This document shows, one piece after another, positions 1 to 64,000 of a stretch of DNA of 64,000 nucleotides. Under the pieces are notes generated by a model. That model saw only the letters and a list, made by a program, of their open reading frames with translations, did not search any database and was not told where the DNA came from. How positions within the stretch are numbered: position 1 is the first letter of the stretch; the number at the start of each line of letters is the position of its first letter. Made by a program: the position numbers and the translations under genes. The stretch is from the NCBI GenBank assembly GCA_947455455.1, contig CANGOE010000003.1, positions 29,520 to 93,519 on the forward strand. Reading direction: 5' to 3'. The DNA comes from Hyphomicrobiales bacterium. GTDB lineage: Bacteria; Pseudomonadota; Alphaproteobacteria; Rhizobiales; Beijerinckiaceae.

Positions 1-1351
1 CGTGCGGCATCGCCTGTTTCAGGGTGTCGGCCATGGCCGAAAAGGCCACTTCCTCGCCATGCACCAGAAAAATCGAGCCTTTGATGGTGCCGCGCTGTTG
101 GACCCAGCGCAGTAATTCGGGGGCATCGGCATGGCCTGAATAGACATCCATCGTGCTGATATGGGCTTTGACCTCGATTTCACTGCCCATCATCCGCACC
201 CGATGCGCGCCATCCTGCAAAATGCGTCCCAGCGTGCCGCTGGCCTGATAGCCGACCAGCAGGATGGTGCCATCGGTGCGCCACAGCCAATCCTTGAGAT
301 GGTGGCGGATGCGTCCGGCCTCGCACATGCCGCTGGCCGAGATGATGATGTGGAAGCCGCCGATTTTGGAAATGGCCTTGCTCTGCTCGGTGGATTCGGT
401 AAAGCGCACATTATGGCTGTTCATGGCCCGCACCAGCGCATCGCCGTTTTTATATTCGGAGGCATGTTTGGCAAAGACCGCGCTGGCTTTGGTGGCCAAG
501 GGCGAGTCGATAAAAATCGGGCAGGGCGGCAAGGCTCCCGATTCCATCAGGGCAACGATATCGACCAGCAATTCCTGCGTACGCTCGACCGCAAAAGACG
601 GGATCAGCAACGCGCCTTTGCGGTGCTGGGCCGCCGTAATCTCGGCCAGCAGGGTTTTGCGGCGGATATCCTCGGTGATTTCCTGCCGGTCGGTGTCCCC
701 GTAGGTTGTCTCGCAAATCAGATGGTCGATCTCGGTCGGGGCTTCCGGTTCGTTTTCGAGCAGTTTGTAATCGGGGCCGATATCGCCCGAAAACAGCAGG
801 CGGGTGACTGCGGGAGTGGCAGAAGGTTCGGTCACCTCGACCTCGACCGAGGCCGAACCGAGCAGATGTCCCGCATTCCAGTAGCGCGCGCGGATGTGAT
901 CGCTAATCTGCACCCATTCGCAATAGGACACCGGACGGAACTGCGTCAGGCAGGCCATGGCATCGTCGACCGTATAGATCGCCTCGACCTCCTTGCGGCC
1001 GCGCTGGCTGTTGCGGCGATTGAGTTGCTGGACTTCCATCTCCTGGATATGGCCGGAGTCCGGCAACATGATCGAGCACAGATCTGCTGTGGCCGAGGTG
1101 GCATAAATGGGTCCGCTGAAACCGTGTTTGGACAGTTTGGGCACAAGGCCCGAATGGTCGATATGGGCATGGGTCAGGATCATGGCGTCGATGGACGAGG
1201 CCGGGAAGGGGAAATCACGGTAATTCAACTCGCGCTCGGTTTTCGAGCCCTGCACCATGCCGCAATCGACCAGCACATTGCGCCCACCGGCTTCGATCAT
1301 AAAACATGATCCCGTTACAGCCCGACACGCCCCGTGAAAGTGCAAACGCAT
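1..1351 (-). CDS. Beta-CASP metallo-beta-lactamase RNase-like protein (3' end outside window)
   Basis: The frame is open from an ATG at 1351 to the window edge, so the ORF track omits it and lists only shadows. AGGAGG lies seven bases before the ATG. The translation opens MRLHFHGACRAVTGSC and carries the metal-binding motif THAHIDHSG near residue 60. Later come the beta-CASP stretch (LLFSGDIG, LICETTYGD, FIDSPLA, ISASGMCEAGR) and the RNA-specificity motif VHGEE close to the visible end. This is the layout of the YSH1/CPSF-73-like exonuclease family, which acts on RNA with two zinc ions. About 450 residues are visible, nearly a full family member. The substrate is unknown and the neighbours give no clue. 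Confidence 0.9.
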   Translation of the reverse strand, partial: MRLHFHGACRAVTGSCFMIEAGGRNVLVDCGMVQGSKTERELNYRDFPFPASSIDAMILTHAHIDHSGLVPKLSKHGFSGPIYATSATADLCSIMLPDSGHIQEMEVQQLNRRNSQRGRKEVEAIYTVDDAMACLTQFRPVSYCEWVQISDHIRARYWNAGHLLGSASVEVEVTEPSATPAVTRLLFSGDIGPDYKLLENEPEAPTEIDHLICETTYGDTDRQEITEDIRRKTLLAEITAAQHRKGALLIPSFAVERTQELLVDIVALMESGALPPCPIFIDSPLATKASAVFAKHASEYKNGDALVRAMNSHNVRFTESTEQSKAISKIGGFHIIISASGMCEAGRIRHHLKDWLWRTDGTILLVGYQASGTLGRILQDGAHRVRMMGSEIEVKAHISTMDVYSGHADAPELLRWVQQRGTIKGSIFLVHGEEVAFSAMADTLKQAMPH

Positions 1352-1389
1352 GGCTATTCCTCCTGACAACGCGATAAATCAAACACCCT

Positions 1390-1421
1390 GCAATCAAACG
1401 GCTTGGCAATCAAACGGCTTG
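1390..1421. repeat. Perfect 16-bp tandem duplication
   Basis: The unit GCAATCAAACGGCTTG occurs twice in a row, without mismatch, in the gap upstream of the beta-CASP gene. It sits about 40 bases before that gene's ribosome binding site, so it could lie in the leader or promoter. It may simply be a replication slippage product. Confidence 0.85.
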
Positions 1422-1550
1422 ATGGAGCAAGGCTAGCATGGCGATTGTGGATCGCCTATCAGCCATTCGGGCTTCGGCTTGCCAGCCGAGCAAATCCTCT
1501 ATTACTCTTGGCGTGTCGCCCTATCGGGTTTTGGCAGACGGGAGCACGCC

Positions 1551-1922
1551 ATGACAGGTTCCTCTTTCCGGCCCCATTCATCCAGTTGGTCACTCAAACT
1601 GGCCTTGTGTGCGCTCGGTCTGGTTGTGTCCGGCACTGCGATGGCCGACTCGATCGACGGCACATGGTGCAGTGTTCAAGAAGCGCGGATGCTGACCATT
1701 CAGGGGTCGCAACTGATTGTCGACCGTTCGGTCAGCACCGGCCAGTATAGCCGCCATAATTTCATTGCCGATTGGCCCGTCCCGACGGCCCAAGAGTCTG
1801 AAAAAGGCACGCGCATCCATCTGCGGTTGATGGGGGAAACCACCATGGTCGGGGTGAAAATCCGCGCCAATGGCGAGACAACCGCCCCCGAAACCTGGCA
1901 CCGTTGCCAGCCAGCGACCTAA
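1551..1922 (+). CDS. Small exported protein of unknown function
   Basis: A 123-residue product. The ORF track starts earlier, but the ATG at 1551 has GGGAG six bases upstream. It is followed by a typical Sec signal peptide: a hydrophobic stretch LKLALCALGLVVSG, then cleavage probably after AMA. The mature part is about 88 residues with two cysteines (WCSVQ and the C-terminal HRCQP) that could form a disulfide in the periplasm. I recognise no family. Its stop overlaps the end of the opposing gene by four bases, so the two are convergent. Confidence 0.65.
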   Translation: MTGSSFRPHSSSWSLKLALCALGLVVSGTAMADSIDGTWCSVQEARMLTIQGSQLIVDRSVSTGQYSRHNFIADWPVPTAQESEKGTRIHLRLMGETTMVGVKIRANGETTAPETWHRCQPAT

Positions 1923-2446
1923 TTGCGCTGGTATTTGCGATAGATATCGATCTGCCAGTGGCCGAAAATGGTTTTGACGATGTCGGCATAATTGGGCAAC
2001 AGGCTGTCGTCGTCGAACTTGATTTTGTCGTTGATCACATCGAGCGCATTGATCTCGGCCAGATAGGTGCCCAGATCTTTTTTGAGCTGGTACAGATCTT
2101 CCCTGTTGTCGCTTTCCACCACTTTGTCGATGGTATTGGAAAATTCGCGCATCACGAGATTGAAATCACTCAACCGCACATTGGCCCCGAATAGCGGTTG
2201 CGGCAGACATTCTGTCATTGCCTGTGCCTTTTTGATGCCCTCGACAAAGTAGACAGCCATGGGCTGGTCAGCCAGTTGCGGAAAAATCGTGTAGAGAATT
2301 TTGGGCAGGAAAGGGTAATCGATAATCGCCAGAATACGGGCATGTGTCTGATCGAGAATTCTGGTGTAGTCATCCGGTGTCAGCTTGGCGGCATAGACAA
2401 ATAAATAGGTATGCCCACGTTGCGGTTTGATGATGTAACTCGCCAT
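1919..2446 (-). CDS. Hypothetical cytoplasmic protein, 175 aa
   Basis: The preferred start is the ATG at 2446, with AAAGG about ten bases upstream; the longer track ORF has an implausible arginine-rich N terminus. There is no signal peptide or membrane segment. The N-terminal half looks globular (YLFVYAAKL, ILAIIDYPFLPKILYTIF) and the C-terminal half is charged and probably helical (DNREDLYQLKKDLGTYLAEI). I recognise no domain. It stands alone and converges on the small exported gene. Confidence 0.6.
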   Translation of the reverse strand: MASYIIKPQRGHTYLFVYAAKLTPDDYTRILDQTHARILAIIDYPFLPKILYTIFPQLADQPMAVYFVEGIKKAQAMTECLPQPLFGANVRLSDFNLVMREFSNTIDKVVESDNREDLYQLKKDLGTYLAEINALDVINDKIKFDDDSLLPNYADIVKTIFGHWQIDIYRKYQRN

Positions 2447-2738
2447 AACACAATGCCTTTTTAACGCGATCAGTTTTTTCTGAACGGTCCTAACAGTTGC
2501 AACATATACAACAGGTTGCAAAAATACATAAATCCTTCGATCTGGGATGGTTAATGCCTGTCTGGGCTGGCGGGACCATGTCACACAAGCGATATCATGC
2601 CAGTTGTCGCTTATATCAGGTCTTGTGCCGCCTGTGGTGCATGGCTGTCAGAACCGCTTTTGGTGGGTTTCCGGCTTGTATTCCATGCCAAGGAGCGGCA
2701 GTCTGACTGGCCTGTGTGTCAAAGGGATCGGACCCCTC

Positions 2739-3638
2739 GTGCATTCTCTGCTTCAAGGCTTGAAAGCCAACGCCGCCCTGCGCGGGATCTTGCTGATGTG
2801 CACTGCCGCCCTCCTGTTTCCATTCATGAACGGGACGGCCAAATATCTGGGCACCAAATATCCGATGGAAGAGGTGATCTGGATCCGCATCCTGTCGCAT
2901 CTGGTGTTTGTGACTCTTTTGTTCGTGCCGCGTTACGGCTTGGGCATTTTGCGCAGCAAGCGGTTGAAAACCCAGCTTCTGGCCTCCTTCATGCTGTTTT
3001 TGTCGACCTATCTTTTTTTCCAGTCGGTCGGGGCCATCCCTCTGGCTGAGGCCACGGCCATTACCTTTGTCGGCCCGTTGATGGTGACCGTGCTGGCCGT
3101 GCCTTTGCTGGGGGAACGGACCAGCCTGTTCCGCATCATTTGCGTCATCTGCGGATTTATGGGGGCTTTGCTGGTGATCAGGCCGGGCACGGAAGTGTTC
3201 CATGTCGGCTCCATTCTGGTTGTGCTGAGCGCTCTGCTCTATTCTTTGTACCAGATTACAACCCGCAAATTGTCCGGCTTCGACAGGCCGGAAACATCGG
3301 TGATCTATAGCGGCATTGTCGGCTCGATTGTCATGAGCGCGATGGTACCGTTTTCATGGAAAACCCCGGAAAGCCTGACCGATATGGCGCTGATGGGCGG
3401 GTTGGGAGTGATCGGCGGGCTTGGCCATTATCTGGTTGCGCGGGCTTTGCGCATCACCAAGGCCAGCGTGATTGCCCCGTTCCATTACCTGCAAATCATT
3501 TTTGCGGTGGGTTACGGCTATCTGGTGTTCAACAATCTGCCCGATCTGCTGACCATTGCGGGCGGTGTCATTATTGCTCTGGCAGGGATCGCCATTTGCT
3601 GGCTTGAAATCAAAGCCAGCAACAGCAAGCAGGCCTGA
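2739..3638 (+). CDS. EamA/DMT-family inner-membrane permease
   Basis: A drug/metabolite transporter of about ten membrane helices, seen as repeated hydrophobic segments such as GILLMCTAALLFPFMNG and SILVVLSALLYSLYQ, forming the usual two EamA repeats. Such proteins export metabolites or act as small-molecule permeases; the substrate here cannot be told. The start is uncertain. A GTG at 2739 gives 299 residues, the normal family length, with AAGGGA eleven bases upstream. An ATG at 2685 would add 18 residues, and the track start at 2547 is too long. Confidence 0.85.
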   Translation: MHSLLQGLKANAALRGILLMCTAALLFPFMNGTAKYLGTKYPMEEVIWIRILSHLVFVTLLFVPRYGLGILRSKRLKTQLLASFMLFLSTYLFFQSVGAIPLAEATAITFVGPLMVTVLAVPLLGERTSLFRIICVICGFMGALLVIRPGTEVFHVGSILVVLSALLYSLYQITTRKLSGFDRPETSVIYSGIVGSIVMSAMVPFSWKTPESLTDMALMGGLGVIGGLGHYLVARALRITKASVIAPFHYLQIIFAVGYGYLVFNNLPDLLTIAGGVIIALAGIAICWLEIKASNSKQA

Positions 3639-3655
3639 AGGGCCGGGTCGATCGC

Positions 3656-3922
3656 TCAGCGTTCGATATGCGTGGGATATTCGATCACCGGATCGGGGTG
3701 CGGGCAGGAGGAATGGTCGCAACTGGGCCAGACAATCCCTCTGGTTACCATGCCGCAAACAGTGCATTCATGCTCGCCCCATTCGGGGTGGTCATTGTGA
3801 TAATGGTCATTGTTATAGGATTCATCGGCGGCATTGCCGATTTTGGATAACGCCTTTTGTGCGACTTCAATCGCATCCCTAAAGCCTGCAGCATAGCCGC
3901 GCTTGTATTCTTCACTGCTCAT
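3656..3922 (-). CDS. Small Cys/His-rich protein, possible zinc ribbon
   Basis: An 88-residue protein. The ATG at 3922 is chosen because GGAGG lies eight bases upstream; the track's upstream GTG start overlaps that site. The N terminus (MSSEEYKRGYAAGFRDAIE) is helical. A middle stretch is rich in His and Asp (NNDHYHNDHPEWGEHE). CxxC (CTVC) and CDHSSC follow and could bind one metal ion. The function is unknown. It converges closely on the EamA permease gene (17-base gap). Confidence 0.6.
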   Translation of the reverse strand: MSSEEYKRGYAAGFRDAIEVAQKALSKIGNAADESYNNDHYHNDHPEWGEHECTVCGMVTRGIVWPSCDHSSCPHPDPVIEYPTHIER

Positions 3923-3979
3923 ACGCGAATCCTCCACACCATACGGTTTTCTACTACCGTCGCAGTCAAAGGGAAAGAT

Positions 3980-4507
3980 TTATGTGCGGGCGTAGAGGTC
4001 CTGATCCTCTTCGATTTCGATTTTGATATCCTTGAAGATGATGTTGAGGGAATTGAGGTCGAGCCGCCCGGGGGCGGATGAGCCATGCGGGCCGGTCAAG
4101 GCAATCGGGCCGCTTTTGTCGTCAAAGCCTCTGAAATCGCCTTCGACGGTAAACACCACATATTTCCAGGCATTGATGGAGGCGACAAAATTCTGGTAGC
4201 TGGCATCCGACACCGAGACCAGCAACATCACATAATCCTGTGTGATCTCGAACATCAGATTGGCATCATATTGCTCGTTGGTCAGGCAGACATTGAGCGG
4301 GCGGGTTTTGAGCAATTCGACAAATTTGTTGCTTTCCTGCCGGACGCTGTCGATCTTGGTGTGGCGGCAATGCGACAAAAACACCACCGAACTTTCGAGG
4401 CTGGTAAAGCCCTCGGCGTTTTTGTTGAAGATGGTTGAACTGCCATAGATATTATCGAGACGCTCCTCGTAATTCCGCAACTGTTTGAAAATCTCGAAAC
4501 GCGCCAT
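3980..4507 (-). CDS. Hypothetical protein, 175 aa
   Basis: The start is ATG 4507, with GGGAG nine bases upstream; the 191-residue track ORF is an over-extension. No signal peptide or transmembrane helix is visible. The N terminus is charged and helical (FEIFKQLRNYEERLDNIYG) and the C terminus strongly acidic (DIKIEIEEDQDLY). It happens to have the same length as the unknown protein at 1919-2446, but the two show no visible similarity. No family is recognised. Confidence 0.6.
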   Translation of the reverse strand: MARFEIFKQLRNYEERLDNIYGSSTIFNKNAEGFTSLESSVVFLSHCRHTKIDSVRQESNKFVELLKTRPLNVCLTNEQYDANLMFEITQDYVMLLVSVSDASYQNFVASINAWKYVVFTVEGDFRGFDDKSGPIALTGPHGSSAPGRLDLNSLNIIFKDIKIEIEEDQDLYART

Positions 4508-4699
4508 GAAAACAACTCCCAAAAAGACAGAAAGGGGTTTGACGGCGCACAGCACTTATTGTCAAGTACGGAAAGTGATACGGCCCCAGTGTCAGGGATT
4601 GTGTTCCAAGGATATCGGGCCAGCCGTTCGTTCAACCGGAACGGCCGTGAATGATCAGATTACGCTTCGGTGCGGGATGCTCTACAGGGGATGAAAGCA

Positions 4700-5164
4700 A
4701 TGGCTCAACTTGTCATTAACGGGATCAAACAGACGGTATCTGCCGATCCCGATACACCGATTTTATGGGTTCTGCGTGATCTGGGGCTGACAGGCACCAA
4801 ATACGGGTGCGGTGTCGCCCAATGCGGAGCCTGCACCGTGCATATTGACGGCGAGGCGGTGCGGTCCTGCTCCCTGCCGATATCAGCGTTGCAGGATGGC
4901 CAATCCATCACCACCATCGAGGCTTTGGGAGCCGGTGGCAAATTGCACGCCCTGCAAAAAGCCTGGATCGAACTGGATGTGCCGCAATGCGGCTATTGCC
5001 AGTCGGGGCAGTTGATGGCGGCGGCGGCCTTGCTGACCAAATCACCGAACCCGTCCGATGCCGAGATCGACGAAGCGATGACCAATATCTGTCGTTGCGG
5101 CACCTATAACCGTATCCGGGCAGGCATCAAACATGCCGCCGCTTTGCTCACCAAAAAAGCGTAA
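4700..5164 (+). CDS. iorA: Isoquinoline 1-oxidoreductase-type small subunit, [2Fe-2S]
   Basis: A 154-residue iron-sulfur subunit of a molybdenum hydroxylase. It has the plant-type ferredoxin cluster motif ([16 protein letters not shown], about residues 43-58) and the C-terminal helical [2Fe-2S] domain (QCGYCQSGQ and [11 protein letters not shown]). This is the normal length for IorA. The ATG at 4700 follows AGGGGATG; the track ORF starts ten codons early. Only 12 bases separate it from the large-subunit gene, so the two are co-transcribed. It carries electrons from the molybdenum site, probably to a membrane acceptor. The substrate is likely an N-heterocycle or aldehyde, but is not determined by sequence. 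Confidence 0.92.
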
Positions 5165-5176
5165 GGGAGACAGAGC

Positions 5177-7360
5177 ATGACCAAGATGTCGCAATCAACA
5201 CTCGCCAATCCCTCGCGTCGCGGTTTTCTGGCGCAGACCTCGCTGGTGATGGGGGCTTTTTCTCTCGGCTTCCATATCCCGACTGCCGAGGCGGCCGCCC
5301 CTTCACCCGAAGTCAATGCCTGGGTGGTGATCAAGCCCGATGACAGCGTGATTATCCGCATCGCGCGGCAGGAAATGGGGCAGGGCACCCTGACCGGACT
5401 GGCGCAATTGGTCGCCGAGGAGCTGGAATGTGACTGGGCGAAAGTGACGACCGAACAACCGACGCCGGGGCAGAATGCGGCTCGCGGGCGGGTCTGGGGC
5501 AATTATGCCACCGGCGGCAGTCGCGGTATCCGCGATTCCCATCTTTATGTCCGCAAAGGCGGTGCCAGCGCCCGCATGATGCTGGTGGCCGCGGCTGCCA
5601 AGACATGGAATGTTCCTGCGTCCGATTGCGTTGTCGAAAAAGGGGTGATCACCCACAAGGCCAGCAACCGTCGCACCACCTATGGTCAGGTGGCCGAACT
5701 GGCCGCCACGATGGAACCGCCCAAGGACATTGCCCTGAAAGACCCCAAAACATGGACCATTGCCGGCAAGCCTTTACCGCGCCTTGATACGGTGGCCAAA
5801 GTTGACGGGTCGCAGATCTACAGCATGGATTTCACCATGCCCGGCATGTTGCATGCCGCCATTACCAATTGCCCGATTTTCGGCGGCTCTCTCAAGAGTT
5901 TCGATGCGTCGAAAATTGCCAACAAGCCCGGCATCAAAAAAGTGGTCGCGGTCGATGGCATGGGCGTTGCAGTGATTGCCGATACATGGTGGCAAGCCAA
6001 ATCGGCGCTTGAGCAGGTCACCATCGTCTGGAACGAGGGGCCGCATGCCAAGCTGTCCAGCGCCGATATTGCCGCCACCCTCAAAGAGGGCTTGACCGCC
6101 AAGGAGGCCTTTGTCGGCAATCAGGCGGGGGATGTGAAGGCGGGGCTGGCGCAAGCCGCAAAAACGGTGGAAGCAACCTACAGCTTCCCCTATCAGCACC
6201 ACGCCACGATGGAACCGATGAATGCGACGGCGCTGTTTACCGGCACGCGTTGCGATGTCTGGACCTCGAGCCAGAACAGCGAAGCGGCACTGGAAACGGT
6301 GGTGGAAGCCTCCGGCCTGCCTGTCGGCCAATGCGATGTCACGCGCCTGTTGCTGGGCGGCGGCTTTGGCCGAAGGGCGGTCAGCCATGATTATGTGCGC
6401 CAATCGGTGCTGATTGCCAAACAGATGCCGAATGTGCCGGTCAAGCTGATCTGGTCGCGTGAAGAGGATATGTTGCACGGCCATTATCACCCGATCACCC
6501 AATGCAAACTGACCGCAGGGCTGGATGCGCAGGGCAATGTGACGGCTTTCCATATGCGGATATCCGGCCAGTCGATCCTGTCGAGCATCAATCCTTCGCG
6601 CTTGCAAAACGGGCGCGATCCGTCGACCTTCCAGGGGCTGAACCCCGACGGGACCGAGGGCGTGTTCGGCTATGCCATTCCCAATCTGCTGATTGACCAT
6701 GCCATGCGCAATCCGCCATTGCCTGCGGGCTATTGGCGCGGGGTCAACAACAACCAGAACGCGCTTTATCTCGAATCTTTCATCGACGAGCTGGCCGCGG
6801 CGGCCGGGCAGGATCCTCTGGCTTTCCGCCAGAAGTTGTTGCGCAACAGCCCCAAACATCTGGCTGTGTTGAATGCCGTGGCTGAAAAAGTCGGTTGGGA
6901 CAAACCCGCCCCCAAGGGCATTTTCCGTGGTCTGTCGCAACATATGGGTTATGGCAGTTATGTCGCCGCCTGTGCCGAAGTGTCGATTGTCGACCAGAAG
7001 GTGAAAGTCCACCGTATTGTTGCGGCCACCAATCCGGGCCATGCAGTCAATCCGCAACAGATCGAGGCGCAGATCGACGGCTCCTTTGCCTATGGCCTGT
7101 CGGCTTTGCTCTATGGCGAGATCACCATCAAGGACGGTATGGTCGAGCAACAGAATTTCGATACTTATGAGCTGTTGCGGATGGCACAAATGCCGAAGGT
7201 GGAATCGATTGTCATGCCCTCGGGCGATTTCTGGGGCGGTGTCGGCGAGCCGACCATTTTCGTGGCCGCACCTGCGGTGCTGAACGCCATCGCGGCGGCC
7301 ACCGGCAAGCGCATCCGCAACATGCCGATCCAGTCCAATTCCGACCTCAAAATCGCCTGA
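5177..7360 (+). CDS. iorB: Isoquinoline 1-oxidoreductase-type molybdopterin large subunit
   Basis: A 727-residue catalytic subunit of the xanthine dehydrogenase superfamily. It begins with a twin-arginine signal (SRRGFLAQTSLVMGAF, then a cut near AEAAA), so the enzyme is probably exported folded with its cofactor. Visible cofactor and active-site motifs are GGGFGRR, YWRGVNNNQNALYLESFIDEL and GVGEP, whose Glu691 matches the catalytic base of the superfamily. AGGGAG precedes the start. No cytochrome c partner gene is adjacent, although many homologous enzymes use one. The family acts on N-heterocycles or aldehydes; which one applies here is open. Confidence 0.92.
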   Translation: MTKMSQSTLANPSRRGFLAQTSLVMGAFSLGFHIPTAEAAAPSPEVNAWVVIKPDDSVIIRIARQEMGQGTLTGLAQLVAEELECDWAKVTTEQPTPGQNAARGRVWGNYATGGSRGIRDSHLYVRKGGASARMMLVAAAAKTWNVPASDCVVEKGVITHKASNRRTTYGQVAELAATMEPPKDIALKDPKTWTIAGKPLPRLDTVAKVDGSQIYSMDFTMPGMLHAAITNCPIFGGSLKSFDASKIANKPGIKKVVAVDGMGVAVIADTWWQAKSALEQVTIVWNEGPHAKLSSADIAATLKEGLTAKEAFVGNQAGDVKAGLAQAAKTVEATYSFPYQHHATMEPMNATALFTGTRCDVWTSSQNSEAALETVVEASGLPVGQCDVTRLLLGGGFGRRAVSHDYVRQSVLIAKQMPNVPVKLIWSREEDMLHGHYHPITQCKLTAGLDAQGNVTAFHMRISGQSILSSINPSRLQNGRDPSTFQGLNPDGTEGVFGYAIPNLLIDHAMRNPPLPAGYWRGVNNNQNALYLESFIDELAAAAGQDPLAFRQKLLRNSPKHLAVLNAVAEKVGWDKPAPKGIFRGLSQHMGYGSYVAACAEVSIVDQKVKVHRIVAATNPGHAVNPQQIEAQIDGSFAYGLSALLYGEITIKDGMVEQQNFDTYELLRMAQMPKVESIVMPSGDFWGGVGEPTIFVAAPAVLNAIAAATGKRIRNMPIQSNSDLKIA

Positions 7361-7398
7361 GGATTTTGGGGTAGCAGGTTGATTTTCAATAAAAGACC

Positions 7399-7427
7399 AT
7401 GCCCGCCCTCGTGGCGGGCATTTTTTT
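7399..7427 (+). terminator. Rho-independent terminator after iorB
   Basis: The stem ATGCCCGCC/GGCGGGCAT with a five-base loop is followed by seven T residues, 38 bases past the iorB stop. The same GCCCGCC-GGCGGGC hairpin without the T run recurs in the adjacent repeat array, so terminator and repeat share an origin. Confidence 0.9.
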
Positions 7428-7439
7428 GTTTTGGACGGT

Positions 7440-7960
7440 CATTGACAGCAAGACGTGGATGGCCGGGACAGGCCCGGCCATGACAGTGTGGGGGGCAATT
7501 ACACCCCGAACCATCCCTGTCATGCCCGCCCATATGGCGGGTACCCACGTCTTGGGCTGGCATTCAGGGACGGTCATTCACAGAAAGTCGTGGATGGCCG
7601 GGACAGGCCCGGCCATGACAGTTGGGGGTGATGGGCGCACCCATTACCCATCCCTGTCATGCCCGCCCTTGTGGCGGGTATCCACGTCTTTATTGGGCTT
7701 TTGAATTAAAGTCGTGGATGGCCGGGACAGGCCCGGCCATGACAGTGTGGGGGGCAATTACACCCCAAACCATCCCTGTGATGCCCGCCCATGACAGTTC
7801 GGGATAAGGCACGCCTCTCCCTCTGTCATGCCCGCCCTTGTGGCGGGTATCCATGTCTTTCTGGCGGTGTTGAAGGAAAGTCGTGGATGGCCGGGACGGG
7901 CCCGGCCATGACAGTGTGGGGGGGATAATCGCACCCACCCCATCCCTGTCAGGTGTTCGC
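7440..7960. repeat. Mosaic array of palindromic extragenic repeats
   Basis: Two palindromic modules alternate. Module A contains GGCCGGGACAGGCCCGGCC and is flanked by GTGGAT and ATGACAG; it occurs at about 7454, 7590, 7713 and 7883. Module B, CATGCCCGCC(N5)GGCGGGTA ending in CCACGTCT, occurs at about 7512, 7650 and 7822, with a truncated copy near 7770. Each A is followed by a GTGTGGGGGGCAATTACACCCC-like linker. Spacings are about 136, 123 and 170 bases. The array fills the gap between iorB and DUF1993. The small ORFs listed here are repeat translations, not genes. Modules like A are widespread in alphaproteobacterial intergenic DNA, by memory rather than by search. Confidence 0.9.
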
Positions 7961-7972
7961 GGGGTTCAAAAA

Positions 7973-8515
7973 TCAATTCCAGCCGAGAAAATCGCGCTTG
8001 CCGATCTTGACGCCGATATGGCGCAAAATGGCGTAGGCGGCGGTGGCGTGGAAATAGAAATTCGGGAGCGCGAAACCGTTGAGATAGTCCAGACCTTTGA
8101 ATGTTTTGGGCTGGCCACCGACCGGAATGGTGATGTCGCGGGTTTCCGATCCGGCAATGGCATGGGGGTCAACACTGGCGATGAAATCCAGCGTCTTGGC
8201 AATGCGGGCTCTAAACTCGGCAAAGGTGGTTTCGGAGTCTTCGTATTTCGGCACATCCACGCCTGCCAGACGGGCGGCACAGCCTTTGGCGAAATCGGCG
8301 GTCAGTTGCACCTGACGGGCCAGGGTGAACATGTCGGCCGCCAAACGGTAGTGAAGCACCACCGAGGGGTCGATCTTGTTGTCGGTGGCGTGTTGCTCGG
8401 CCTTGTCCAGAATGGCCTGCAGGCTTTTAAGACCGAGAACCATTGGCGGGATCGAGACATTGTACATCGTGATCACGTCTTTATTGGCGGGATCTGTGGT
8501 GCCGGAATGTGTCAT
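7973..8515 (-). CDS. DUF1993 family protein
   Basis: 180 residues (164 if the internal ATG at 8467, MYNVSIPPM, is used). The sequence matches my recollection of the DUF1993 family: the N-terminal LGLKSLQAILDKAEQHA, the middle LAADMFTLARQVQLTADFAKG, and the C-terminal FYFHATAAYAILRHIGVKIGKRDFLG. It is probably a helical-bundle protein related in fold to DinB-like proteins. The biochemical role is unknown. Its 3' end abuts the repeat array. Neither candidate start has a strong ribosome binding site. Confidence 0.85.
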   Translation of the reverse strand: MTHSGTTDPANKDVITMYNVSIPPMVLGLKSLQAILDKAEQHATDNKIDPSVVLHYRLAADMFTLARQVQLTADFAKGCAARLAGVDVPKYEDSETTFAEFRARIAKTLDFIASVDPHAIAGSETRDITIPVGGQPKTFKGLDYLNGFALPNFYFHATAAYAILRHIGVKIGKRDFLGWN

Positions 8516-8719
8516 GGGGAGGCCTTAAAGGTTGGCGGGAACGATCGGCAGGGGGCCGTCGAATCCTGCACGCGGGTTAATCACTTGTTCATCATAACCT
8601 GAATTGGCCAATCGGGTCTGTCAAATGCGAGAATAATTCTCGCTGTGTCCGGCTTTGAATCGGTTACACTGAGGTGTCAGTGCATGCGTGTGTCGGGGTT
8701 GTGCGTAAGGATCAAGGTG

Positions 8720-9268
8720 ATGTTGCGTCTGTGGATGGTGCGTTTGTTGACGGTGTTTTGCGTATGTGCGGGGGTCCATTCCGGTTCTGCTGTGTGTGCG
8801 GCAGAGCTTAGGACCTGTTTTACCCCCGGCGAGGATTGCACCAGTCTGATTGTGCAACAGATCAACAATGCCAAATCCAGCGTGCTGGTGCAGGCCTATA
8901 GTTTCACCTCGGAGCCGATTATCGCGGCTTTGAGCCAAGCCAAGAAGCGCGGGGTCGATGTGCGGGCTATTCTGGATAAATCCAACGAGCAGGAGCGCTA
9001 TTCGGCCGCGACCTTCCTGACCAATCACGGCATTGCCGTGCTGATTGATGACAAGCCGGCGATTGCCCATAATAAAGTCATGGTGCTTGACGGGGTGGAC
9101 GTGATTACCGGCAGTTTCAATTTCACCAAGGCCGCGCAGGAGCGCAACGCCGAAAATGTGCTGGTGATCAAACAGGAACCGCAACTGGCCAAGGCCTATA
9201 CCGAGAATTGGAAGCGTCGCGCGGCCGCCTCGCGTCCCTATGATGATTTCAGGGACAAGCGCCGCTGA
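8720..9268 (+). CDS. Exported phospholipase-D-fold nuclease/phosphodiesterase
   Basis: A 182-residue single-HKD protein like the Nuc endonuclease of plasmid pKM101. The HKD motif is HNKVMVLDG followed by GSFNFT near residues 125-145. The fold start is also visible (SVLVQAYSFTS, VDVRAILDKS). The start at 8720 is supported by AAGGATCAAGGTG just upstream. It is followed by a signal peptide (LWMVRLLTVFCVCAGVHSG, cut near VCAAE), so the enzyme acts in the periplasm or outside. Single-HKD members work as dimers and typically degrade DNA without metal ions. A LysR gene follows after 25 bases on the same strand. Confidence 0.85.
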   Translation: MLRLWMVRLLTVFCVCAGVHSGSAVCAAELRTCFTPGEDCTSLIVQQINNAKSSVLVQAYSFTSEPIIAALSQAKKRGVDVRAILDKSNEQERYSAATFLTNHGIAVLIDDKPAIAHNKVMVLDGVDVITGSFNFTKAAQERNAENVLVIKQEPQLAKAYTENWKRRAAASRPYDDFRDKRR

Positions 9269-9293
9269 CATAACGGGCAATCGGGATCGGGAC

Positions 9294-10193
9294 ATGTCAT
9301 TATATCACCATGATCTGCAATCCCTGCGGCTGTTTGTCGCCATTTGCCATTTGCGCAGTGTGAGCCGGGCGGCCGAGCAGTTCAATCTGGCCATTTCAGC
9401 GGCCAGCCGCCGCTTGCGTCTGCTCGAGGATGAAGTGGGTGCGTCTCTGGTGACCCGGATGGCGCATGGGGTCGAACCGACCATGGCAGGGCTGACCACC
9501 CTGCGCTATGCCGAAAGCGTGTTGCGTTTGGCCGACGGGTTGGCGGCCAGCATGAGCGAGCATCATTCGGGCGTCAGGGGGCGGGTGCGGGTCTCGGCCT
9601 CCTCCTCGGCGCTGGTGCACCGGCTGGCGGGTGATCTGGCGGAATTTGTGCAAACCCATCCCGATATCCGTATTGATCTGGAAGAACGCCCCTCCGGCGA
9701 AACCATCAGCCAGATGGCGCGCGGACAGGCCGATATGGGAGTCTTCATCCGTGGTGTGCCGACCAGCGGCCTGCAGGTCTGGCCCTATGCGCAGGACAGA
9801 TTGTCGCTGGCTGTCTACCCGACCCATCGGCTCGCCGAACAGGATTCGGTGCAGTTCAGGGATCTGCTGAATGATGATTTCGTGGCTCTCGAAGTCGGCT
9901 CGGCCATTTACCGCCTGATGGCAGAGAAAGCCCGCGAACAGGGCCGCTATCTCAAAACCCGCGTGCAGGTCCGCAGTTTCGAGGTGATGTGCCAGATGAT
10001 CCGCAGTGGCCTGGGGATCGGTATTCTGCCCGAAGAGGCCCTGCGTCCGCTGGCCAGCGCGCTCGGTCTGTCCCTGATCCGGCTGGAGGAAGATTGGGCC
10101 ATCCGCCACATCGATATCGGCGTGCATGCAGGGCATGATATCGCCCCGCCAACCAAGCGTTTGCTCAATGCGCTGTGTGGGGTTGTGCTGTGA
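9294..10193 (+). CDS. LysR-family transcriptional regulator
   Basis: 299 residues, the standard LysR length. The N-terminal winged helix-turn-helix is clear (LFVAICHLRSVSRAAEQFN, then SAASRRLRLLEDEVG). The rest is a periplasmic-binding-like effector domain with HPDIRIDLEERPSGE near residue 120. The ATG at 9294 is chosen because it gives the normal N terminus; the upstream track start lacks support. It lies just before the large catabolic operon in the same direction. Two T-N11-A dyads lie in the gap between them, so it probably controls that operon in response to a pathway intermediate. Confidence 0.9.
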   Translation: MSLYHHDLQSLRLFVAICHLRSVSRAAEQFNLAISAASRRLRLLEDEVGASLVTRMAHGVEPTMAGLTTLRYAESVLRLADGLAASMSEHHSGVRGRVRVSASSSALVHRLAGDLAEFVQTHPDIRIDLEERPSGETISQMARGQADMGVFIRGVPTSGLQVWPYAQDRLSLAVYPTHRLAEQDSVQFRDLLNDDFVALEVGSAIYRLMAEKAREQGRYLKTRVQVRSFEVMCQMIRSGLGIGILPEEALRPLASALGLSLIRLEEDWAIRHIDIGVHAGHDIAPPTKRLLNALCGVVL

Positions 10194-10200
10194 TTATGGT

Positions 10201-10248
10201 TTCTTCAAATTAGAAATCTGCCTGCGTTCTTTTCTTATTTCCAATAAG
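10201..10248 (+). promoter_or_regulatory. Two LysR-type T-N11-A dyads
   Basis: TTCTTCAAATTAGAA (10201-10215) and CTTATTTCCAATAAG (10234-10248) are 15-bp inverted repeats of the kind bound by LysR proteins. Their centres are 33 bases apart, fitting an upstream recognition site and a promoter-proximal activation site. They lie 46 to 93 bases before the acyl-CoA dehydrogenase start. The sites are read directly from the sequence; binding by the adjacent LysR is inferred. Confidence 0.55.
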
Positions 10249-10293
10249 CGGGATTGCCCTCTAGTCTGCTTCAGATGACAAGAGGATGACACC

Positions 10294-11463
10294 GTGCCGA
10301 TATCGATCCCTCTCTATGATGACCACAAGGATTTGCGCGAGGCTGTTGCGGCTTTGTGCGGCAAGTTCGACGGCGCCTATTGGCGCGAGATCGACGAGGA
10401 GCGCGGTTATCCCGAAGCCTTCGCCAAAGCCTTGACCGAGGCCGGCTGGCTGGCCGCTCTGATTCCCGAAGAATATGGCGGGGCAGGGCTGGGGCTGACA
10501 GAAGCCTCGATCATCATGGAAGAGATCAACCGTTCTGGCGGCAATTCCGGTGCGGTCCATGGGCAGATGTATAATATGTCGACCCTGTTGCGGGCCGGTT
10601 CCGAAGACCAGAAAAAGAAATATCTGCCACGCATTGCCGCAGGTGAATTGCGGATGCAGTCGATGGCGGTGACGGAACCGACCACGGGCACCGATACGAC
10701 CAAGCTCAAAACCACTGCCACCCGTCGCGGCAATCATTTCGTGCTCAACGGACAGAAGGTCTGGACCTCGCGTGTGCAACATTCCGATCTGATGATCGTG
10801 CTGGCCCGCACCACGCCGCTCGATCAGGTGCGCAAGAAATCGGAAGGCCTGTCGGTGTTTCTGGTCGACATTGCCGAGGCGATGGACAAGGGCATGACCG
10901 TGCGGCCGATCCGCAACATGGTCAACCATGAAACCAATGAAGTGTTTTTCGATGATCTGGAAGTGCCAGCCGAAAACATGATCGGCGAGGAAAACAAGGG
11001 CTTCCGCATCATTCTCGAAGGGTTGAATGCCGAACGGGTGCTGATTGCCGCCGAATGTATCGGGGATGCCTATTGGTTTATCGACAAGGCCTCTGCCTAT
11101 GGCAAGGAACGGATCGTGTTCGACCGGCCGATCGGCCAAAATCAGGGGATCCAGTTCCCGATTGCCAAATCCCACATTGCCACCAAGGCCGCCGATGCGA
11201 TCCGCTATCAGGCGGCGGCCCTGCATGATGCCGGTTTGCCCTATGGCACCGAGGCCAATATGGCCAAAATGCTGTGCGCGGATGCCTCGTGGGAAGCGGC
11301 CAATGCCTGTTTGCAGACGCATGGCGGCTTCGGTTTTGCCGCCGAATATGATGTGGAACGCAAATTCCGTGAAACCCGCCTCTATCAGGTTGCGCCCATC
11401 TCGACCAATCTGATTTTGGCCTATGTCGGCGAGCATGTGCTCGGCCTGCCGCGCTCGTACTGA
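10294..11463 (+). CDS. Acyl-CoA dehydrogenase
   Basis: 389 residues with a GTG start and GAGG eight bases before it. It has the family's N-terminal helical domain (LIPEEYGGAGLGLTEA), the middle beta domain (MAVTEPTTGTDT, GQKVWTS) and the C-terminal helical domain (QTHGGFGFAAEYDVERKFRE). It would oxidise an acyl-CoA to the enoyl-CoA using FAD and pass electrons to ETF. The usual medium-chain catalytic glutamate position holds Pro368 (YQVAPIS). However, Glu247 in NAERVLIA sits where isovaleryl-CoA and long-chain dehydrogenases keep their base, so it is probably active. It is the first gene of a ten-gene operon. Confidence 0.92.
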   Translation: MPISIPLYDDHKDLREAVAALCGKFDGAYWREIDEERGYPEAFAKALTEAGWLAALIPEEYGGAGLGLTEASIIMEEINRSGGNSGAVHGQMYNMSTLLRAGSEDQKKKYLPRIAAGELRMQSMAVTEPTTGTDTTKLKTTATRRGNHFVLNGQKVWTSRVQHSDLMIVLARTTPLDQVRKKSEGLSVFLVDIAEAMDKGMTVRPIRNMVNHETNEVFFDDLEVPAENMIGEENKGFRIILEGLNAERVLIAAECIGDAYWFIDKASAYGKERIVFDRPIGQNQGIQFPIAKSHIATKAADAIRYQAAALHDAGLPYGTEANMAKMLCADASWEAANACLQTHGGFGFAAEYDVERKFRETRLYQVAPISTNLILAYVGEHVLGLPRSY

Positions 11464-11472
11464 GGGATGGTG

Positions 11473-12756
11473 ATGGCAGTCAGCGGATCGACCAGACCGA
11501 CACTGCCACTTCCCCCCTTGCCGACGGGCGCTCCGACTTTGGATGCCTATGGGGCTTTTGTCGCTCCTGCGCCGGACGTGGTTGCTGGGCATGGTGTTCT
11601 GGCGGGTGTGTCGCTGGCGATCAAGGATCTGCTGGTCTTTGGTGACCGGGTCCCGCTCTGCGGGCTGTCGGCGGCTCCTTTCGAGGCTCTCGGCCCTTCA
11701 TCGCCTGTTGTGGCCCGTCTGGTGGGTGAGGGGGCTTCGTTTGCCGGTTTTACCACACTGACGGCGCTGGCCTACGAGCCTTCGGGCGTGAATATCGATG
11801 GCACAAGGCCGCGTAATCCGTGGCATGGCGATTATATTTGCGGCGGGTCCAGTTCGGGTTCGGCTGTCGCAGTGGCGGCGGGGCTGGTTGATCTGGCGCT
11901 GGGATCCGACACCGCGGGTTCGTTGCGGATTCCAGCCCAATGTTCTGGCGTGGCTTCATGGAAGCCAAGTTTCGGCCTGTTGTCGCTTGAGGGCGTGATG
12001 CCTTTGGCTCCTTCGCTGGATTGCCTTGGGTTTATGGCCCGCGATGCGGATTTGCTGGCGCTTGTCGCCGGATTGTTTGCCGAACCGGCCCGCCATGTGG
12101 CTCGCGTGGCTGTTGCGCGCGATCTGCTCGCAGGATGCGATCCCGACATTGCCGCAATGGTCGAACGCACCATCCAGATGCTTGATCGCTTGGAGATCGC
12201 AAGGCGGGATGTGGCGATCAGACCGCTTGTGGCGCAAGCCGATGCACCGGTGTTCCGGCTCCTGATGGGCGAGGCCTATCGCTCCTTTGCGCCATTGTTA
12301 CACAGCACTAGGTTGCCTGCCGAATTGGCCAAGCGTCTGGACAAAGGATCAGCCGTGTCCGATGCCGATCTGGTGCAGGCCCGTGATGCGCTGGATGGTC
12401 TTCACAGCGAATGGTCCACCGCGCTGTTTGCCGACAATGACTGTCTGCTCCTGCCGGTGATGCCTGTCACAACACCGACGGTTGATGCCTGCACACAGGG
12501 CCATGCCGATTTTGCCCCGCGCCATCTCTATGCGCTGTCGGAATTCACCCGCTTTGTGAACGGGCTTGGTTTGCCCGCTGTCGCCCTGCCGATGGGATGT
12601 GATACACGCGGCTTGCCGATGGCGATGCAGTTGGTCGGGCCGAAAGGCTCCGATCGGGCCTTGCTGGCACTGGCCGGACAGTTGCAGACCTTGCGCGGGG
12701 AATTCAACGCGCCTGTTTCTTTTCCCTCCGATCCATCGGGTAAGATTGCACCATGA
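11473..12756 (+). CDS. Amidase-signature hydrolase
   Basis: 427 residues. All parts of the Ser-cisSer-Lys triad are visible: Lys in AIKDLLVF, the cis-Ser region GGSSSGSAVAVA, and the nucleophile in GSDTAGSLRIPA. Such enzymes hydrolyse carboxamides to the acid plus ammonia or amine, and resemble AtzF and GatA. The ATG at 11473 has GAGGG seven bases upstream; the track's start at 11467 is too close to that site. It lies 9 bases after the acyl-CoA dehydrogenase and overlaps the CoA-transferase gene by four bases (ATGA). The context suggests release of a free acid that is then activated as a CoA ester. Confidence 0.92.
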   Translation: MAVSGSTRPTLPLPPLPTGAPTLDAYGAFVAPAPDVVAGHGVLAGVSLAIKDLLVFGDRVPLCGLSAAPFEALGPSSPVVARLVGEGASFAGFTTLTALAYEPSGVNIDGTRPRNPWHGDYICGGSSSGSAVAVAAGLVDLALGSDTAGSLRIPAQCSGVASWKPSFGLLSLEGVMPLAPSLDCLGFMARDADLLALVAGLFAEPARHVARVAVARDLLAGCDPDIAAMVERTIQMLDRLEIARRDVAIRPLVAQADAPVFRLLMGEAYRSFAPLLHSTRLPAELAKRLDKGSAVSDADLVQARDALDGLHSEWSTALFADNDCLLLPVMPVTTPTVDACTQGHADFAPRHLYALSEFTRFVNGLGLPAVALPMGCDTRGLPMAMQLVGPKGSDRALLALAGQLQTLRGEFNAPVSFPSDPSGKIAP

Positions 12757-13946
12757 CAAGTCCGACAAAACCGACAGCTTTGGATCATTTGCGCGTGCTG
12801 GATCTGACACGTGTCAGGGCAGGGCCGACCTGTTGCCGGATTCTGGCCGATTTCGGGGCCGATGTGATCAAGATCGAGGCCCCCGACGGGGTGGATCCGA
12901 ATGAGGGCATGTCCGGTCCGCGTCTTGGCTATGACATGCAAAACCTGCATCGCAACAAGCGGTCGATCACCCTCAATTTGAAAAAGCCGGAAGGCCTGTC
13001 GGTCTTTATGGATCTGGTGCGCAAGGCCGATGTGGTGGTCGAAAACTACCGCCCCGATGTCAAAGACCGGATGGGCATCGATTATGAATCCCTGAAATCG
13101 GTGAACCCGCGCATTATCCTGTGCTCGATTTCCGGTTTCGGGCAGGACGGGCCCTATCGCAACCGCGCCGGATTTGACCAGATCGCCCAGGGCATGGGCG
13201 GGTTGATGTGGGTCACGGGCTTGCCCGAACAGGGGCCGGTGCGTGCAGGGATTGCGGTCGCCGATACATCGGCAGGGCTTTATGCCGCAACCGGTATTCT
13301 GGTGGCGCTGGCGGAGCGCGAAAAATCCGGCCTTGGCCAATGGGTGCATACCTCTTTGTTGCAGGCCCAGATTGCCGTATGCGATTTTCAGGCGGCGCGC
13401 TGGCTGGTTGACCATGCCGTGCCGCCGCAAGCAGGCAATGACCATCCCTATTCAACCCCGATGGGGGTGCTGGCCACGATCGACGGGTATATCAATCTCG
13501 GTGTCGGTGGTGACGGCCAGTGGCAGGCCCTGTGCGCGGCCATGGAAAGGCCCGATCTGGCCGCTGATCCCGATTATCTGACACAAACCGAGCGCTTCAA
13601 ACACCGCCAGCAATTGATGCCGATCCTCGCAGAGATTTTTGCCACCGAGACCTCGGCCCATTGGCTCTCTTTGCTGGAACGGCACGGCGTGCCGTGCGGG
13701 CCGATCTATAAAATGGACGAGGTGTTTGCCGACCCGCAGGTCCGGCATCTGAAGATGGCCGAGAGCGTGGCCCATCCCGATTTGGGCGAGATCGAACTGG
13801 TGGCACAACCGCTCGTCCTCTCGCGCACGCCGGCCGCCTTGATGTATCCTTTGCCAGCCAAAGGCGCACAGACCGAAGCTGTGTTGCGTGAGGCAGGCTA
13901 TGATGACGACAGCATTTCCCGTTTGCGCCATGCGCAAGTGGTCTGA
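12753..13946 (+). CDS. CaiB/BaiF (family III) CoA-transferase
   Basis: 397 residues. The characteristic N terminus (LRVLDLTRVRAGPTCCRILADFGADVIKIE) is present, as are NKRSITLNLKKPEG, VVVENYRPDV and the GFGQDGPY segment. The aspartate expected to form the acyl anhydride probably lies in AVADTSAG, near residue 171. These enzymes move CoA between carboxylic acids without ATP. Translational coupling with the upstream amidase suggests that the acid it releases is activated here, but the CoA donor and acceptor cannot be read from the sequence. Confidence 0.92.
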   Translation: MTSPTKPTALDHLRVLDLTRVRAGPTCCRILADFGADVIKIEAPDGVDPNEGMSGPRLGYDMQNLHRNKRSITLNLKKPEGLSVFMDLVRKADVVVENYRPDVKDRMGIDYESLKSVNPRIILCSISGFGQDGPYRNRAGFDQIAQGMGGLMWVTGLPEQGPVRAGIAVADTSAGLYAATGILVALAEREKSGLGQWVHTSLLQAQIAVCDFQAARWLVDHAVPPQAGNDHPYSTPMGVLATIDGYINLGVGGDGQWQALCAAMERPDLAADPDYLTQTERFKHRQQLMPILAEIFATETSAHWLSLLERHGVPCGPIYKMDEVFADPQVRHLKMAESVAHPDLGEIELVAQPLVLSRTPAALMYPLPAKGAQTEAVLREAGYDDDSISRLRHAQVV

Positions 13947-13961
13947 GCCGGAGAACCGTGG

Positions 13962-14804
13962 ATGAGCGATAGCCAGAGCGCCAAGATCCCAAAAGATCTG
14001 ATCCAAAAAGACGCGTTGCCTGCCTGTCGCATCCGCTACGAGGTCGAGGGGGCCGTGGCCCGTCTGATTATCGACCAGCCGCAACGGATGAATGCCATGG
14101 CTTTGACCATGTGGGAGAGCCTGCCTGAATTGCTGGCGCGGGCCGAACAGGATCCGGCTGTTGTCTGCATTAGCGTGGAAGGCGAGGGCGAACGGGCTTT
14201 TTGTGCCGGCGCTGATATTTCGCAATTCGGTGATAACCGTTCGGGGGCCGATGCGGTTGCCCATTATGACAGGGCTGTGGAGGCGGGCAATCGGGCTTTG
14301 GCGGAAGTGTCCAAGCCGACTATTGCTGTCATTCGCGGCGTTTGCTTTGGCGGCGGTTTCGGACTGGCGCTGTGCTGTGATTTGCGCATTGCGCGGGACG
14401 ATGCCCGCTTCCGGATTCCTGCGGCCCGGCTGGGCCTCGGTTATGGTTTTGCCGGGACTGAATTGCTGGTGCGTAAACTCGGCATGGGTCCGGTCGCCGA
14501 TCTTTTGTTGAGTGCGCGCATCATCGGAGCGGATGAGGCCAAAAGCATGGGCATTATCAATGCCCTGTTTGCCCGTGAGAGCTTCGAGCAGGAGGCCGCC
14601 GCCTATCTGGCGCGGATCGCCGCCAATGCGCCTATTACCCTGAAAGCCACCAAACGGGCTTTGATCGAACTCACGCGGAACGAAACCGCACGCGACATCA
14701 GTGCTGTCGATGCCTTGGTCAGCCAAGCCTTTGCCAGTGCGGATTATCTGGAGGGCCAAGCGGCCTTTCGGGACAAACGGGATCCGGTTTTCAAAGGAGC
14801 ATAG
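13962..14804 (+). CDS. Enoyl-CoA hydratase/isomerase-family (crotonase-fold) protein
   Basis: 280 residues. The crotonase fold and oxyanion hole are intact (FCAGADISQFG; GVCFGGGFGLALCCD). The two glutamates that make a true hydratase are absent: the first position is Gly134 (GGGFGLA, where hydratases have GGxxELA) and the second is Ala154 (IPAARLG, where they have PEILLG). The 20-residue spacing matches the canonical pair, so the alignment is firm. It should still bind an acyl-CoA and stabilise an enolate. Likely reactions are isomerisation, C-C or thioester cleavage, or dehalogenation-type chemistry rather than simple hydration. It is embedded in the operon 15 bases after the CoA-transferase. 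Confidence 0.88.
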   Translation: MSDSQSAKIPKDLIQKDALPACRIRYEVEGAVARLIIDQPQRMNAMALTMWESLPELLARAEQDPAVVCISVEGEGERAFCAGADISQFGDNRSGADAVAHYDRAVEAGNRALAEVSKPTIAVIRGVCFGGGFGLALCCDLRIARDDARFRIPAARLGLGYGFAGTELLVRKLGMGPVADLLLSARIIGADEAKSMGIINALFARESFEQEAAAYLARIAANAPITLKATKRALIELTRNETARDISAVDALVSQAFASADYLEGQAAFRDKRDPVFKGA

Positions 14805-14834
14805 TCGGATCACACTGGGGCAACAAAGGATAGG

Positions 14835-15827
14835 ATGATCAAGATGAAGCGTCGAAGCATTCTCAAGGCTACACTGGCTCTTTCCATGGCCAGCGCACTT
14901 CCTGCCGTCGCATTTGCACAGACGGCAGCCCTGAATCCGCCAGTCAGTCTGACCGTCGGCTACCAGAAGGTCGGACATCTGGCACCGATGATTCTGATTG
15001 CCGATGATCTGAAAAAGCAGGGTGTCGACATCAAGCTGGTTGAATTCGCCCGTTATGCCGATGCCCGCACCGCCTTGCTGGCCGGATCGCTGGATGTGGC
15101 CTCGATCGGTCCTGCCGATCTGGCGATTGCCCTGGCCAATGGCTCGACCAATCTGGTCGGGATCATGGGTGTCGGTTCCTCGCCCAAATATGTGATTGCC
15201 AAAAAGGGTCTGAAATTCGATTCATGGGATGACATCAAAGGCAAAAAGATAGCCATTGCGCCCGGTTCCGCCGTCTGGTTCCAGTTTGCCGCAACCCTGA
15301 CCGAGAAGGGAATTCCCTATAATTCCTTCAATTCGGTCAATATTCAGGGTGGCGGGGCCAATTTCGATGCCGCTTTGGAAAAAGGCGAAGTCGATGCCAT
15401 CGTGACATGGGAACCGTTTGAATCGATCCCGGTCATGAAGGGGTACGGTTATTTCGCCAAAAATCTTGATTATTCGATCTCCAAATCGGTCGGAGCCGAA
15501 TTGGGCATGCTGGCGGCGAGCAAGGAGGTTGCCACCTCCAAGCGTGCGGCTGTCGAGCGCGTGGTCAATGCCTATGTCGCCAAGATGAAAGAGCTTGAGG
15601 CTTCGCCGGCCAAATTCGGCACGGCCATTGCCCAGTTGACGGGCCTTGAAGCCGATGTTTCGGCTGAAATTGCCAAAGTGATCAAGCTCGGCCCGGTGAT
15701 TACCCCGGACCAGATCAAGCGTCAGGCCAAGGCCTTCAATGAATTGGGCGTGATCCCGAAAGATGTGTCCGGTGACATTGAAAAATACTGGGATGCCAGT
15801 TTCCTCGATGCGGCCATGAAGAAATAA
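14835..15827 (+). CDS. ABC transporter substrate-binding protein, SsuA/TauA/NMT1-like
   Basis: 330 residues with a signal peptide (MKRRSILKATLALSMASALPAVAFAQ). The mature protein has the SsuA/NMT1-like pattern: LTVGYQKVGHLAPMI at the start, DVASIGPADLAIALANG, then GVGSSPKYVIAKKGLK and a second lobe with VDAIVTWEPFES. Relatives bind nitrate, taurine, alkanesulfonates, cyanate or pyrimidine precursors in the periplasm. AAAGGATAGG precedes the start. The permease and ATPase follow directly. Presence inside a CoA operon implies the ligand is the pathway's substrate, which is probably not sulfonate because no monooxygenase or sulfatase is nearby. Confidence 0.9.
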   Translation: MIKMKRRSILKATLALSMASALPAVAFAQTAALNPPVSLTVGYQKVGHLAPMILIADDLKKQGVDIKLVEFARYADARTALLAGSLDVASIGPADLAIALANGSTNLVGIMGVGSSPKYVIAKKGLKFDSWDDIKGKKIAIAPGSAVWFQFAATLTEKGIPYNSFNSVNIQGGGANFDAALEKGEVDAIVTWEPFESIPVMKGYGYFAKNLDYSISKSVGAELGMLAASKEVATSKRAAVERVVNAYVAKMKELEASPAKFGTAIAQLTGLEADVSAEIAKVIKLGPVITPDQIKRQAKAFNELGVIPKDVSGDIEKYWDASFLDAAMKK

Positions 15828-15911
15828 GCATCGGGTCGTCATGACTAACCGGCGGGCGGATCATCCTGCCCGCCGGTGACTTGCCCGATCCATCGGGTTT
15901 TTGCGGGGGGT

Positions 15912-16763
15912 ATGATGTCGAAAGCCGAAAGCAAAACTGTGTCGCTGGTCCCGGCCCAATTATGGGGACGGTTGCGCAAAACCGTGCTGGCACTGGTTCT
16001 GCCTGTCACACTCGTCTGGCTGTGGCAGTTGGCGGGCACCGACGGGGCGATTGCCGGAGGCGCTTTGCCGACACCGGACCGTGTCTGGGCGGCGTGGATG
16101 AAATGGGCTTTCGGCACCTCGACCTTCGGCCTCAATCCCTATATCGGCACATGGACGCAAAGCCTGTGGTTTTCTGCCGGACGGGTGGTCTACGGTTTTG
16201 CGATAGCGATTGCGGTGGGCGTGCCGATCGGCATGATCATCGGCTGGTCCAAACTGGCTTCGGCGATGATCGACCCGACCATCCAGTGGTTGCGGCCGGT
16301 GCCGATTACCGCATGGTTGCCGATTTCCATTGCGATTTTCGGGATTCGTGATTTCGGTGCGGTGTTTCTGATCACCATCGGGGCGTTCTATCCGATTGTC
16401 ATCAACACAACCCAAGGCACGCGCGATGTCGATAAAAACTGGATCCGCGCCGCGCTGATGATGGGGGCGGGACAGCGCGATGTTCTGACCCGTGTGGTTC
16501 TGCCTGCGGCCTTGCCGTCGATTTTTACCGGATTGCGGATCGGTCTGGGGATCGCCTGGACGGCGGTGATCGTGTCAGAGATGGTGGCGGTCAAATCCGG
16601 TCTCGGTTACGTCCTGTGGGATGCCTATTATGTCGGGCGGATGGATATTGTGATCGCCGATATGGTGTCGATCGGTCTGATGGGCTTTTTGTCCGATCTG
16701 CTGATCGTTTCCATTGAAATCTGGGCGCTGCGCTGGCGTCGCCTGCAATCTTTCGACGCTTGA
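15912..16763 (+). CDS. ABC transporter permease, SsuC/TauC-like
   Basis: 283 residues from the ATG at 15912 (15915 is equally possible; GGGGGG lies just upstream). It has about six membrane helices. The BPD permease coupling loop is visible in AALMMGAGQRDVLTRVVLPAALPSIFTGL. It forms the membrane channel for the binding protein upstream and pairs with the ATPase 14 bases downstream. The track start at 15876 adds an unlikely N terminus. Confidence 0.92.
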   Translation: MMSKAESKTVSLVPAQLWGRLRKTVLALVLPVTLVWLWQLAGTDGAIAGGALPTPDRVWAAWMKWAFGTSTFGLNPYIGTWTQSLWFSAGRVVYGFAIAIAVGVPIGMIIGWSKLASAMIDPTIQWLRPVPITAWLPISIAIFGIRDFGAVFLITIGAFYPIVINTTQGTRDVDKNWIRAALMMGAGQRDVLTRVVLPAALPSIFTGLRIGLGIAWTAVIVSEMVAVKSGLGYVLWDAYYVGRMDIVIADMVSIGLMGFLSDLLIVSIEIWALRWRRLQSFDA

Positions 16764-16777
16764 GCAGGGCCATGGTG

Positions 16778-17536
16778 ATGATCAACTTTTCAAAAGTCTC
16801 GAAGGTCTATGGCGGTGCGCAGGGTGTGCGGGCGCTGGATCAGGTCGATTTCAGTGTGGCCGAGGGCGAATTTGTCGCTTTGCTCGGCCCCTCCGGTTGC
16901 GGCAAATCCACCTTGCTCAATCTCGTCGCCGGTTTCGAAAAACTGACCGAGGGCGAGATGCTGTTTGACGGACAGGCCGTATCGCGGCCCGGTCCCGATC
17001 GCGGTGTGGTGTTTCAGGAAGCCTCGCTTCTGCCCTGGTTGACGGTGTGGGAGAATGTGGTGTTCGGCCCGAAAGTGCAGGGCCTGATGCGCAATGAATA
17101 TGAGCCGCGCGCCCATGAGATCCTGAAAATTGTCGGGTTGGAGGCCTTCCACAAGGCGCTTCCGGTGCAATTATCGGGCGGGATGCGCCAGCGTGTCGGC
17201 ATTGCGCGCGCTTTGGTGATGCAACCCAAAGCCCTGTTGATGGACGAGCCATTCGGAGCGCTGGATGCCCAGACCCGCCTGTCGATGCAACAGCTGTTGC
17301 TGGAGGTGTGGCAGAGGCTGAAAACCACCGTGCTGTTCGTCACCCATGATATCGACGAGGCGATTTTGCTGGCCGACCGTGTCTGCGTAATGACCGCCAG
17401 ACCGGGCCGCATCACCAAGGAAATTCCGATTGATTTGCGCCGTCCGCGTTCGATCGACGATCTGACCAACAGTGAGTTTACCCACTTCAAGGCGCAGATC
17501 ATGACCGAAATGCGCGGTGCCCATGATCCGCATTGA
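16778..17536 (+). CDS. ABC transporter ATP-binding protein, SsuB/TauB-like
   Basis: 252 residues. Walker A is GPSGCGKST, the signature LSGGMRQRVGIARAL, Walker B ALLMDEPFGALD and the switch histidine is in FVTHDIDEA. It energises the importer with the preceding permease and binding protein. The start is uncertain between ATG 16772 and ATG 16778; the latter gives a better nine-base distance from AGCAGG. The track start is a TTG further upstream. Confidence 0.93.
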   Translation: MINFSKVSKVYGGAQGVRALDQVDFSVAEGEFVALLGPSGCGKSTLLNLVAGFEKLTEGEMLFDGQAVSRPGPDRGVVFQEASLLPWLTVWENVVFGPKVQGLMRNEYEPRAHEILKIVGLEAFHKALPVQLSGGMRQRVGIARALVMQPKALLMDEPFGALDAQTRLSMQQLLLEVWQRLKTTVLFVTHDIDEAILLADRVCVMTARPGRITKEIPIDLRRPRSIDDLTNSEFTHFKAQIMTEMRGAHDPH

Positions 17537-17552
17537 TAAAGGAGTCTGATTG

Positions 17553-18428
17553 GTGGCCAATCCTCGTATTCCCTATGTGATGTCGTCCGAACATCCCAAA
17601 TTGCCGCCGATGCAGGGCAAGCGCATTTTGGTGCATCTGGTGGTCAATGTCGAACACTGGCAGTTCGACCATGCCATGCCGCGCACCATCATCACCCCGC
17701 CGCATGGCCGCGAAACCGTGCCCGATGTGCCCAATTTCTCGTGGGCCGATTACGGCATGCGCGCCGGCATGCCCCGCCTTCTGGATCTGATCACCTCGCG
17801 CGGTCTGCCTGCCTCCACCAGCTTCAACGCCGGTGTGATCGATGCCTATCCGCAAGCCGCCGCGGCGATGCGCGATGCGGGCTGGGAATTTATCGGCCAT
17901 GGCATGCACCAAAAAGCCACCAACCATGTCGAAGGCGGGGAGGCGGCGCTGGTGCGGGCCTGTCTCGACAAGATCGAGGGCTTTACCGGCAAGCGTCCGC
18001 GCGGCTGGCTGTCGCCCGGCTTGCGCGAAACGGTTGATACGCCCGATGTTTTGAAGACGGCGGGGCTGGATTATGTCTGTGATTGGGTGGTCGATGATGT
18101 GCCCAACTGGATGAACACCACCTCCGGCCCGCTGATGGCCATGCCTTACAATCTCGAAATCAACGATTCCATCGTCTATGCGATCGAGCGCCACGCCACC
18201 GGCGAAATGCTCAAGCGTCTGGCCTTTACGCTGGAGCAATTCGAGCAGGAAAGCCGTGACACCGTGCGCGTGCTGGCGATTGGCCTGCATCCGCATCTGA
18301 TTGCGGTTCCGCACCGCATCCATGAATTGGCGGGCATGCTCGATCTGTTGATGGCCAGCAAAAACACTATTTTCACCACCGGCGAAGGCATTTGCGACTG
18401 GTATGCGCAAGCCTGTCCCGCCCGCTAA
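17553..18428 (+). CDS. Polysaccharide-deacetylase-fold hydrolase (PuuE/imidase type)
   Basis: 291 residues, probably from a GTG with AAGGAG eight bases upstream (TTG 17550 is an alternative). It has the deacetylase-fold pattern of the PuuE allantoinase and cyclic-imide hydrolase branch: NVEHW and PDVPNFSWADYGMRAG near the N terminus, GHGMHQKATNHVEGG, the RGWLSPGLRET signature, and GLHPHLIAVPHRI. Members hydrolyse C-N bonds of small ring compounds such as allantoin or imides rather than sugars. There is no signal peptide, so it acts in the cytoplasm, as fits catabolism. In this operon it may open a cyclic amide before the amidase acts; this is inference. Confidence 0.85.
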   Translation: MANPRIPYVMSSEHPKLPPMQGKRILVHLVVNVEHWQFDHAMPRTIITPPHGRETVPDVPNFSWADYGMRAGMPRLLDLITSRGLPASTSFNAGVIDAYPQAAAAMRDAGWEFIGHGMHQKATNHVEGGEAALVRACLDKIEGFTGKRPRGWLSPGLRETVDTPDVLKTAGLDYVCDWVVDDVPNWMNTTSGPLMAMPYNLEINDSIVYAIERHATGEMLKRLAFTLEQFEQESRDTVRVLAIGLHPHLIAVPHRIHELAGMLDLLMASKNTIFTTGEGICDWYAQACPAR

Positions 18429-18435
18429 GGATGTT

Positions 18436-19206
18436 ATGATGGACCTTCAACTTTCCAATCGCCATGTGCTGATCACCGGTGGCTCCAAGGGAATCGGTCT
18501 GGCCTGTGCGCGCACCTATCTGGAGGCCGGTTGCTCGGTCACACTGGTGGCGCGCGATGCCGGACAGCTCGAACAGGCCAAATCCAGCCTCAAAGCCCCC
18601 GACAAGGTCCGCATCATCCCTGTCGATCTGTCTCAGGATCAGGAGCGCGAGCGCGTCTACCATCTGGTGCGCGATGTCGATATTCTGGTCAACAATGCCG
18701 GTGCGATCCCCGGCGGTGGCCTGCTCGATCTGTCGATGGCCCGCTGGGAGCAGGCCTGGGCGCTGAAAGTGCTGGGCTATATCCATCTGACCCAACTCTA
18801 TCTGGCCGATATGAAAGCCCGCCAAAGCGGCATCATTTGCAACATCATCGGGTCGGCGGGACGCAATCCGCGCTATGATTATGTTTGCGGAGCGACAGGC
18901 AATGCGGCGCTGATGGCCTTTACCTCGGCGATTGGCGGCAAATCGGTGGATTGGGGGGTGCGGGTGTTCGGCATCAACCCGTCCCCGACCAAAACCGACC
19001 GGATGATCACATTGTCCAAAGCCAAGGCCAAGGATTTGTGGGGCGATGAAAGCCGCTGGCAGGAGGTGCCTGCCGACCGGCCGCTGGGGCGGATGATCGA
19101 GCCGGAGGAAATCGCCCATATGGCGGCTTTTCTGTCCTCGCCGGCCTGCGGCTATGTCAGCGGGACGGTGGTTGATGTGGATGGCGGACTTTCGTTCAGG
19201 GGATGA
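18436..19206 (+). CDS. Short-chain dehydrogenase/reductase with atypical active site
   Basis: 256 residues from ATG 18436 (18439 is possible). The cofactor motif TGGSKGIG and the NNAG motif are intact, as is the active-site serine region (NIIGSAG, Ser140). The catalytic Tyr-x-x-x-Lys is not: the segment reads RYDYVCGATGNAALM, with Cys or Ala where lysine should be four residues after either tyrosine. Other SDRs I recall share this YxCG(S/A)xGN pattern, so it may define a subfamily rather than a broken gene. It is probably an NAD(P)-dependent oxidoreductase of a CoA or hydroxy intermediate. It overlaps the MaoC gene by four bases. Confidence 0.88.
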   Translation: MMDLQLSNRHVLITGGSKGIGLACARTYLEAGCSVTLVARDAGQLEQAKSSLKAPDKVRIIPVDLSQDQERERVYHLVRDVDILVNNAGAIPGGGLLDLSMARWEQAWALKVLGYIHLTQLYLADMKARQSGIICNIIGSAGRNPRYDYVCGATGNAALMAFTSAIGGKSVDWGVRVFGINPSPTKTDRMITLSKAKAKDLWGDESRWQEVPADRPLGRMIEPEEIAHMAAFLSSPACGYVSGTVVDVDGGLSFRG

Positions 19207-19715
19207 AGATGACAATCAAAGCAGGCTGGAACGGGCGGTTTTTCGAGGATTTTACGGTTGGTGATGTCTATAAACATCCCTTGGGCCGCACGATCACGGC
19301 AACCGACAATGCATGGTTCACCATGCTCACGCTCAACACCGCCCATCCCCATTATGATGCCAATTATGCGGCCCATACCGCTTTTGGCAAACCGCTGGTC
19401 AATTCCTGTTTCACCCTGTCACTCGTTACCGGCCAATCGGTCACCGATGTGTCGCAAAATGTGTTCGCCAATCTGGGTTGGGACGAGGTGCGTCTGCCCA
19501 ATCCGGTCTATGAGGGCGATACGATCTATGCCGAAAGCGAGGTGCTGGAGTTGCGCCCTTCCGGTTCGCGGCCCGAATTGGGGATCGTGACCATCAAAAC
19601 CATCGGATACAATCAGGACGGGACCATTGTTGTCAGTTTCAAGCGCACTTTGATGGTGTATCGCCAAGGTCAGGGACCGGGCGGCAAGTATCGGCCGGAA
19701 CCAAAACGCGGATAA
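19203..19715 (+). CDS. MaoC-family hydratase (mesaconyl-CoA hydratase-like)
   Basis: A 170-residue hot-dog-fold protein. The segment ITATDNAWFTMLTLNTAHPHYDANYA resembles the active-site stretch of beta-methylmalyl-CoA dehydratase/mesaconyl-CoA hydratase and of NodN-like proteins. It keeps the histidine (HYD) but has Asn where R-hydratases have Asp. It would add or remove water on an acyl-CoA, possibly supplying the hydratase function that the operon's crotonase cannot perform. The ATG overlaps the SDR stop (ATGA). It is the last gene of the operon; about 40 bases downstream an FNR box begins the next unit. Confidence 0.9.
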   Translation: MKMTIKAGWNGRFFEDFTVGDVYKHPLGRTITATDNAWFTMLTLNTAHPHYDANYAAHTAFGKPLVNSCFTLSLVTGQSVTDVSQNVFANLGWDEVRLPNPVYEGDTIYAESEVLELRPSGSRPELGIVTIKTIGYNQDGTIVVSFKRTLMVYRQGQGPGGKYRPEPKRG

Positions 19716-19754
19716 ACAGCCGATCCAGCAATGCCTTCTTGCGGTTTTGGAGGA

Positions 19755-19768
19755 TTGATTTGCATCAA
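19755..19768 (+). promoter_or_regulatory. Perfect FNR/FixK/Anr box
   Basis: TTGATTTGCATCAA matches TTGAT-N4-ATCAA exactly. It lies 83 bases before the ATG of the universal stress protein. If it is a class II site centred at -41.5, transcription would begin near 19803, leaving a leader of roughly 48 bases. This suggests induction at low oxygen. The match is read directly; the regulator gene is not in the window. Confidence 0.75.
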
Positions 19769-19850
19769 TGCCACTAGCCGCAGGATAGGCAACACTCTAG
19801 CATATGTTCAAAGACGGGTTTGATGCCCGTTTCAAGCGTGGAGGCAAGTG

Positions 19851-20636
19851 ATGTCGATCAAAAATGTGCTGGTGATTGTTTCTGCCGCTGAAGAAGACAA
19901 TGCCTGTTTGCGCATGGCCTTTGCCATTGCCGAACAGCATCAGGCCAAAGTGGCCGCTCTCTATGTCAAGCCGGTTGTGGCCGTTTATTCGGATGGCATG
20001 GGCTTTGATATGACCCCCAGCATCATCGAGGCCCAGCAGACCTATCTGGATTCTGCCGCCAAGAAGGCCGAGGAGGCCACCAAGGCACAGGCCGCCAAGG
20101 CACAATGCCCGATCGAATGGCGTTGCGAGGAGGGCGATGAACAATTGGTTGCCGCCAGCCATGCCCATTATGCCGATCTTGTGCTTGCAACCCCCGACAC
20201 GGCCCGCGATTTGATGTTTGTGGCCGGTGTGCCGGTGATTGCCGTGCCATCGCAGACCCCGCCCGCCAGCCCCAAATCCATTCTTGTGGCTTGGAACGGG
20301 TCACGGGAATCCGCCCGCGCCGTCCACGATTCGATGGAATTCCTGAGTGCCGCCGAACAGGTGATTGTCGCCGTGATCGATCCGCCGGCCGGAAGCCAGA
20401 TCGGCGAGGACATTGCCGCCCTGATCGCCAGCCATGGCGGCAAGGTCGATGTGCGTGAAATGCTGTCGGGCGGACAGAATATCGGCTCTTTGTTGCTCAA
20501 GGAAGCCAAGGCCAATGGCGTTTCAATGATTGTGATGGGCGGCTATGGCCATTCACGGTTCCGCGAATGGGTGCTGGGCGGCGTGACAGACCAGATCCTG
20601 TCCGACTCCGGCCTTCCAGTGTTGCTGTCGCACTGA
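19851..20636 (+). CDS. Universal stress protein, tandem UspA-like domains
   Basis: 261 residues. The C-terminal half is a clear UspA domain: SILVAWNGSRESARAVHDSMEFL near its start and MIVMGGYGHSRFREWVLGGVTDQIL, the ATP-binding GxxGxS region, at the end. The N-terminal half (NVLVIVSAAEEDNACLRMAFAIAEQH, VAALYVKPVVAVY) looks like a second, degenerate Usp domain without the nucleotide loop. The ATG at 19851 has GGAGG six bases upstream. It is monocistronic: a perfect FNR box lies upstream and a strong terminator downstream. It probably helps survival under low-oxygen or energy stress. Confidence 0.92.
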   Translation: MSIKNVLVIVSAAEEDNACLRMAFAIAEQHQAKVAALYVKPVVAVYSDGMGFDMTPSIIEAQQTYLDSAAKKAEEATKAQAAKAQCPIEWRCEEGDEQLVAASHAHYADLVLATPDTARDLMFVAGVPVIAVPSQTPPASPKSILVAWNGSRESARAVHDSMEFLSAAEQVIVAVIDPPAGSQIGEDIAALIASHGGKVDVREMLSGGQNIGSLLLKEAKANGVSMIVMGGYGHSRFREWVLGGVTDQILSDSGLPVLLSH

Positions 20637-20656
20637 CTTTTGTTTGAAACGTCACA

Positions 20657-20684
20657 AAAGCGGGGTTTTTGCCCCGCTTTTTTG
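20657..20684 (+). terminator. Rho-independent terminator after the Usp gene
   Basis: AAAGCGGGG-TTTTT-CCCCGCTTT-type stem-loop (AAGCGGGG/CCCCGCTT) followed by a T run, starting 20 bases past the stop codon. Confidence 0.92.
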
Positions 20685-20771
20685 TTGGCCAATTCTCATG
20701 GCGGTATAAACGGATTGGCAAATTCAAATTTGAGGGTATTTTACAGGCTTGATTTGACGGGATGTTTGTCC

Positions 20772-21032
20772 ATGCCAACGATCAGTGCATTTTATGGCAT
20801 CCTCATTCGGATGTTTTTTAACGATCACGAACCAGCGCATTTTCATGTGCAATATGCGGAATATCAGGCCACGGTAGACATTGCTTTACTCAAGATTGCC
20901 ATTGGTGAATTGCCTCGCCGAGCACAGGAACTCGTGCTTGATTGGGCGGAACTGCATCAGCAAGAATTCCTGGATGATTGGCGATTGTGCATGAACAAGC
21001 AACAGCCCAATCCGATTGCTCCTTTGAAGTGA
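20772..21032 (+). CDS. DUF4160 family protein
   Basis: 86 residues; the ATG at 20772 gives the family's typical N terminus, MPTISAFYGILIRMFFNDHEPAHFHVQY, with the conserved HxPxHFH-like patch. The rest contains LPRRAQELVLDWAELHQQEF. Pairs of DUF4160 and DUF2442 genes are common in bacterial chromosomes and are often discussed as toxin-antitoxin-like modules, though activity is generally unproven. The partner starts eight bases downstream. The ATG lacks an obvious strong ribosome binding site. Confidence 0.9.
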   Translation: MPTISAFYGILIRMFFNDHEPAHFHVQYAEYQATVDIALLKIAIGELPRRAQELVLDWAELHQQEFLDDWRLCMNKQQPNPIAPLK

Positions 21033-21040
21033 GGCCAACC

Positions 21041-21295
21041 ATGAACTGGGATGTGATCGAAGTCGAACCTGCCGGCCCTTTGGCTCTCAAGGTTCAATTT
21101 GCTGACGGTACCAGAGGCAGGGTGGTGTTCGAGCAAAGTCATCTGACGGGTGTGTTTGCGGCTCTCAAAGATCTAGCCGTTTTCAAAAAAGCCCATATTG
21201 TCGGCGGGGCAGTGACGTGGCCCGGGAATGTCGATCTTGCACCGGATGCCATGCACCAAGCCATCCTTGCGCAAGGGGAATGGATTTTACGTTAA
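21041..21295 (+). CDS. DUF2442 family protein
   Basis: 84 residues. The family pattern is clear: an N-terminal beta region (WDVIEVEPAGPLALKVQFADGTRGRV), then GVFAALKDLAVFKKAHI and the hallmark TWPGNVDLAPDAMH. GTGAGG lies six bases before the ATG. It is the usual companion of DUF4160 and forms a two-gene unit with it. Confidence 0.93.
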   Translation: MNWDVIEVEPAGPLALKVQFADGTRGRVVFEQSHLTGVFAALKDLAVFKKAHIVGGAVTWPGNVDLAPDAMHQAILAQGEWILR

Positions 21296-21433
21296 ATCAC
21301 GCTTTGCCGGATGTTGCATTGCAAAAACGCATATCTGCCCGTCTTTTGTATAATGTTGCACTGCACAATAATCCTTGGTCATTTTGCCAAGCTATGACAT
21401 AATTCTGCCTTGAGGATTTCAGAGAGTATCGAA

Positions 21434-21751
21434 ATGAGCAAAGGTACGGGCAATAGCAGTGAAGCGGTCTGGAACACCAAATACGGCACGCGACGGGTCA
21501 GGGTTGATCTGCCGACCGTTCAGGAAGCCGTGTTTGCCGCCCAGGGTCTGACCGATGATCTCGAGGAACAGGTTGAAATCGCCGCCGCGTTGATCGGGGC
21601 GGGCGAGGACGAGGTTCGCGCTGAAATCGCGCGTTCCAAGAATATCCGTCAGGTAAGGGTGCGCCCGCGCAGTCCGACCGATTTTCCTTCCGAGCCACGC
21701 ACTTTTGTGGTCGAGCGCAAGGGTGTCCGGCGCTCGCTCATGAATTCATGA
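21434..21751 (+). CDS. Hypothetical protein, 105 aa
   Basis: The start is taken at ATG 21434 (MSKGTGNSSEAVWNTKYGTRRVRV). The protein has a central acidic helical part (LTDDLEEQVEIAAALIGAGEDEVRAEIARS) and a basic C terminus (QVRVRPRSPTDFPSEPRTFVVERKGVRRS). No signal peptide or membrane helix. I recognise no family. Its 3' end overlaps the end of the opposing monooxygenase gene by six bases. It lies 138 bases after DUF2442 and may belong to a separate unit. Confidence 0.6.
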   Translation: MSKGTGNSSEAVWNTKYGTRRVRVDLPTVQEAVFAAQGLTDDLEEQVEIAAALIGAGEDEVRAEIARSKNIRQVRVRPRSPTDFPSEPRTFVVERKGVRRSLMNS

Positions 21752-24067
21752 GTGTTTGTGGCTTTTCGGACGGGCTTTCAGCTTCATTTCAATCAAATCC
21801 GATTTTTCACGCGGCACATTGCGGGTGATTTGCGCCCAGCCCGGTGCATAGGACGGCGGCACTTTGACCTCGGCCCCGTACCACGCCGCGCCGCGCAAGG
21901 CGAAGGCGGGATCAACCAGATGCGGACGGCCAAAAGCCACCAGATCGGCACGGGCGGCCGCAACAATCGTATGGGCCTGATCGACGCTGGTGATATTGCC
22001 GACGCACATGGTGGCCACATGCGCCTCGTTGCGGATCTGGTCCGAATAGGGGGTCTGGAACATCCGGCCATAGACAGGGCGTGACAGCGGCGCGGTTTGA
22101 CCGGTCGAGACATCGACCAGATCAACGCCGGCTTGGGCAAAATGACGGGCAATCTCGACCGATTCCTCGTCGCTGATCCCGCCTTCCATCCAGTCGGTTG
22201 CCGAAATACGCACCGACATCGGCTTATGGGCAGGCCATGCGGCCCGCATCGCGCCAAACACTTCCAGCGGATAGCGCAGGCGGTTTTCGAGAGGGCCGCC
22301 GTAATTGTCCTTGCGCTGGTTGGTGACCGGTGACAGGAAACTGGCCAGCAGATAGCCATGGGCGGCGTGCATTTCCACCATATCGAAACCGCAAGCCTCG
22401 GCCCGATGCACAGCGGCAACAAATTGATCGCGCACCTGATCCATATCGGCGCGGGTCATTTCGCGCGGCACCTGACTTTCGGGGTAATAGGGCAGTGGCG
22501 AGGCCGAAACAATCGGCCATGCGCCGGTGTCCAGCGGCCTGTCCATGCCGTCCCACATCAGCTTGGTTGCACCCTTGCGGCCTGCATGGCCGAGTTGCAG
22601 GCAGATTTTTGCGCCCGATTGCTGATGGACGAAATCGACAACCCGCGTCCATGCGGCCTGTTGCTCATCCGTCCACAAACCCGCACAGCCCGGCGTGATG
22701 CGGGCTTCGGCGCTGATGCAGGTCATTTCGGTAAACAGCAGGCCGACACCGCCCATGGCGCGCGAGCCATAATGGACCAGATGGAAATCGGTCAGCACAC
22801 CGTCATGGGCCGCATACATGCACATCGGCGAGACCACGAGACGGTTGGAAAGCGTCATATCGCGCAAGGACAGAGGCTGGAAGGCCGGGCTTTGCGGCTT
22901 CTCGACATCAACATCATGCCCCAAGGCTTTGATCTGCTTGGCAAAAGTCTTGTCGATTTGCTTGACGAAATCCGGCGCACGCAGGGCCAGATTGTCATAG
23001 GTGATCGATTTGGAACGGGTCATCAAGCCAAAGGCGAATTGCACGGGATCGAAATCGAGGAAGCGTTTGACATGTTCGAACCAGACAAGGCTGACTTCGG
23101 CGGCGTGCTGGGTTTTTTCGACCTCTTCGCGGCGGCCGAATTCGAAATCGGCCAAAGCCTCCGCCATCTTGCCCTGGCTGCGCTTGAGACAATCATGCAG
23201 GCTGATGGCATCTTCCATCGCCAGCTTGGTGCCGGAACCGATGGAGAAATGCGCCGTTGACTTGGCATCGCCCAGCAACACCACGCGGCCATCCATCGTG
23301 CAATGCTTGTTGCGGATGGTGGGGAACTGCCGCCAGATCGAGCGGTTGGCAATCAGACGATGGCCCTGCAACTCGTCCTTGAACACGTTTTCGAGGAAGG
23401 CGGTGCTGTCCTCCTGCGACATGGTTTCAAGGCCAGCGGCGGCAAAGGTTTCGGGATCGGTTTCCAGGACCCAGGTCGAACGGCCCGCTTCATATTGATA
23501 GCAATGGGCGATGAACACCCCGAATTCGGTTTCCTTGAAGTAGAAGGTGAAGGCATCGAAGGGACGTGTCGAGCCCATCCAGCAGAAACGGTTGGGACGC
23601 AAGTCGATCTGCGTGCCGAAATGGCTTTCATTGGCTTGGCGCAACAGCGAGTTCAAGCCATCCGCCAGCACCACCAGATCGGCTTCGGCCTCGGTCGGCA
23701 TGGTGGTCAATTCCTGCTCGAAGGAGAGGTTGATCCCCAAGCCTCTGGCGCGTTCCTGCAACAGCATCAGCAGGGTTTTACGTGAACAGCCGCAAAAGCC
23801 GTTGCCGCCGATCCGGAAATTCTCGCCCCTGATCTCGACGGCGATATCATCCCAATAGGCAAAAGCCTTGGTGATCGCCTCGTAGCTTTCGCGGTCGGCC
23901 TTCTCGAAATTATCAAGCGTCTGATCCGAAAACACCACGCCGAAACCGAAGGTGTCATCGGCCTTGTTGCGCTCGATCACATGGATATCGGCCTGCGGAA
24001 AAGATTTTTTGACAAGAATGGAGAAATATAGCCCGGCAGGTCCGCCACCAATGACTTTAATGCGCAT
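21746..24067 (-). CDS. Fused FAD monooxygenase/old yellow enzyme (salicylyl-CoA 5-hydroxylase or 2-aminobenzoyl-CoA monooxygenase/reductase type)
   Basis: 773 residues in two parts. Residues 1-380 are an aromatic-ring FAD hydroxylase: GGGPAGLYFSILVKK at the N terminus, LADGLNSLLRQ, and GRVVLLGDAKSTAHFSIGSG near residue 270. Residues 395-773 are an NADH:flavin oxidoreductase of the old yellow enzyme family (RDMTLSNRLVVSPMCMYAAHDG, LQLGHAGRKG, VEMHAAHGYLLASFLSP, YGGPLENRLRYPLEV). Named relatives are SdgC-type salicylyl-CoA 5-hydroxylase and 2-aminobenzoyl-CoA monooxygenase/reductase. It would hydroxylate, and possibly reduce, an aryl-CoA. No CoA ligase is adjacent. GGAG precedes ATG 24067; the track start is eight codons early. 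Confidence 0.9.
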   Translation of the reverse strand: MRIKVIGGGPAGLYFSILVKKSFPQADIHVIERNKADDTFGFGVVFSDQTLDNFEKADRESYEAITKAFAYWDDIAVEIRGENFRIGGNGFCGCSRKTLLMLLQERARGLGINLSFEQELTTMPTEAEADLVVLADGLNSLLRQANESHFGTQIDLRPNRFCWMGSTRPFDAFTFYFKETEFGVFIAHCYQYEAGRSTWVLETDPETFAAAGLETMSQEDSTAFLENVFKDELQGHRLIANRSIWRQFPTIRNKHCTMDGRVVLLGDAKSTAHFSIGSGTKLAMEDAISLHDCLKRSQGKMAEALADFEFGRREEVEKTQHAAEVSLVWFEHVKRFLDFDPVQFAFGLMTRSKSITYDNLALRAPDFVKQIDKTFAKQIKALGHDVDVEKPQSPAFQPLSLRDMTLSNRLVVSPMCMYAAHDGVLTDFHLVHYGSRAMGGVGLLFTEMTCISAEARITPGCAGLWTDEQQAAWTRVVDFVHQQSGAKICLQLGHAGRKGATKLMWDGMDRPLDTGAWPIVSASPLPYYPESQVPREMTRADMDQVRDQFVAAVHRAEACGFDMVEMHAAHGYLLASFLSPVTNQRKDNYGGPLENRLRYPLEVFGAMRAAWPAHKPMSVRISATDWMEGGISDEESVEIARHFAQAGVDLVDVSTGQTAPLSRPVYGRMFQTPYSDQIRNEAHVATMCVGNITSVDQAHTIVAAARADLVAFGRPHLVDPAFALRGAAWYGAEVKVPPSYAPGWAQITRNVPREKSDLIEMKLKARPKSHKHS

Positions 24068-24103
24068 GACACTCTCCACCTCAGGAACCATTCGTAAAAA
24101 TAG

Positions 24104-24115
24104 TTTAATCTTAAA
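24104..24115. promoter_or_regulatory. Perfect TTTAATCTTAAA dyad upstream of the monooxygenase
   Basis: TTTAA-TC-TTAAA starts 37 bases before the ATG of the fused monooxygenase. Short AT-rich dyads at this distance are typical MarR-type operators, and aryl-CoA catabolic genes are often MarR-controlled. No MarR gene is nearby, so the role is speculative. Confidence 0.35.
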
Positions 24116-24165
24116 GTTTTTGATGTGACAAGAGCGTTTATCGGTAATTCAGAATATGTGGGAAT

Positions 24166-25569
24166 TTAGCGCCGTTGCGCCAGCACGATCACGCCGCGCA
24201 CAGGGGCTTGCAACTCGGTGCGCAGGGTTTGGAGATTGAAAATCCGGCAGTCAAACCCGCATTGTTCCATCACGCTGTGCAGATAGGCGGTGGTATGGCT
24301 GTAACGCCCGCTCGGATTGAGTTGGTAGGGCTTTGTCCCTTCCTCGCAGACTTCGGTGGTGAAAATCAGAAAACCGTTCGGTTTGATGGTTGCGGCAAAT
24401 TGCGCAAAGAGCTGGTCGATCGCCCCGAAATAGATCAGCGTATCCATGCAGGCAATCAGATCATAGGGCGTTTGAATGTGTGAAAGGAAAGTGCCGATTT
24501 CAGCCTTGTGCAATGCCTCGTAAAGGCCGCGCTGGCGGGCGATGTCGAGCATCGAGCCGGACAGATCGACCCCGATCATGCTGGCGGCATAGGGCCGCAG
24601 GATGGGCGCGCACAGCCCGGTGCCGCAACCGGCATCCAGCACATGCAGACCTGCGCCTTGGGTGAAGCTCTCCGCCATCATCTGTTCGAGCAAAGCGGGC
24701 CCGCGATAATCCAGCTGGCTCAGCTTGCCTTCGAAGTGATCGGCATATTCATCAAAGGTCACGTTGACATAATCTTCCGAACAGCGTTCTGGAATCGTCT
24801 CTTCGCCGTCTCGACGGGCGCAGGCGGCATAGAGATGGGCTGGAATGGGATTGTCCGGCTCGGCCTCTTTCCATTGCCGGTAGACTTCGGCGGCTTCCTC
24901 CAGCCGACCCAGCACGTAATAGGCTTTGCCGAGCAGATAGGGCGTGGTGCTCTCGCGCGGGGCCACGATATAGCCCGAACAATAGGTGCGCACGGCCTCG
25001 ATCTGCATCTGGTGGCGCTCATACAGGGCCGAGAGCAGGCGATAGGCTTCCTGCGAGTGCGGTTCCAGCGTGATGGCGGTTTGATAGGCCTGTTCGGCCT
25101 GCTTGAATTGCACCAGCCGGTCATGGGTCGCACCCAGATTGATCCAGAGCAGGGCTTGGGAGGGGGCTTTGGCGACCGCTTTCGCAAACACCTCGATCGC
25201 TTCGTCGAAGCGGCCCTGCGCGTTCAGGATATTGCCCAGATTATTGGCCCAATCGACCCGATCACCGGTTGCCGCCACAGAGGCGCGCAAGATTTTAACC
25301 GCCTGCTCGTGTTGTCCGAGATGATGCAAGGCAATGCCCAGAAAGTGCTGTCCCTCGTGAAAGGCCGGAGAATTGGGGGATATATCGCCATACAGCTCGA
25401 CCGCACTGACATAATCGCCCTCGGCATGCCGTTGCAAGGCACGTTCGAACGCCAGAAGCGAGCTGTCGATGGTGCCGTCATCTGCCGTTGTTGTCTGGTC
25501 GTTATGCGACACAAGAAGGCCTGCTGCTGGTTGGCTTGTATAAAGTGGTGAGGTGTATGTCTGGCTCAT
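24166..25569 (-). CDS. TPR-repeat protein fused to a SAM-dependent methyltransferase
   Basis: 467 residues. Residues 35-230 contain about five tetratricopeptide repeats (for example FHEGQHFLGIALHHLGQHEQAVKILRAS and ALLWINLGATHDRLVQFKQAEQAYQTAI). Residues 265-467 form a class I methyltransferase with the SAM motif HVLDAGCGTGLCAPIL, then MIGVDLSGSMLDIARQ and LIACMDTLIYFG. TPR-methyltransferase fusions of this type are common in alphaproteobacteria; the methyl acceptor is generally unknown and could be a protein bound by the TPRs. It stands alone. An AAAGGCGGG stretch precedes the ATG. Confidence 0.9.
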   Translation of the reverse strand: MSQTYTSPLYTSQPAAGLLVSHNDQTTTADDGTIDSSLLAFERALQRHAEGDYVSAVELYGDISPNSPAFHEGQHFLGIALHHLGQHEQAVKILRASVAATGDRVDWANNLGNILNAQGRFDEAIEVFAKAVAKAPSQALLWINLGATHDRLVQFKQAEQAYQTAITLEPHSQEAYRLLSALYERHQMQIEAVRTYCSGYIVAPRESTTPYLLGKAYYVLGRLEEAAEVYRQWKEAEPDNPIPAHLYAACARRDGEETIPERCSEDYVNVTFDEYADHFEGKLSQLDYRGPALLEQMMAESFTQGAGLHVLDAGCGTGLCAPILRPYAASMIGVDLSGSMLDIARQRGLYEALHKAEIGTFLSHIQTPYDLIACMDTLIYFGAIDQLFAQFAATIKPNGFLIFTTEVCEEGTKPYQLNPSGRYSHTTAYLHSVMEQCGFDCRIFNLQTLRTELQAPVRGVIVLAQRR

Positions 25570-25683
25570 GGCCCGCCTTTATTTCAATCTTTGCCGGTAC
25601 GGGCAAGGCAGGCGGCACCTGATTGGCGGGTTTCGGCTTTGTCTTCAAACAACGAGGTTAATGCCGCAGAGGAGCCCCGGCAT

Positions 25684-25713
25684 AAAAAAACACCCTGCGC
25701 TTGCGGGCAGGGT
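25684..25713 (-). terminator. Rho-independent terminator of the ketopantoate-reductase-like gene
   Basis: Read on the minus strand, ACCCTGC/GCAGGGT forms a stem with an eight-base loop followed by a GTTTTTTT run, beginning about 30 bases past the stop of the gene ending at 25742. Confidence 0.88.
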
Positions 25714-25741
25714 TCAAAATCGATCAGTGTTCTAACAGATG

Positions 25742-26809
25742 TCAGGCTTTGGAGCGGTTTTTCTCCAGCCATGACTGGACCAGTTTCACGGTCTGGTCGA
25801 CGCTGTCCGAATGTTCGCCTTTCAACCGCGCCATGGTTTGCACCACCAGATCGACGCGCTCGATATTCTGGGCGCCTGCGGCCAAAGCGCGGGCCGCCGA
25901 GGAGGGCTTGGCCAGACCCTGTGCGGCACTGGCATATTTTTCAAACGGTACGAGATCATCGGGATTGGCACCGAGTTTGACGCACAGTGCATTAACCCAG
26001 GCATAAATGGCCTTGGAGGCATTTAGATCGGAATGAACCGCTTCCTTGATCGGGCGCATCTCTGTGGCCTGAATACAGCGATAGTTGCCGGTCAACAGCA
26101 TGGCCCATTTGGCCAGTGGCACAAACACCGAGTCATGGACCTTCAATTTCACGGGCAGTTCGATCGGGCCATCACCGGCATCAAAGCGGGCGGCTTCGAT
26201 ATCGTGCTGTAAATCGGTCAGGATCTTGTCAAAATCAGGCTTGCCGAATTTGGCGACCTTGAAATTGGTCGGCAGGCTGACCTGCAGAATGTTGGTGGCT
26301 TCCTCCGGCGGGCGGAAAGCCTGCGGATCGGGACTGCACAGGGTCATATTATGCGGATCGAAACTCTGCCACACGGTCGGATCGGTGTAGCAATGCTTCA
26401 ATTCATTGGCATCAATGCCGGGAATACGGGCCAGATAGGGCAGGGGCGGCATGTTCATGATCGACATGCAGGGCTTGCCGGATTGTGCGATCCGGTCCAC
26501 CAGTTCGCGCACACCGGGGGCGCGGTATTGCGGCTCCTGCATCGCCAGTGCGATCAGATCGTAATCGGCGGGATTGGCGGCTTCGGGTGACAGGCCGGAA
26601 ATGTGACCGGACAATTTGCGGGAATCGACTTCCACCAATCCATCGCGCCCTTTGACGGGGATGCGGACGCGGATGCCTTCTTTGTTGATCAAATCGGCTT
26701 CGGCCGGCAGGCAGACCAACGCGACATCATGCCCGCCCATCAACATTTTGGTTGCCAGCAAAGAGCCGTAGGAGGCTCCGAGAATGAGGATTTTATAATG
26801 TTTGCTCAT
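25742..26809 (-). CDS. Ketopantoate reductase (ApbA/PanE)-like dehydrogenase
   Basis: 355 residues. The N-terminal Rossmann segment reads KILILGASYGSLLATKMLMGGHDVALV. A middle part carries PADYDLIALAMQEPQY, and the C-terminal helical domain ends in MARLKGEHSDSVDQTVKLVQSWLEK, similar in layout to PanE C-terminal domains. The glycine motif is GASYGS rather than the classical GxGxxG, so the true substrate may not be ketopantoate. It could be an opine- or 2-oxoacid-type dehydrogenase. ATG 26809 is preferred over 26812 from the distance to AAGGG. It has its own terminator and stands downstream of the TRAP genes on the same strand, 124 bases away. Confidence 0.75.
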   Translation of the reverse strand: MSKHYKILILGASYGSLLATKMLMGGHDVALVCLPAEADLINKEGIRVRIPVKGRDGLVEVDSRKLSGHISGLSPEAANPADYDLIALAMQEPQYRAPGVRELVDRIAQSGKPCMSIMNMPPLPYLARIPGIDANELKHCYTDPTVWQSFDPHNMTLCSPDPQAFRPPEEATNILQVSLPTNFKVAKFGKPDFDKILTDLQHDIEAARFDAGDGPIELPVKLKVHDSVFVPLAKWAMLLTGNYRCIQATEMRPIKEAVHSDLNASKAIYAWVNALCVKLGANPDDLVPFEKYASAAQGLAKPSSAARALAAGAQNIERVDLVVQTMARLKGEHSDSVDQTVKLVQSWLEKNRSKA

Positions 26810-26933
26810 CATCCACCCTTGTGTTCCGTCTGATGCGGATTGTGATCGCAACCCTAGGATTGCTGATATTTCAGAGGTCGAGAGTGATCAATCTACACCA
26901 AAAGTGCAATAGGTTTTTGTGCAGGGCTCCCGC

Positions 26934-29021
26934 TCAGCTTTTACGCAACCTCAGCCAGTTTGAAATGGTCAGCAAGGCGGCAATGATCAGACCGATGGAA
27001 TCGCTGTAATCGAAATTGCCGATCAGGAAACCCGCTGATACCCCCGCCATGACCCGCTCGAACAGGCTGATCTTTGTCAGGTAATAGCCGATAGCCGCCA
27101 CACCCGACATGCCGATCACCACAAAGGCTTTGAACACCACCACGGCCACTTCCACCCAATAGCCGTATTGTTCGGCAATCGCGCCGCCCGCTTGCAACAT
27201 CAAGGACGGCTCGTAAACCGACATGAAGGGGATCAGAAAGCCCGCCAGTGCCACCCTCGTGGCCTGCCAGCCGATCTCGTCGGGCGAGGCTTTGGCAATG
27301 GGCGCGGCCGCCAGTGCCGCCAGCGCGACAGGCGGGGTCAGATCGGCAATAATACCGTAATAGAACACGAACATATGGCTGACGATCAGCGGCACGCCGA
27401 GTTTGAGCAAAGCGGGCGCGGCCAGCGAAGCGGTGATGATATAGGTCGGAATGGTCGGCAAACCCGTGCCCAGAATGATCGAGGTGATCATCACCAGCAG
27501 CAGACACAGGAAAATCGAGTCCCGGCCGAAGGAAACAATGTAATTGCCCAGCGTGGTGGCCGCCCCTGTCAGGGTCATCGTGCCGATGACTGTGCCGACA
27601 ATGGCGCAAGCCAAGCCCACGGGCAGGGCCTGTCTGGCCCCGTCGGCCAGACCGTCGCGGCATAGGATCAGGGTTTCTCGTCCGCCCTTGGAAAACAGGT
27701 TGACGATGATCAGAATGGCGACCAGCGCGATGATGATCCCGATGCCGTAATAGAAAAACGAGGCCGAAAGCAATCCCAGCCCGACCCAGAATACTACACG
27801 GGCGGCCTGCGAGCCAAAGCCCATCGCAAACGCCCCGCCGAGGATCATGATCACAGTCAGGGCCAAGCCGACTGAACCGGCAAACAGCGGCGTGAAACCA
27901 TCCATCAACAGATAGACCAGCACCGCCAGCGGCAAGGCCAGATGCCATTGCCGCTTGATGGCGGCAATCGGGCTAGGCAATTCCGAACGCGCCATGCCCA
28001 TCAGATGATGTTTGCCCGCTTCCAGATGCACCATCCAGAAGGCTGAGGCGAAATAGAGAATGGCCGGAATGATCGCGGCTTTGACAATTTCGGAATAGGG
28101 CACGCCGATATTTTCGGCCATGATAAAGGCCACAGCCCCCATCACCGGCGGCATGATTTGCCCGCCCATCGAGGCGGTGGCTTCCACCCCTCCCGCAAAG
28201 GAGGAGGAGTAGCCGAACCGTTTCATCAGCGGAATGGTGAATTGCCCGGTGGTCACCACATTGGCAACACCGGAACCGGAAATGGTCCCCATCAAGGCCG
28301 AAGAAATCACCGCCACTTTGGCCGCTCCCCCGCGTGCCGCACCGACCAGCCCCAAAGCCACATCGTTAAAGAGCTGGATCATCCCCGCTCGCTCCAGAAA
28401 GGCACCGAACAGGATGAACAGGAAGATATAGGTCGCTGAAACGCCGGTCGGGGTCGCGTAAATGCCCTCGGTGCCGAAGCCCATATGCTCGATCACCTGC
28501 TCGAAGCTGAAGCCGCGATGGTCGAGCGGACGCGGCAAATAACGGCCAAACAGCGCATAGGCAATGAAAACCAGACAGATGATCGGCAAGGCCGGCCCCA
28601 TCAGCCGCCAGGCCACGATGAACAGAACCACCAGATTGATCAAACCGACAGCCAGATCGACATGGCTCAAATCGCCCGAATTATTGACCAGATCGAGATA
28701 GAATACCCATTGATAGAGACCAGCCGCAAAGCCCAGCAATCCAAGCGTCCATCCGATCACACGGCTCATCGGATGGGTCGACCGGTGATTGCCGATCAGC
28801 ACCGAGGCGACAAGAACCAGAAAACCCACATGCATGGCCCGCAACACTTGCGTCGGTAAAATGGCATAGACCGAGGTGGCAATCTGGAAGGTCGAAAAGG
28901 CCAAGGCTATCCAGAACAGCAAAGCGCCCGAACGGCCAAGTCCCCAGCCAGCCGGCAGGTTATGTTCGATATCCAACTCGGTCACTGTTGTTGTCGGCAC
29001 ATGCGGGCTTGGTGTGGTCAT
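26934..29021 (-). CDS. TRAP transporter fused permease (4TM + 12TM, TAXI type)
   Basis: 695 residues, nearly all hydrophobic. It combines the small (DctQ-like) and large (DctM-like) TRAP membrane subunits in one chain, as is usual for transporters that use a TAXI-family binding protein. DctM-type motifs are visible: GTISGSGVANVVTTGQFTIPLMKRFGY and VEATASMGGQIMPPVMGAVAF. It takes up a small organic acid or amino acid driven by an ion gradient. The TAXI binding protein gene lies directly upstream, 66 bases away. The ligand is unknown; relatives are linked with glutamate-like substrates. Confidence 0.93.
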   Translation of the reverse strand: MTTPSPHVPTTTVTELDIEHNLPAGWGLGRSGALLFWIALAFSTFQIATSVYAILPTQVLRAMHVGFLVLVASVLIGNHRSTHPMSRVIGWTLGLLGFAAGLYQWVFYLDLVNNSGDLSHVDLAVGLINLVVLFIVAWRLMGPALPIICLVFIAYALFGRYLPRPLDHRGFSFEQVIEHMGFGTEGIYATPTGVSATYIFLFILFGAFLERAGMIQLFNDVALGLVGAARGGAAKVAVISSALMGTISGSGVANVVTTGQFTIPLMKRFGYSSSFAGGVEATASMGGQIMPPVMGAVAFIMAENIGVPYSEIVKAAIIPAILYFASAFWMVHLEAGKHHLMGMARSELPSPIAAIKRQWHLALPLAVLVYLLMDGFTPLFAGSVGLALTVIMILGGAFAMGFGSQAARVVFWVGLGLLSASFFYYGIGIIIALVAILIIVNLFSKGGRETLILCRDGLADGARQALPVGLACAIVGTVIGTMTLTGAATTLGNYIVSFGRDSIFLCLLLVMITSIILGTGLPTIPTYIITASLAAPALLKLGVPLIVSHMFVFYYGIIADLTPPVALAALAAAPIAKASPDEIGWQATRVALAGFLIPFMSVYEPSLMLQAGGAIAEQYGYWVEVAVVVFKAFVVIGMSGVAAIGYYLTKISLFERVMAGVSAGFLIGNFDYSDSIGLIIAALLTISNWLRLRKS

Positions 29022-29087
29022 TGCGGGTCGTCCTGAGTGGCTGAAATGGTGCCGCAGGACCCGTGTCCTGCGGCGATAGGAAAGGGC

Positions 29088-30041
29088 TTAGCGGACCATT
29101 CCTTTTTCCCTGAAGTATTTTTCTGCGCCCGGATGCAAGGGCACAGGCATGCCTTCAAGGGCTTTGTCGAGCCGGATATCCTTGCCGGCGCTGTGGGATG
29201 CGGCCAGATCGGGCAGGCTGTCGAAAATCGATTTGGTCATGCCATAGACCAGATCATTGGGCAGATCCGAACGGGTCACCAGATAGTTGACCACGGCCGC
29301 ACCGGCGACATCGGTGGTTTGGCCGGTATAGGTATTGGCCGGCACAGTTGCCTTGACATAGGGCGCGCCGATTTTATCGACGACACTGGCAGGAATTTCC
29401 ACCACGACGATTTCGACAGAGGACGCCAGATCGCGGATGGCCGCCACGCCCAATCCGGCTGATTGCAGGGTGGCATCCAGCTGGCGGTTCTTCATCAATT
29501 CAACCGATTCACCGAAGGGCAGATATTCGACCTTGCCGAGATCCTTGTAGCTCAAACCCGCCGCCGTCAAAATCGCGCGGGTGTTAAGTTCGGTCCCCGA
29601 TTTGGGAGCGCCGACCGACAGGCGCTTGCCTTTCAGATCGGCGAGGGTTTTGATGCCGGATTCTTTGGTGGCCACAACCTGGATATAATTGGGATAGATG
29701 GCGGCAATACCGCGCAGTTTTTCAAGTTTGGTTTTGAAACCGGCTTCTTCATTGCCGTCACGTGCAAAGGCCAGACTGTCACCCAGCGTGAAGGCGATTT
29801 CGCCTTTGCCTGCATTCAGCAGGACCAGATTTTCAACCGATCCTTTGGTGGCCTGCACCGAGGGGCGGGTGCCGGGGATTTTGTCCGAAAAGACTTTGGC
29901 AAGCGCAACGCCCATCGGATAATAGACCCCCGATGTCCCTCCCGTCAGGACGTTCAGAAACTCATCGGCCTTTGCGGCTTGTGGTTGGGTGAGTGTCAGC
30001 GTCAAAGCCACGGCCAAACCGGCGCGCACGATCGAGAACAT
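29088..30041 (-). CDS. TAXI-family TRAP transporter solute-binding protein
   Basis: 317 residues with a signal peptide (MFSIVRAGLAVALTLTLTQPQAAKADE). The mature start has the family hallmark LTGGTSGVYYPMGVALAKVFS, and later LADLKGKRLSVGAPKSGTELNTRAIL. It binds the substrate in the periplasm for the fused TRAP permease encoded downstream. AAGGGGGA precedes the start. It heads the two-gene unit and faces the divergently transcribed gamma-glutamyltransferase gene, with 148 bases between. Confidence 0.93.
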   Translation of the reverse strand: MFSIVRAGLAVALTLTLTQPQAAKADEFLNVLTGGTSGVYYPMGVALAKVFSDKIPGTRPSVQATKGSVENLVLLNAGKGEIAFTLGDSLAFARDGNEEAGFKTKLEKLRGIAAIYPNYIQVVATKESGIKTLADLKGKRLSVGAPKSGTELNTRAILTAAGLSYKDLGKVEYLPFGESVELMKNRQLDATLQSAGLGVAAIRDLASSVEIVVVEIPASVVDKIGAPYVKATVPANTYTGQTTDVAGAAVVNYLVTRSDLPNDLVYGMTKSIFDSLPDLAASHSAGKDIRLDKALEGMPVPLHPGAEKYFREKGMVR

Positions 30042-30189
30042 AGCAGAATCCCCCTTATATTTATTGATGTCCCATCATTGATGATGACAGCCCAAAAGGG
30101 AAGAGGGCAACGGTGTTTTCGCTCTTGTTTCGCACGCTTTGTCTTGTCACACTGCGGCTTTGTGACACCTCAGGATCGGGCCAGCCACC

Positions 30190-31938
30190 ATGAAACCATT
30201 TGATGCCAAACGGGTCTGTCTGGCTTTGTCCCTCAGCCTTTATTGTTTCTCTCTCCCGCTGGCCGCACAGGCCCAGACTGTCGCACCAATCATTGCCGAT
30301 CAATATCGCCAGCAACCTTTTATTGCCGCGCATGGCATGGTGGTCAGCCAAGAGGCGCAAGCCAGCCGGATCGGTGTTGATATCCTCAAAAAGGGCGGCA
30401 ATGCCGTGGATGCCGCCGTTGCTGTGGGCTTTGCATTGGCGGTGACCCTGCCACGGGCCGGCAATATCGGCGGTGGCGGTTTCATGCTGGTGCATCTGGC
30501 CAAGGACAAGCAAACCCATGCCGTCGATTACCGCGAAACCGCACCAGCCAGTGCCAGCCGCGATATGTTTCTGGATGCGCAGGGCAATGCCGACACCAAA
30601 AAGTCACGTGACAGCGGATTGGCCGTTGGTGTCCCCGGCACGGTGGCGGGATTGGAACTGGCCTTCAAGACCTATGGCTCGGGCAAAGTATCCTGGCAGG
30701 ATGTGCTGGCACCCGCCATTGCATTGGCCAGGCAGGGCATAATGGTCGAGGAAGATCTGGCTGACAGCCTGCCGCAGGCCCAAAAACGGCTGGCACAATA
30801 TCCTTCCACGGCCAAAATCTTCCTCAAACCCGATCTGGCACCGCTTTCACAAGGCGACAGACTGGTGCAATCCGATCTGGCACGGACATTGGAACTGATT
30901 GCCACCCAAGGCGCGGATGGTTTTTACCGTGGCGAGGTGGCCCGTATGATTGCGGCGGCAGTGACCTCTGCCGGTGGCGGCATGACGGTGGCCGATCTGG
31001 CCACCTATCAACCCATCATCCGCAAGCCCGTGACCGGGACCTATCAGGGTCTTCAGATTGCTTCGATGCCGCCGCCCTCGTCGGGCGGGGTGCATGTCAT
31101 CGAAATTCTCAACATGCTGGAAGCCCTGCCGCGGCCGCAATCAGCGGTGCCGGATGCCGACCGGCTCCATCTGTTCGCCGAAGCCATGAAAATCGCCTAT
31201 GCCGACCGCTCGGAATATCTCGGTGATCCCGATTTTGTCAGTGTTCCGGTGGCGGCGTTGACCTCGAAACGCTATGCGCAAGCGCGGATCAAGGAGATTG
31301 ATCCCGCCAAAGCCAGACCCGCCCGCGAGATCAAACCGGGGCAATTGGCTCCTTATGAGAGCGACCAGACCACCCATTATTCGATCATGGACTCCGAGGG
31401 CAATGCTGTCGCCAATACCTATACGCTCAACTTCTCCTATGGGCTGGGCATGGTGGCCGAAGGCACCGGCGTGATGCTCAATAACGAGTTGGATGATTTT
31501 GCCGCCAAAGCCGGCGTGCCCAATGCGTTCGGGCTTGTGGGCGGGGATGCCAATGCTCCGGCCCCGCGCAAACGCCCTTTATCGTCGATGAGCCCGACCA
31601 TTGTGATGGATCAGGGCAGGGTGGTGATGGTGACCGGCAGTCCGGGCGGTTCGCGCATCATTTCGACGGTGCTGAATGTCGTCACCAATATTGTCGATCA
31701 TAAAATGGGTGTGATGGAAGCCGTTAGCGCTCCGCGGCTTCATCACCAATGGTTGCCGGATGAACTCCGCGTCGAACGCGGTCTGTCTCCCGACACAATC
31801 AAACTGCTGGAGGCCAGAGGCCACAAACTCGTCGTCGGTGCGGCATCCGGCTCGGCCCATACCATCCTCGTCACCTCGCGGGGATTGGAAGGCGCCGCCG
31901 ATCAACGCCAGCGCGGAACTTTGGCGAGCGGATATTAA
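30190..31938 (+). CDS. ggt: Gamma-glutamyltransferase
   Basis: 582 residues, normal for the family. A signal peptide (VCLALSLSLYCFSLPLAAQAQ) sends it to the periplasm. The proenzyme cleaves itself before the conserved threonine, here Thr394 in SDQTTHYSIMD, to make two subunits. Gly-rich loops that hold the gamma-glutamyl group are visible (PLSSMSPTIVMDQG, TGSPGGSRIISTV). It removes the gamma-glutamyl group from glutathione and related amides. A nearby peptide importer with a GsiA-like fused ATPase suggests use of the products. The position before the nucleophile is Gln where E. coli has Asn. Confidence 0.95.
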   Translation: MKPFDAKRVCLALSLSLYCFSLPLAAQAQTVAPIIADQYRQQPFIAAHGMVVSQEAQASRIGVDILKKGGNAVDAAVAVGFALAVTLPRAGNIGGGGFMLVHLAKDKQTHAVDYRETAPASASRDMFLDAQGNADTKKSRDSGLAVGVPGTVAGLELAFKTYGSGKVSWQDVLAPAIALARQGIMVEEDLADSLPQAQKRLAQYPSTAKIFLKPDLAPLSQGDRLVQSDLARTLELIATQGADGFYRGEVARMIAAAVTSAGGGMTVADLATYQPIIRKPVTGTYQGLQIASMPPPSSGGVHVIEILNMLEALPRPQSAVPDADRLHLFAEAMKIAYADRSEYLGDPDFVSVPVAALTSKRYAQARIKEIDPAKARPAREIKPGQLAPYESDQTTHYSIMDSEGNAVANTYTLNFSYGLGMVAEGTGVMLNNELDDFAAKAGVPNAFGLVGGDANAPAPRKRPLSSMSPTIVMDQGRVVMVTGSPGGSRIISTVLNVVTNIVDHKMGVMEAVSAPRLHHQWLPDELRVERGLSPDTIKLLEARGHKLVVGAASGSAHTILVTSRGLEGAADQRQRGTLASGY

Positions 31939-32006
31939 GGGGATGGTATGATTGTGCAGATGTGTATTGCCTAGCGGTAATCGAACAGGTTCAGGGCATC
32001 GTTCAA

Positions 32007-32192
32007 TCAGGAAATTCTGTTGATGCCCGATTCAATTTTGGGGCCTATCGCGGTGGCAAAATCAACAATTTGTGTCTTCAAAATGCTGACGATGGTAATC
32101 GTGCATGAAAGGCCAAATAAAATCATAAATGCGTTTTCAACGTAAGTCGCTCCGGCTTCATCAGAGCAGAAATCGGCCAAAACCTTATTCAT
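32007..32192 (-). CDS. Flp/Fap-type pilin-like protein
   Basis: A 61-residue protein from ATG 32192 with GGAGG five bases upstream. The segment DEAGATYVENAFMILFGL resembles Flp pilins: a short charged leader, Gly before the cleavage site, Glu at mature position +5, then a hydrophobic helix. The usual Tyr at +6 is Asn. The C terminus is short and polar. Flp pilins are exported and processed by TadV/CpaA; no tad/cpa genes are visible here, so this is an orphan. It could supply the main pilus elsewhere or be a decayed copy. Confidence 0.65.
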   Translation of the reverse strand: MNKVLADFCSDEAGATYVENAFMILFGLSCTITIVSILKTQIVDFATAIGPKIESGINRIS

Positions 32193-32506
32193 CAACGCCT
32201 CCACAATGTTATTGATTGCTGATACGCAAGACAGAACAAAGGTGTAAATTTCAGGTTGCTTGCTCCGGAACCACCGTCAAACATTCAAAACGAGCCTGAT
32301 GAATGATTTGCAACTCATCACATTCCAAGGTTCTTTTTTGTTGCACATATGATCGCAAAAATCAAGATGATTTATAAATTGTTAAAATCAGTTGAATTAT
32401 TTTAAAAGATGACAATATTAGTGTAAATAATAATATAAATAAAAAAATCAATAGAAATTATTGAAAAGCGTTCAAAATATATGAAAATATAAATCTATAT
32501 CATCTT
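32193..32506. other. AT-rich intergenic region
   Basis: About 310 bases clearly richer in A and T than the rest of the window, especially 32360-32500 with runs such as AATAATATAAATAAAAAAATC. No convincing ORF, tRNA or hairpin terminator is seen. It probably contains the pilin promoter on the minus strand and the downstream end of the peptide transporter transcript. The composition suggests either a nucleoid-protein-bound region or a remnant of transferred DNA. Confidence 0.6.
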
Positions 32507-34144
32507 TCAAGTCTGTTTGCTCTGCTGGGATGAAAAATCATGTCCCGGAGCGGCGTCAAACAGGGCTTTGGTATAGGCATGTTGCGGATTGGCGAACAGG
32601 GTGCGGGTCGGGCCTTCCTCCACCACCTTGCCTTTCTGCATCACCATAATGCGGTCGCAAATCTGGGCGGCCACGCGCAGATCATGGGTGATGAACAGCA
32701 ATGCCAGATCGAAGCGTTTGCGCACATCGTCCAGCAAAGCCAGCACCTGTGCCTGCACCGATACGTCCAAGGCAGAGACAGCCTCATCGGCAATCAGCAC
32801 ATGCGGTTGCATGGCGAGGGCGCGGGCGATGGAGATGCGCTGGCGTTGTCCGCCGGAAAACTGGTGGGGAAAGCGTGACAATGCGTCGGGCGACAGACCG
32901 ACCAGCCCCATCAGATCGCGGGCCCGCAAAATGGCCTCGTGTTCGGAAAGGCCGAAATTCATCGGGCCTTCGATGATCGATTGCCCAACGGTGCGGCGGG
33001 GATTGAGCGAGCGGAACGGGTCCTGGAAAATCACCTGCACATGGCGGCGATGGGGCCGGAGCATCTTTTCCGGCAGATGGGCAATATCCAGACCGTCGAG
33101 CAGAATTTGCCCTTCGCTCGGATCGATCAGCCGAGCAATGCACCGCGCAACGGTGGATTTGCCCGATCCCGATTCACCCACAACCCCGAGGGTTTCACCG
33201 CGCCGGAGAGAAAAATTGACCGCATCGGCCGCTTTGACGATGCGTTGCTTGTCCAGAAAACCGCCGGTTCCCTGATAGGTTTTGCCCAGATTGACGGTTT
33301 GCAATGCGACAGGACCACTGACCGGTTCGCGGTGCGGAGGCACCAGACTGGGGACCGAGGCAATCAGCATTTGCGTGTAGGGCATTTTGGGTGCGAGCAG
33401 AACCTCGTCGCGGGTGCCGCTTTCCACCAGATTGCCGTGTTGCATCACCACGACGCGGTCGGCAATATCGGCGACCACGCCGAAATCATGGGTGATAAAC
33501 AACACACCGGTGCCCCGCCGTTCCTGCATCTCTTTGATCAGTTTCAGGATTTGCGCCTGGGTTGTCACATCCAGTGCGGTGGTCGGCTCGTCGGCAATCA
33601 GCAATGCGGGATCAAGGATCAGGGCTTGCGCGATCATGATGCGCTGGCGTTGTCCGCCAGAGAGTTGATGCGGATAGCAATCGATCATCCGCTCGACATC
33701 GGGCAGATGCACCGCCCGCATCATCTCCAAGACCCGTTCGCGTTGCTCTGACGACGAGAGATCGGTGTGGATGGCCAGCATTTCGGCGATCTGGTCTCCG
33801 ACCGTCAGCACCGGATTGAGTGCGGTCATCGGCTCCTGAAAAATCATCGCCATGCGGGTGCCGCGCAGTTCGCGCAAGCGATCGGGGCTGGCCTGCAACA
33901 CATCCTCGCCTTGCAAGGCGATGGTGCCGCGTTCGGCGACAAGCTGTCCCTTGGGTAACAGGCCCATAATGGCCTGCGCGGTCACGGATTTGCCCGAACC
34001 CGATTCACCGACCACACAGACAATTTCGCCGGGCTGGATGGTCAAGGACAGGTCGATCACCGCATGGGTGCGGTCTCCGGTGCCGGGCAGGGCCACCGAC
34101 AGATGGCGAATATCGAGGACAGGATGCGTGCTTGCTTCGGTCAT
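32507..34144 (-). CDS. Peptide ABC transporter, fused double ATP-binding protein (GsiA/DppDF-like)
   Basis: 545 residues with two complete ATPase domains. Domain 1 (about 10-260) has GESGSGKS, LSGGQRQRIMIAQAL and LLIADEPTTALD; domain 2 (about 285-530) has GESGSGKST, FSGGQRQRISIARAL and VLIADEAVSALD. Fusing DppD- and DppF-type ATPases is typical of GsiA-like importers. ATG 34144 lies four bases after the upstream permease stop; the track start is 21 codons early. It is the last gene of the SBP-B-C-ATPase operon on the minus strand. Confidence 0.93.
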   Translation of the reverse strand: MTEASTHPVLDIRHLSVALPGTGDRTHAVIDLSLTIQPGEIVCVVGESGSGKSVTAQAIMGLLPKGQLVAERGTIALQGEDVLQASPDRLRELRGTRMAMIFQEPMTALNPVLTVGDQIAEMLAIHTDLSSSEQRERVLEMMRAVHLPDVERMIDCYPHQLSGGQRQRIMIAQALILDPALLIADEPTTALDVTTQAQILKLIKEMQERRGTGVLFITHDFGVVADIADRVVVMQHGNLVESGTRDEVLLAPKMPYTQMLIASVPSLVPPHREPVSGPVALQTVNLGKTYQGTGGFLDKQRIVKAADAVNFSLRRGETLGVVGESGSGKSTVARCIARLIDPSEGQILLDGLDIAHLPEKMLRPHRRHVQVIFQDPFRSLNPRRTVGQSIIEGPMNFGLSEHEAILRARDLMGLVGLSPDALSRFPHQFSGGQRQRISIARALAMQPHVLIADEAVSALDVSVQAQVLALLDDVRKRFDLALLFITHDLRVAAQICDRIMVMQKGKVVEEGPTRTLFANPQHAYTKALFDAAPGHDFSSQQSKQT

Positions 34145-34148
34145 GACA

Positions 34149-35024
34149 TCACATCCGTTTGGCGATTTTGGGGTCGAGCCGGTCACGCAGGCCGTCTCCC
34201 AGAACATTGACGGCCAGAATGGCCACCGCCAGAATGCAACCGGGGATCAGCACGATCCATGGGGCAATCGGAAACACAATGCGCCCTTCCGCCATCATAT
34301 TGCCCCAAGAGGGGATTTCAGGCGGGGTCCCCGCACCCAGAAACGACAGCAGGGCTTCGGTCAGCATGGCGGAAGCGGCCACATAGGTGGCCTGCACAAT
34401 CAGTGGCGGCACACAATTGGGCAGAATATGCCGCCATAAGATCAGCGGCACGGGTGTTCCCACCGCAATGGCGGCTTCCACATAGGGCTCTTCCCGCACG
34501 GTCAGCACGATCGAGCGCACCAGACGGACAACGCGGGGGATTTCCGGGATCATGATCGCAACGGTCACCGTGATAAAGCTGGCTCCCGAGACCGAGACCA
34601 GCCCGATGGCCAGCAAAATGCCGGGGATCGACATCAAGCCGTCCATGATCCGCATGATGACGGCATCCAGTGCCCGCAGATAGCCGGAGATCATGCCGAT
34701 CAGCAGGCCGATGGAAATGCTCATCACCGCCACCACACAGCCGACCATCAGCGATACCCGCGCGCCGTAGACGGCCCGTGTCCAGAGATCGCGGCCCAAC
34801 TGGTCGCCGCCGAACCACGCTTGGGCCGAAGGCGGTGCCATGCGCCGCAACACCCCGATCTTGCGCGGATCAACCGTGCCGAGATAGGGCGCAAACACGG
34901 CCGCCAGGACCAGCACCAGCAGGATCACCGCAGACAGCATCATCAACGGGTTGTGGCGGAACAGGTCCAGCACAGCCCGCAACCGCGAGGGCCGGTCCGC
35001 AACGGGAGAGGGGGAAGCCGTCAT
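34149..35024 (-). CDS. Peptide ABC transporter permease, DppC-like
   Basis: 291 residues. It starts with a cytoplasmic N terminus and a first helix (LMMLSAVILLVLVLAAVFAPYLG), followed by the extracytoplasmic loop typical of DppC (FGGDQLGRDLWTRAVYGARVSL) and the coupling segment EAAIAVGTPVPLILWRHILPN. The ATG at 35024 is preferred. A TTG at 35030 overlapping the upstream stop is possible and carries a better-placed GAGG. It pairs with the DppB-like permease. Confidence 0.92.
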   Translation of the reverse strand: MTASPSPVADRPSRLRAVLDLFRHNPLMMLSAVILLVLVLAAVFAPYLGTVDPRKIGVLRRMAPPSAQAWFGGDQLGRDLWTRAVYGARVSLMVGCVVAVMSISIGLLIGMISGYLRALDAVIMRIMDGLMSIPGILLAIGLVSVSGASFITVTVAIMIPEIPRVVRLVRSIVLTVREEPYVEAAIAVGTPVPLILWRHILPNCVPPLIVQATYVAASAMLTEALLSFLGAGTPPEIPSWGNMMAEGRIVFPIAPWIVLIPGCILAVAILAVNVLGDGLRDRLDPKIAKRM

Positions 35025-35026
35025 GC

Positions 35027-35968
35027 TCAATAGCGTATCCTCGGATCAAGCATTGTATAGGCAATATCGATCAGCATGTTGATGATGATATAGGTGAAGG
35101 AGAAGACAAGGATAAGTCCTTGAATAATCGGATAATCCCGCCGCAGAATTGCATCGACCACCAGCCGGCCCAAACCCGGAATGTTGAACACGGTTTCGGT
35201 CACAACCGCCCCGCCGATCAGCAATGCGATGCCGATGCCGATGATGGTGGCAATCGGCACGGCGGCATTTTTGAGAGCGTGACGAAACAGCACCTTGCGC
35301 TCGATCTGGCCTTTGGCGCGGGCGGTGCGGATATAATCCTCACCCAGCACTTCCAGCACGCTGGCGCGGGTGATGCGGGTGACCAGCGCAATATAGATCA
35401 TCCCCAAAGTGATGGTGGGCATGACAATGGTACTGGCAAAACCCAGCGGATCGGTAAACGGGCTCTTGTAGCCCTGTGTGGGCAACCATTTCAGGGTCAG
35501 GCCGAATTGATAGATCAGCAGATACCCCAGCACGAAGACGGGGAAGGAAAACCCCAGAACCGAAAACATCATGATCAGCCGGTCGGTCCATGAGCCGGCC
35601 CGCCATGCCGCCCAAACGCCGAGAGGAACGGCCACCGACACCGAAAAGATAACCGTGGTCAGGGTCAGCATCAAAGTGGGTTCCAGCCGCTGGCCGATCA
35701 GCGTGGACACAGGCATATTGGTAAAAATCGATGTTCCCAGATCCCCGTGCAGGATATGCACGATCCAGGTTATAAATTGCTCGTGAATGGGCAAATCCAG
35801 TCCCAGACTGGCGCGGATGCGCGTAATCTGTTCGGCCGTCGCCTGATCTCCGGCAATCACGACCGCCGGATCGCCGGGGGTAAGCCGCAACATCGCAAAA
35901 ATGACGACTGCGACAATCAGCATCACCGGAACGGTCGAGGCAACGCGCCGCAGTATAAACAACCACAT
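35027..35968 (-). CDS. Peptide ABC transporter permease, DppB-like
   Basis: 313 residues. The hallmark DppB N terminus (LRRVASTVPVMLIVAVVIFAMLRLTPGDPA) is present, with the coupling segment YIRTARAKGQIERKVLFRHALKNAAVPI and a final helix near IQGLILVFSFTYIIINMLIDIAY. It forms the membrane channel with the DppC-like protein. Two hairpins separate it from the binding-protein gene. Confidence 0.93.
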   Translation of the reverse strand: MWLFILRRVASTVPVMLIVAVVIFAMLRLTPGDPAVVIAGDQATAEQITRIRASLGLDLPIHEQFITWIVHILHGDLGTSIFTNMPVSTLIGQRLEPTLMLTLTTVIFSVSVAVPLGVWAAWRAGSWTDRLIMMFSVLGFSFPVFVLGYLLIYQFGLTLKWLPTQGYKSPFTDPLGFASTIVMPTITLGMIYIALVTRITRASVLEVLGEDYIRTARAKGQIERKVLFRHALKNAAVPIATIIGIGIALLIGGAVVTETVFNIPGLGRLVVDAILRRDYPIIQGLILVFSFTYIIINMLIDIAYTMLDPRIRY

Positions 35969-36010
35969 AGCGTTTTTCCTTGCATTGGGGTCCGCTCACC
36001 CTGACGCAAC

Positions 36011-36052
36011 AGCGGCCTGCGCAAGGCCGCTTTCGGGGTAGACCCCCGAAAG
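36011..36052. other. Two adjacent hairpins between binding protein and permease genes
   Basis: AGCGGCCT-GCGCA-AGGCCGCT (36011-36031) and TTTCGGGG-TAGAC-CCCCGAAA (about 36031-36051) follow each other in the 110-base gap after the binding-protein gene. Neither has a good T run. Such structures commonly stabilise the upstream binding-protein mRNA, raising its level above that of the permeases. That role is inferred. Confidence 0.75.
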
Positions 36053-36078
36053 CATCAGGATGGGGCAGGAATGGGCAA

Positions 36079-37659
36079 TCAGACGACTTCCATGTTCCAG
36101 AAGAACTGGACCGGAGATCTGATCATGCCGCGCACATTGTCGCGATAGCCGACAGGCACGAAGAACATCCCCATATTCACATAATGCCCGTTGGCATAGA
36201 GACGCTCCTGCAAGGCCGTTGCCGCCTTTTTGGCATCGGCAGGGTTTGCCGCATTGGCAAACTCGTCTTGCAGTTTGACCGCCTGTTCGTCATTGGCCCA
36301 GCCGAACCAGCCCTTTTCGCCAGTGGCACCGAAGCCCACACCGGTCAGCGGATTGACGGTATCGCCGCCGATCCACCAGGTGCAGAACATGTTCCAGCCG
36401 CCTTTGTCTGTCGGGTCCTTGGAGGCGCGACGTTGCAACACGGTCGACCAATCCATCGCCTGCAATTTCACATTCATGCCGATAGCGCGCAACTGTTCGG
36501 CCATGACCTGACAGAACGGATTGAGCACGGGATGATCGGTCGGTTGCAGGATCACCAGTTCCTCGCCCTTGTAACCCGATTGCTGTAACAGCGTCTTGGC
36601 ATCGGCGACATTCTGGTTGACATAGCCCGCATCGGTTTCATAGGTCGTGCCGCAAGGGTAAATAGACTTGCAGACCTTGTAATATTCGGGATTGCCGATG
36701 GCGGTTTTGAGGAAATCCTCCTGGTTGCAGGCCTTCATGATCGCCTGACGTACCATCGGATTGTTGGTGGGCGCGACAAGATGGTTGAAACGCGCCCAAC
36801 CCATATTGCCGGTCGGATCGAGATTTTCAACCTTCACGCCCGGGGCTTTTTTGACCAGATCGATCAGATCGGGCGTGACCTGTTCCCAATAGTCGATTTC
36901 GCCCGACATCAGGGCATTCATCGCGGTATTGGCATCCATTGTGTACCATTCGACACGATCGACTTTGGCAATTTTGCCGCCAGCGGCCGACGAGACGGCT
37001 TCCTTGCGCGGGTTATAGGCTTTGAATTTTTCATAAATGGCCAGATTGCCCGGCTTCCAGTTCGCCTTGTTGAACATGAAGGGACCGGAACCGGTCGTAT
37101 CTTCGATCTGCTTGTCGGCCGGGGTTTCGGCCACCCGTTTCGGCATCATGAACGGCACGTTGGACGAGATCTTGCCGATTGAGTCCAGCACCACGCCATA
37201 GGGACGCTTCAATGTCAGGGTGATGGTTTTCTTGCCATCGGCTTCGAGCTTGTCGGTGACAGCAAACAGGCGCTGGCCCATGCCGTCGCGCTTGCCCCAG
37301 CGTTGCAGGGAGGCCACGCAATCCTCTGCCGTCACATCGGTGCCGTCATGCCAGGCCAGCCCGTCACGCAGGGTCATGGTGTATTTCAGACGATCGGATG
37401 AAACATCAAGATTTTCAACCATTTGTGGCTGTGGCTTGAGGTTGTCGTCGAGCGCGAACAGCGTGTCATAAATCATATAGCCGTGGTTGCGGCTGATATA
37501 GCCGGTGGTCCAGATCGGATCGAGAATCTGCAAATTGGCATGGGGCACCACTTTGAGCACATTGCGCTTGGCTTGCGCCTTCACAGCCCCCGCTGGAAGT
37601 GTCGCCGCCGCCGCTGTTGCCGCCGTCCCTGCAAGAATATCTCTACGCGATAGTGTCAT
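36079..37659 (-). CDS. Peptide ABC transporter substrate-binding protein (SBP family 5)
   Basis: 526 residues. It has a twin-arginine-type signal (LSRRDILAGTAATAAAATLPAGAVKAQ). The mature part carries the family 5 pattern: LKVVPHANLQILDPIWTTGYISRNHG, LKYTMTLRDGLAWHDGTDVTAEDCVASLQRW and VRQAIMKACNQEDF. It binds peptides or related oligomers in the periplasm and feeds the B/C permeases and fused ATPase downstream. It is the first gene of the operon. The ligand could be glutathione or other peptides given the neighbouring gamma-glutamyltransferase. Confidence 0.94.
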   Translation of the reverse strand: MTLSRRDILAGTAATAAAATLPAGAVKAQAKRNVLKVVPHANLQILDPIWTTGYISRNHGYMIYDTLFALDDNLKPQPQMVENLDVSSDRLKYTMTLRDGLAWHDGTDVTAEDCVASLQRWGKRDGMGQRLFAVTDKLEADGKKTITLTLKRPYGVVLDSIGKISSNVPFMMPKRVAETPADKQIEDTTGSGPFMFNKANWKPGNLAIYEKFKAYNPRKEAVSSAAGGKIAKVDRVEWYTMDANTAMNALMSGEIDYWEQVTPDLIDLVKKAPGVKVENLDPTGNMGWARFNHLVAPTNNPMVRQAIMKACNQEDFLKTAIGNPEYYKVCKSIYPCGTTYETDAGYVNQNVADAKTLLQQSGYKGEELVILQPTDHPVLNPFCQVMAEQLRAIGMNVKLQAMDWSTVLQRRASKDPTDKGGWNMFCTWWIGGDTVNPLTGVGFGATGEKGWFGWANDEQAVKLQDEFANAANPADAKKAATALQERLYANGHYVNMGMFFVPVGYRDNVRGMIRSPVQFFWNMEVV

Positions 37660-37891
37660 TGTCTACTCTCCGTTGGTCGGGTGATCCGGTTTGTTCTCTG
37701 TAATCACGAGCCTCAAGTTTGATCTCATCCATGATTGAACGATGGACGCGACTGTCTGTCAAATCGTGTGTTTCTGCTTAGCAAGCAGATGGTGTTTCCA
37801 GTTGCAAATCCGGTGTAAATATGATGGAATTTGATTGCATTTTTGATGTTGGTGTCGTGTTCCGTTCAGCCCTATCGAGGCCTTGAAAGTG

Positions 37892-38095
37892 ATGCACAAG
37901 AAAATCAGTCAACTCTTGAAAAAGAAGCCACCTTTTCTGGGTGGCTTGCGTTTTGGCCTTGCCAGTCTGCCTTTGTTTTTTATGAATTTCGGCCAAACAC
38001 AATCCTCGATCTTGCGTGATGACGGGATTGCATCGGATTGGGTCAATGTCGGTTCGGATTTGCGTAACGTCTTAACAAGGGAAATCGGACACTAA
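37892..38095 (+). CDS. Small hypothetical protein upstream of DUF2335
   Basis: A 67-residue ORF from ATG 37892, basic at the N terminus (MHKKISQLLKKKPPF), with a weakly hydrophobic middle (GLRFGLASLPLFFMNFG) and a C terminus DDGIASDWVNVGSDLRNVL. GAGG lies eleven bases upstream, a weak site. It ends 18 bases before the DUF2335 gene on the same strand, which supports a real two-gene unit. No family is recognised. Confidence 0.45.
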   Translation: MHKKISQLLKKKPPFLGGLRFGLASLPLFFMNFGQTQSSILRDDGIASDWVNVGSDLRNVLTREIGH

Positions 38096-38113
38096 TTTTT
38101 TATCGGATTTTTG

Positions 38114-38677
38114 ATGCCTCATTCAGAGATAGGCGCGGGTGCCATTGAGCCTGCTAATGAACCCATTTCGAATTCATCGAGCGACATCGAGACCTTGCTT
38201 GGCAGGGAACTCGAATCAATTGTCGGCCCTTCAAAAGCCAGTGATGCCGCCAAGCGTTCCCTCGCAATATTGCGTAAAACCGAAGTGTTTTCTGGCCCTT
38301 TGCCGCCACCATCCATTTTGAAGCAATATGATGGGATCTCGGAGGGCTTTGCTGGCCGAATTGTGGCAATGGCCGAAAGAGAGCAGGCTCATCGTCACTC
38401 CATCATGGATCAGGAGCTTCGGATCAACGCAGAGGAACGCAAATTAGGCAGTCGGATTGCACTTTGCTTTGGCATGTCACTTTTGGGATCCGGATGCTAT
38501 TGCGCTTCTATCGGGCAAGTCGCCATTGGATGTGCTTTGTTTGGGACGTTCGGGTTCACGTCCATCGGTTTGTTTATGAGGGGGCATGTGAAAATGTCCC
38601 CCCAAGAAAGCGAGAGCGAGCCTGAGGGGAAAATGAGCCCTGCCAAAAGACCCAAGCCCCCCAAACGCCGCCGTTAG
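38114..38677 (+). CDS. DUF2335 family membrane protein
   Basis: 187 residues. The family core is evident: PLPPPSILKQYDGISEGFAGRIVAMAEREQAHRHSIMDQEL, followed by two membrane helices (GSRIALCFGMSLLGSGCYCASIG; IGCALFGTFGFTSIGLFM) and a basic, proline-rich tail (PAKRPKPPKRRR). The function is unknown; DUF2335 genes are often scattered in accessory DNA. The start is the ATG at 38114; the track uses the preceding TTG. It converges on the amidase gene with a three-base gap. Confidence 0.85.
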   Translation: MPHSEIGAGAIEPANEPISNSSSDIETLLGRELESIVGPSKASDAAKRSLAILRKTEVFSGPLPPPSILKQYDGISEGFAGRIVAMAEREQAHRHSIMDQELRINAEERKLGSRIALCFGMSLLGSGCYCASIGQVAIGCALFGTFGFTSIGLFMRGHVKMSPQESESEPEGKMSPAKRPKPPKRRR

Positions 38678-38680
38678 CTC

Positions 38681-40096
38681 TCACGCCTGTTTGATGATCG
38701 GCTGGTCAACCCGCAAGAACGGATGGGCGGCTTCAAAGGCTTTTGCGGCGCGCAGGACCAGGGCATCGGCATTCATCGGGCCGACGATTTGCAGGCCGAT
38801 CGGCAGGCCGTCATGCGACAGGCCGCATGGCACGGTGGCGGCGGGTTGCATGGTCAGGTTGAAGGGGTAGCTGAATGGGGTCCAGCGGGTCCAGTCCTCA
38901 CCCCATGAGGGATCGGCCGGCACGTTGCGGCCGGCTTCAAAAGCGGGCAGGGCCAGCGACGGGGTCAGCAACAGATCATATTTTTCGTGGAACTGAGCCA
39001 TTTTATGGGCCAGCGCATTGCGGCCATACAGCAGGGCATCGGCATAATCGGCCCCCGACAGGCGTTCACCATCCTTGGCAACTGCAATCAGGCCGGGATC
39101 CATTCTGGCGCGCTGTTCGGGGCTGAATTGTTTGAGGGCGAGGGTGCAACCCGCCTGCCACAATGTCATGAGCGGTGCGAGAGGATCGGTAAAATCGGGA
39201 TCGGCCTCCTCCACATGCGCGCCCAGTGCGGCAAAGGCGCGGGCGGCCTGCTCGGTCAGGCGGGCGACATCGGGATCGACCTTGTCGACATAGCCAAGAC
39301 GCGGCGACCAGGCGATCCGCAACCCGCGCAGACCGTCATTGAGGCTGGCGCGGTAATCTGGCGGTGGCGTGGTGTGGGCGGTCATGTCGCGGCTGTCGGG
39401 TTGGCCGATCACCGATAAAGCGAGCGCGGAATCCTCGACGGTGCGGGACAGCGGGCCGACATGGGCGAGAAAGCCCATGGTGGAGACGGGCGAGGCAGGC
39501 ACGCGGCCATAGCTGGCCTTGATCCCGAACACACCACAAAAGGCGGCGGGAATCCGGATGGATCCTGCACCGTCCGTGCCGATATGGATCACGCCGAGAT
39601 TGAGGGCCGCAGTGGCCGCCCCGCCTGCGGTCGAGCCGCCCGGATTGCGGCTGGTGTTCCATGGATTGCGCGAAATGCCGGTCAGTGGCGAATCACCCAC
39701 ACCTTTCCAGCCGAATTCGGGCATGGTGGTTTTGCCCAGCAACAAGGCGCCGGCCTCGCGCAAGCGCGCCACGGCCGGTGCATCGGAATCCGAGGGCGTT
39801 GTCGGGGTCACAGCCGAACCGCGGCGGTTCGGCCAGTCCTTGACGTTAAGATTGTCCTTGATGGTCACACCCACACCGTCCAGCACGCCTTGTGGTGCGC
39901 CTTTGTGCCAGCGGTCCTCGGAGGCTTTGGCGGCTTTGAGCACGCCGTCGTGATCGATCAGGGTAAAGGCATTGATGGCGGGCTCTGCGGCATCGATGCG
40001 GGCCAGCGTGTCCTTGGCGACCTCGAGGGGCGACAGAGCCTTGTTGCGATATGCATTCAGAAGTTCGATACCGCTCATTGTTGCAATCTGTGTCAT
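38681..40096 (-). CDS. Amidase-signature hydrolase
   Basis: 471 residues. The triad elements are Lys in VTIKDNLNVKD, cis-Ser in PGGSTAGGAATA and the nucleophile in GTDGAGSIRIPA. The C-terminal part (PCGLSHDGLPIGLQIVGP) is also typical of the family. Together with the divergently transcribed M20 hydrolase 133 bases away, it suggests breakdown of N-carbamoyl or amide compounds. GGGGAC precedes the start. It is distinct from the operon amidase at 11473. Confidence 0.92.
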   Translation of the reverse strand: MTQIATMSGIELLNAYRNKALSPLEVAKDTLARIDAAEPAINAFTLIDHDGVLKAAKASEDRWHKGAPQGVLDGVGVTIKDNLNVKDWPNRRGSAVTPTTPSDSDAPAVARLREAGALLLGKTTMPEFGWKGVGDSPLTGISRNPWNTSRNPGGSTAGGAATAALNLGVIHIGTDGAGSIRIPAAFCGVFGIKASYGRVPASPVSTMGFLAHVGPLSRTVEDSALALSVIGQPDSRDMTAHTTPPPDYRASLNDGLRGLRIAWSPRLGYVDKVDPDVARLTEQAARAFAALGAHVEEADPDFTDPLAPLMTLWQAGCTLALKQFSPEQRARMDPGLIAVAKDGERLSGADYADALLYGRNALAHKMAQFHEKYDLLLTPSLALPAFEAGRNVPADPSWGEDWTRWTPFSYPFNLTMQPAATVPCGLSHDGLPIGLQIVGPMNADALVLRAAKAFEAAHPFLRVDQPIIKQA

Positions 40097-40229
40097 AGGC
40101 CGTCCCCATCATGGATTCACTTTTGCTATCGAACCCGAAATTTGTCCGATCTGCAATGTGTCAGTTGCGCTTGCCACGCTGGCCGATCCGCAGGCATGAT
40201 AGAACAAGTGGCACTTTGGAGATGGTTGA

Positions 40230-41471
40230 ATGCGTAATCTGAAAATTGACGCCCGCCGCCTGTGGGACGAAATCCACGAAACCGGCAAGATCGGCGGCAC
40301 AGCCAAAGGGGGCGTGCGGCGGTTGACGCTGTCCGATGAAGACAGGCAGGTGCGCGACTGGTTTGCGGCCAAAGCCCGTTCGCTCGGCTGTACGGTGTCG
40401 GTGGATGGTGTGGGCAATATGTTTGCCCTGCGTGCGGGCCGTGATCCCAACCGCTTGCCGATTGCCATGGGAAGCCATCTCGATACCCAGCCGACCGGCG
40501 GGAAATTCGACGGTATTCTGGGTGTTCTGGCCGGTGTCGAAGTGTTGCAGACACTCAATGACAACAATATTGAAACCGAATCACCGCTGTTGCTGATCAA
40601 CTGGACCAATGAGGAGGGCTCGCGCTTTTCTCCTGCCGTGATGGGGTCCGGCGCGTTTACCGGTGCTTTGCCGCTGGACGAGGTTCTGGCGAAAACCGAT
40701 CGGGACGGGATCAGTTTTTCACAAGCGATCGACAGCATCGGCTATCGCGGGCCGGATCCGGTCGGCAACCGTCCGATTGCCGCCTATTTCGAATTGCATA
40801 TCGAGCAGGGCCCCTATCTGGAAGCCGAGGGCCAGACCATCGGCGTGGTCACATTGGTACAGGGAATCCGCTGGTTCAATGGCACTGTCAAAGGGCAGGA
40901 TGCCCATGCGGGCACAACGCCGATGCACCGGCGGGCCGATGCCATGCTGGCTTTCGCCCGCCTGACCGACAGGATCGACACCATCGCCCGCAAGCATGGT
41001 CCGTTGGCGGTGGCAACAGTCGGTGTGGTCGATGTTCCCTCGGCTTCCATCAATGTTGTGGCTGGCGATGTGTCCTTTACCGTCGATATCCGTGATCCCG
41101 ATGATGCGGTCCTCGACCAGATGGAGGCGGAAATCCGCAAGGCGGCCCAGGAGATCGGCGGCTTGAACGGGACCGAGATCCAGCTCGATTGCTTCTGGAA
41201 AGCGGCTCCGGTGCCGTTTGATGCCGATTGTATCGCATCGGTGCGTGCGGCCGCCGAACAGTCGCATTATGCGACCCGCGATTGCGTATCGGGGGCCAGC
41301 CATGATGCCGCCTATATGCAGGGCATTGTGCCGTCAGCGATGATCTTCGTACCCTCGCAGGACGGGCTGTCGCATAACGAGCTGGAACATTCCACGCTCG
41401 ACCATTGCGGGGCAGGGGCGCAGGTTCTGCTGGATGCCGTGTTGAATTACGACGAAAAAAGCCGCCGGTAA
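40230..41471 (+). CDS. M20-family Zn-dependent hydrolase (allantoate amidohydrolase/N-carbamoyl-L-amino acid hydrolase)
   Basis: 413 residues. The metal-binding residues characteristic of the family are present: GSHLDTQPTGGKFDG, NWTNEEGSRFSP, and ELHIEQGPYLE; the dimerisation domain has DAHAGTTPMHRR. The C terminus has SGASHDAAYM and the final HNELEHS segment. Members are cytoplasmic and hydrolyse ureido or carbamoyl groups, releasing ammonia and CO2. The neighbouring amidase and peptide importer fit nitrogen scavenging. The exact substrate (allantoate, N-carbamoyl-amino acid or beta-ureidopropionate) is not decided by sequence. Its last codons overlap a terminator of the opposing gene. Confidence 0.93.
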   Translation: MRNLKIDARRLWDEIHETGKIGGTAKGGVRRLTLSDEDRQVRDWFAAKARSLGCTVSVDGVGNMFALRAGRDPNRLPIAMGSHLDTQPTGGKFDGILGVLAGVEVLQTLNDNNIETESPLLLINWTNEEGSRFSPAVMGSGAFTGALPLDEVLAKTDRDGISFSQAIDSIGYRGPDPVGNRPIAAYFELHIEQGPYLEAEGQTIGVVTLVQGIRWFNGTVKGQDAHAGTTPMHRRADAMLAFARLTDRIDTIARKHGPLAVATVGVVDVPSASINVVAGDVSFTVDIRDPDDAVLDQMEAEIRKAAQEIGGLNGTEIQLDCFWKAAPVPFDADCIASVRAAAEQSHYATRDCVSGASHDAAYMQGIVPSAMIFVPSQDGLSHNELEHSTLDHCGAGAQVLLDAVLNYDEKSRR

Positions 41472-41481
41472 TCCCGGCGGC
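41454..41481 (-). terminator. Terminator for DUF4337, embedded in the end of the M20 gene
   Basis: GCCGCCGG-TAATC-CCGGCGGC forms a strong stem; read on the minus strand it is followed by TTTTTTC. The T run lies on the minus strand, so it serves the DUF4337 gene ending at 41508. The plus-strand M20 stop codon is in the loop and its last codons form the stem. Confidence 0.82.
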
Positions 41482-41507
41482 TTCCTGCAAGACCGGTTGC
41501 TTCCCGA

Positions 41508-42098
41508 TCAGTGCAATAAATGCATGATAAAGGGAATGTCGAAATAGATGCCTGCCAGAAGCACAACGCCCAGCGAACCCAGTGTGGCCGAGGCAAAGGC
41601 AAACAGCAGGATGCCTGACAGCAGGGCTACCGAGGACAACACGATCGCAAGCTGGATCATCAGCGATGAAGTCTCGTAAGCGTGGCTTTTGGCAAAATTG
41701 ACATCGCGCTTTTCTTCCAGAACCTTGGCACGAGACATCAATTCCTTGCGGCCCTCATTGGTTGAAGGCTCGGTTTCATAGCGGTCGACATCGCGTTGCC
41801 ATGCGGCAATCTGCTTCTTGCCTTCCTCGGTACTGCCTTGCGGGGTCAATTGCAGAGCTTGCGCCGTAGTCCGCAAGGTTGTCTGGCGGATGGTTTTGGC
41901 CTGATAGAAATTCCACAAATTGCTGGCTTCGATGTTGGAGTTCAGAGCCACCGTCTGGTGTTCTTTGCCATTCATTTCCGACAGGGCCAGAAACAGCGCC
42001 ATAAAGGCGATCATCAGACCGATTTTCTTTTCCGGCCCTTTGCCGTGATGGCCTTCATGTGTGGCTTCATCGGCCAATTCTTCGATCGGATCACCCAT
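41508..42098 (-). CDS. DUF4337 family membrane protein
   Basis: 196 residues from ATG 42098, with GGGAG six bases upstream. The family layout is clear: an acidic, His-containing N terminus (EELADEATHEGHHGKGPEKK), a first helix (IGLMIAFMALFLALSEM), a soluble helical middle (NLWNFYQAKTIRQTTLRTTAQAL, SRAKVLEEKRDVNFAKSHAYE), and two C-terminal helices. The function is unknown. It is transcribed alone, with terminators on both sides. Confidence 0.88.
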   Translation of the reverse strand: MGDPIEELADEATHEGHHGKGPEKKIGLMIAFMALFLALSEMNGKEHQTVALNSNIEASNLWNFYQAKTIRQTTLRTTAQALQLTPQGSTEEGKKQIAAWQRDVDRYETEPSTNEGRKELMSRAKVLEEKRDVNFAKSHAYETSSLMIQLAIVLSSVALLSGILLFAFASATLGSLGVVLLAGIYFDIPFIMHLLH

Positions 42099-42192
42099 AG
42101 CGCACTCCCATTCAACTGACGAAAATTGATCGGCAGACCTTGCCCTGATTCGGGTTGAATTTGAATGACAGGTCTGTTTTGCCGCCAAACGC

Positions 42193-42220
42193 AAAAACGC
42201 CCGCAAGAAGCGGGCGTTTT
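42193..42220 (-). terminator. Terminator after the carbonic anhydrase gene
   Basis: AAAACGCCCGC-TTCTT-GCGGGCGTTTTTG read on the minus strand: an eight-base-pair GC stem plus a T run, starting about 23 bases past the carbonic anhydrase stop at 42243. Confidence 0.9.
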
Positions 42221-42242
42221 CGTTCTCAATATTGAGGCCGGA

Positions 42243-42962
42243 TCAGGCGAAGAATTCGACCTTGCCGTCATCGAGATCGTAGCGGGCCGCCACAACCTTG
42301 ACTTTGCCGGCCTTGATAAGATGAGCAATGATCGGGCTCTGGGTCTTGATCTTTTCGGCGGTCAGGCGGGCGTTTTCACGCACGGCATTGTCAACCATAT
42401 CGCCTTCTTTTTTCGCAACAGCTTTGACGGCCGGCACAATCGGCTTCACCATCGGGCCAATCGAGCCGGGCAGTTTGGCGCCGGTCTTGAACACTTCAAC
42501 CGCCGCCGCGACTGCGCCGCAACGCTCATGCCCGAGCACGACGATCAGCGGCACGCCAAGATGTTCCGCGCCATATTCGAGAGTGCCCATGGTGGCTGTA
42601 TCGACCATGTTGCCGGCATTGCGTGCCACAAACAGCTCGCCCAAGCCAAGGCCGCCGAACAGCAGTTCGGGAGGAACGCGGCTGTCTGCACAGGACACGA
42701 AAGCGGCCCATGGAGCCTGGCCCTTGGCAACTGTAGAACGGTTATTGGTCAAATCAGCCACGCAGAGCTGGGGATTGGCCACATATTTCGCGTTGCCGGC
42801 TTTCAGCTTTTCAAGCGCCTGATCGGCAGTCAGAGAGGTTGTATTGCCGGAAGCCATGGCTTCTTGCGAGAAAAGGCCGGTTGCCCCCGCAACAAGACCC
42901 ATACCTGCCAGACCAAGAACCTCACGACGGCCCAACATACGCTGATTACACACTACACACAT
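42243..42962 (-). CDS. Beta-class carbonic anhydrase, exported
   Basis: 239 residues. Zinc ligands and the Asp-Arg dyad are visible: Cys91, Asp93 and Arg95 in SCADSRV, His145 and Cys148 in GHERCGAV. The N terminus has twin arginines and a hydrophobic stretch (GRREVLGLAGMGLVAGATGL, then EAMA), so it is probably sent to the periplasm by Tat or Sec. Ahead of that is a CVVCNQ motif, unusual for a signal peptide. It interconverts CO2 and bicarbonate. AGGGA precedes ATG 42962. It has its own terminator and lies divergent from ureE. Confidence 0.93.
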   Translation of the reverse strand: MCVVCNQRMLGRREVLGLAGMGLVAGATGLFSQEAMASGNTTSLTADQALEKLKAGNAKYVANPQLCVADLTNNRSTVAKGQAPWAAFVSCADSRVPPELLFGGLGLGELFVARNAGNMVDTATMGTLEYGAEHLGVPLIVVLGHERCGAVAAAVEVFKTGAKLPGSIGPMVKPIVPAVKAVAKKEGDMVDNAVRENARLTAEKIKTQSPIIAHLIKAGKVKVVAARYDLDDGKVEFFA

Positions 42963-43273
42963 ATTTTTTATCCCTGTTTGAAAGACCGCATCCTTGCGAA
43001 GATGTGGCTATTATCGGTTTCCGACACGGTTTATCCTGTACCATGTTCATTTTACGACTGTGTGAAAGATTATTGCCCCTCGAACAATAGTCTCTTCCGT
43101 TTTTTTATACTCTGATAAATGGCAAGAAGAAGCAAGTCGATTGATGTTGGTAGCCCAGTGTCGACAGGGGGGATCGTCCGGCAGGCTTTTTGAGGGTCTT
43201 GGCTCTCTTTTGCTCTTGCCGGTTTTGGTCTCTATAATGTGAGGCTATCGAAGCCCTCTGAAAGAGAGAAGCC
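42963..43273. other. Divergent promoter region, carbonic anhydrase/ureE
   Basis: 311 bases without a convincing gene. It should contain promoters for the carbonic anhydrase gene (left) and ureE (right), but I see no clear consensus boxes, hairpins or repeats. Confidence 0.5.
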
Positions 43274-44026
43274 ATGCAACGTGCCACCCGCATTGTCCGT
43301 AAGCCCGCAGTGAAACACGAGCAGGTGATCGATCAGGTCACACTCGATCATGAGGGCCGTCACAAGCGCCGCATTGTGCTGAAAGGCGATCAGGGCACCG
43401 GCTTTCTGCTCGATCTCGACAAGGCCACCGTACTCAATGACGGGGATGCCCTTAAACTGGAGGACGGCACGCTGATCCTCGTCAAGGCCGCTCCCGAATC
43501 ATTGCTGGAAATCAAGGCTGACAATCCGTTGCGCCTGTTGAAAATGGCGTGGCATATCGGCAACCGGCATACACCTGCCGAAATCACGGCCGAGGCGATC
43601 TACATCCAGGATGATCACGTTCTGGCCGAAATGGTGCGCGGGCAGGGATGCCACGCCCATCATGTTACGCGGCCCTTCCAGCCCGAAGCCGGCGCCTATG
43701 CCCATGCTGGGCATGATCATGCCGGACATGACCTTGGATCACATGACCATTCAGGACATGCGCATGCGGGGCACGAGCATGGGCCTGATTGCGGTTGCGG
43801 GCATGACCATTCCCACGACCATTCCCATAACCATTCCCACACCCATTTGCACGACCACGGCCATACACACGATCACAGCCACAGCCATTCCCACGACCAT
43901 GCGCATGATCATGGTCATTCCCATGATCATCAACACACGGCTGATTGCGGGCATGATCATCATCATGCCCATGACAAAGACCACGCCCATAGTCATGGAC
44001 ATGACCATGACCACAAGCATGGCTGA
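43274..44026 (+). CDS. ureE: Urease accessory protein UreE with a very long His-rich tail
   Basis: 250 residues. Residues 1-137 are a normal UreE: the N-terminal beta domain, then WHIGNRHTPAEI and AIYIQDDHVLAEMVRGQGC, the metal-binding C-terminal domain. Residues 138-250 are almost only His alternating with Asp, Gly, Ala or Ser: I count 45 histidines in 113 residues, plus CGCGHDH and a second Cys in TADCGHDH. UreE delivers nickel to urease; His-rich tails bind several nickel ions. No ureABC, ureF, ureG or ureD is within this window, so the gene is detached from its usual operon. The 139-residue ORF in another frame is a shadow of the tail. Confidence 0.94.
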   Translation: MQRATRIVRKPAVKHEQVIDQVTLDHEGRHKRRIVLKGDQGTGFLLDLDKATVLNDGDALKLEDGTLILVKAAPESLLEIKADNPLRLLKMAWHIGNRHTPAEITAEAIYIQDDHVLAEMVRGQGCHAHHVTRPFQPEAGAYAHAGHDHAGHDLGSHDHSGHAHAGHEHGPDCGCGHDHSHDHSHNHSHTHLHDHGHTHDHSHSHSHDHAHDHGHSHDHQHTADCGHDHHHAHDKDHAHSHGHDHDHKHG

Positions 44027-44046
44027 GTAGGGAAAGCCTGTCGGGG

Positions 44047-44616
44047 TCAGCCGAGTTCCTTGGCGATGGCCGCGATGACCTTTGTGTCGTTGGGGCTGGT
44101 CATGGTGCCGAAAACGGCCGCGATCTGGCCGTCACGACCGATCAGATATTTGTGGAAATTCCAGCGCGGCAAATCATTGGGTTTTTGCGCGGCGGCCCAT
44201 TTGAAAAACGGATGGGCCTCGTCACCTTTGACATGCTGTTTGGTGGTCAAGGGAAAACGGGTGCCGTGCCCCTGTTCGGCCTGATGCAGGATTTCTTCAT
44301 TGCTATTGGCTTCCTGCCCGCCGAAATCGCCGGAGGGCACACCGATCACCACCAGCCCGCGCGGGCCGTAGCGGGTGGCCAGCTGTTCCAGCCCTTCGAG
44401 CTGGGAGGCAAAGCCGCAAAAGCTCGCGGTATTGCTGATCAGGATCGGCTTGTTGGTAAAAGCGGAGAGACGGATCTCGCCGCCCTTGAGCGCAGGAAAA
44501 CTGAACCGCCACGCATTGAGCACATTGCCGCCCCCGATCGGGCTTGACTGCGCCCGGACGGGGACAGGGCAAGCCAGACTGGTTGCAAGGCCTGCAAGCA
44601 CTGCGCGGCGGTTCAT
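44047..44616 (-). CDS. Glutathione peroxidase-family protein, exported
   Basis: 189 residues from ATG 44616. It begins with a signal peptide (RRAVLAGLATSLACPVPVRAQ). The peroxidase motif NTASFCGFA has cysteine in place of selenocysteine, followed by LVVIGVPSGDFGGQE and PRWNFHKYLI, which supplies the active-site Trp-Asn. Cysteine-type members usually reduce peroxides with thioredoxin-like donors. Its start lies four bases after the stop of the upstream MBL hydrolase, so the two are one operon. The track start is 56 codons too early. Confidence 0.92.
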   Translation of the reverse strand: MNRRAVLAGLATSLACPVPVRAQSSPIGGGNVLNAWRFSFPALKGGEIRLSAFTNKPILISNTASFCGFASQLEGLEQLATRYGPRGLVVIGVPSGDFGGQEANSNEEILHQAEQGHGTRFPLTTKQHVKGDEAHPFFKWAAAQKPNDLPRWNFHKYLIGRDGQIAAVFGTMTSPNDTKVIAAIAKELG

Positions 44617-44620
44617 CGGG

Positions 44621-45595
44621 TCAGGACCACTGAAGCGGTTGCAGGCGGAAGCCGTCACCGTCACGCCAGATATGGCCTGTGGCGGGGAAGGGGGCGTGAT
44701 AGAAAGCCACCTGCATCTTGTCGCTGGCCAATTGATCGAGCACGCGACGGCGCGACAAACGGGCCATTTCCGCATCCATATCATACATGACCGCCCAATC
44801 GGGACGGCGCACGAACAGCCCCGGATGGTTGGTGATGTCGGAGACGAGCATCAGGCTGTTCGTGCCTGAATTGACAGCGAAAATCATATGGCCGGGCGAA
44901 TGGCCGAACGCCGCTTGCGCGACGATGCCGGGGGCCACTTCATCGCCGGGCTTGAAGAATTTCAGGTTTTTGGCGATCGGGTCGAACACCCGGTGCACAT
45001 TCCTGAATGCGCCCTTCATGGCTTCGGGGGCATTGTTCATGCGGCCGTCATCGATCCAGAAATCCCATTCCTGCTGGCCGACCCATACTTCGGCATTGGG
45101 GAACTGGGCGGTGCCGTCTTTCAAACGCAGGCCGTTGATGTGGTCGCCATGGAAATGGCTGATGACCACGCGGTCGACTTTGGCAGGGTCGAAACCGGCC
45201 GCCTTGAAGTTGGCCATCCAGCGGCCAGTGGTCGCAGGGCCGAGATCACCGATACCGGTATCGATCAGCACCAGCTTGCCGCCGGTTTCCACCACGGTTG
45301 TCGTAAAGGTCACGCGCACCGCATCCTTTGGAAAAAACTGTTCTTCGGCCAGTTTGCGGACTTCTTCGATCGGAGCATTTTTGACGAAATTGTCAATCGG
45401 CACCTGATTATAGCCTTCATGGATGGCGGTCAGTTTCAAATCACCGACCGTGTAGCGATAAAAGGCTGGCGATTGCAGGGAAGAGGCAGGCGGGGTTTGA
45501 GCATTCACGGGATCAACCAATTGCGAGGCCACACCGGCAAGAGCCGCACCGGTGAGCATGTGACGACGGGAGAGCGAAAGAGGTGAATCGGACAT
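44621..45595 (-). CDS. MBL-fold metallo-hydrolase, exported
   Basis: 324 residues from ATG 45595, with GGAG six bases upstream. A twin-arginine signal (LSRRHMLTGAALAGVASQL, cut near VNAQ) directs it to the periplasm. Metal ligands are in VVISHFHGDHINGL, then FGHSPGHMIFAV. The layout with VLIDTGIGDLG resembles periplasmic MBL quinolinase or AHL-lactonase-like proteins. The substrate is unknown. It heads a two-gene unit with the glutathione peroxidase-like protein. Confidence 0.9.
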   Translation of the reverse strand: MSDSPLSLSRRHMLTGAALAGVASQLVDPVNAQTPPASSLQSPAFYRYTVGDLKLTAIHEGYNQVPIDNFVKNAPIEEVRKLAEEQFFPKDAVRVTFTTTVVETGGKLVLIDTGIGDLGPATTGRWMANFKAAGFDPAKVDRVVISHFHGDHINGLRLKDGTAQFPNAEVWVGQQEWDFWIDDGRMNNAPEAMKGAFRNVHRVFDPIAKNLKFFKPGDEVAPGIVAQAAFGHSPGHMIFAVNSGTNSLMLVSDITNHPGLFVRRPDWAVMYDMDAEMARLSRRRVLDQLASDKMQVAFYHAPFPATGHIWRDGDGFRLQPLQWS

Positions 45596-45734
45596 GGAAG
45601 TCTCCATCAAGGGAAATAGGCTGTGCGCGAAACGAATGGACGATCACTAATCAAGTTTACGGATCATCCTCCCATTCAGATCAATCGGCAACTCCCTGCT
45701 TGACTCTTTTTATCACTGTGCGAGTGTTCCCCCA

Positions 45735-45832
45735 TCCGAGGGGTGCCCCGTCAAGGGGCTGAGATGCACTGGTGGCAACACGCGTGCAAACCCTTTGAAC
45801 CTGATCCGGTTTGTACCGGCGGAGGGACGGGA
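45735..45832 (+). promoter_or_regulatory. TPP riboswitch (THI box)
   Basis: The conserved TPP aptamer landmarks appear in order: GGGGTGCC, GGGGCTGAGATG, ACCCTTTGAACCTGATC, and GGTTTGTACCGGCGGAGGGA. It ends about 75 bases before the thiC start. It binds thiamine pyrophosphate and represses thiC, either by masking the ribosome binding site or by ending transcription; I see no clear T-run terminator, so translational control is more likely. Confidence 0.95.
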
Positions 45833-45888
45833 TTTGCTCGGCAACACTGTTTGCCCCATAGCATGAACGACTCTTCCGCTTTCATTGA

Positions 45889-47754
<1,866 letters not shown>

Positions 47755-47768
47755 TGGGAAAGACCGGT

Positions 47769-48830
47769 ATGATCTCCAGACGACATCTGTTGCACGCCGC
47801 CACGGGGGCAGGGGCTGTGTCCCTTGCCGCCCCGACGGTGCGGGCGCAAAGCCAGATCCGTTGGCGCATGGCCACCTCTTGGCCCAAAAATCTGGTGGGT
47901 CCGGCGGATTCGGCCCGCCGGCTTGCCCAGCGGATCGAGGGGATGAGCCAGGGGCGTATCAAGATCGATGTCTTCTCGGCAGGCGAGATTGTGCCGGCTT
48001 TCGCGGTGTTCGATGCGGTCGCCAATGGCACGGTTGAATTGGGGCATACGGCTTCATTCTTTGTGGGCGGCAAAATTCCGGCGGCGGTTTTCTTCACCAC
48101 AGTGCCATTCGGGATGGGACCGGTCGGCTCGCAAGCCTGGCTTGAATCCGGCGGCGGCAAGGCCCTGTGGGACCGGCTTTATGCCGAACACGGGGTCAAG
48201 CCTTTCTTGGGAGGCAATACCGGCCCCAGCCTGGGAGGGTGGTTTCGCAAACCCTTGCAAAGCATTGAAGATGTGAAGGGTTTACGCTTGCGGGTCACGG
48301 GTCTTGGCGGCGAGGTTTATCGCCGTTTGGGGGCTGTCCCGCAGGCGATCCCGCCCGGGGATGTCTATCCGGCTCTGGAACGCGGAACGATTGATGCGGT
48401 GGAATTGCTCGGCCCGATGAATGATGCCGATCTCGGCCTGTCGCGCATTGCCCCTTATGTGCTGATGCCGGGCTTCAACAAGCCCAACGGGGCTTCGGAA
48501 TTGCTAGTGTCACAGGCCGTCTGGCAGGCCTTGCCGGTGGATTTGCAGGCGGTGGTTGAAAACGCCTGTCTGGCCGAACATGGCGCGGCTTTGGCGCAAG
48601 CGCAGATGTTGCAGGCGCAGGCTTTGGCTGACATTGCCCGCAATGGTGCGCAATTCATGCCCGTGCCCAAAGACTTGCTGGAACAGGCCCGCAGGATTGC
48701 CCAGGATGTGCTGGCCGATACCGCCGCAAAAAGTCCTTTGGCGGCTCTTATCCATGACAGCTACAAAGCGGCGCAAGCCTCCATGCAACCATGGGACAGG
48801 CTGACCTATCTGCCGCAGGATCGGGTTTAA
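47769..48830 (+). CDS. TRAP transporter solute-binding protein, DctP family
   Basis: 353 residues. A twin-arginine-type signal (ISRRHLLHAATGAGAVSLAAPTVRAQ) is followed by RWRMATSWPKNLVG, and the ligand-binding arginine region LRLRVTGLGGEVYRRLG. The TakP-like pattern (FAVFDAVANGTVELGHTASFF) suggests a 2-oxoacid or carboxylate ligand. No TRAP membrane genes are nearby, so it is an orphan. It may be carried on the riboswitch-controlled thiC transcript. ATG 47769 (GGGAAAG upstream) is preferred over the ATG at 47754 that overlaps thiC. Its end overlaps thiE by four bases. Confidence 0.88.
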   Translation: MISRRHLLHAATGAGAVSLAAPTVRAQSQIRWRMATSWPKNLVGPADSARRLAQRIEGMSQGRIKIDVFSAGEIVPAFAVFDAVANGTVELGHTASFFVGGKIPAAVFFTTVPFGMGPVGSQAWLESGGGKALWDRLYAEHGVKPFLGGNTGPSLGGWFRKPLQSIEDVKGLRLRVTGLGGEVYRRLGAVPQAIPPGDVYPALERGTIDAVELLGPMNDADLGLSRIAPYVLMPGFNKPNGASELLVSQAVWQALPVDLQAVVENACLAEHGAALAQAQMLQAQALADIARNGAQFMPVPKDLLEQARRIAQDVLADTAAKSPLAALIHDSYKAAQASMQPWDRLTYLPQDRV

Positions 48831-49498
48831 CGCCGCTTTTCGAGCGCCAGATCGACCGCCCGGCGCAAATGGCGTGCGGCTTGTTGCGGATCCTCGGCTT
48901 TGAGCACCGCTCCGATGAGCGCAATACCATCGGCCCCATGCGCGATGACATCGGCCAGATTGTCCGCATCAATGCCGGCAATGGCGCCGACAACCAGATC
49001 GGGTTTCAGGCTTTTGATGAGTTGGCGCAACTCGGACAGGCCGTTCAAACCGATGGGCGCATCGGGATTGTCTTTGTGGACAGTGCCGAACACGCCGCCA
49101 CAGGTGGCATAATCGACAGGTTCCTCCTTCAGGGCCTTGGCATGGCCCTGATGCTTGATCGTACGGCCGATAATGGCTGTCGGGCCGAGGATGGAACGCG
49201 CATCCAGCGGCGACAGATCGCTCTGTCCCAGATGTACACCCTGTGCGCCGCTGACCTGGGCGACATCGACCCGATCATTGACCAGCAAGGGCGGGTGCCT
49301 GTCCCCCATGGCCTCGCGCAAAGCGCCCAGAATGGCGCGGGTCGTCGCAACCATCACCCCGCCATCGGCTTGCTTGTCGCGATATTGCAACAAGGTGGCC
49401 CCCCCGACCGCACTTTGCACGGCAAGTCCCGGCAGGCGGTTGCGGTCAACTGCGACAGGGTCGAGCAACACATAAAGCCGGTGATCGACAGGGTTCAT
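48827..49498 (-). CDS. thiE: Thiamine-phosphate synthase ThiE
   Basis: 223 residues. The TIM-barrel motifs are clear: LLQYRDKQ for diphosphate binding, LLVNDRVDVAQVSGAQGVHLGQSDL and the terminal phosphate loop GADGIALIGAVL. It joins HMP-diphosphate and thiazole phosphate to give thiamine phosphate. Its ATG overlaps the thiM stop (ATGA). It is the last gene of the rpe-purB-thiM-thiE unit and converges on the TRAP binding protein. Confidence 0.95.
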   Translation of the reverse strand: MNPVDHRLYVLLDPVAVDRNRLPGLAVQSAVGGATLLQYRDKQADGGVMVATTRAILGALREAMGDRHPPLLVNDRVDVAQVSGAQGVHLGQSDLSPLDARSILGPTAIIGRTIKHQGHAKALKEEPVDYATCGGVFGTVHKDNPDAPIGLNGLSELRQLIKSLKPDLVVGAIAGIDADNLADVIAHGADGIALIGAVLKAEDPQQAARHLRRAVDLALEKRR

Positions 49499-50247
49499 GG
49501 ATAATCCTCGATCTGCATGGAGAGGTCATAGGCCAGCCTCTCCGGTGTCAGATTGGCCAGTTCATCAAGCAGGCGCACGGCAAAGCTCCCCGGACCATCG
49601 GCCTCGCGTGCCGCGATATCTTGAGCAATACCATAGGCGGCAAAGCCGGTGGCGGCCGCCAGAGCGGGGTTGTCGGTGACCGCTGTCAATGCGGCCATGA
49701 TCGCCGACAAAGCACAGCCGCCGCCGGTGATCATACTGCCATAGGCATGGCCATGTTTCAGCGTGACGACTCCTTGCGGGGTGTGGACGCGATCCATTTT
49801 TCCAGAAATCGCCCAGACGCTGTCGCCATCCCCCAAAACATCCATCTCGGCCTGATTGGCGCGGATGATGGCGGGGGACTGTGCCAATAAAGTGCGGGCA
49901 TAGGCCAGACGATGGGGGGCGCGGTCGACCATCACCGGATCAAGCACCCATGCTTTGCCGTGAGCGGCCATTACCGGAATGGCGGTCGCAATGGCGTGGC
50001 GGCGCTCGGCATCCAGAGTGCCCAGATTGACCAACAGGGCCTGGGCCGAGCGGCTGAAATCGGCAATCTCGTTGGCATCCGTGCTCATCGACGGCACGGC
50101 CCCGACCGCCAACAGGATATTGGCTGTCAGGTTCTGCACCACCGAATTGGTGATGCAATGGACGCGCGGCCCTTGCTCTTTCAGCCTGGCCCATAGAGCG
50201 GCGAGGGCTTGGGCCGTGAGGATACGCGACAGACTGTCTTGGGCCAT
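49495..50247 (-). CDS. thiM: Hydroxyethylthiazole kinase ThiM
   Basis: 250 residues. Family motifs are VHCITNSVVQNLTANILLAVGAVPSM at the N terminus, WVLDPVMVDRAPHR and the active-site stretch MITGGGCALSAIMAA (family consensus GxGC). It phosphorylates the thiazole alcohol, allowing thiamine salvage. It lies 20 bases after purB and overlaps thiE. Confidence 0.96.
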   Translation of the reverse strand: MAQDSLSRILTAQALAALWARLKEQGPRVHCITNSVVQNLTANILLAVGAVPSMSTDANEIADFSRSAQALLVNLGTLDAERRHAIATAIPVMAAHGKAWVLDPVMVDRAPHRLAYARTLLAQSPAIIRANQAEMDVLGDGDSVWAISGKMDRVHTPQGVVTLKHGHAYGSMITGGGCALSAIMAALTAVTDNPALAAATGFAAYGIAQDIAAREADGPGSFAVRLLDELANLTPERLAYDLSMQIEDYP

Positions 50248-50267
50248 CTCTGCGGGTTCCTGCAGGT

Positions 50268-51575
50268 TCAGGCGGTGCCGAACACCCGTTTGAAGATGGT
50301 GTCGACATGCTTCAAATGGTAGCCCAGATCGAATTTCTCTTCGATTTCGGCATTGCTGAGAGCCGCGGTCACTTCCGGGTCGGCTTTCAAGAGCGTCAGG
50401 AAGTCGCCTTCGCCCCGCCAGACCGGCATGGCATTGCGTTGCACCAGACGGTAGGAATCCTCGCGGCTCACGCCTTTCTGGGTCAAAGCCAGCATCACCC
50501 GCTGTGAATGGACCAGACCGCCGAGACGGTCGAGGTTTTTCTGCATGTTTTCGGGATAGACCACCAGCTTGTCGATCACACCGGTCAGGCGTGCCAATGC
50601 GAAATCGAGCGTGATGGTCGCATCAGGGCCGATCATCCGTTCAACCGAGGAGTGCGAAATATCGCGCTCATGCCACAAAGCGACGTTTTCCATTGCAGGC
50701 ATGGCAAAGGCGCGAACCATACGGGCCAGACCCGTCAGGTTTTCGGTGAGCACCGGATTGCGCTTGTGCGGCATGGCCGAAGAGCCTTTTTGACCGGGCG
50801 AGAAATATTCTTCCGCTTCCAGCACTTCCGAGCGTTGCAAATGGCGGATTTCGGTCGCCAGACGCTCGATTGACGAGGCAATCACGCCAAGGGTTGCAAA
50901 ATACATCGCGTGGCGGTCACGCGGGATCACCTGTGTCGAGACCGGCTCGACACTCAGCCCCATCGCCTTGGCGACATGCTCTTCAACGCTGGGGTCGATA
51001 TTGGCAAAGGTGCCGACAGCGCCGGAAATCGCGCAGGTGGCGATTTCGGCCCGCGCCGCTTTCAAACGGTCACGGCACCGGTCGAATTCGGCATAAGCGA
51101 GGGCCAGCTTGATGCCGAAAGTGGTCGGCTCGGCATGGATGCCATGTGAGCGGCCAATGGTCGGTGTCATCTTGTGCTCGAAAGCCCGGCGCTTGATTGC
51201 GGCAAGAAGGGCATCGAGATCGGCCAGCATCAGGTCCGAAGCGCGCATCAACTGCACATTGAAGCAGGTATCGAGCACATCGGACGAGGTCATGCCCTGA
51301 TGGACAAAGCGGGAGTCGGGACCGATAAACTCACCCAGATGCGTCAAAAAGGCGATGACATCATGTTTGACCTCGCGCTCGATCGCATCGATCTTCTCGA
51401 CATCGAACACGGCGCTGCCGCCTTTTTCCCAGATGGTTTTGGCGCTGTCCTTGGGGATCACGCCAATCGCGGCCAAGGCATCGCAGGCATGGGCCTCGAT
51501 CTCGAACCAGATGCGGAATTTGGTTTCGGGTGACCAGATGGCGACCATTTCGGGGCGGCTGTAACGCGGGATCAT
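50268..51575 (-). CDS. purB: Adenylosuccinate lyase
   Basis: 435 residues. The fumarase/aspartase-superfamily signature GSSAMPHKRNP is near residue 265, with TSSDVLDTCFNVQL and GRSHGIHAEPT earlier, which identify it as PurB. It performs two steps of purine synthesis, splitting fumarate from SAICAR and adenylosuccinate. AAGGA precedes the ATG. It is second in the rpe-purB-thiM-thiE cluster. Confidence 0.97.
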   Translation of the reverse strand: MIPRYSRPEMVAIWSPETKFRIWFEIEAHACDALAAIGVIPKDSAKTIWEKGGSAVFDVEKIDAIEREVKHDVIAFLTHLGEFIGPDSRFVHQGMTSSDVLDTCFNVQLMRASDLMLADLDALLAAIKRRAFEHKMTPTIGRSHGIHAEPTTFGIKLALAYAEFDRCRDRLKAARAEIATCAISGAVGTFANIDPSVEEHVAKAMGLSVEPVSTQVIPRDRHAMYFATLGVIASSIERLATEIRHLQRSEVLEAEEYFSPGQKGSSAMPHKRNPVLTENLTGLARMVRAFAMPAMENVALWHERDISHSSVERMIGPDATITLDFALARLTGVIDKLVVYPENMQKNLDRLGGLVHSQRVMLALTQKGVSREDSYRLVQRNAMPVWRGEGDFLTLLKADPEVTAALSNAEIEEKFDLGYHLKHVDTIFKRVFGTA

Positions 51576-51619
51576 CTGTTGTCCTTACACATTGGGGCTA
51601 GGCCAGTCGAAAAAGGAAT

Positions 51620-52297
51620 TTAATGCTGTGCGGCCTCTGCGGCCTGCCGGATACGGGCAATTTCATGTTTGTAACCGGCTTCGTCACCGGCCTTGAACAC
51701 AGCCGAGCCCGCGACCAGCACATGCGCGCCGGCTTTGGCGCAGAGCGGGGCGGTGTCCACCGTCACGCCACCATCCACCTCAAGCATGATATCACGGTCT
51801 CCGATCAGATCACGGACCCGTTCGATCTTCTCGACCACCGGATGGATAAACGCCTGACCGCCGAAACCCGGATTGACCGTCATCAACAAGACCAGATCGA
51901 CCACCTCCAGCACTGGCTTGATGACAGCCACGGGCGTGCCGGGGTTCAAAGCCAATCCGGCTTTGCATCCCAAGGCGCGTATGGCTTGCAGTGAACGGTA
52001 GGTATGCGCACCGGCTTCGGCATGGATGGTGATGATATCCGCACCCGCTTTGGCAAATTGCTCGAGATAGGGATCAACCGGCGCAATCATCAGATGGACG
52101 TCGAACACCGATTTCGACAAGGGCCGCAAAGCCTTGATCACATCGGCCCCATAGGACATGTTGGGCACGAAATGGCCGTCCATGACATCAAGATGGATCC
52201 AATCGGCTCCGGCGCGATCGACAGCCTGCAATTCGGCTCCGAGACGGGCGAAATCAGCGGCCAGCAGGGAAGGGGCAATCCAGATCGGTTTTGTCAT
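51620..52297 (-). CDS. rpe: Ribulose-phosphate 3-epimerase
   Basis: 225 residues. The family start IAPSLLAADFARLGAEL, HLDVMDGHFVPNMSYG, TVNPGFGGQAFI and LEVDGGVTVDTA are all present. It interconverts ribulose-5-phosphate and xylulose-5-phosphate. It is the first gene of its cluster, 44 bases before purB. Confidence 0.97.
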   Translation of the reverse strand: MTKPIWIAPSLLAADFARLGAELQAVDRAGADWIHLDVMDGHFVPNMSYGADVIKALRPLSKSVFDVHLMIAPVDPYLEQFAKAGADIITIHAEAGAHTYRSLQAIRALGCKAGLALNPGTPVAVIKPVLEVVDLVLLMTVNPGFGGQAFIHPVVEKIERVRDLIGDRDIMLEVDGGVTVDTAPLCAKAGAHVLVAGSAVFKAGDEAGYKHEIARIRQAAEAAQH

Positions 52298-52480
52298 AGA
52301 TGGGCGGTATCATTGCTGGCCTTTTGATGCAACGCGATCTGTCCACTCTTCCCCGAAATTCGGTGGATGGCCGCGCAATTTGATGCAATTTCGGGCAATC
52401 CTGCCATGCGCGAGCAGGCTGAAGGGTTGCACTTGGCGCTCCAATGGCCAAAATAGGGGTATCAAGAGGAGTCGTCCGAT

Positions 52481-53728
52481 ATGCAGAAGTCGTTTGATTG
52501 TATTGTGCTGGGTGCGGGCGTTGTCGGCATAGCCACCGCTTTGCAAATTCAGGATAAGGGTCGTTCGGTTCTTCTGCTCGACAAAGGCGAGGCCGGTGCC
52601 GCCACCAGCTATGGCAATGCCGGCATTATCGAAAGCTCGTCGATTTTCCCCCATGCCTTCCCGCAAGCCCTTTCGGAAATTCTCAGCGTCACCGGCAATA
52701 GCCGTCTGGATGTGCGCTTCCACTGGAATGCCTTGCTTGATGCCGCGCCGTTCCTCTACCGCTATTGGCGTGCCTCGACTCCCGAACGGCACCTGCAATC
52801 GGCCAAAGCGGCCTATCCGCTGATCCAGAATTGCCTGATCGAACATATGAAACTGGTCAATGCGGCGGGCGCTCAGCATCTGATCCGCAATGACGGCTGG
52901 ATCAAGCTCTATCGCAACGAGGCCAAATTTGCCCAGGCCGTCAAGGATCTCGACAAGATCAAACCGTTCGGTGTCAAGGTCGATGTGCTGACGGCCGAAC
53001 AATTTGCCGCCAAAGAACCCCATATCAAACAAACCGTGGCGGGCGCCATCCATCTGCTCGATCCTGCCAATGTCACCGATCCGCAGGAATTGTCGCGCGC
53101 CTATCTGCGCCTGTTCGAACAGCGCGGTGGCTTGTTTGTGAAGGGCGATGCCCGCAGTCTGGACCAGAACAGTCAGGGCGGCTGGCGGGTCTATACGGTC
53201 GAAGGGGCGGTCACAGCCCGCGATGTCGTGGTGGCCATGGGGCCATGGGCGGCCGAAATGGCCAAGACACTGGGCTATTATGTTCCGCTCGGAATCAAGC
53301 GCGGCTATCACCGCCACTACAAGCCGGTCGGCAATGCGGTCTTGAACCATACGCTTTATGATGCCGACAATGCCTATTGTGCGGCACCGATGCTGAAGGG
53401 CATCCGCATCACGACGGGGGCTGAATTCGCTTTCCGCGATGCACCGCCCACACCCGACCAGATGAACGCAATCGAGCCGCTGGCGCGCGAGACTTTTCCG
53501 CTCGGCGAGTCGGTCGAAGTCGATCCATGGGTCGGTTCGCGTCCTTGCACGCCGGATATGTTGCCGGTGATCAGCCGTGGCGACAAGCACAAGGGGCTGT
53601 GGTTCGCCTTTGGCCATTCCCACCATGGTTTGACGCATGCCGCCGTCACAGGCCGTTTGCTGGCCGAAATGATGACCGGCGAACAGACATTGTGTGATCC
53701 CGCACCCTACACGATCAACCGGTTCTGA
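52481..53728 (+). CDS. D-amino-acid dehydrogenase-like FAD oxidoreductase (DadA family)
   Basis: 415 residues. FAD binding is shown by DCIVLGAGVVGIATALQIQDKGRSVLLLDK, followed by GAATSYGNAGIIESSSIFP, typical of DadA-like deaminating dehydrogenases. The C terminus holds DPWVGSRPCTPDMLPVIS and WFAFGHSHHGLTHAAVTG. Such enzymes oxidise D-amino acids to 2-oxoacids at the membrane and donate electrons to quinone. The gene ends directly against the P1 peptidase gene on the other strand, with no gap. An amino acid or proline-type substrate cannot be excluded. Confidence 0.88.
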   Translation: MQKSFDCIVLGAGVVGIATALQIQDKGRSVLLLDKGEAGAATSYGNAGIIESSSIFPHAFPQALSEILSVTGNSRLDVRFHWNALLDAAPFLYRYWRASTPERHLQSAKAAYPLIQNCLIEHMKLVNAAGAQHLIRNDGWIKLYRNEAKFAQAVKDLDKIKPFGVKVDVLTAEQFAAKEPHIKQTVAGAIHLLDPANVTDPQELSRAYLRLFEQRGGLFVKGDARSLDQNSQGGWRVYTVEGAVTARDVVVAMGPWAAEMAKTLGYYVPLGIKRGYHRHYKPVGNAVLNHTLYDADNAYCAAPMLKGIRITTGAEFAFRDAPPTPDQMNAIEPLARETFPLGESVEVDPWVGSRPCTPDMLPVISRGDKHKGLWFAFGHSHHGLTHAAVTGRLLAEMMTGEQTLCDPAPYTINRF

Positions 53729-54766
53729 TCAGGGGCCGAAGCGGCTGTGATAATCGGTCAGCGCCTCGCCGAACGGCAGAGCGCGGGCCAGATAGACACC
53801 GCGTGCAATGGCGCGGGCAAGGACATCGGCCGCCAGATTGCATAATTCAGCCAGAGCCGCAGGATCCAGCGGTGTTTCGTTTGGCTTGGCGGTCGAGGCG
53901 GCAAACACACTGTCCCCATCCATCGGGCTATGGGCCGGGCGGATGGCGCGGCCCAATCCATCCTGTGCCGCATGGGCGAGGCGTTTGCATTGGGCCTTTG
54001 TCAAAGGCGCATCGGTGGCAATCACGGCAATGGTGGTGTTCTGTCCGATGAAACCGTCTTCGGGCAACGGACCTTTTGCATGGCCTTTCATATGGGGCAC
54101 CAGCATGGCGGGAGTGACGGAGGCGGGCAGGCCATGGCCTCCGAATTCCTTGTTCTGTTCGTAAGGTGCGGCCCAGAAATGCCTGCTCTGGCCCATGGTG
54201 ACCTGTCCGACGGCATTGACCACCGCAACCGCACCGACTGTGTATCCATTGGACAAACGCGCTGAAGTGGAGCCCAAACCGCCTTTGAGATCGGCCAATG
54301 TGGCCCCCAAGCCCGCACCATGGCTTCCCAATTGCATGTCCTTGCCCGCCCGCTGGGTGGCGCGCAGACCCATATCGAAATAGGGATGGAACGAGGTGAT
54401 CTGTCCGCTGGCAAAGCTCTTGTCGCCGCCATTGAGCAGGTCGAAAATGATTGCCTGCGGCACAATCGGCACTCTGATAGCACCCACCTGAAAGCCGCGT
54501 CCCTTTTGGGCCAGCCCCGCCATCACGCCGCCGGCCGCATCCAGTCCGAAAGCGGAGCCGCCCGACAAGGCAATCGCATCAATGCGCTCGACCGTCATTT
54601 CGGGGTCCAGCAAGGCGGTATCGCGTGTGCCCGGTGCGCCGCCCATGATCGAAACCGAGGCGATGGCAGGGTTTTCAAACAGCACGACGCTGACACCGGA
54701 AGCAATCGCGTGATTGTCCGCCTGACCGAAATACACACCGGGAACATCGGTAATCAGATTGCGCAT
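53729..54766 (-). CDS. P1-family aminopeptidase (DmpA/L-aminopeptidase D-esterase)
   Basis: 345 residues. N-terminal ITDVPGVYFGQADNHAIASGVSVVLFE and DAIALSGGSAFGLDAAGGVM are hallmark segments; GLGSTSARLSNGYTVGAVAVVNAVG lies near the autoprocessing region. These N-terminal nucleophile enzymes cut themselves before a Ser or Thr and release N-terminal residues, including beta- and D-amino acids. It converges on the DadA-like gene with no spacer, consistent with a shared D-amino acid theme but not proof. Confidence 0.9.
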   Translation of the reverse strand: MRNLITDVPGVYFGQADNHAIASGVSVVLFENPAIASVSIMGGAPGTRDTALLDPEMTVERIDAIALSGGSAFGLDAAGGVMAGLAQKGRGFQVGAIRVPIVPQAIIFDLLNGGDKSFASGQITSFHPYFDMGLRATQRAGKDMQLGSHGAGLGATLADLKGGLGSTSARLSNGYTVGAVAVVNAVGQVTMGQSRHFWAAPYEQNKEFGGHGLPASVTPAMLVPHMKGHAKGPLPEDGFIGQNTTIAVIATDAPLTKAQCKRLAHAAQDGLGRAIRPAHSPMDGDSVFAASTAKPNETPLDPAALAELCNLAADVLARAIARGVYLARALPFGEALTDYHSRFGP

Positions 54767-54806
54767 GCCCCACTGTGCAAGGGAACCGGCCGTCTGGCAA
54801 GAGCGC

Positions 54807-54857
54807 GTCTTGTCTCAAGGCGGGTCTTATCTCAAGGCAGGTCTTGTCTCAAGGCAG
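54807..54857. repeat. 17-bp tandem repeat, three copies
   Basis: GTCTTGTCTCAAGGCGG, GTCTTATCTCAAGGCAG and GTCTTGTCTCAAGGCAG are consecutive, with a degenerate fourth start (GCCTTCTCATCT). The array fills the divergent gap between the P1 peptidase and ccdA starts, so copy number could change promoter spacing. Confidence 0.88.
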
Positions 54858-54895
54858 GCCTTCTCATCTCGTAAGGGATAGAGTAATGCTCGTGC

Positions 54896-55624
54896 ATGAA
54901 TGATGTATCGATCCCCGCAGTGTTTCTGGCCGGCATCCTCAGTTTTCTGAGCCCCTGCGTCCTGCCGCTTGTGCCGCCCTATCTGACCTATCTGGCCGGG
55001 CAGACCGCCGAGGAGTTGCTCGACAAAGGAACCACAAAGGCCCGAAAGGAACTGTTTCTGGCGGCTGTGCTGTTCGTGCTGGGCTTTTCGACGGTGTTTA
55101 TCGGGTTGGGCGCGACGGCCTCGGCCTTCGGACAGGTGTTGCGGGCCAATCTGGAATGGCTGTCGATCCTTGCGGGTCTTGCCATTATGGGAATGGGGTT
55201 CCACTTTCTCGGCCTGTTCAAATTCGCCTGGCTCTATCGGGAAAAGCGGTTGCATATCAACAAGCCGCTTGGTCTTTGGGGTGGCTATGTGATGGGTTTG
55301 GCCTTCGCGTTCGGCTGGACACCCTGTATCGGACCCGTTTTGGCGGCCATTCTGGCTGTCGCAGGCTCAGAGGAAACGGTCTGGCGCGGGGCGGCTTTGC
55401 TGGCCGTCTATTCGGCGGGGCTTGGTGTGCCGTTTTTGCTGGCGGCCACGGCACTGGAGGCTTTTACTCGTCTGGCGGCCCGCTTTCGTCGCGCCATGCC
55501 GGTTGTCGAGCGCTTGACGGGGGCGGCCCTTGTCATCACCGGTCTCGGCTTTCTGACGGGCGGCTTTTCCGAATTGTCCTACTGGCTGATCGAAACCTTT
55601 CCGGCGCTGGCCAGACTGGGCTGA
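54896..55624 (+). CDS. ccdA: Cytochrome c biogenesis protein CcdA
   Basis: 242 residues with about six membrane helices. The two conserved cysteines lie in FLSPCVLPLVPPYLTYLAG and GWTPCIGPVLAAIL. It passes reducing power from cytoplasmic thioredoxin to periplasmic thiol proteins used for haem attachment or disulfide repair. It is monocistronic, with a terminator right after. The periplasmic partner thioredoxin is not visible here. Confidence 0.95.
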   Translation: MNDVSIPAVFLAGILSFLSPCVLPLVPPYLTYLAGQTAEELLDKGTTKARKELFLAAVLFVLGFSTVFIGLGATASAFGQVLRANLEWLSILAGLAIMGMGFHFLGLFKFAWLYREKRLHINKPLGLWGGYVMGLAFAFGWTPCIGPVLAAILAVAGSEETVWRGAALLAVYSAGLGVPFLLAATALEAFTRLAARFRRAMPVVERLTGAALVITGLGFLTGGFSELSYWLIETFPALARLG

Positions 55625-55647
55625 CGGTCGGCCACGCTGTCAGGTGC

Positions 55648-55678
55648 AAAAAAAAGGGGCCGCGAACGGCCCCTTTTC
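55648..55678. terminator. Bidirectional terminator, ccdA/livK
   Basis: AAAAAAAAGGGGCCG-CGAA-CGGCCCCTTTTCC lies between the convergent ccdA and livK genes. The A run at left and T run at right allow termination in both directions. Confidence 0.92.
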
Positions 55679-55695
55679 CTTGAGTAATCAAACGA

Positions 55696-56811
55696 TTACT
55701 TGTTTTCGACATAGGTGATTTTGCCGTTGACGTTTTTCCATGTGTACATGGTGTAGTCAGGGCGGGTGATGTCACCCTTCTTGTCATAGGCAATATCGCC
55801 GATAACGGTCTTGAAGGCCTTGCCGGAGTGCATGACTTCAGCCACCTTCTTCGGGTCGAGCGACTTGGCCTGTTCGGCAGCCTGCTTGATGATTTCAACA
55901 GCCGCATAGCTATACAGGGTATAGGCTTCGGGGTTAAACTTCTTGGCTTCGAACTTGGCAACCACTGCCTTGGCTTCCGGACGATCACGGGGATCGGGCG
56001 GGAAGGTCATCAGAGTACCGGCAACACCCGGACCGCCGATCGAGGCGAATTCGTCGGAGGTGATACCGTCACCCGACATCATCACGGCATTCACGCCCTG
56101 ATCGCGCATCTGGCGCACAATCAGACCGCCTTCGGTGTGCAGACCGCCCCAATAGACGATTTCAGCACCCGATGCCTTGATCTTGGAGACCAGAGCCGAG
56201 AAGTCCTTTTCGCCGGTGTTGATGCCTTCATACAGCACTTCTTTGACGTTCTTGGCGTTCATGGCTTTTTTGGTTTCGTCAGCCAGACCCTGACCATAGG
56301 TGGTCTTGTCATGGACAACGGCCACTTTTTTGCCGGACAGCTTGGTCACGATGTAGTCAGCGGCCACGGCACCCTGCTGGTCATCGCGGCCGCAGGTGCG
56401 GAACACGTTCCACATATTGCGTTCGGTCAGCTTGGGATTGGTTGCCGATGGCGTGACAACGATCATGCCGTTTTCCTGATACACTTCCGAAGCAGGAATG
56501 GTCACGCCGGAGTTGAAGTGGCCAACCACGAATTTCACGCCGTCACCGACGAACTTGTTGGCAACCGACACGCCCTGCTTGGGATCGGACACGTCGTCAC
56601 CGATGGATACGGTGATTTTCTGGCCGAGAATACCGCCAGCGGCATTGATATCTTCAACAGCCTGTTCGACACCGTTTTTCAACTGCGCGCCAAAGGCCGC
56701 ATTCGGACCGGTGATCGGACCGGCAACGCCGAGCTTGATCTGTGCATTCGCAAAACCTGCCGAAGCCATCAAGGCCGCGACGGCAATGCCTGTCATCATT
56801 GTCTTTTTCAT
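55696..56811 (-). CDS. livK: Branched-chain amino acid ABC transporter binding protein LivK
   Basis: 371 residues from ATG 56811, with GGGGAG seven bases upstream. A signal peptide (KKTMMTGIAVAALMASAGFANAQ) precedes LGVAGPITGPNAAFGAQLKNGVEQAVEDIN, the family's first strand-helix. MIVVTPSATNPKLTER and VAVVHDKTTYGQGL are further family segments. It binds amino acids in the periplasm. It lies downstream of the permease genes with a 196-base gap and so probably has its own promoter, allowing higher expression. Confidence 0.95.
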   Translation of the reverse strand: MKKTMMTGIAVAALMASAGFANAQIKLGVAGPITGPNAAFGAQLKNGVEQAVEDINAAGGILGQKITVSIGDDVSDPKQGVSVANKFVGDGVKFVVGHFNSGVTIPASEVYQENGMIVVTPSATNPKLTERNMWNVFRTCGRDDQQGAVAADYIVTKLSGKKVAVVHDKTTYGQGLADETKKAMNAKNVKEVLYEGINTGEKDFSALVSKIKASGAEIVYWGGLHTEGGLIVRQMRDQGVNAVMMSGDGITSDEFASIGGPGVAGTLMTFPPDPRDRPEAKAVVAKFEAKKFNPEAYTLYSYAAVEIIKQAAEQAKSLDPKKVAEVMHSGKAFKTVIGDIAYDKKGDITRPDYTMYTWKNVNGKITYVENK

Positions 56812-57007
56812 CAAAATCTCCCCTTCATATAATGGACCTTGTCGATCCTGCGACACGGCATATGCCCCTTGGTCAAAACCTTGGGGGCATGCGCCCTGTT
56901 GGTGGTTGGATGATTGCGCTTTTTGGCAGGCCTGTCACGGTCAAAAATGGGGCAATTCAACAGATTGCACCACAAATTTTATGCGAAAAGCCATCATCCC
57001 GAATTGC

Positions 57008-57373
57008 TTATCCTTCCCGACCTGTCTGATCACGCTCGGCCCATGAAAACGGACCGGTGCGGACATAGAGCCAGCGATATTGACGCGTCATCTGGCCCGC
57101 TCTGGTGTAGCGGAACCCCATCAGCCCGATCAGGACCAGAACCAGCGTATCTGCGAGGTAATAATGCAAGGAAAACAGCTGTTCCTGAAACAGCGAGAAG
57201 TGGATAAAACGCACCGCAAATCCCAGACCGAACAACGAGACAACCAGCATCGGCCATTCATGCCAATTATTGGCCATCGCCTTGCCGGTGGCAAAAGCAC
57301 CACTGCCACCGAGAAACACGGTCACCAGCAAAAAGACCAACAGTCCGCCTTCATCAAACAAAATACTGTTCAT
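57008..57373 (-). CDS. DUF6867-like small membrane protein of the Liv operon
   Basis: 121 residues from ATG 57373 (57376 is also possible), with GAGG five bases upstream. It has about three membrane helices (GGLLVFLLVTVFLGGSGAFATG; PMLVVSLFGLGFAVRFIHF; LADTLVLVLIGLMGFRYTRA). It lies seven bases after livF in the same operon. I recall such proteins at this place in alphaproteobacterial liv operons under the name DUF6867; the function is unknown and could be an accessory to the transporter. Confidence 0.75.
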   Translation of the reverse strand: MNSILFDEGGLLVFLLVTVFLGGSGAFATGKAMANNWHEWPMLVVSLFGLGFAVRFIHFSLFQEQLFSLHYYLADTLVLVLIGLMGFRYTRAGQMTRQYRWLYVRTGPFSWAERDQTGREG

Positions 57374-57380
57374 CATGACC

Positions 57381-58118
57381 TCAATGGTGTCCGCCTTCGA
57401 GATAGGCCGCACGAACCTGCGGATCGGCCAGCAATTCCTTGCCGGTGCCCTGCATGGTGATGGAACCGTTGACCATCACATAACCGCGATGGGCGAGTTT
57501 GAGGGCGTGATAGGCGTTCTGTTCGACCAGAAACACCGTCAGCCCTTCGGCCTCGTTGAGCTTTTTGATCGCCTCGAAAATCTGTTTGGTGATCAGCGGA
57601 GCAAGTCCCAGCGACGGCTCGTCGAGCAACAACAGGCGGGGGCGCGACATCAGCGCGCGGGCAATGGCCAGCATTTGCTGTTCGCCGCCCGACAGGGTGC
57701 CGCCGCGCTGGTCGATCCGCTCCTGCAGACGCGGGAACAGGGCGAAGATTTTAGGCAGATCTTCGGCAAAATGCCGTTCCTGGTCCACCGCCGCGCCCAT
57801 TTGCAGATTTTCCATCACCGTCATGCGTGGAAAAATTCGGCGGCCTTCGGGCGATTGGGCAATCTTGAGGCGGGCAATCTCGTGGGTCGGCATTGTGGTA
57901 ATGTCGCGGCCATCGAACAGGATTTGCCCTTCACGCGCCTGTGGCTTGCCGAAAATGGTCATCATCAGCGTCGATTTGCCGGCGCCATTGGCCCCGATCA
58001 TTGTCACGATCTCGCCCTGCCGGACATTGAGATCCACGCCGCGCAAGGCAACAATCTTGCCGTAATAGGTTTTGACACCGCGCACATCGAGCAGTGGATG
58101 GCTGATTGTCTCGCTCAT
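57381..58118 (-). CDS. livF: Branched-chain amino acid ABC transporter ATPase LivF
   Basis: 245 residues. Walker A is GANGAGKST, the signature LSGGEQQMLAIARAL, Walker B LLLLDEPSLGLAP. The short LivF type is shown by YYGKIVALRGVDLNV and YVMVNGSITMQGTG. It overlaps the livG stop by four bases. Confidence 0.96.
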   Translation of the reverse strand: MSETISHPLLDVRGVKTYYGKIVALRGVDLNVRQGEIVTMIGANGAGKSTLMMTIFGKPQAREGQILFDGRDITTMPTHEIARLKIAQSPEGRRIFPRMTVMENLQMGAAVDQERHFAEDLPKIFALFPRLQERIDQRGGTLSGGEQQMLAIARALMSRPRLLLLDEPSLGLAPLITKQIFEAIKKLNEAEGLTVFLVEQNAYHALKLAHRGYVMVNGSITMQGTGKELLADPQVRAAYLEGGHH

Positions 58119-58948
58119 AACCCGACCTCCGCTTCCACCGCCGCAACCTCGTCATCATCGACACCGAGATAGGCGGCAATCACGCGTGGATCGTTGCGGA
58201 CCTCCTCGGGCGCACCGTCGGATATTTTGACACCGTAATCGAGCACGACCACATGGTCCGAAATCGCCATCACCACCGACATGTCATGTTCGATCAGCAA
58301 CAGCGATGTTTGTCCGTCGGCCCTGATGCTGGTGAGCAGGGCATTCAATTCGAGGCTTTCACGCGGGTTCAGACCCGCCGCAGGCTCGTCGAGGCACAAC
58401 AGCACCGGATCGGTGCACATCGCGCGGGCAATTTCCAGCCGCCGTTGGTCGCCATAGGGCAGGTCGCCCGCCGGATCATCCGCACGGTCGATCAGATTGA
58501 TGCGCTCCAGCCAGCCAACGGCTTTGTCGAGTGCGGCTTTTTCGCTCTTGAGGTAGGATTTCGAGCCCAACAGGCCGAGAATGCTGTAGCCGGAGGCCAG
58601 CATCAGCGGATTGTGCTGGGCCACCAGCAGATTTTCTAGCACCGTCATGCCCTGAAACAGCCGGATATTCTGGAAGGTGCGGGCGACCTTTGCTTTCCAG
58701 TTGATGTGATGGTCGGGCAGGCGCTCCAGCAGATAGGTCTTGCCATCGGGATGCTTCAAGCCCAACCGGCCTTCGGTCGGTTTGTAAAAGCCGGTGATGC
58801 AGTTGAAAACCGTGGTTTTTCCGGCCCCGTTCGGCCCGATCAGCGCGGTAATCTCGCCTTTATGGACATCAAAACTCAGGTCGTTGACGGCGACAAGGCC
58901 GCCAAAACGCATGGTCAAATGTTCTATTTTCAGCAAAGGGGTTGTCAT
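58115..58948 (-). CDS. livG: Branched-chain amino acid ABC transporter ATPase LivG
   Basis: 277 residues from the ATG at 58948; the 395-residue track ORF extends wrongly into livM. Walker A is GPNGAGKTT, Walker B LLCLDEPAAGLNP, and the LivG-type LTMRFGGLVAVNDLSF and VARTFQNIRLFQGMTVLENLLVAQH are clear. The signature region reads GDQRRLEIARAM. Stop and start with livM overlap as TGATG, showing translational coupling. Confidence 0.96.
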   Translation of the reverse strand: MTTPLLKIEHLTMRFGGLVAVNDLSFDVHKGEITALIGPNGAGKTTVFNCITGFYKPTEGRLGLKHPDGKTYLLERLPDHHINWKAKVARTFQNIRLFQGMTVLENLLVAQHNPLMLASGYSILGLLGSKSYLKSEKAALDKAVGWLERINLIDRADDPAGDLPYGDQRRLEIARAMCTDPVLLCLDEPAAGLNPRESLELNALLTSIRADGQTSLLLIEHDMSVVMAISDHVVVLDYGVKISDGAPEEVRNDPRVIAAYLGVDDDEVAAVEAEVGL

Positions 58949-60351
58949 CAGCCGTGCCCTTCCTGAACCATCGAGCCGGAAATGGCCTTGCGTTCTTTGT
59001 AAATCACCGAAGGATCGCGCGTTGAAATCAGCCCGCGCGGCTTCCACAACATCATCAGCACCATGGCCACTCCAAACACCAGCATCCGATATTGCGAGGG
59101 GTCGAATGTCGGGCCGAATACTTCTTTCAGGAAATCCAGTTCGCGCAGGATTTCGATGCCGCCAACCAGTGCGATCGAGGCCACAACCACCCCGAACAGA
59201 CTGCCCATACCGCCCAGCACCACGATGGCGAGAATTTGTGCGGATTCGAGGAACACAAAACTCTCGGGGCTGATAAAGCCCTGTCTGGCCGCGAAGAAAC
59301 AACCGGCAAAGCCGCCGAACATCGCCCCGATCGCAAAAGCCGTCAGCTTGGTGATGGTGGTGTTGATGCCGAGCGAGCGGCAGGCGATTTCATCCTCGCG
59401 CAAGGCTTCCCACGCCCGCCCCACCGGCAAGCGCCGCAGTTTCAGCGTCACATAGGCGGTCATCAGCGAGAGCACCAGAATGACGTAATAAAGGAAAATG
59501 GTGCGGTAGATCGGGCTGAATTCGAGCCCGAACACCGCCGCAAAACCTGTATCGGAGGCATTGAAGGGGATGCCGAAAAAACTCGGGCGCGGGATCGACG
59601 ACAGGCCGGCATAGCCGTTGGAAAAATCCACCCAGTTGATCAGCACCAGCCGGATGATCTCGCCGAAGGCCAATGTGACAATCGCCAGATAGTCGCCACG
59701 CAGGCGCAACACCGGAAAGCCGAGCAGAATCCCCCACAAGGCCGCCAGCAACCCGCTGATCGGCAGGCAAATCCAGAAGGCCCAGACACCGAGGAACGGA
59801 AATGTCTGCGGGATCACCTTGGTGGCGATCAGGGCATAGGAATAGGCGCCGACCGCATAAAAGGCCACATAGCCGAGATCGAGCAGACCCGCCAGACCGA
59901 CCACGATATTCAATCCCCAGCCCAGCATCACATAGATCAGGATCTGGATGCCGAAATTGTCGATCCATTTGATCGAGCCACCCGGACCATGCATGGCCAG
60001 CATCACCAGCGGATAGATGGTGATGAAGCCGAAGCCGAGCGGGGCGAGGTAGGGCTTGATCAGGGCCAGCGCGTTCGTCACCCCGGCCGAGGTCTCTTGC
60101 GCATGCTCGTTGCGGCGCGAATGCTGGTGCAGGGAAAACAGAAACCGCGCCACAACCACAAGGCCGGTAATAACCAGCGCCATCCACCAGCGCTGTTGCA
60201 ACACCAGCTTGTTGGCCATGTCCTGTTCGGCCCGAAAGGCGACAATCGGCACGCAAAGGCCAAAGGTGACCATGCCTGCAAAGCCGGCATCCTTGAGGGC
60301 TTGCGTCAGGTTGAATGCGTCGGACGGGTTGGAATGAGTGGCTTGTGTCAT
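58948..60351 (-). CDS. livM: Branched-chain amino acid ABC transporter permease LivM
   Basis: 467 residues, with the LivM core at residues 140-440 (GLNIVVGLAGLLDLGYVAFYAVGAYSYAL; GRAWEALREDEIACRSLGIN). An N-terminal extension of about 100 residues holds two additional hydrophobic segments and a polar loop (HQHSRRNEHAQE), seen in other alphaproteobacterial LivM proteins. It forms the channel with LivH, whose gene ends three bases upstream. Confidence 0.95.
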   Translation of the reverse strand: MTQATHSNPSDAFNLTQALKDAGFAGMVTFGLCVPIVAFRAEQDMANKLVLQQRWWMALVITGLVVVARFLFSLHQHSRRNEHAQETSAGVTNALALIKPYLAPLGFGFITIYPLVMLAMHGPGGSIKWIDNFGIQILIYVMLGWGLNIVVGLAGLLDLGYVAFYAVGAYSYALIATKVIPQTFPFLGVWAFWICLPISGLLAALWGILLGFPVLRLRGDYLAIVTLAFGEIIRLVLINWVDFSNGYAGLSSIPRPSFFGIPFNASDTGFAAVFGLEFSPIYRTIFLYYVILVLSLMTAYVTLKLRRLPVGRAWEALREDEIACRSLGINTTITKLTAFAIGAMFGGFAGCFFAARQGFISPESFVFLESAQILAIVVLGGMGSLFGVVVASIALVGGIEILRELDFLKEVFGPTFDPSQYRMLVFGVAMVLMMLWKPRGLISTRDPSVIYKERKAISGSMVQEGHG

Positions 60352-60354
60352 GGC

Positions 60355-61269
60355 TCAGACCTTCTCGACTTCGGGACGGCCCAGCAAGCCGGTGGGCAGG
60401 AACACCAGTGTAATGGCCAGAATGGAGAAAGCGGCCACGTCCTTGTAGTCGATCGAGAAATAGGCCGACCACATCGTCTCGATCAACCCGATCAGCAAGC
60501 CGCCGATCACCGCTCCCGGCAACGAGCCGATCCCGCCCAGAACCGCGGCGGTAAAGGCTTTCACCCCCGGCACGAAGCCGTCCGAGAAATTGATCACGCC
60601 ATAATACATGATGTACATCACACCCGCGACAGCCGCCAAAGCGGCCCCGAGAACGAAAGTCAGCGAGATGGTTTTGTCGACATCAATACCCAGCAAAGCG
60701 GCCATTTTCTGGTCCTGCTCGCAGGCCCGCTGGGCGCGGCCCAACGGGGTTTTCTGCACGATATACCAGAAAAGGCCCAACAGAACGGCCGTGACAACCA
60801 TGATCACAATCTGCTTGTAACCAATGCCTACCGTATAGCCATTCTCCTCGAAAAGCGGCAGAACCTGCGTAAACATCGGCGGCACCGGCTTGTTGCGCGG
60901 GCCCTGGATGACCTGAATGAGGTTGGACAACAGGATCGACATGCCGATGGCCGAGATCAGCGGTGCCAGCCGGAACGAGCCGCGCAAGGGCCGGTAGGCC
61001 GTGCGCTCGATGGTCCAGTTCCACAATCCGGTGATCAGCATGCCAAGAACCAGAACCAGAAACAGCGCCGGAACAATGCCGAAGCCGAACAGGGTTGTCG
61101 CCACCAGAAACAACAGCAAAGCGATAAAGGCACTCACCATAAACACATCGCCATGGGCAAAGTTGACCATGCCGATAATGCCGAACACCATGGTGTAACC
61201 GATTGCAATCAGGCCATAAATGGAGCCGAGCGTCAGCCCGTTGATGAGTTGTTGGATAAAGATGGCCAT
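60355..61269 (-). CDS. livH: Branched-chain amino acid ABC transporter permease LivH
   Basis: 304 residues with about eight helices. LivH hallmarks are QQLINGLTLGSIYGLIAIGYTMVFGIIGMVNFAHG at the N terminus and GRAQRACEQDQKMAALLGID, the coupling loop. It is the first gene of the livHMGF-DUF6867 operon. Confidence 0.96.
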   Translation of the reverse strand: MAIFIQQLINGLTLGSIYGLIAIGYTMVFGIIGMVNFAHGDVFMVSAFIALLLFLVATTLFGFGIVPALFLVLVLGMLITGLWNWTIERTAYRPLRGSFRLAPLISAIGMSILLSNLIQVIQGPRNKPVPPMFTQVLPLFEENGYTVGIGYKQIVIMVVTAVLLGLFWYIVQKTPLGRAQRACEQDQKMAALLGIDVDKTISLTFVLGAALAAVAGVMYIMYYGVINFSDGFVPGVKAFTAAVLGGIGSLPGAVIGGLLIGLIETMWSAYFSIDYKDVAAFSILAITLVFLPTGLLGRPEVEKV

Positions 61270-61714
61270 CCTGTCGGTCTCTCCCCCTTGGTGATGGTCT
61301 TTTTGGTTCGGGTGTCTAAACCAACTCGATCATCAGAATTTTCGCAACGGTTGTGCAAGATGAAATTACACAACCCAAGCTATATTGCCTGCCAAGAACG
61401 GCAGTCTTTATTCTTTGCGTCCACAGCAACGCCAAATCCCGTATCAGGGGATTATGGGGCCGCATGACAACCAAGCAAAGGCCATGCCGCTTTTCTTTTT
61501 TGGGACGTCGATCCCCGCTTGCATGACCTGTTTGGCTGTGAATCGATCCATTCATAGCAAGGCTTTTGCGATACGCCAACAGGTCAATGCCCCTATGCAC
61601 AATTTGCATGGCGTGACCTTATTCCAACAAAGCGGTGGACAGCGGCCCGGAACTGATTAGGATTCCGCACCTGACAAACGAGATAATTCCGGACTGACCA
61701 AGGGAGACTGACTG
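61270..61714. other. Divergent control region, liv/cox, with a dyad
   Basis: 445 bases without a convincing gene; the 91-residue ORF at 61385 has no coding features. GTTGTG-N13-CACAAC (61350-61374) is an inverted repeat about 80 bases before the livH start and could be an operator. The region must hold promoters for livH on the left and coxG on the right. No clear -35/-10 pair is evident. Confidence 0.5.
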
Positions 61715-62170
61715 ATGGCAATGACAATGACGGGAGAGGCAATTCTGCCTGCTTTGCAAGCCGATGTATGGGCCAAGCTCAATGATCCTGCGGTGCTCAA
61801 GGCCTGTATTCCCGGTTGCCAGAGTCTGGAAACAACCGAAGATAACGGCTTTGTCGCCGTGGCCAAAGTCAAACTCGGTCCGGTCAGTGCGACCTTCAAG
61901 GGCAAAGTCGTGTTGAGCGATATCGACGCGCCCAACAGCTACAAGATTTCGGGCGAAGGCGAGGGCGGTGTCGCCGGTTTCGCCAAAGGTGGCGCGGTGG
62001 TCAGGCTGGAAACCGTCCCCGAAGGCACCAAATTGTCCTATGATGTCGAGGCCCAGATCGGCGGCAAGCTGGCCCAGCTCGGCGGTCGTCTCATCAATGG
62101 CGTGGCCAAGAAAATGGCCGATGAATTTTTTGCCAATTTTGCAAAAGAAGTAGGTGGCACAGCGGCCTGA
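61715..62170 (+). CDS. coxG: CoxG-family (SRPBCC) protein
   Basis: 151 residues. The CoxG pattern is clear: MTGEAILPALQADVWAKLNDPAVLKACIPGCQSLE, then KVKLGPVSATFKGKVVLSDID and GGKLAQLGGRLINGVAKKMADEFFANF. In carboxidotrophs CoxG helps anchor or mature carbon monoxide dehydrogenase at the membrane. AAGGGAG precedes the start. Here it comes first, with a 289-base gap before coxS in which no gene was seen. Confidence 0.93.
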   Translation: MAMTMTGEAILPALQADVWAKLNDPAVLKACIPGCQSLETTEDNGFVAVAKVKLGPVSATFKGKVVLSDIDAPNSYKISGEGEGGVAGFAKGGAVVRLETVPEGTKLSYDVEAQIGGKLAQLGGRLINGVAKKMADEFFANFAKEVGGTAA

Positions 62171-62459
62171 TGATCGGGTCGCCTCTCACAATTTTGGGCG
62201 GGATGTGGCTTTGCCTGTCAAAAATTGGGTTGGCATCGGGGTTAGGGATCACAGATGGCTTGACCGGCACTGATCCTCGTTTCACACTCAGCGCCAATCA
62301 AATCGGTTTCAAATCGTGTATGATATAAAATCGTGCTTGTCGTGCCGATGATTTCTGCGCCAAACTGGCAAAGATATGGCAGACGATTCAGCAAGGTTGA
62401 TGTCAGCAGGGTTGATGACGGGTCAAGAACGAGAATTCGGCAATTCAGGGAGGTTTTCG

Positions 62460-62936
62460 ATGATTTCTGTCTCGATGACAGTAAACGGTAAGGCGGTTTC
62501 GGCTAAAATCGATCCGCGCACCTTGCTCGTCCAGTTTCTGCGTGAGAATTTATTGCTGACCGGCACCCATGTCGGTTGCGATACCAGCCAATGCGGGGCT
62601 TGCGTTGTCCATGTCGACGGCAAGGCGATCAAAAGCTGTACCACTCTGGCGGCAAGCTGTGACGGCACCTCGGTTGTGACCATCGAAGGGCTGGCCCATG
62701 ACGGCGTGTTGCATCCGATGCAGGAAGCCTTCCGCGAGAACCACGGTTTGCAATGCGGCTTCTGCACGCCCGGCATGATCATGTCGGCCATCGATATCGT
62801 CAACCGCAAGGGACACGATCTCGACGAGCACACGATCCGCGAGGAACTGGAAGGCAATATCTGCCGTTGCACGGGCTATCACAACATTGTGAAGTCGGTG
62901 GCGGCCGGGGCGCATGCCATGGCAGGGTCCAAATAA
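62460..62936 (+). CDS. coxS: CO dehydrogenase-like small subunit, [2Fe-2S]
   Basis: 158 residues from ATG 62460 with GGGAGG six bases upstream; the track ORF is 28 codons longer. Cluster ligands lie in [16 protein letters not shown] and QCGFCTPGM with [12 protein letters not shown]. It passes electrons from the molybdenum subunit to the FAD subunit. It is distinct from iorA at 4700. Confidence 0.94.
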
Positions 62937-63065
62937 GGTTTCGGACGGGAGCCGTTGCGCTGATGTGTTGCCCTGTCAGGGATCACCGGAGGCAATGGTT
63001 TTCATGACTTTCATTTCCCCATAACGACCCCCGGATCAACCAGGGGCCCAGAGGAGGATAGACTG

Positions 63066-64000
63066 ATGTCAGCTACCGGTATTGGCGCTCCTGTGCGCCG
63101 CAAGGAAGATTTCCGTTTCATTACAGGCAAGGGCCAATATACCGATGACATCAATCGGCCCGGACAGTCGCATGCCGCCTTTTTGCGCTCTCCCCATGCC
63201 CATGCCACCATCAAAAAACTCGACATCTCTGACGCTCAAAAGGCTGATGGGGTCATTGCTGTCCTGACCGGTGACGATCTGGCCAAAGACGGCATTGGCG
63301 GTCTGATTTGCGGCTGGATGATCCATTCCAAAGATGGTTCGCCGATGAAGGCCGGCGGCCATCCTGCTCTGGCACAGGGCAAGGTCCGTTATGTCGGCGA
63401 CCATGTCGCGGTGGTGATTGCCGAGACTTTGGCGCAGGCGCGCGATGCCGTCGAAAAAATCCATGTCGATTACGAGGTGCTCAAGCCGGTGATCGATATG
63501 ACGCATGCCACCGACAGCGGTTCGCCCGTCATCCATGACGTGGCCCCCAACAATCAGGTCTATGATTGGCATCTGGGCGACAAAGGCGCAACGGAAGCGG
63601 CCTTTGCCAAGGCCAAACACGTCACCAAGCTCGATATCGTCAACAACCGCCTGATCCCCAATGCGATGGAGCCGCGCGCGGCGATTGGCGATTATGATTC
63701 CGGTCAGGATGCATTCACGCTCTACACCACCAGCCAGAACCCGCATGTGGCGCGTCTGGTGCTGTCGGCCTTTATCGGGATTGCACCTGAGCATAAATTG
63801 CGGGTGATCGCGCCGGATGTCGGCGGCGGTTTCGGTTCCAAAATCTTCATCTATGCCGAAGAAACCGTCTGCGTCTGGGCCGCCAAGAAAGTCGGCCGTC
63901 CTGTCAAATGGACCGGCGACCGTACCGAGGCCTTTCTGGCCGATGCGCATGGCCGCGACCACATCACCCATGCCGAAATGGCCATGGATGACAAAGGGCA
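63066..64000 (+). CDS. coxL: CO dehydrogenase-like molybdenum large subunit (3' end outside window)
   Basis: About 311 residues are visible from ATG 63066, preceded by GAGGAGG. The xanthine-dehydrogenase-family start (GIGAPVRRKEDFRFITGKGQYTDDI) and GGGFGSK near residue 253 are present, with KWTGDRTEAFLADAHGRDH. The active-site loop that separates true CO dehydrogenase (form I, AYxCSFR) from form II and other aldehyde oxidases lies just beyond the window, so the substrate remains open. No coxM is present upstream. Confidence 0.92.
   Translation, partial: MSATGIGAPVRRKEDFRFITGKGQYTDDINRPGQSHAAFLRSPHAHATIKKLDISDAQKADGVIAVLTGDDLAKDGIGGLICGWMIHSKDGSPMKAGGHPALAQGKVRYVGDHVAVVIAETLAQARDAVEKIHVDYEVLKPVIDMTHATDSGSPVIHDVAPNNQVYDWHLGDKGATEAAFAKAKHVTKLDIVNNRLIPNAMEPRAAIGDYDSGQDAFTLYTTSQNPHVARLVLSAFIGIAPEHKLRVIAPDVGGGFGSKIFIYAEETVCVWAAKKVGRPVKWTGDRTEAFLADAHGRDHITHAEMAMDDKG

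Follow-up and report, generated by a model that had tools for sequence, protein, structure and literature searches.

Bacterial gene clusters for nicotinate and picolinate degradation encode maleamate routes. Benzylsuccinate beta-oxidation (Bbs) uses a class III CoA-transferase, an acyl-CoA dehydrogenase (ACAD), a crotonase and a short-chain dehydrogenase (SDR) to degrade a substituted dicarboxylic acid. In Aspergillus nidulans, nicotinate degradation involves the cyclic imidase HxnM and the amidase HxnN, and the nearest solved relative of HxnM is HpPgdA (PMC9304392). The window analysed here, a 64,000-nucleotide stretch of DNA from a Hyphomicrobiales bacterium, contains an operon of ten genes downstream of a LysR-family regulator gene. 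A literature search, with most subscription papers out of reach, returned no operon or pathway with such a gene set; the sequence-only reading had likewise found no match to a described pathway, and this is borne out within the incomplete coverage of the search.

An open reading frame (ORF) check of the window placed all ten genes on the plus strand between 10294 and 19715. Their coordinates and Pfam families (ACAD, amidase, CoA_transf_3, ECH_1, NMT1-type binding protein, BPD_transp_1, ABC_tran, Polysacc_deac_1, adh_short and MaoC) agree with the initial description of ten same-strand genes after the LysR gene. Successive genes lie +3, -4, +15, +30, +81, -4, +13, -26 and -4 bases apart. The overlaps described earlier are present, while the largest gap, first given as 84 bases, depends on which start is assigned to the permease gene and is +81 here.

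The LysR-family regulator (9294-10193, plus strand; PF00126 and PF03466; in-frame starts further upstream, from 9240) ends 100 bases before the first operon gene. A LysR gene lies upstream and co-directional in 26 of the 45 related loci with full flanks, and its product is likely an activator of the operon. Of 31 regions examined, 27 carry the motif TTC[GT]N7[CA]GAA in the gap that separates LysR from the first gene, compared with a mean of 0.2 and a maximum of 4 in shuffled sequence. The 15-mer TTCTTCAAATTAGAA (10201-10215, 79 bases 5' of the ACAD start) is therefore a putative LysR-type operator. The palindrome CTTATN5ATAAG at 10234, our first candidate for the LysR box, was dropped as no relative carries it.

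Eighty related loci were recovered from Hyphomicrobiales, Rhodospirillales and Burkholderiales, mostly in metagenome-assembled genomes; gene-content counts rest on the 45 with full flanks. The importer is present in 43 of these, the amidase in 42, the CoA-transferase in 41, the SDR in 38 and the crotonase in 36. Gene set and order are kept in dozens of genomes across three orders, and the neighbourhood comparison proposed with the sequence-only reading found the operon order recurring in both alpha- and betaproteobacteria. The operon is a conserved accessory unit, rare and patchily spread. Chance grouping is excluded by this conservation of gene set and order together with that of the LysR box. 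The MaoC gene does not belong to every version of the operon: two relatives of the same genus (L024 and L029) have no space for it between the SDR and USP genes.

Two minimal loci (L035 and L040) consist of the importer, the amidase and the PuuE-like gene only, which links ring opening and deamidation to uptake. Such self-standing loci would also suit two pathways on one transcript, with nitrogen scavenging from an imide or amide (importer, PuuE-like protein and amidase) beside a branched acyl-CoA unit (CoA-transferase, ACAD, crotonase, SDR and MaoC), as would a parallel CoA-transferase/SDR/MaoC/PrpD set, lacking PuuE, on G000:C23. We consider this arrangement improbable, because the CoA-transferase (CaiB) accompanies PuuE in 41 of 45 loci, and CaiB, PuuE and ACAD are grouped without importer or amidase in L087, L091 and L097, tying both halves together across both classes.

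The importer comprises a binding protein of the NMT1/SsuA superfamily (14835-15827; PF13379/PF09084), a permease (15909-16763; PF00528; ORF open from 15876) and an ATPase (16760-17536; PF00005), all on the plus strand. The binding protein scores 118.4 bits against TIGR01728 (SsuA family), below the cutoff of 163.5. The earlier label of an SsuABC-type importer holds at the level of superfamily and fails as a finer assignment, as every NCBIfam score is below cutoff; a sulfonate importer was rejected for the same reason.

The eighth gene (17550-18428, plus strand; PF01522) encodes a PuuE-like NodB-fold protein, predicted to be a ring-opening cyclic amide or imide hydrolase. A Foldseek search with its AlphaFold model (pLDDT 79.7) gave the PuuE allantoinase structures 1z7a and 3cl6 as best PDB matches (TM 0.82, E about 1e-17), and phmmer scored it at 66.5 bits to PuuE versus 31.7 to HpPgdA (3qbu). 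The H-x3-H metal motif of HpPgdA is absent: His117 is invariant and the +4 position is Gln121 in 25 of 25 aligned sequences. An amidase-signature partner, here a predicted half-amidase (11467-12756, plus strand; PF01425), accompanies the PuuE-like gene in 42 of 45 loci, and at least 97% of 42 sequences retain its Lys53, Ser128-129 and Ser152. Since PuuE allantoinase is the closest solved fold and allophanate hydrolase is among the better matches of the amidase, the substrate might instead be a ureide or hydantoin. The PuuE-like protein would then be an allantoinase-like enzyme acting on cyclic ureides, and the amidase would hydrolyse allophanate or a ureido acid. We give this little credence. 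The PuuE-like protein scores 102.1 bits against TIGR03212 (PuuE allantoinase), far under the cutoff of 424.6; the conserved neighbour clusters include no recognised genes for urate or allantoate; and a small ureide skeleton would not need the ACAD, crotonase, hydratase and SDR. An allantoinase-based purine route was rejected on the missed cutoff and the lack of recognised purine genes.

The remaining enzymes point to degradation through CoA esters. The family III CoA-transferase (12753-13946, plus strand; PF02515, 404 bits) is closest to succinate-glutarate CoA-transferases, its best NCBIfam model being SucGlutTfs (NF052585; 326.6 bits, below the cutoff of 750) and its best PDB match human SUGCT (9br7). 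At least 98% of 47 sequences keep the class III Asp171. The ACAD (10294-11463, plus strand) has a glutamate (Glu247 in the window), the base of the isovaleryl-CoA dehydrogenase (IVD) type, at the IVD E254 column and a proline at the MCAD E376 column in all 30 sequences, as aligned to fragments that we take to represent these references; a glutaryl-CoA dehydrogenase was thus rejected. The crotonase-fold protein (13962-14804, plus strand; PF00378) was compared with what is presumably the rat enoyl-CoA hydratase sequence. Its E164 column holds Ala or Gly in all 36 sequences and its E144 column Gly in 26, Glu in 8 and Met in 2, while the motif R-x-P...LGLGY and Tyr161 are invariant and the predicted fold has generic crotonase matches only. 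A hydratase function was rejected because the catalytic glutamates are missing, which leaves hydration to MaoC or the enzymes that replace it.

The MaoC-fold hydratase (19203-19715, plus strand; PF01575/PF19315) belongs to a RipB/Ich-like group, scoring 197.7 bits against NF038241 (itaconyl-CoA hydratase RipB/Ich), below the cutoff of 340. The hydratase families MaoC, c14 and c15 are mutually exclusive, 19 loci carrying one and none carrying two, a pattern confounded with taxonomy. The SDR (18403-19206, plus strand; PF00106) falls in the PRK06125 subfamily (360 bits, above the cutoff of 261). The "modified beta-oxidation" proposed at the outset is retained in part, with a crotonase that is not a hydratase and an ACAD of the IVD active-site type. 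In profile scoring of the operon proteins, no enzyme scored above the cutoff of any NCBIfam equivalog by which a substrate could be named, and no thiolase or CoA-lyase gene is present among the ten.

These enzymes could also serve a simple saturated imide (glutarimide or a substituted succinimide, for example) that enters the cell unaltered, with no aromatic ring involved in the window organism. The imide would pass through half-amide, dicarboxylate, dicarboxyl-CoA, enoyl-CoA and hydroxyacyl-CoA to ketoacyl-CoA, with the crotonase as decarboxylase. Every operon enzyme is then placed, glutarate and HMG transferases are closest to the CoA-transferase, and the minimal importer-amidase-PuuE loci fit, as does the window, where no close homologue of the monooxygenase or isomerase described below is linked. 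The ACAD lacks the glutaryl-CoA dehydrogenase glutamate at the MCAD site, making plain glutaryl-CoA unlikely, and the monooxygenase module linked in relatives is left unexplained. We regard a saturated imide as rather unlikely.

That module, comprising a flavin monooxygenase and a maleate-isomerase-like protein, is preceded in two Rhodoplanes loci by a second TTC[GT]N7[CA]GAA box, which suggests a wider regulon. The monooxygenase most resembles PnpA and HspB, a hydroxypyridine hydroxylase, and molybdenum hydroxylase subunits adjoin L034, L065 and L067; each set is confined to a minority of the loci. Oxidation of an N-heteroaromatic ring is a probable role of the wider regulon. An anthraniloyl/salicylyl-CoA monooxygenase gene (21746-24091) was dropped as a substrate clue, being linked only in L024 and L029 of the same genus; an 81%-identical relative (L027) lacks it.

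We propose, with somewhat better than even confidence, that this is a LysR-controlled catabolic operon for import, hydrolytic opening, deamidation and CoA-ester degradation of a nitrogen-containing ring compound whose original form is most likely N-heteroaromatic. What the sequences show is which genes are present and conserved, the LysR box, the residues of the active sites and the PuuE-like fold; the chemical steps, their order and the substrate, including its class as imide, lactam or ureide, we infer. The compound, a small ring with nitrogen, would enter through the ABC importer. The PuuE-like hydrolase would cut a ring C-N bond to give a half-amide, and release of ammonia by the amidase would yield a dicarboxylic or substituted acid. 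The CoA-transferase would convert this acid into a CoA ester, whose degradation would fall to the ACAD, the SDR, a hydratase that is MaoC in this operon and belongs to other families in other loci, and the atypical crotonase, which may be a decarboxylase. The flavin monooxygenase and isomerase-like protein in the relatives' regulon make a pyridine-type N-heteroaromatic the most likely original substrate, an oxidised imide-like form of which would be ring-opened. The sequence-only reading had the compound taken up, its ring opened by hydrolysis, the amide hydrolysed and the acid activated with CoA; these steps all fit, and they gain support from the minimal loci, the HxnM/HxnN precedent and the conserved CoA-transferase aspartate and amidase Lys/Ser residues. 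In favour of an N-ring pathway we counted the PuuE fold, the absent H-x3-H motif, the HxnM/HxnN precedent, the conserved CoA-transferase, amidase and ACAD residues and the hydratase exclusivity. Against it we counted the PuuE-like protein being nearer allantoinase than HpPgdA, the unmet NCBIfam equivalog cutoffs, the absence of a thiolase or CoA-lyase and the minority-only oxidation modules. More tentatively, and with considerable doubt, the operon may represent a previously undescribed bacterial route for N-heteroaromatic acids, in which a PuuE-like imidase, in place of a dioxygenase, opens the oxidised ring by hydrolysis, followed by CoA transfer, branched-type dehydrogenation and decarboxylation by the crotonase.

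Genes annotated as "polysaccharide deacetylase family" or "CoA transferase" in Azospirillum, Azorhizobium, Rhodoplanes, Bosea and Limnohabitans are thereby joined in one testable pathway. As the operator is conserved and hosts are culturable, a search for the substrate through induction or mutant growth is straightforward.

Like HxnM and HxnN, the operon pairs a NodB/PuuE-superfamily hydrolase, predicted to act on an imide ring, with an amidase-signature enzyme, and we count as a further likeness the molybdenum hydroxylase, flavin monooxygenases and ketoreductase of the fungal pathway (PMC9304392). HxnM has HpPgdA and the P. putida imidase as relatives, but the PuuE-like protein of the operon is more similar to PuuE. 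Hydroxyglutarate is the end point of the fungal path, which has no CoA-transferase, ACAD, crotonase or MaoC. The PuuE-like protein shares with PuuE allantoinase (3cl6, 1z7a) its fold and the aligned motifs HG, DDxPxW, PYxLxxND and GLHxxLI, but differs in its operon, its score well below the family cutoff and an identity of about 24% in structural alignment. The bacterial nicotinate and picolinate clusters resemble related loci in combining a flavin monooxygenase, a maleate-isomerase-like gene and an amidase; here, however, neither an extradiol dioxygenase nor a deformylase was recognised, and ring opening appears hydrolytic. With Bbs the operon shares a CoA-transferase, ACAD, SDR and crotonase, hydratase function being assigned to MaoC. 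Unlike Bbs, its crotonase lacks the hydratase glutamates, its CoA-transferase gene is single-subunit, thiolase is missing from the ten genes, and importer, imidase-like and amidase genes are added. We judge the operon to be a variant that joins hydrolytic ring opening with CoA-dependent beta-oxidation, both known in kind, which suggests that the imide-type ring opening of fungal nicotinate degradation also occurs in bacteria, in a CoA-linked form.

Ten ORFs occupy positions 10294-19715 of the + strand, spaced -26 to +81 bases apart, downstream of a LysR gene that stops 100 bases before the first of them. This layout bears out the sequence-only reading of a ten-gene same-strand operon following LysR. 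The families named there are also the Pfam families found in all ten genes: acyl-CoA dehydrogenase (ACAD), amidase, family III CoA-transferase, crotonase, NMT1-type binding protein, permease, ATPase, polysaccharide-deacetylase (NodB) domain, SDR, and MaoC. The importer's SsuABC-type label should not suggest sulfonates. The operon is real and coherent and, within the reach of the searches, has no assigned pathway. Its source genome is incomplete (2.7 Mb, 86% complete, 127 contigs), and its close relatives are lake Hyphomicrobiales MAGs.

Scanning one-per-species genomes with the PuuE-like (NodB-domain) protein returned 149 relatives, the best 80 of which (65-97% identity) were taken as loci. 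These belong to Hyphomicrobiales (Beijerinckiaceae-like MAGs, Bosea, Rhodoplanes, Azorhizobium, Jiella, Aurantimonas), Rhodospirillales (Azospirillum, several MAGs), and Burkholderiales (Limnohabitans, Hylemonella, Polaromonas, other MAGs), and operon gene order is conserved across them. Forty-five loci extend 5.5 kb or more to either side; of these, 43 have the importer, 42 the amidase, 41 the CoA-transferase, 38 the SDR, 36 the crotonase, 26 LysR, and 17 the ACAD. A large Azospirillum plasmid also carries the operon, and a 398-genome phylum sample held no further genome with a match at E < 1e-100. Distribution is thus patchy; the operon is an accessory catabolic unit that has probably moved horizontally.

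Two loci (L035, L040) contain only the amidase, importer, and PuuE-like gene, which ties together uptake, ring opening, and deamidation. In three others (L087, L091, L097), importer and amidase are missing but the CoA-transferase, PuuE-like gene, and ACAD occur together, which links the hydrolase with the CoA steps. Of three hydratase-type families, the MaoC type seen in the window is found in five loci, the HTD2-like MaoC relative c14 in six, and the canonical crotonase c15 in eight, and no locus has two of the three. This suggests a single hydration step filled by differing enzymes, though taxonomy confounds the pattern. Even within the window's own genus, L024 and L029 lack MaoC.

The PuuE-like protein can be aligned with PuuE allantoinase, and its AlphaFold model (pLDDT 79.7) best matches 1z7a and 3cl6 (TM 0.82); its score is well short of the allantoinase family cutoff (102 versus 424.6 bits). 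His117 is invariant, and the residue at +4 is Gln121, where HpPgdA instead has its second metal histidine. Fold, alignment, and Gln121 together place this predicted hydrolase in the small-molecule, PuuE-like branch. Two further paralogues in the window's genome (L112 on C47 and L113 on C59; 40% and 37-38% identity) have as neighbours either a luciferase-type monooxygenase with a PcaD-like hydrolase or an isochorismatase-type hydrolase. It seems that PuuE-like genes mark a number of predicted ring-opening clusters with no assigned pathway in the window's family. Rhodococcus pyridinivorans plasmid pGZ01 (L106) carries a distantly related PuuE-like gene that appears to be split in two, near an N-carbamoylsarcosine amidohydrolase-like gene, a ring-hydroxylating dioxygenase, and insertion sequences.

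Signature-family Lys and Ser residues are conserved in the amidase, as is the class III Asp in the CoA-transferase, whose closest matches, scoring under the equivalog cutoff, are glutarate/hydroxymethylglutarate transferases. All 30 ACAD sequences have Glu at the isovaleryl-CoA-dehydrogenase (IVD) position and Pro at the MCAD position, making a glutaryl-CoA dehydrogenase unlikely; judged by these residues, the enzyme may prefer branched acyl-CoA. The crotonase lacks the second hydratase glutamate in 36/36 aligned sequences, having Ala or Gly there. Judged by eye, its invariant Tyr161 coincides with the catalytic Tyr site of methylmalonyl-CoA decarboxylase, a hint that its chemistry may be of the decarboxylase type.

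For every chemical step we infer the following route. After import, an aromatic N-ring might optionally be oxidised by a monooxygenase and, in L034, L065, and L067, by a molybdenum hydroxylase adjoining the operon. The PuuE-like enzyme would open the ring hydrolytically at a C-N bond and the amidase release ammonia, with CoA transfer, dehydrogenation, hydration, and SDR oxidation following and the unusual crotonase contributing a further step. The outline given by the sequence-only reading is borne out in part; its modified beta-oxidation is altered by the crotonase without hydratase Glu and the IVD-type ACAD.

The 15-mer TTC[GT]N7[CA]GAA, at 10201-10215 in the window (TTCTTCAAATTAGAA), occurs in 27 of 31 gaps separating LysR from the operon's first gene (shuffled regions: mean 0.2, maximum 4); the pattern was defined after looking over the same regions, which inflates its precise significance, although observed and shuffled counts differ by a wide margin. 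Two Rhodoplanes loci, related and not independent, carry a second strict box ~90-105 bases before a module encoding a maleate-isomerase/EutA-like protein (c12), a flavin monooxygenase (c13), and a binding protein (c10). With 57 strict boxes across 1.26 Mb of background, the chance of one falling at such a place is ~0.5%. The module also adjoins the operon at further loci of alpha- and betaproteobacteria (c12 12/45, c13 10/45). The closest matches of c13 are PnpA and the hydroxypyridine hydroxylase HspB, and this resemblance favours a pyridine-type substrate for loci carrying c13. In the window's genus, four of five genomes have a distant monooxygenase/isomerase pair (36-37% and 28-29% identity) on another contig, within a parallel CoA-transferase/SDR/MaoC/PrpD cluster without PuuE, so its link to the operon is uncertain. 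In the window's genome, the parallel cluster L134 (G000:C23:14000-33500), which lacks a PuuE-like gene, encodes a flavin monooxygenase, maleate-isomerase-like protein, polyamine-type importer, MmgE/PrpD, SDRs, MaoC-like protein, crotonase, and CoA-transferase.

Upstream of the operon, 4670-7360 (+) encodes a two-subunit molybdenum hydroxylase of the isoquinoline-1-oxidoreductase type with a twin-arginine-like leader; a 66%-identical pair lies downstream of the operon in L030. The intergenic stretch 7399-7938 is repetitive, with overlapping similar short ORFs on both strands (MAGTGPAMTVWG-like), and resembles palindromic repeats of alphaproteobacteria. On the other side, 21746-24091 (-) encodes a flavin monooxygenase/old-yellow-enzyme fusion that exceeds the NCBIfam cutoff for bifunctional salicylyl-CoA 5-hydroxylase/oxidoreductase; the gene adjoins the operon in L024 and L029, not in L027. 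Short genes in between (20640-21751, +), the first with a DUF4160 domain and the first two lower in third-position GC, are possibly a mobile or toxin-antitoxin-like insertion.

No named pathway matched the operon in full. The strongest outside support for the proposed mechanism is the fungal nicotinate pathway, in which the imidase HxnM, related to the operon's PuuE-like hydrolase, opens 3-hydroxypiperidine-2,6-dione and the amidase HxnN deamidates the product (PMC9304392). The operon would work like a union of such an imidase/amidase pair with a benzylsuccinate-type CoA module.
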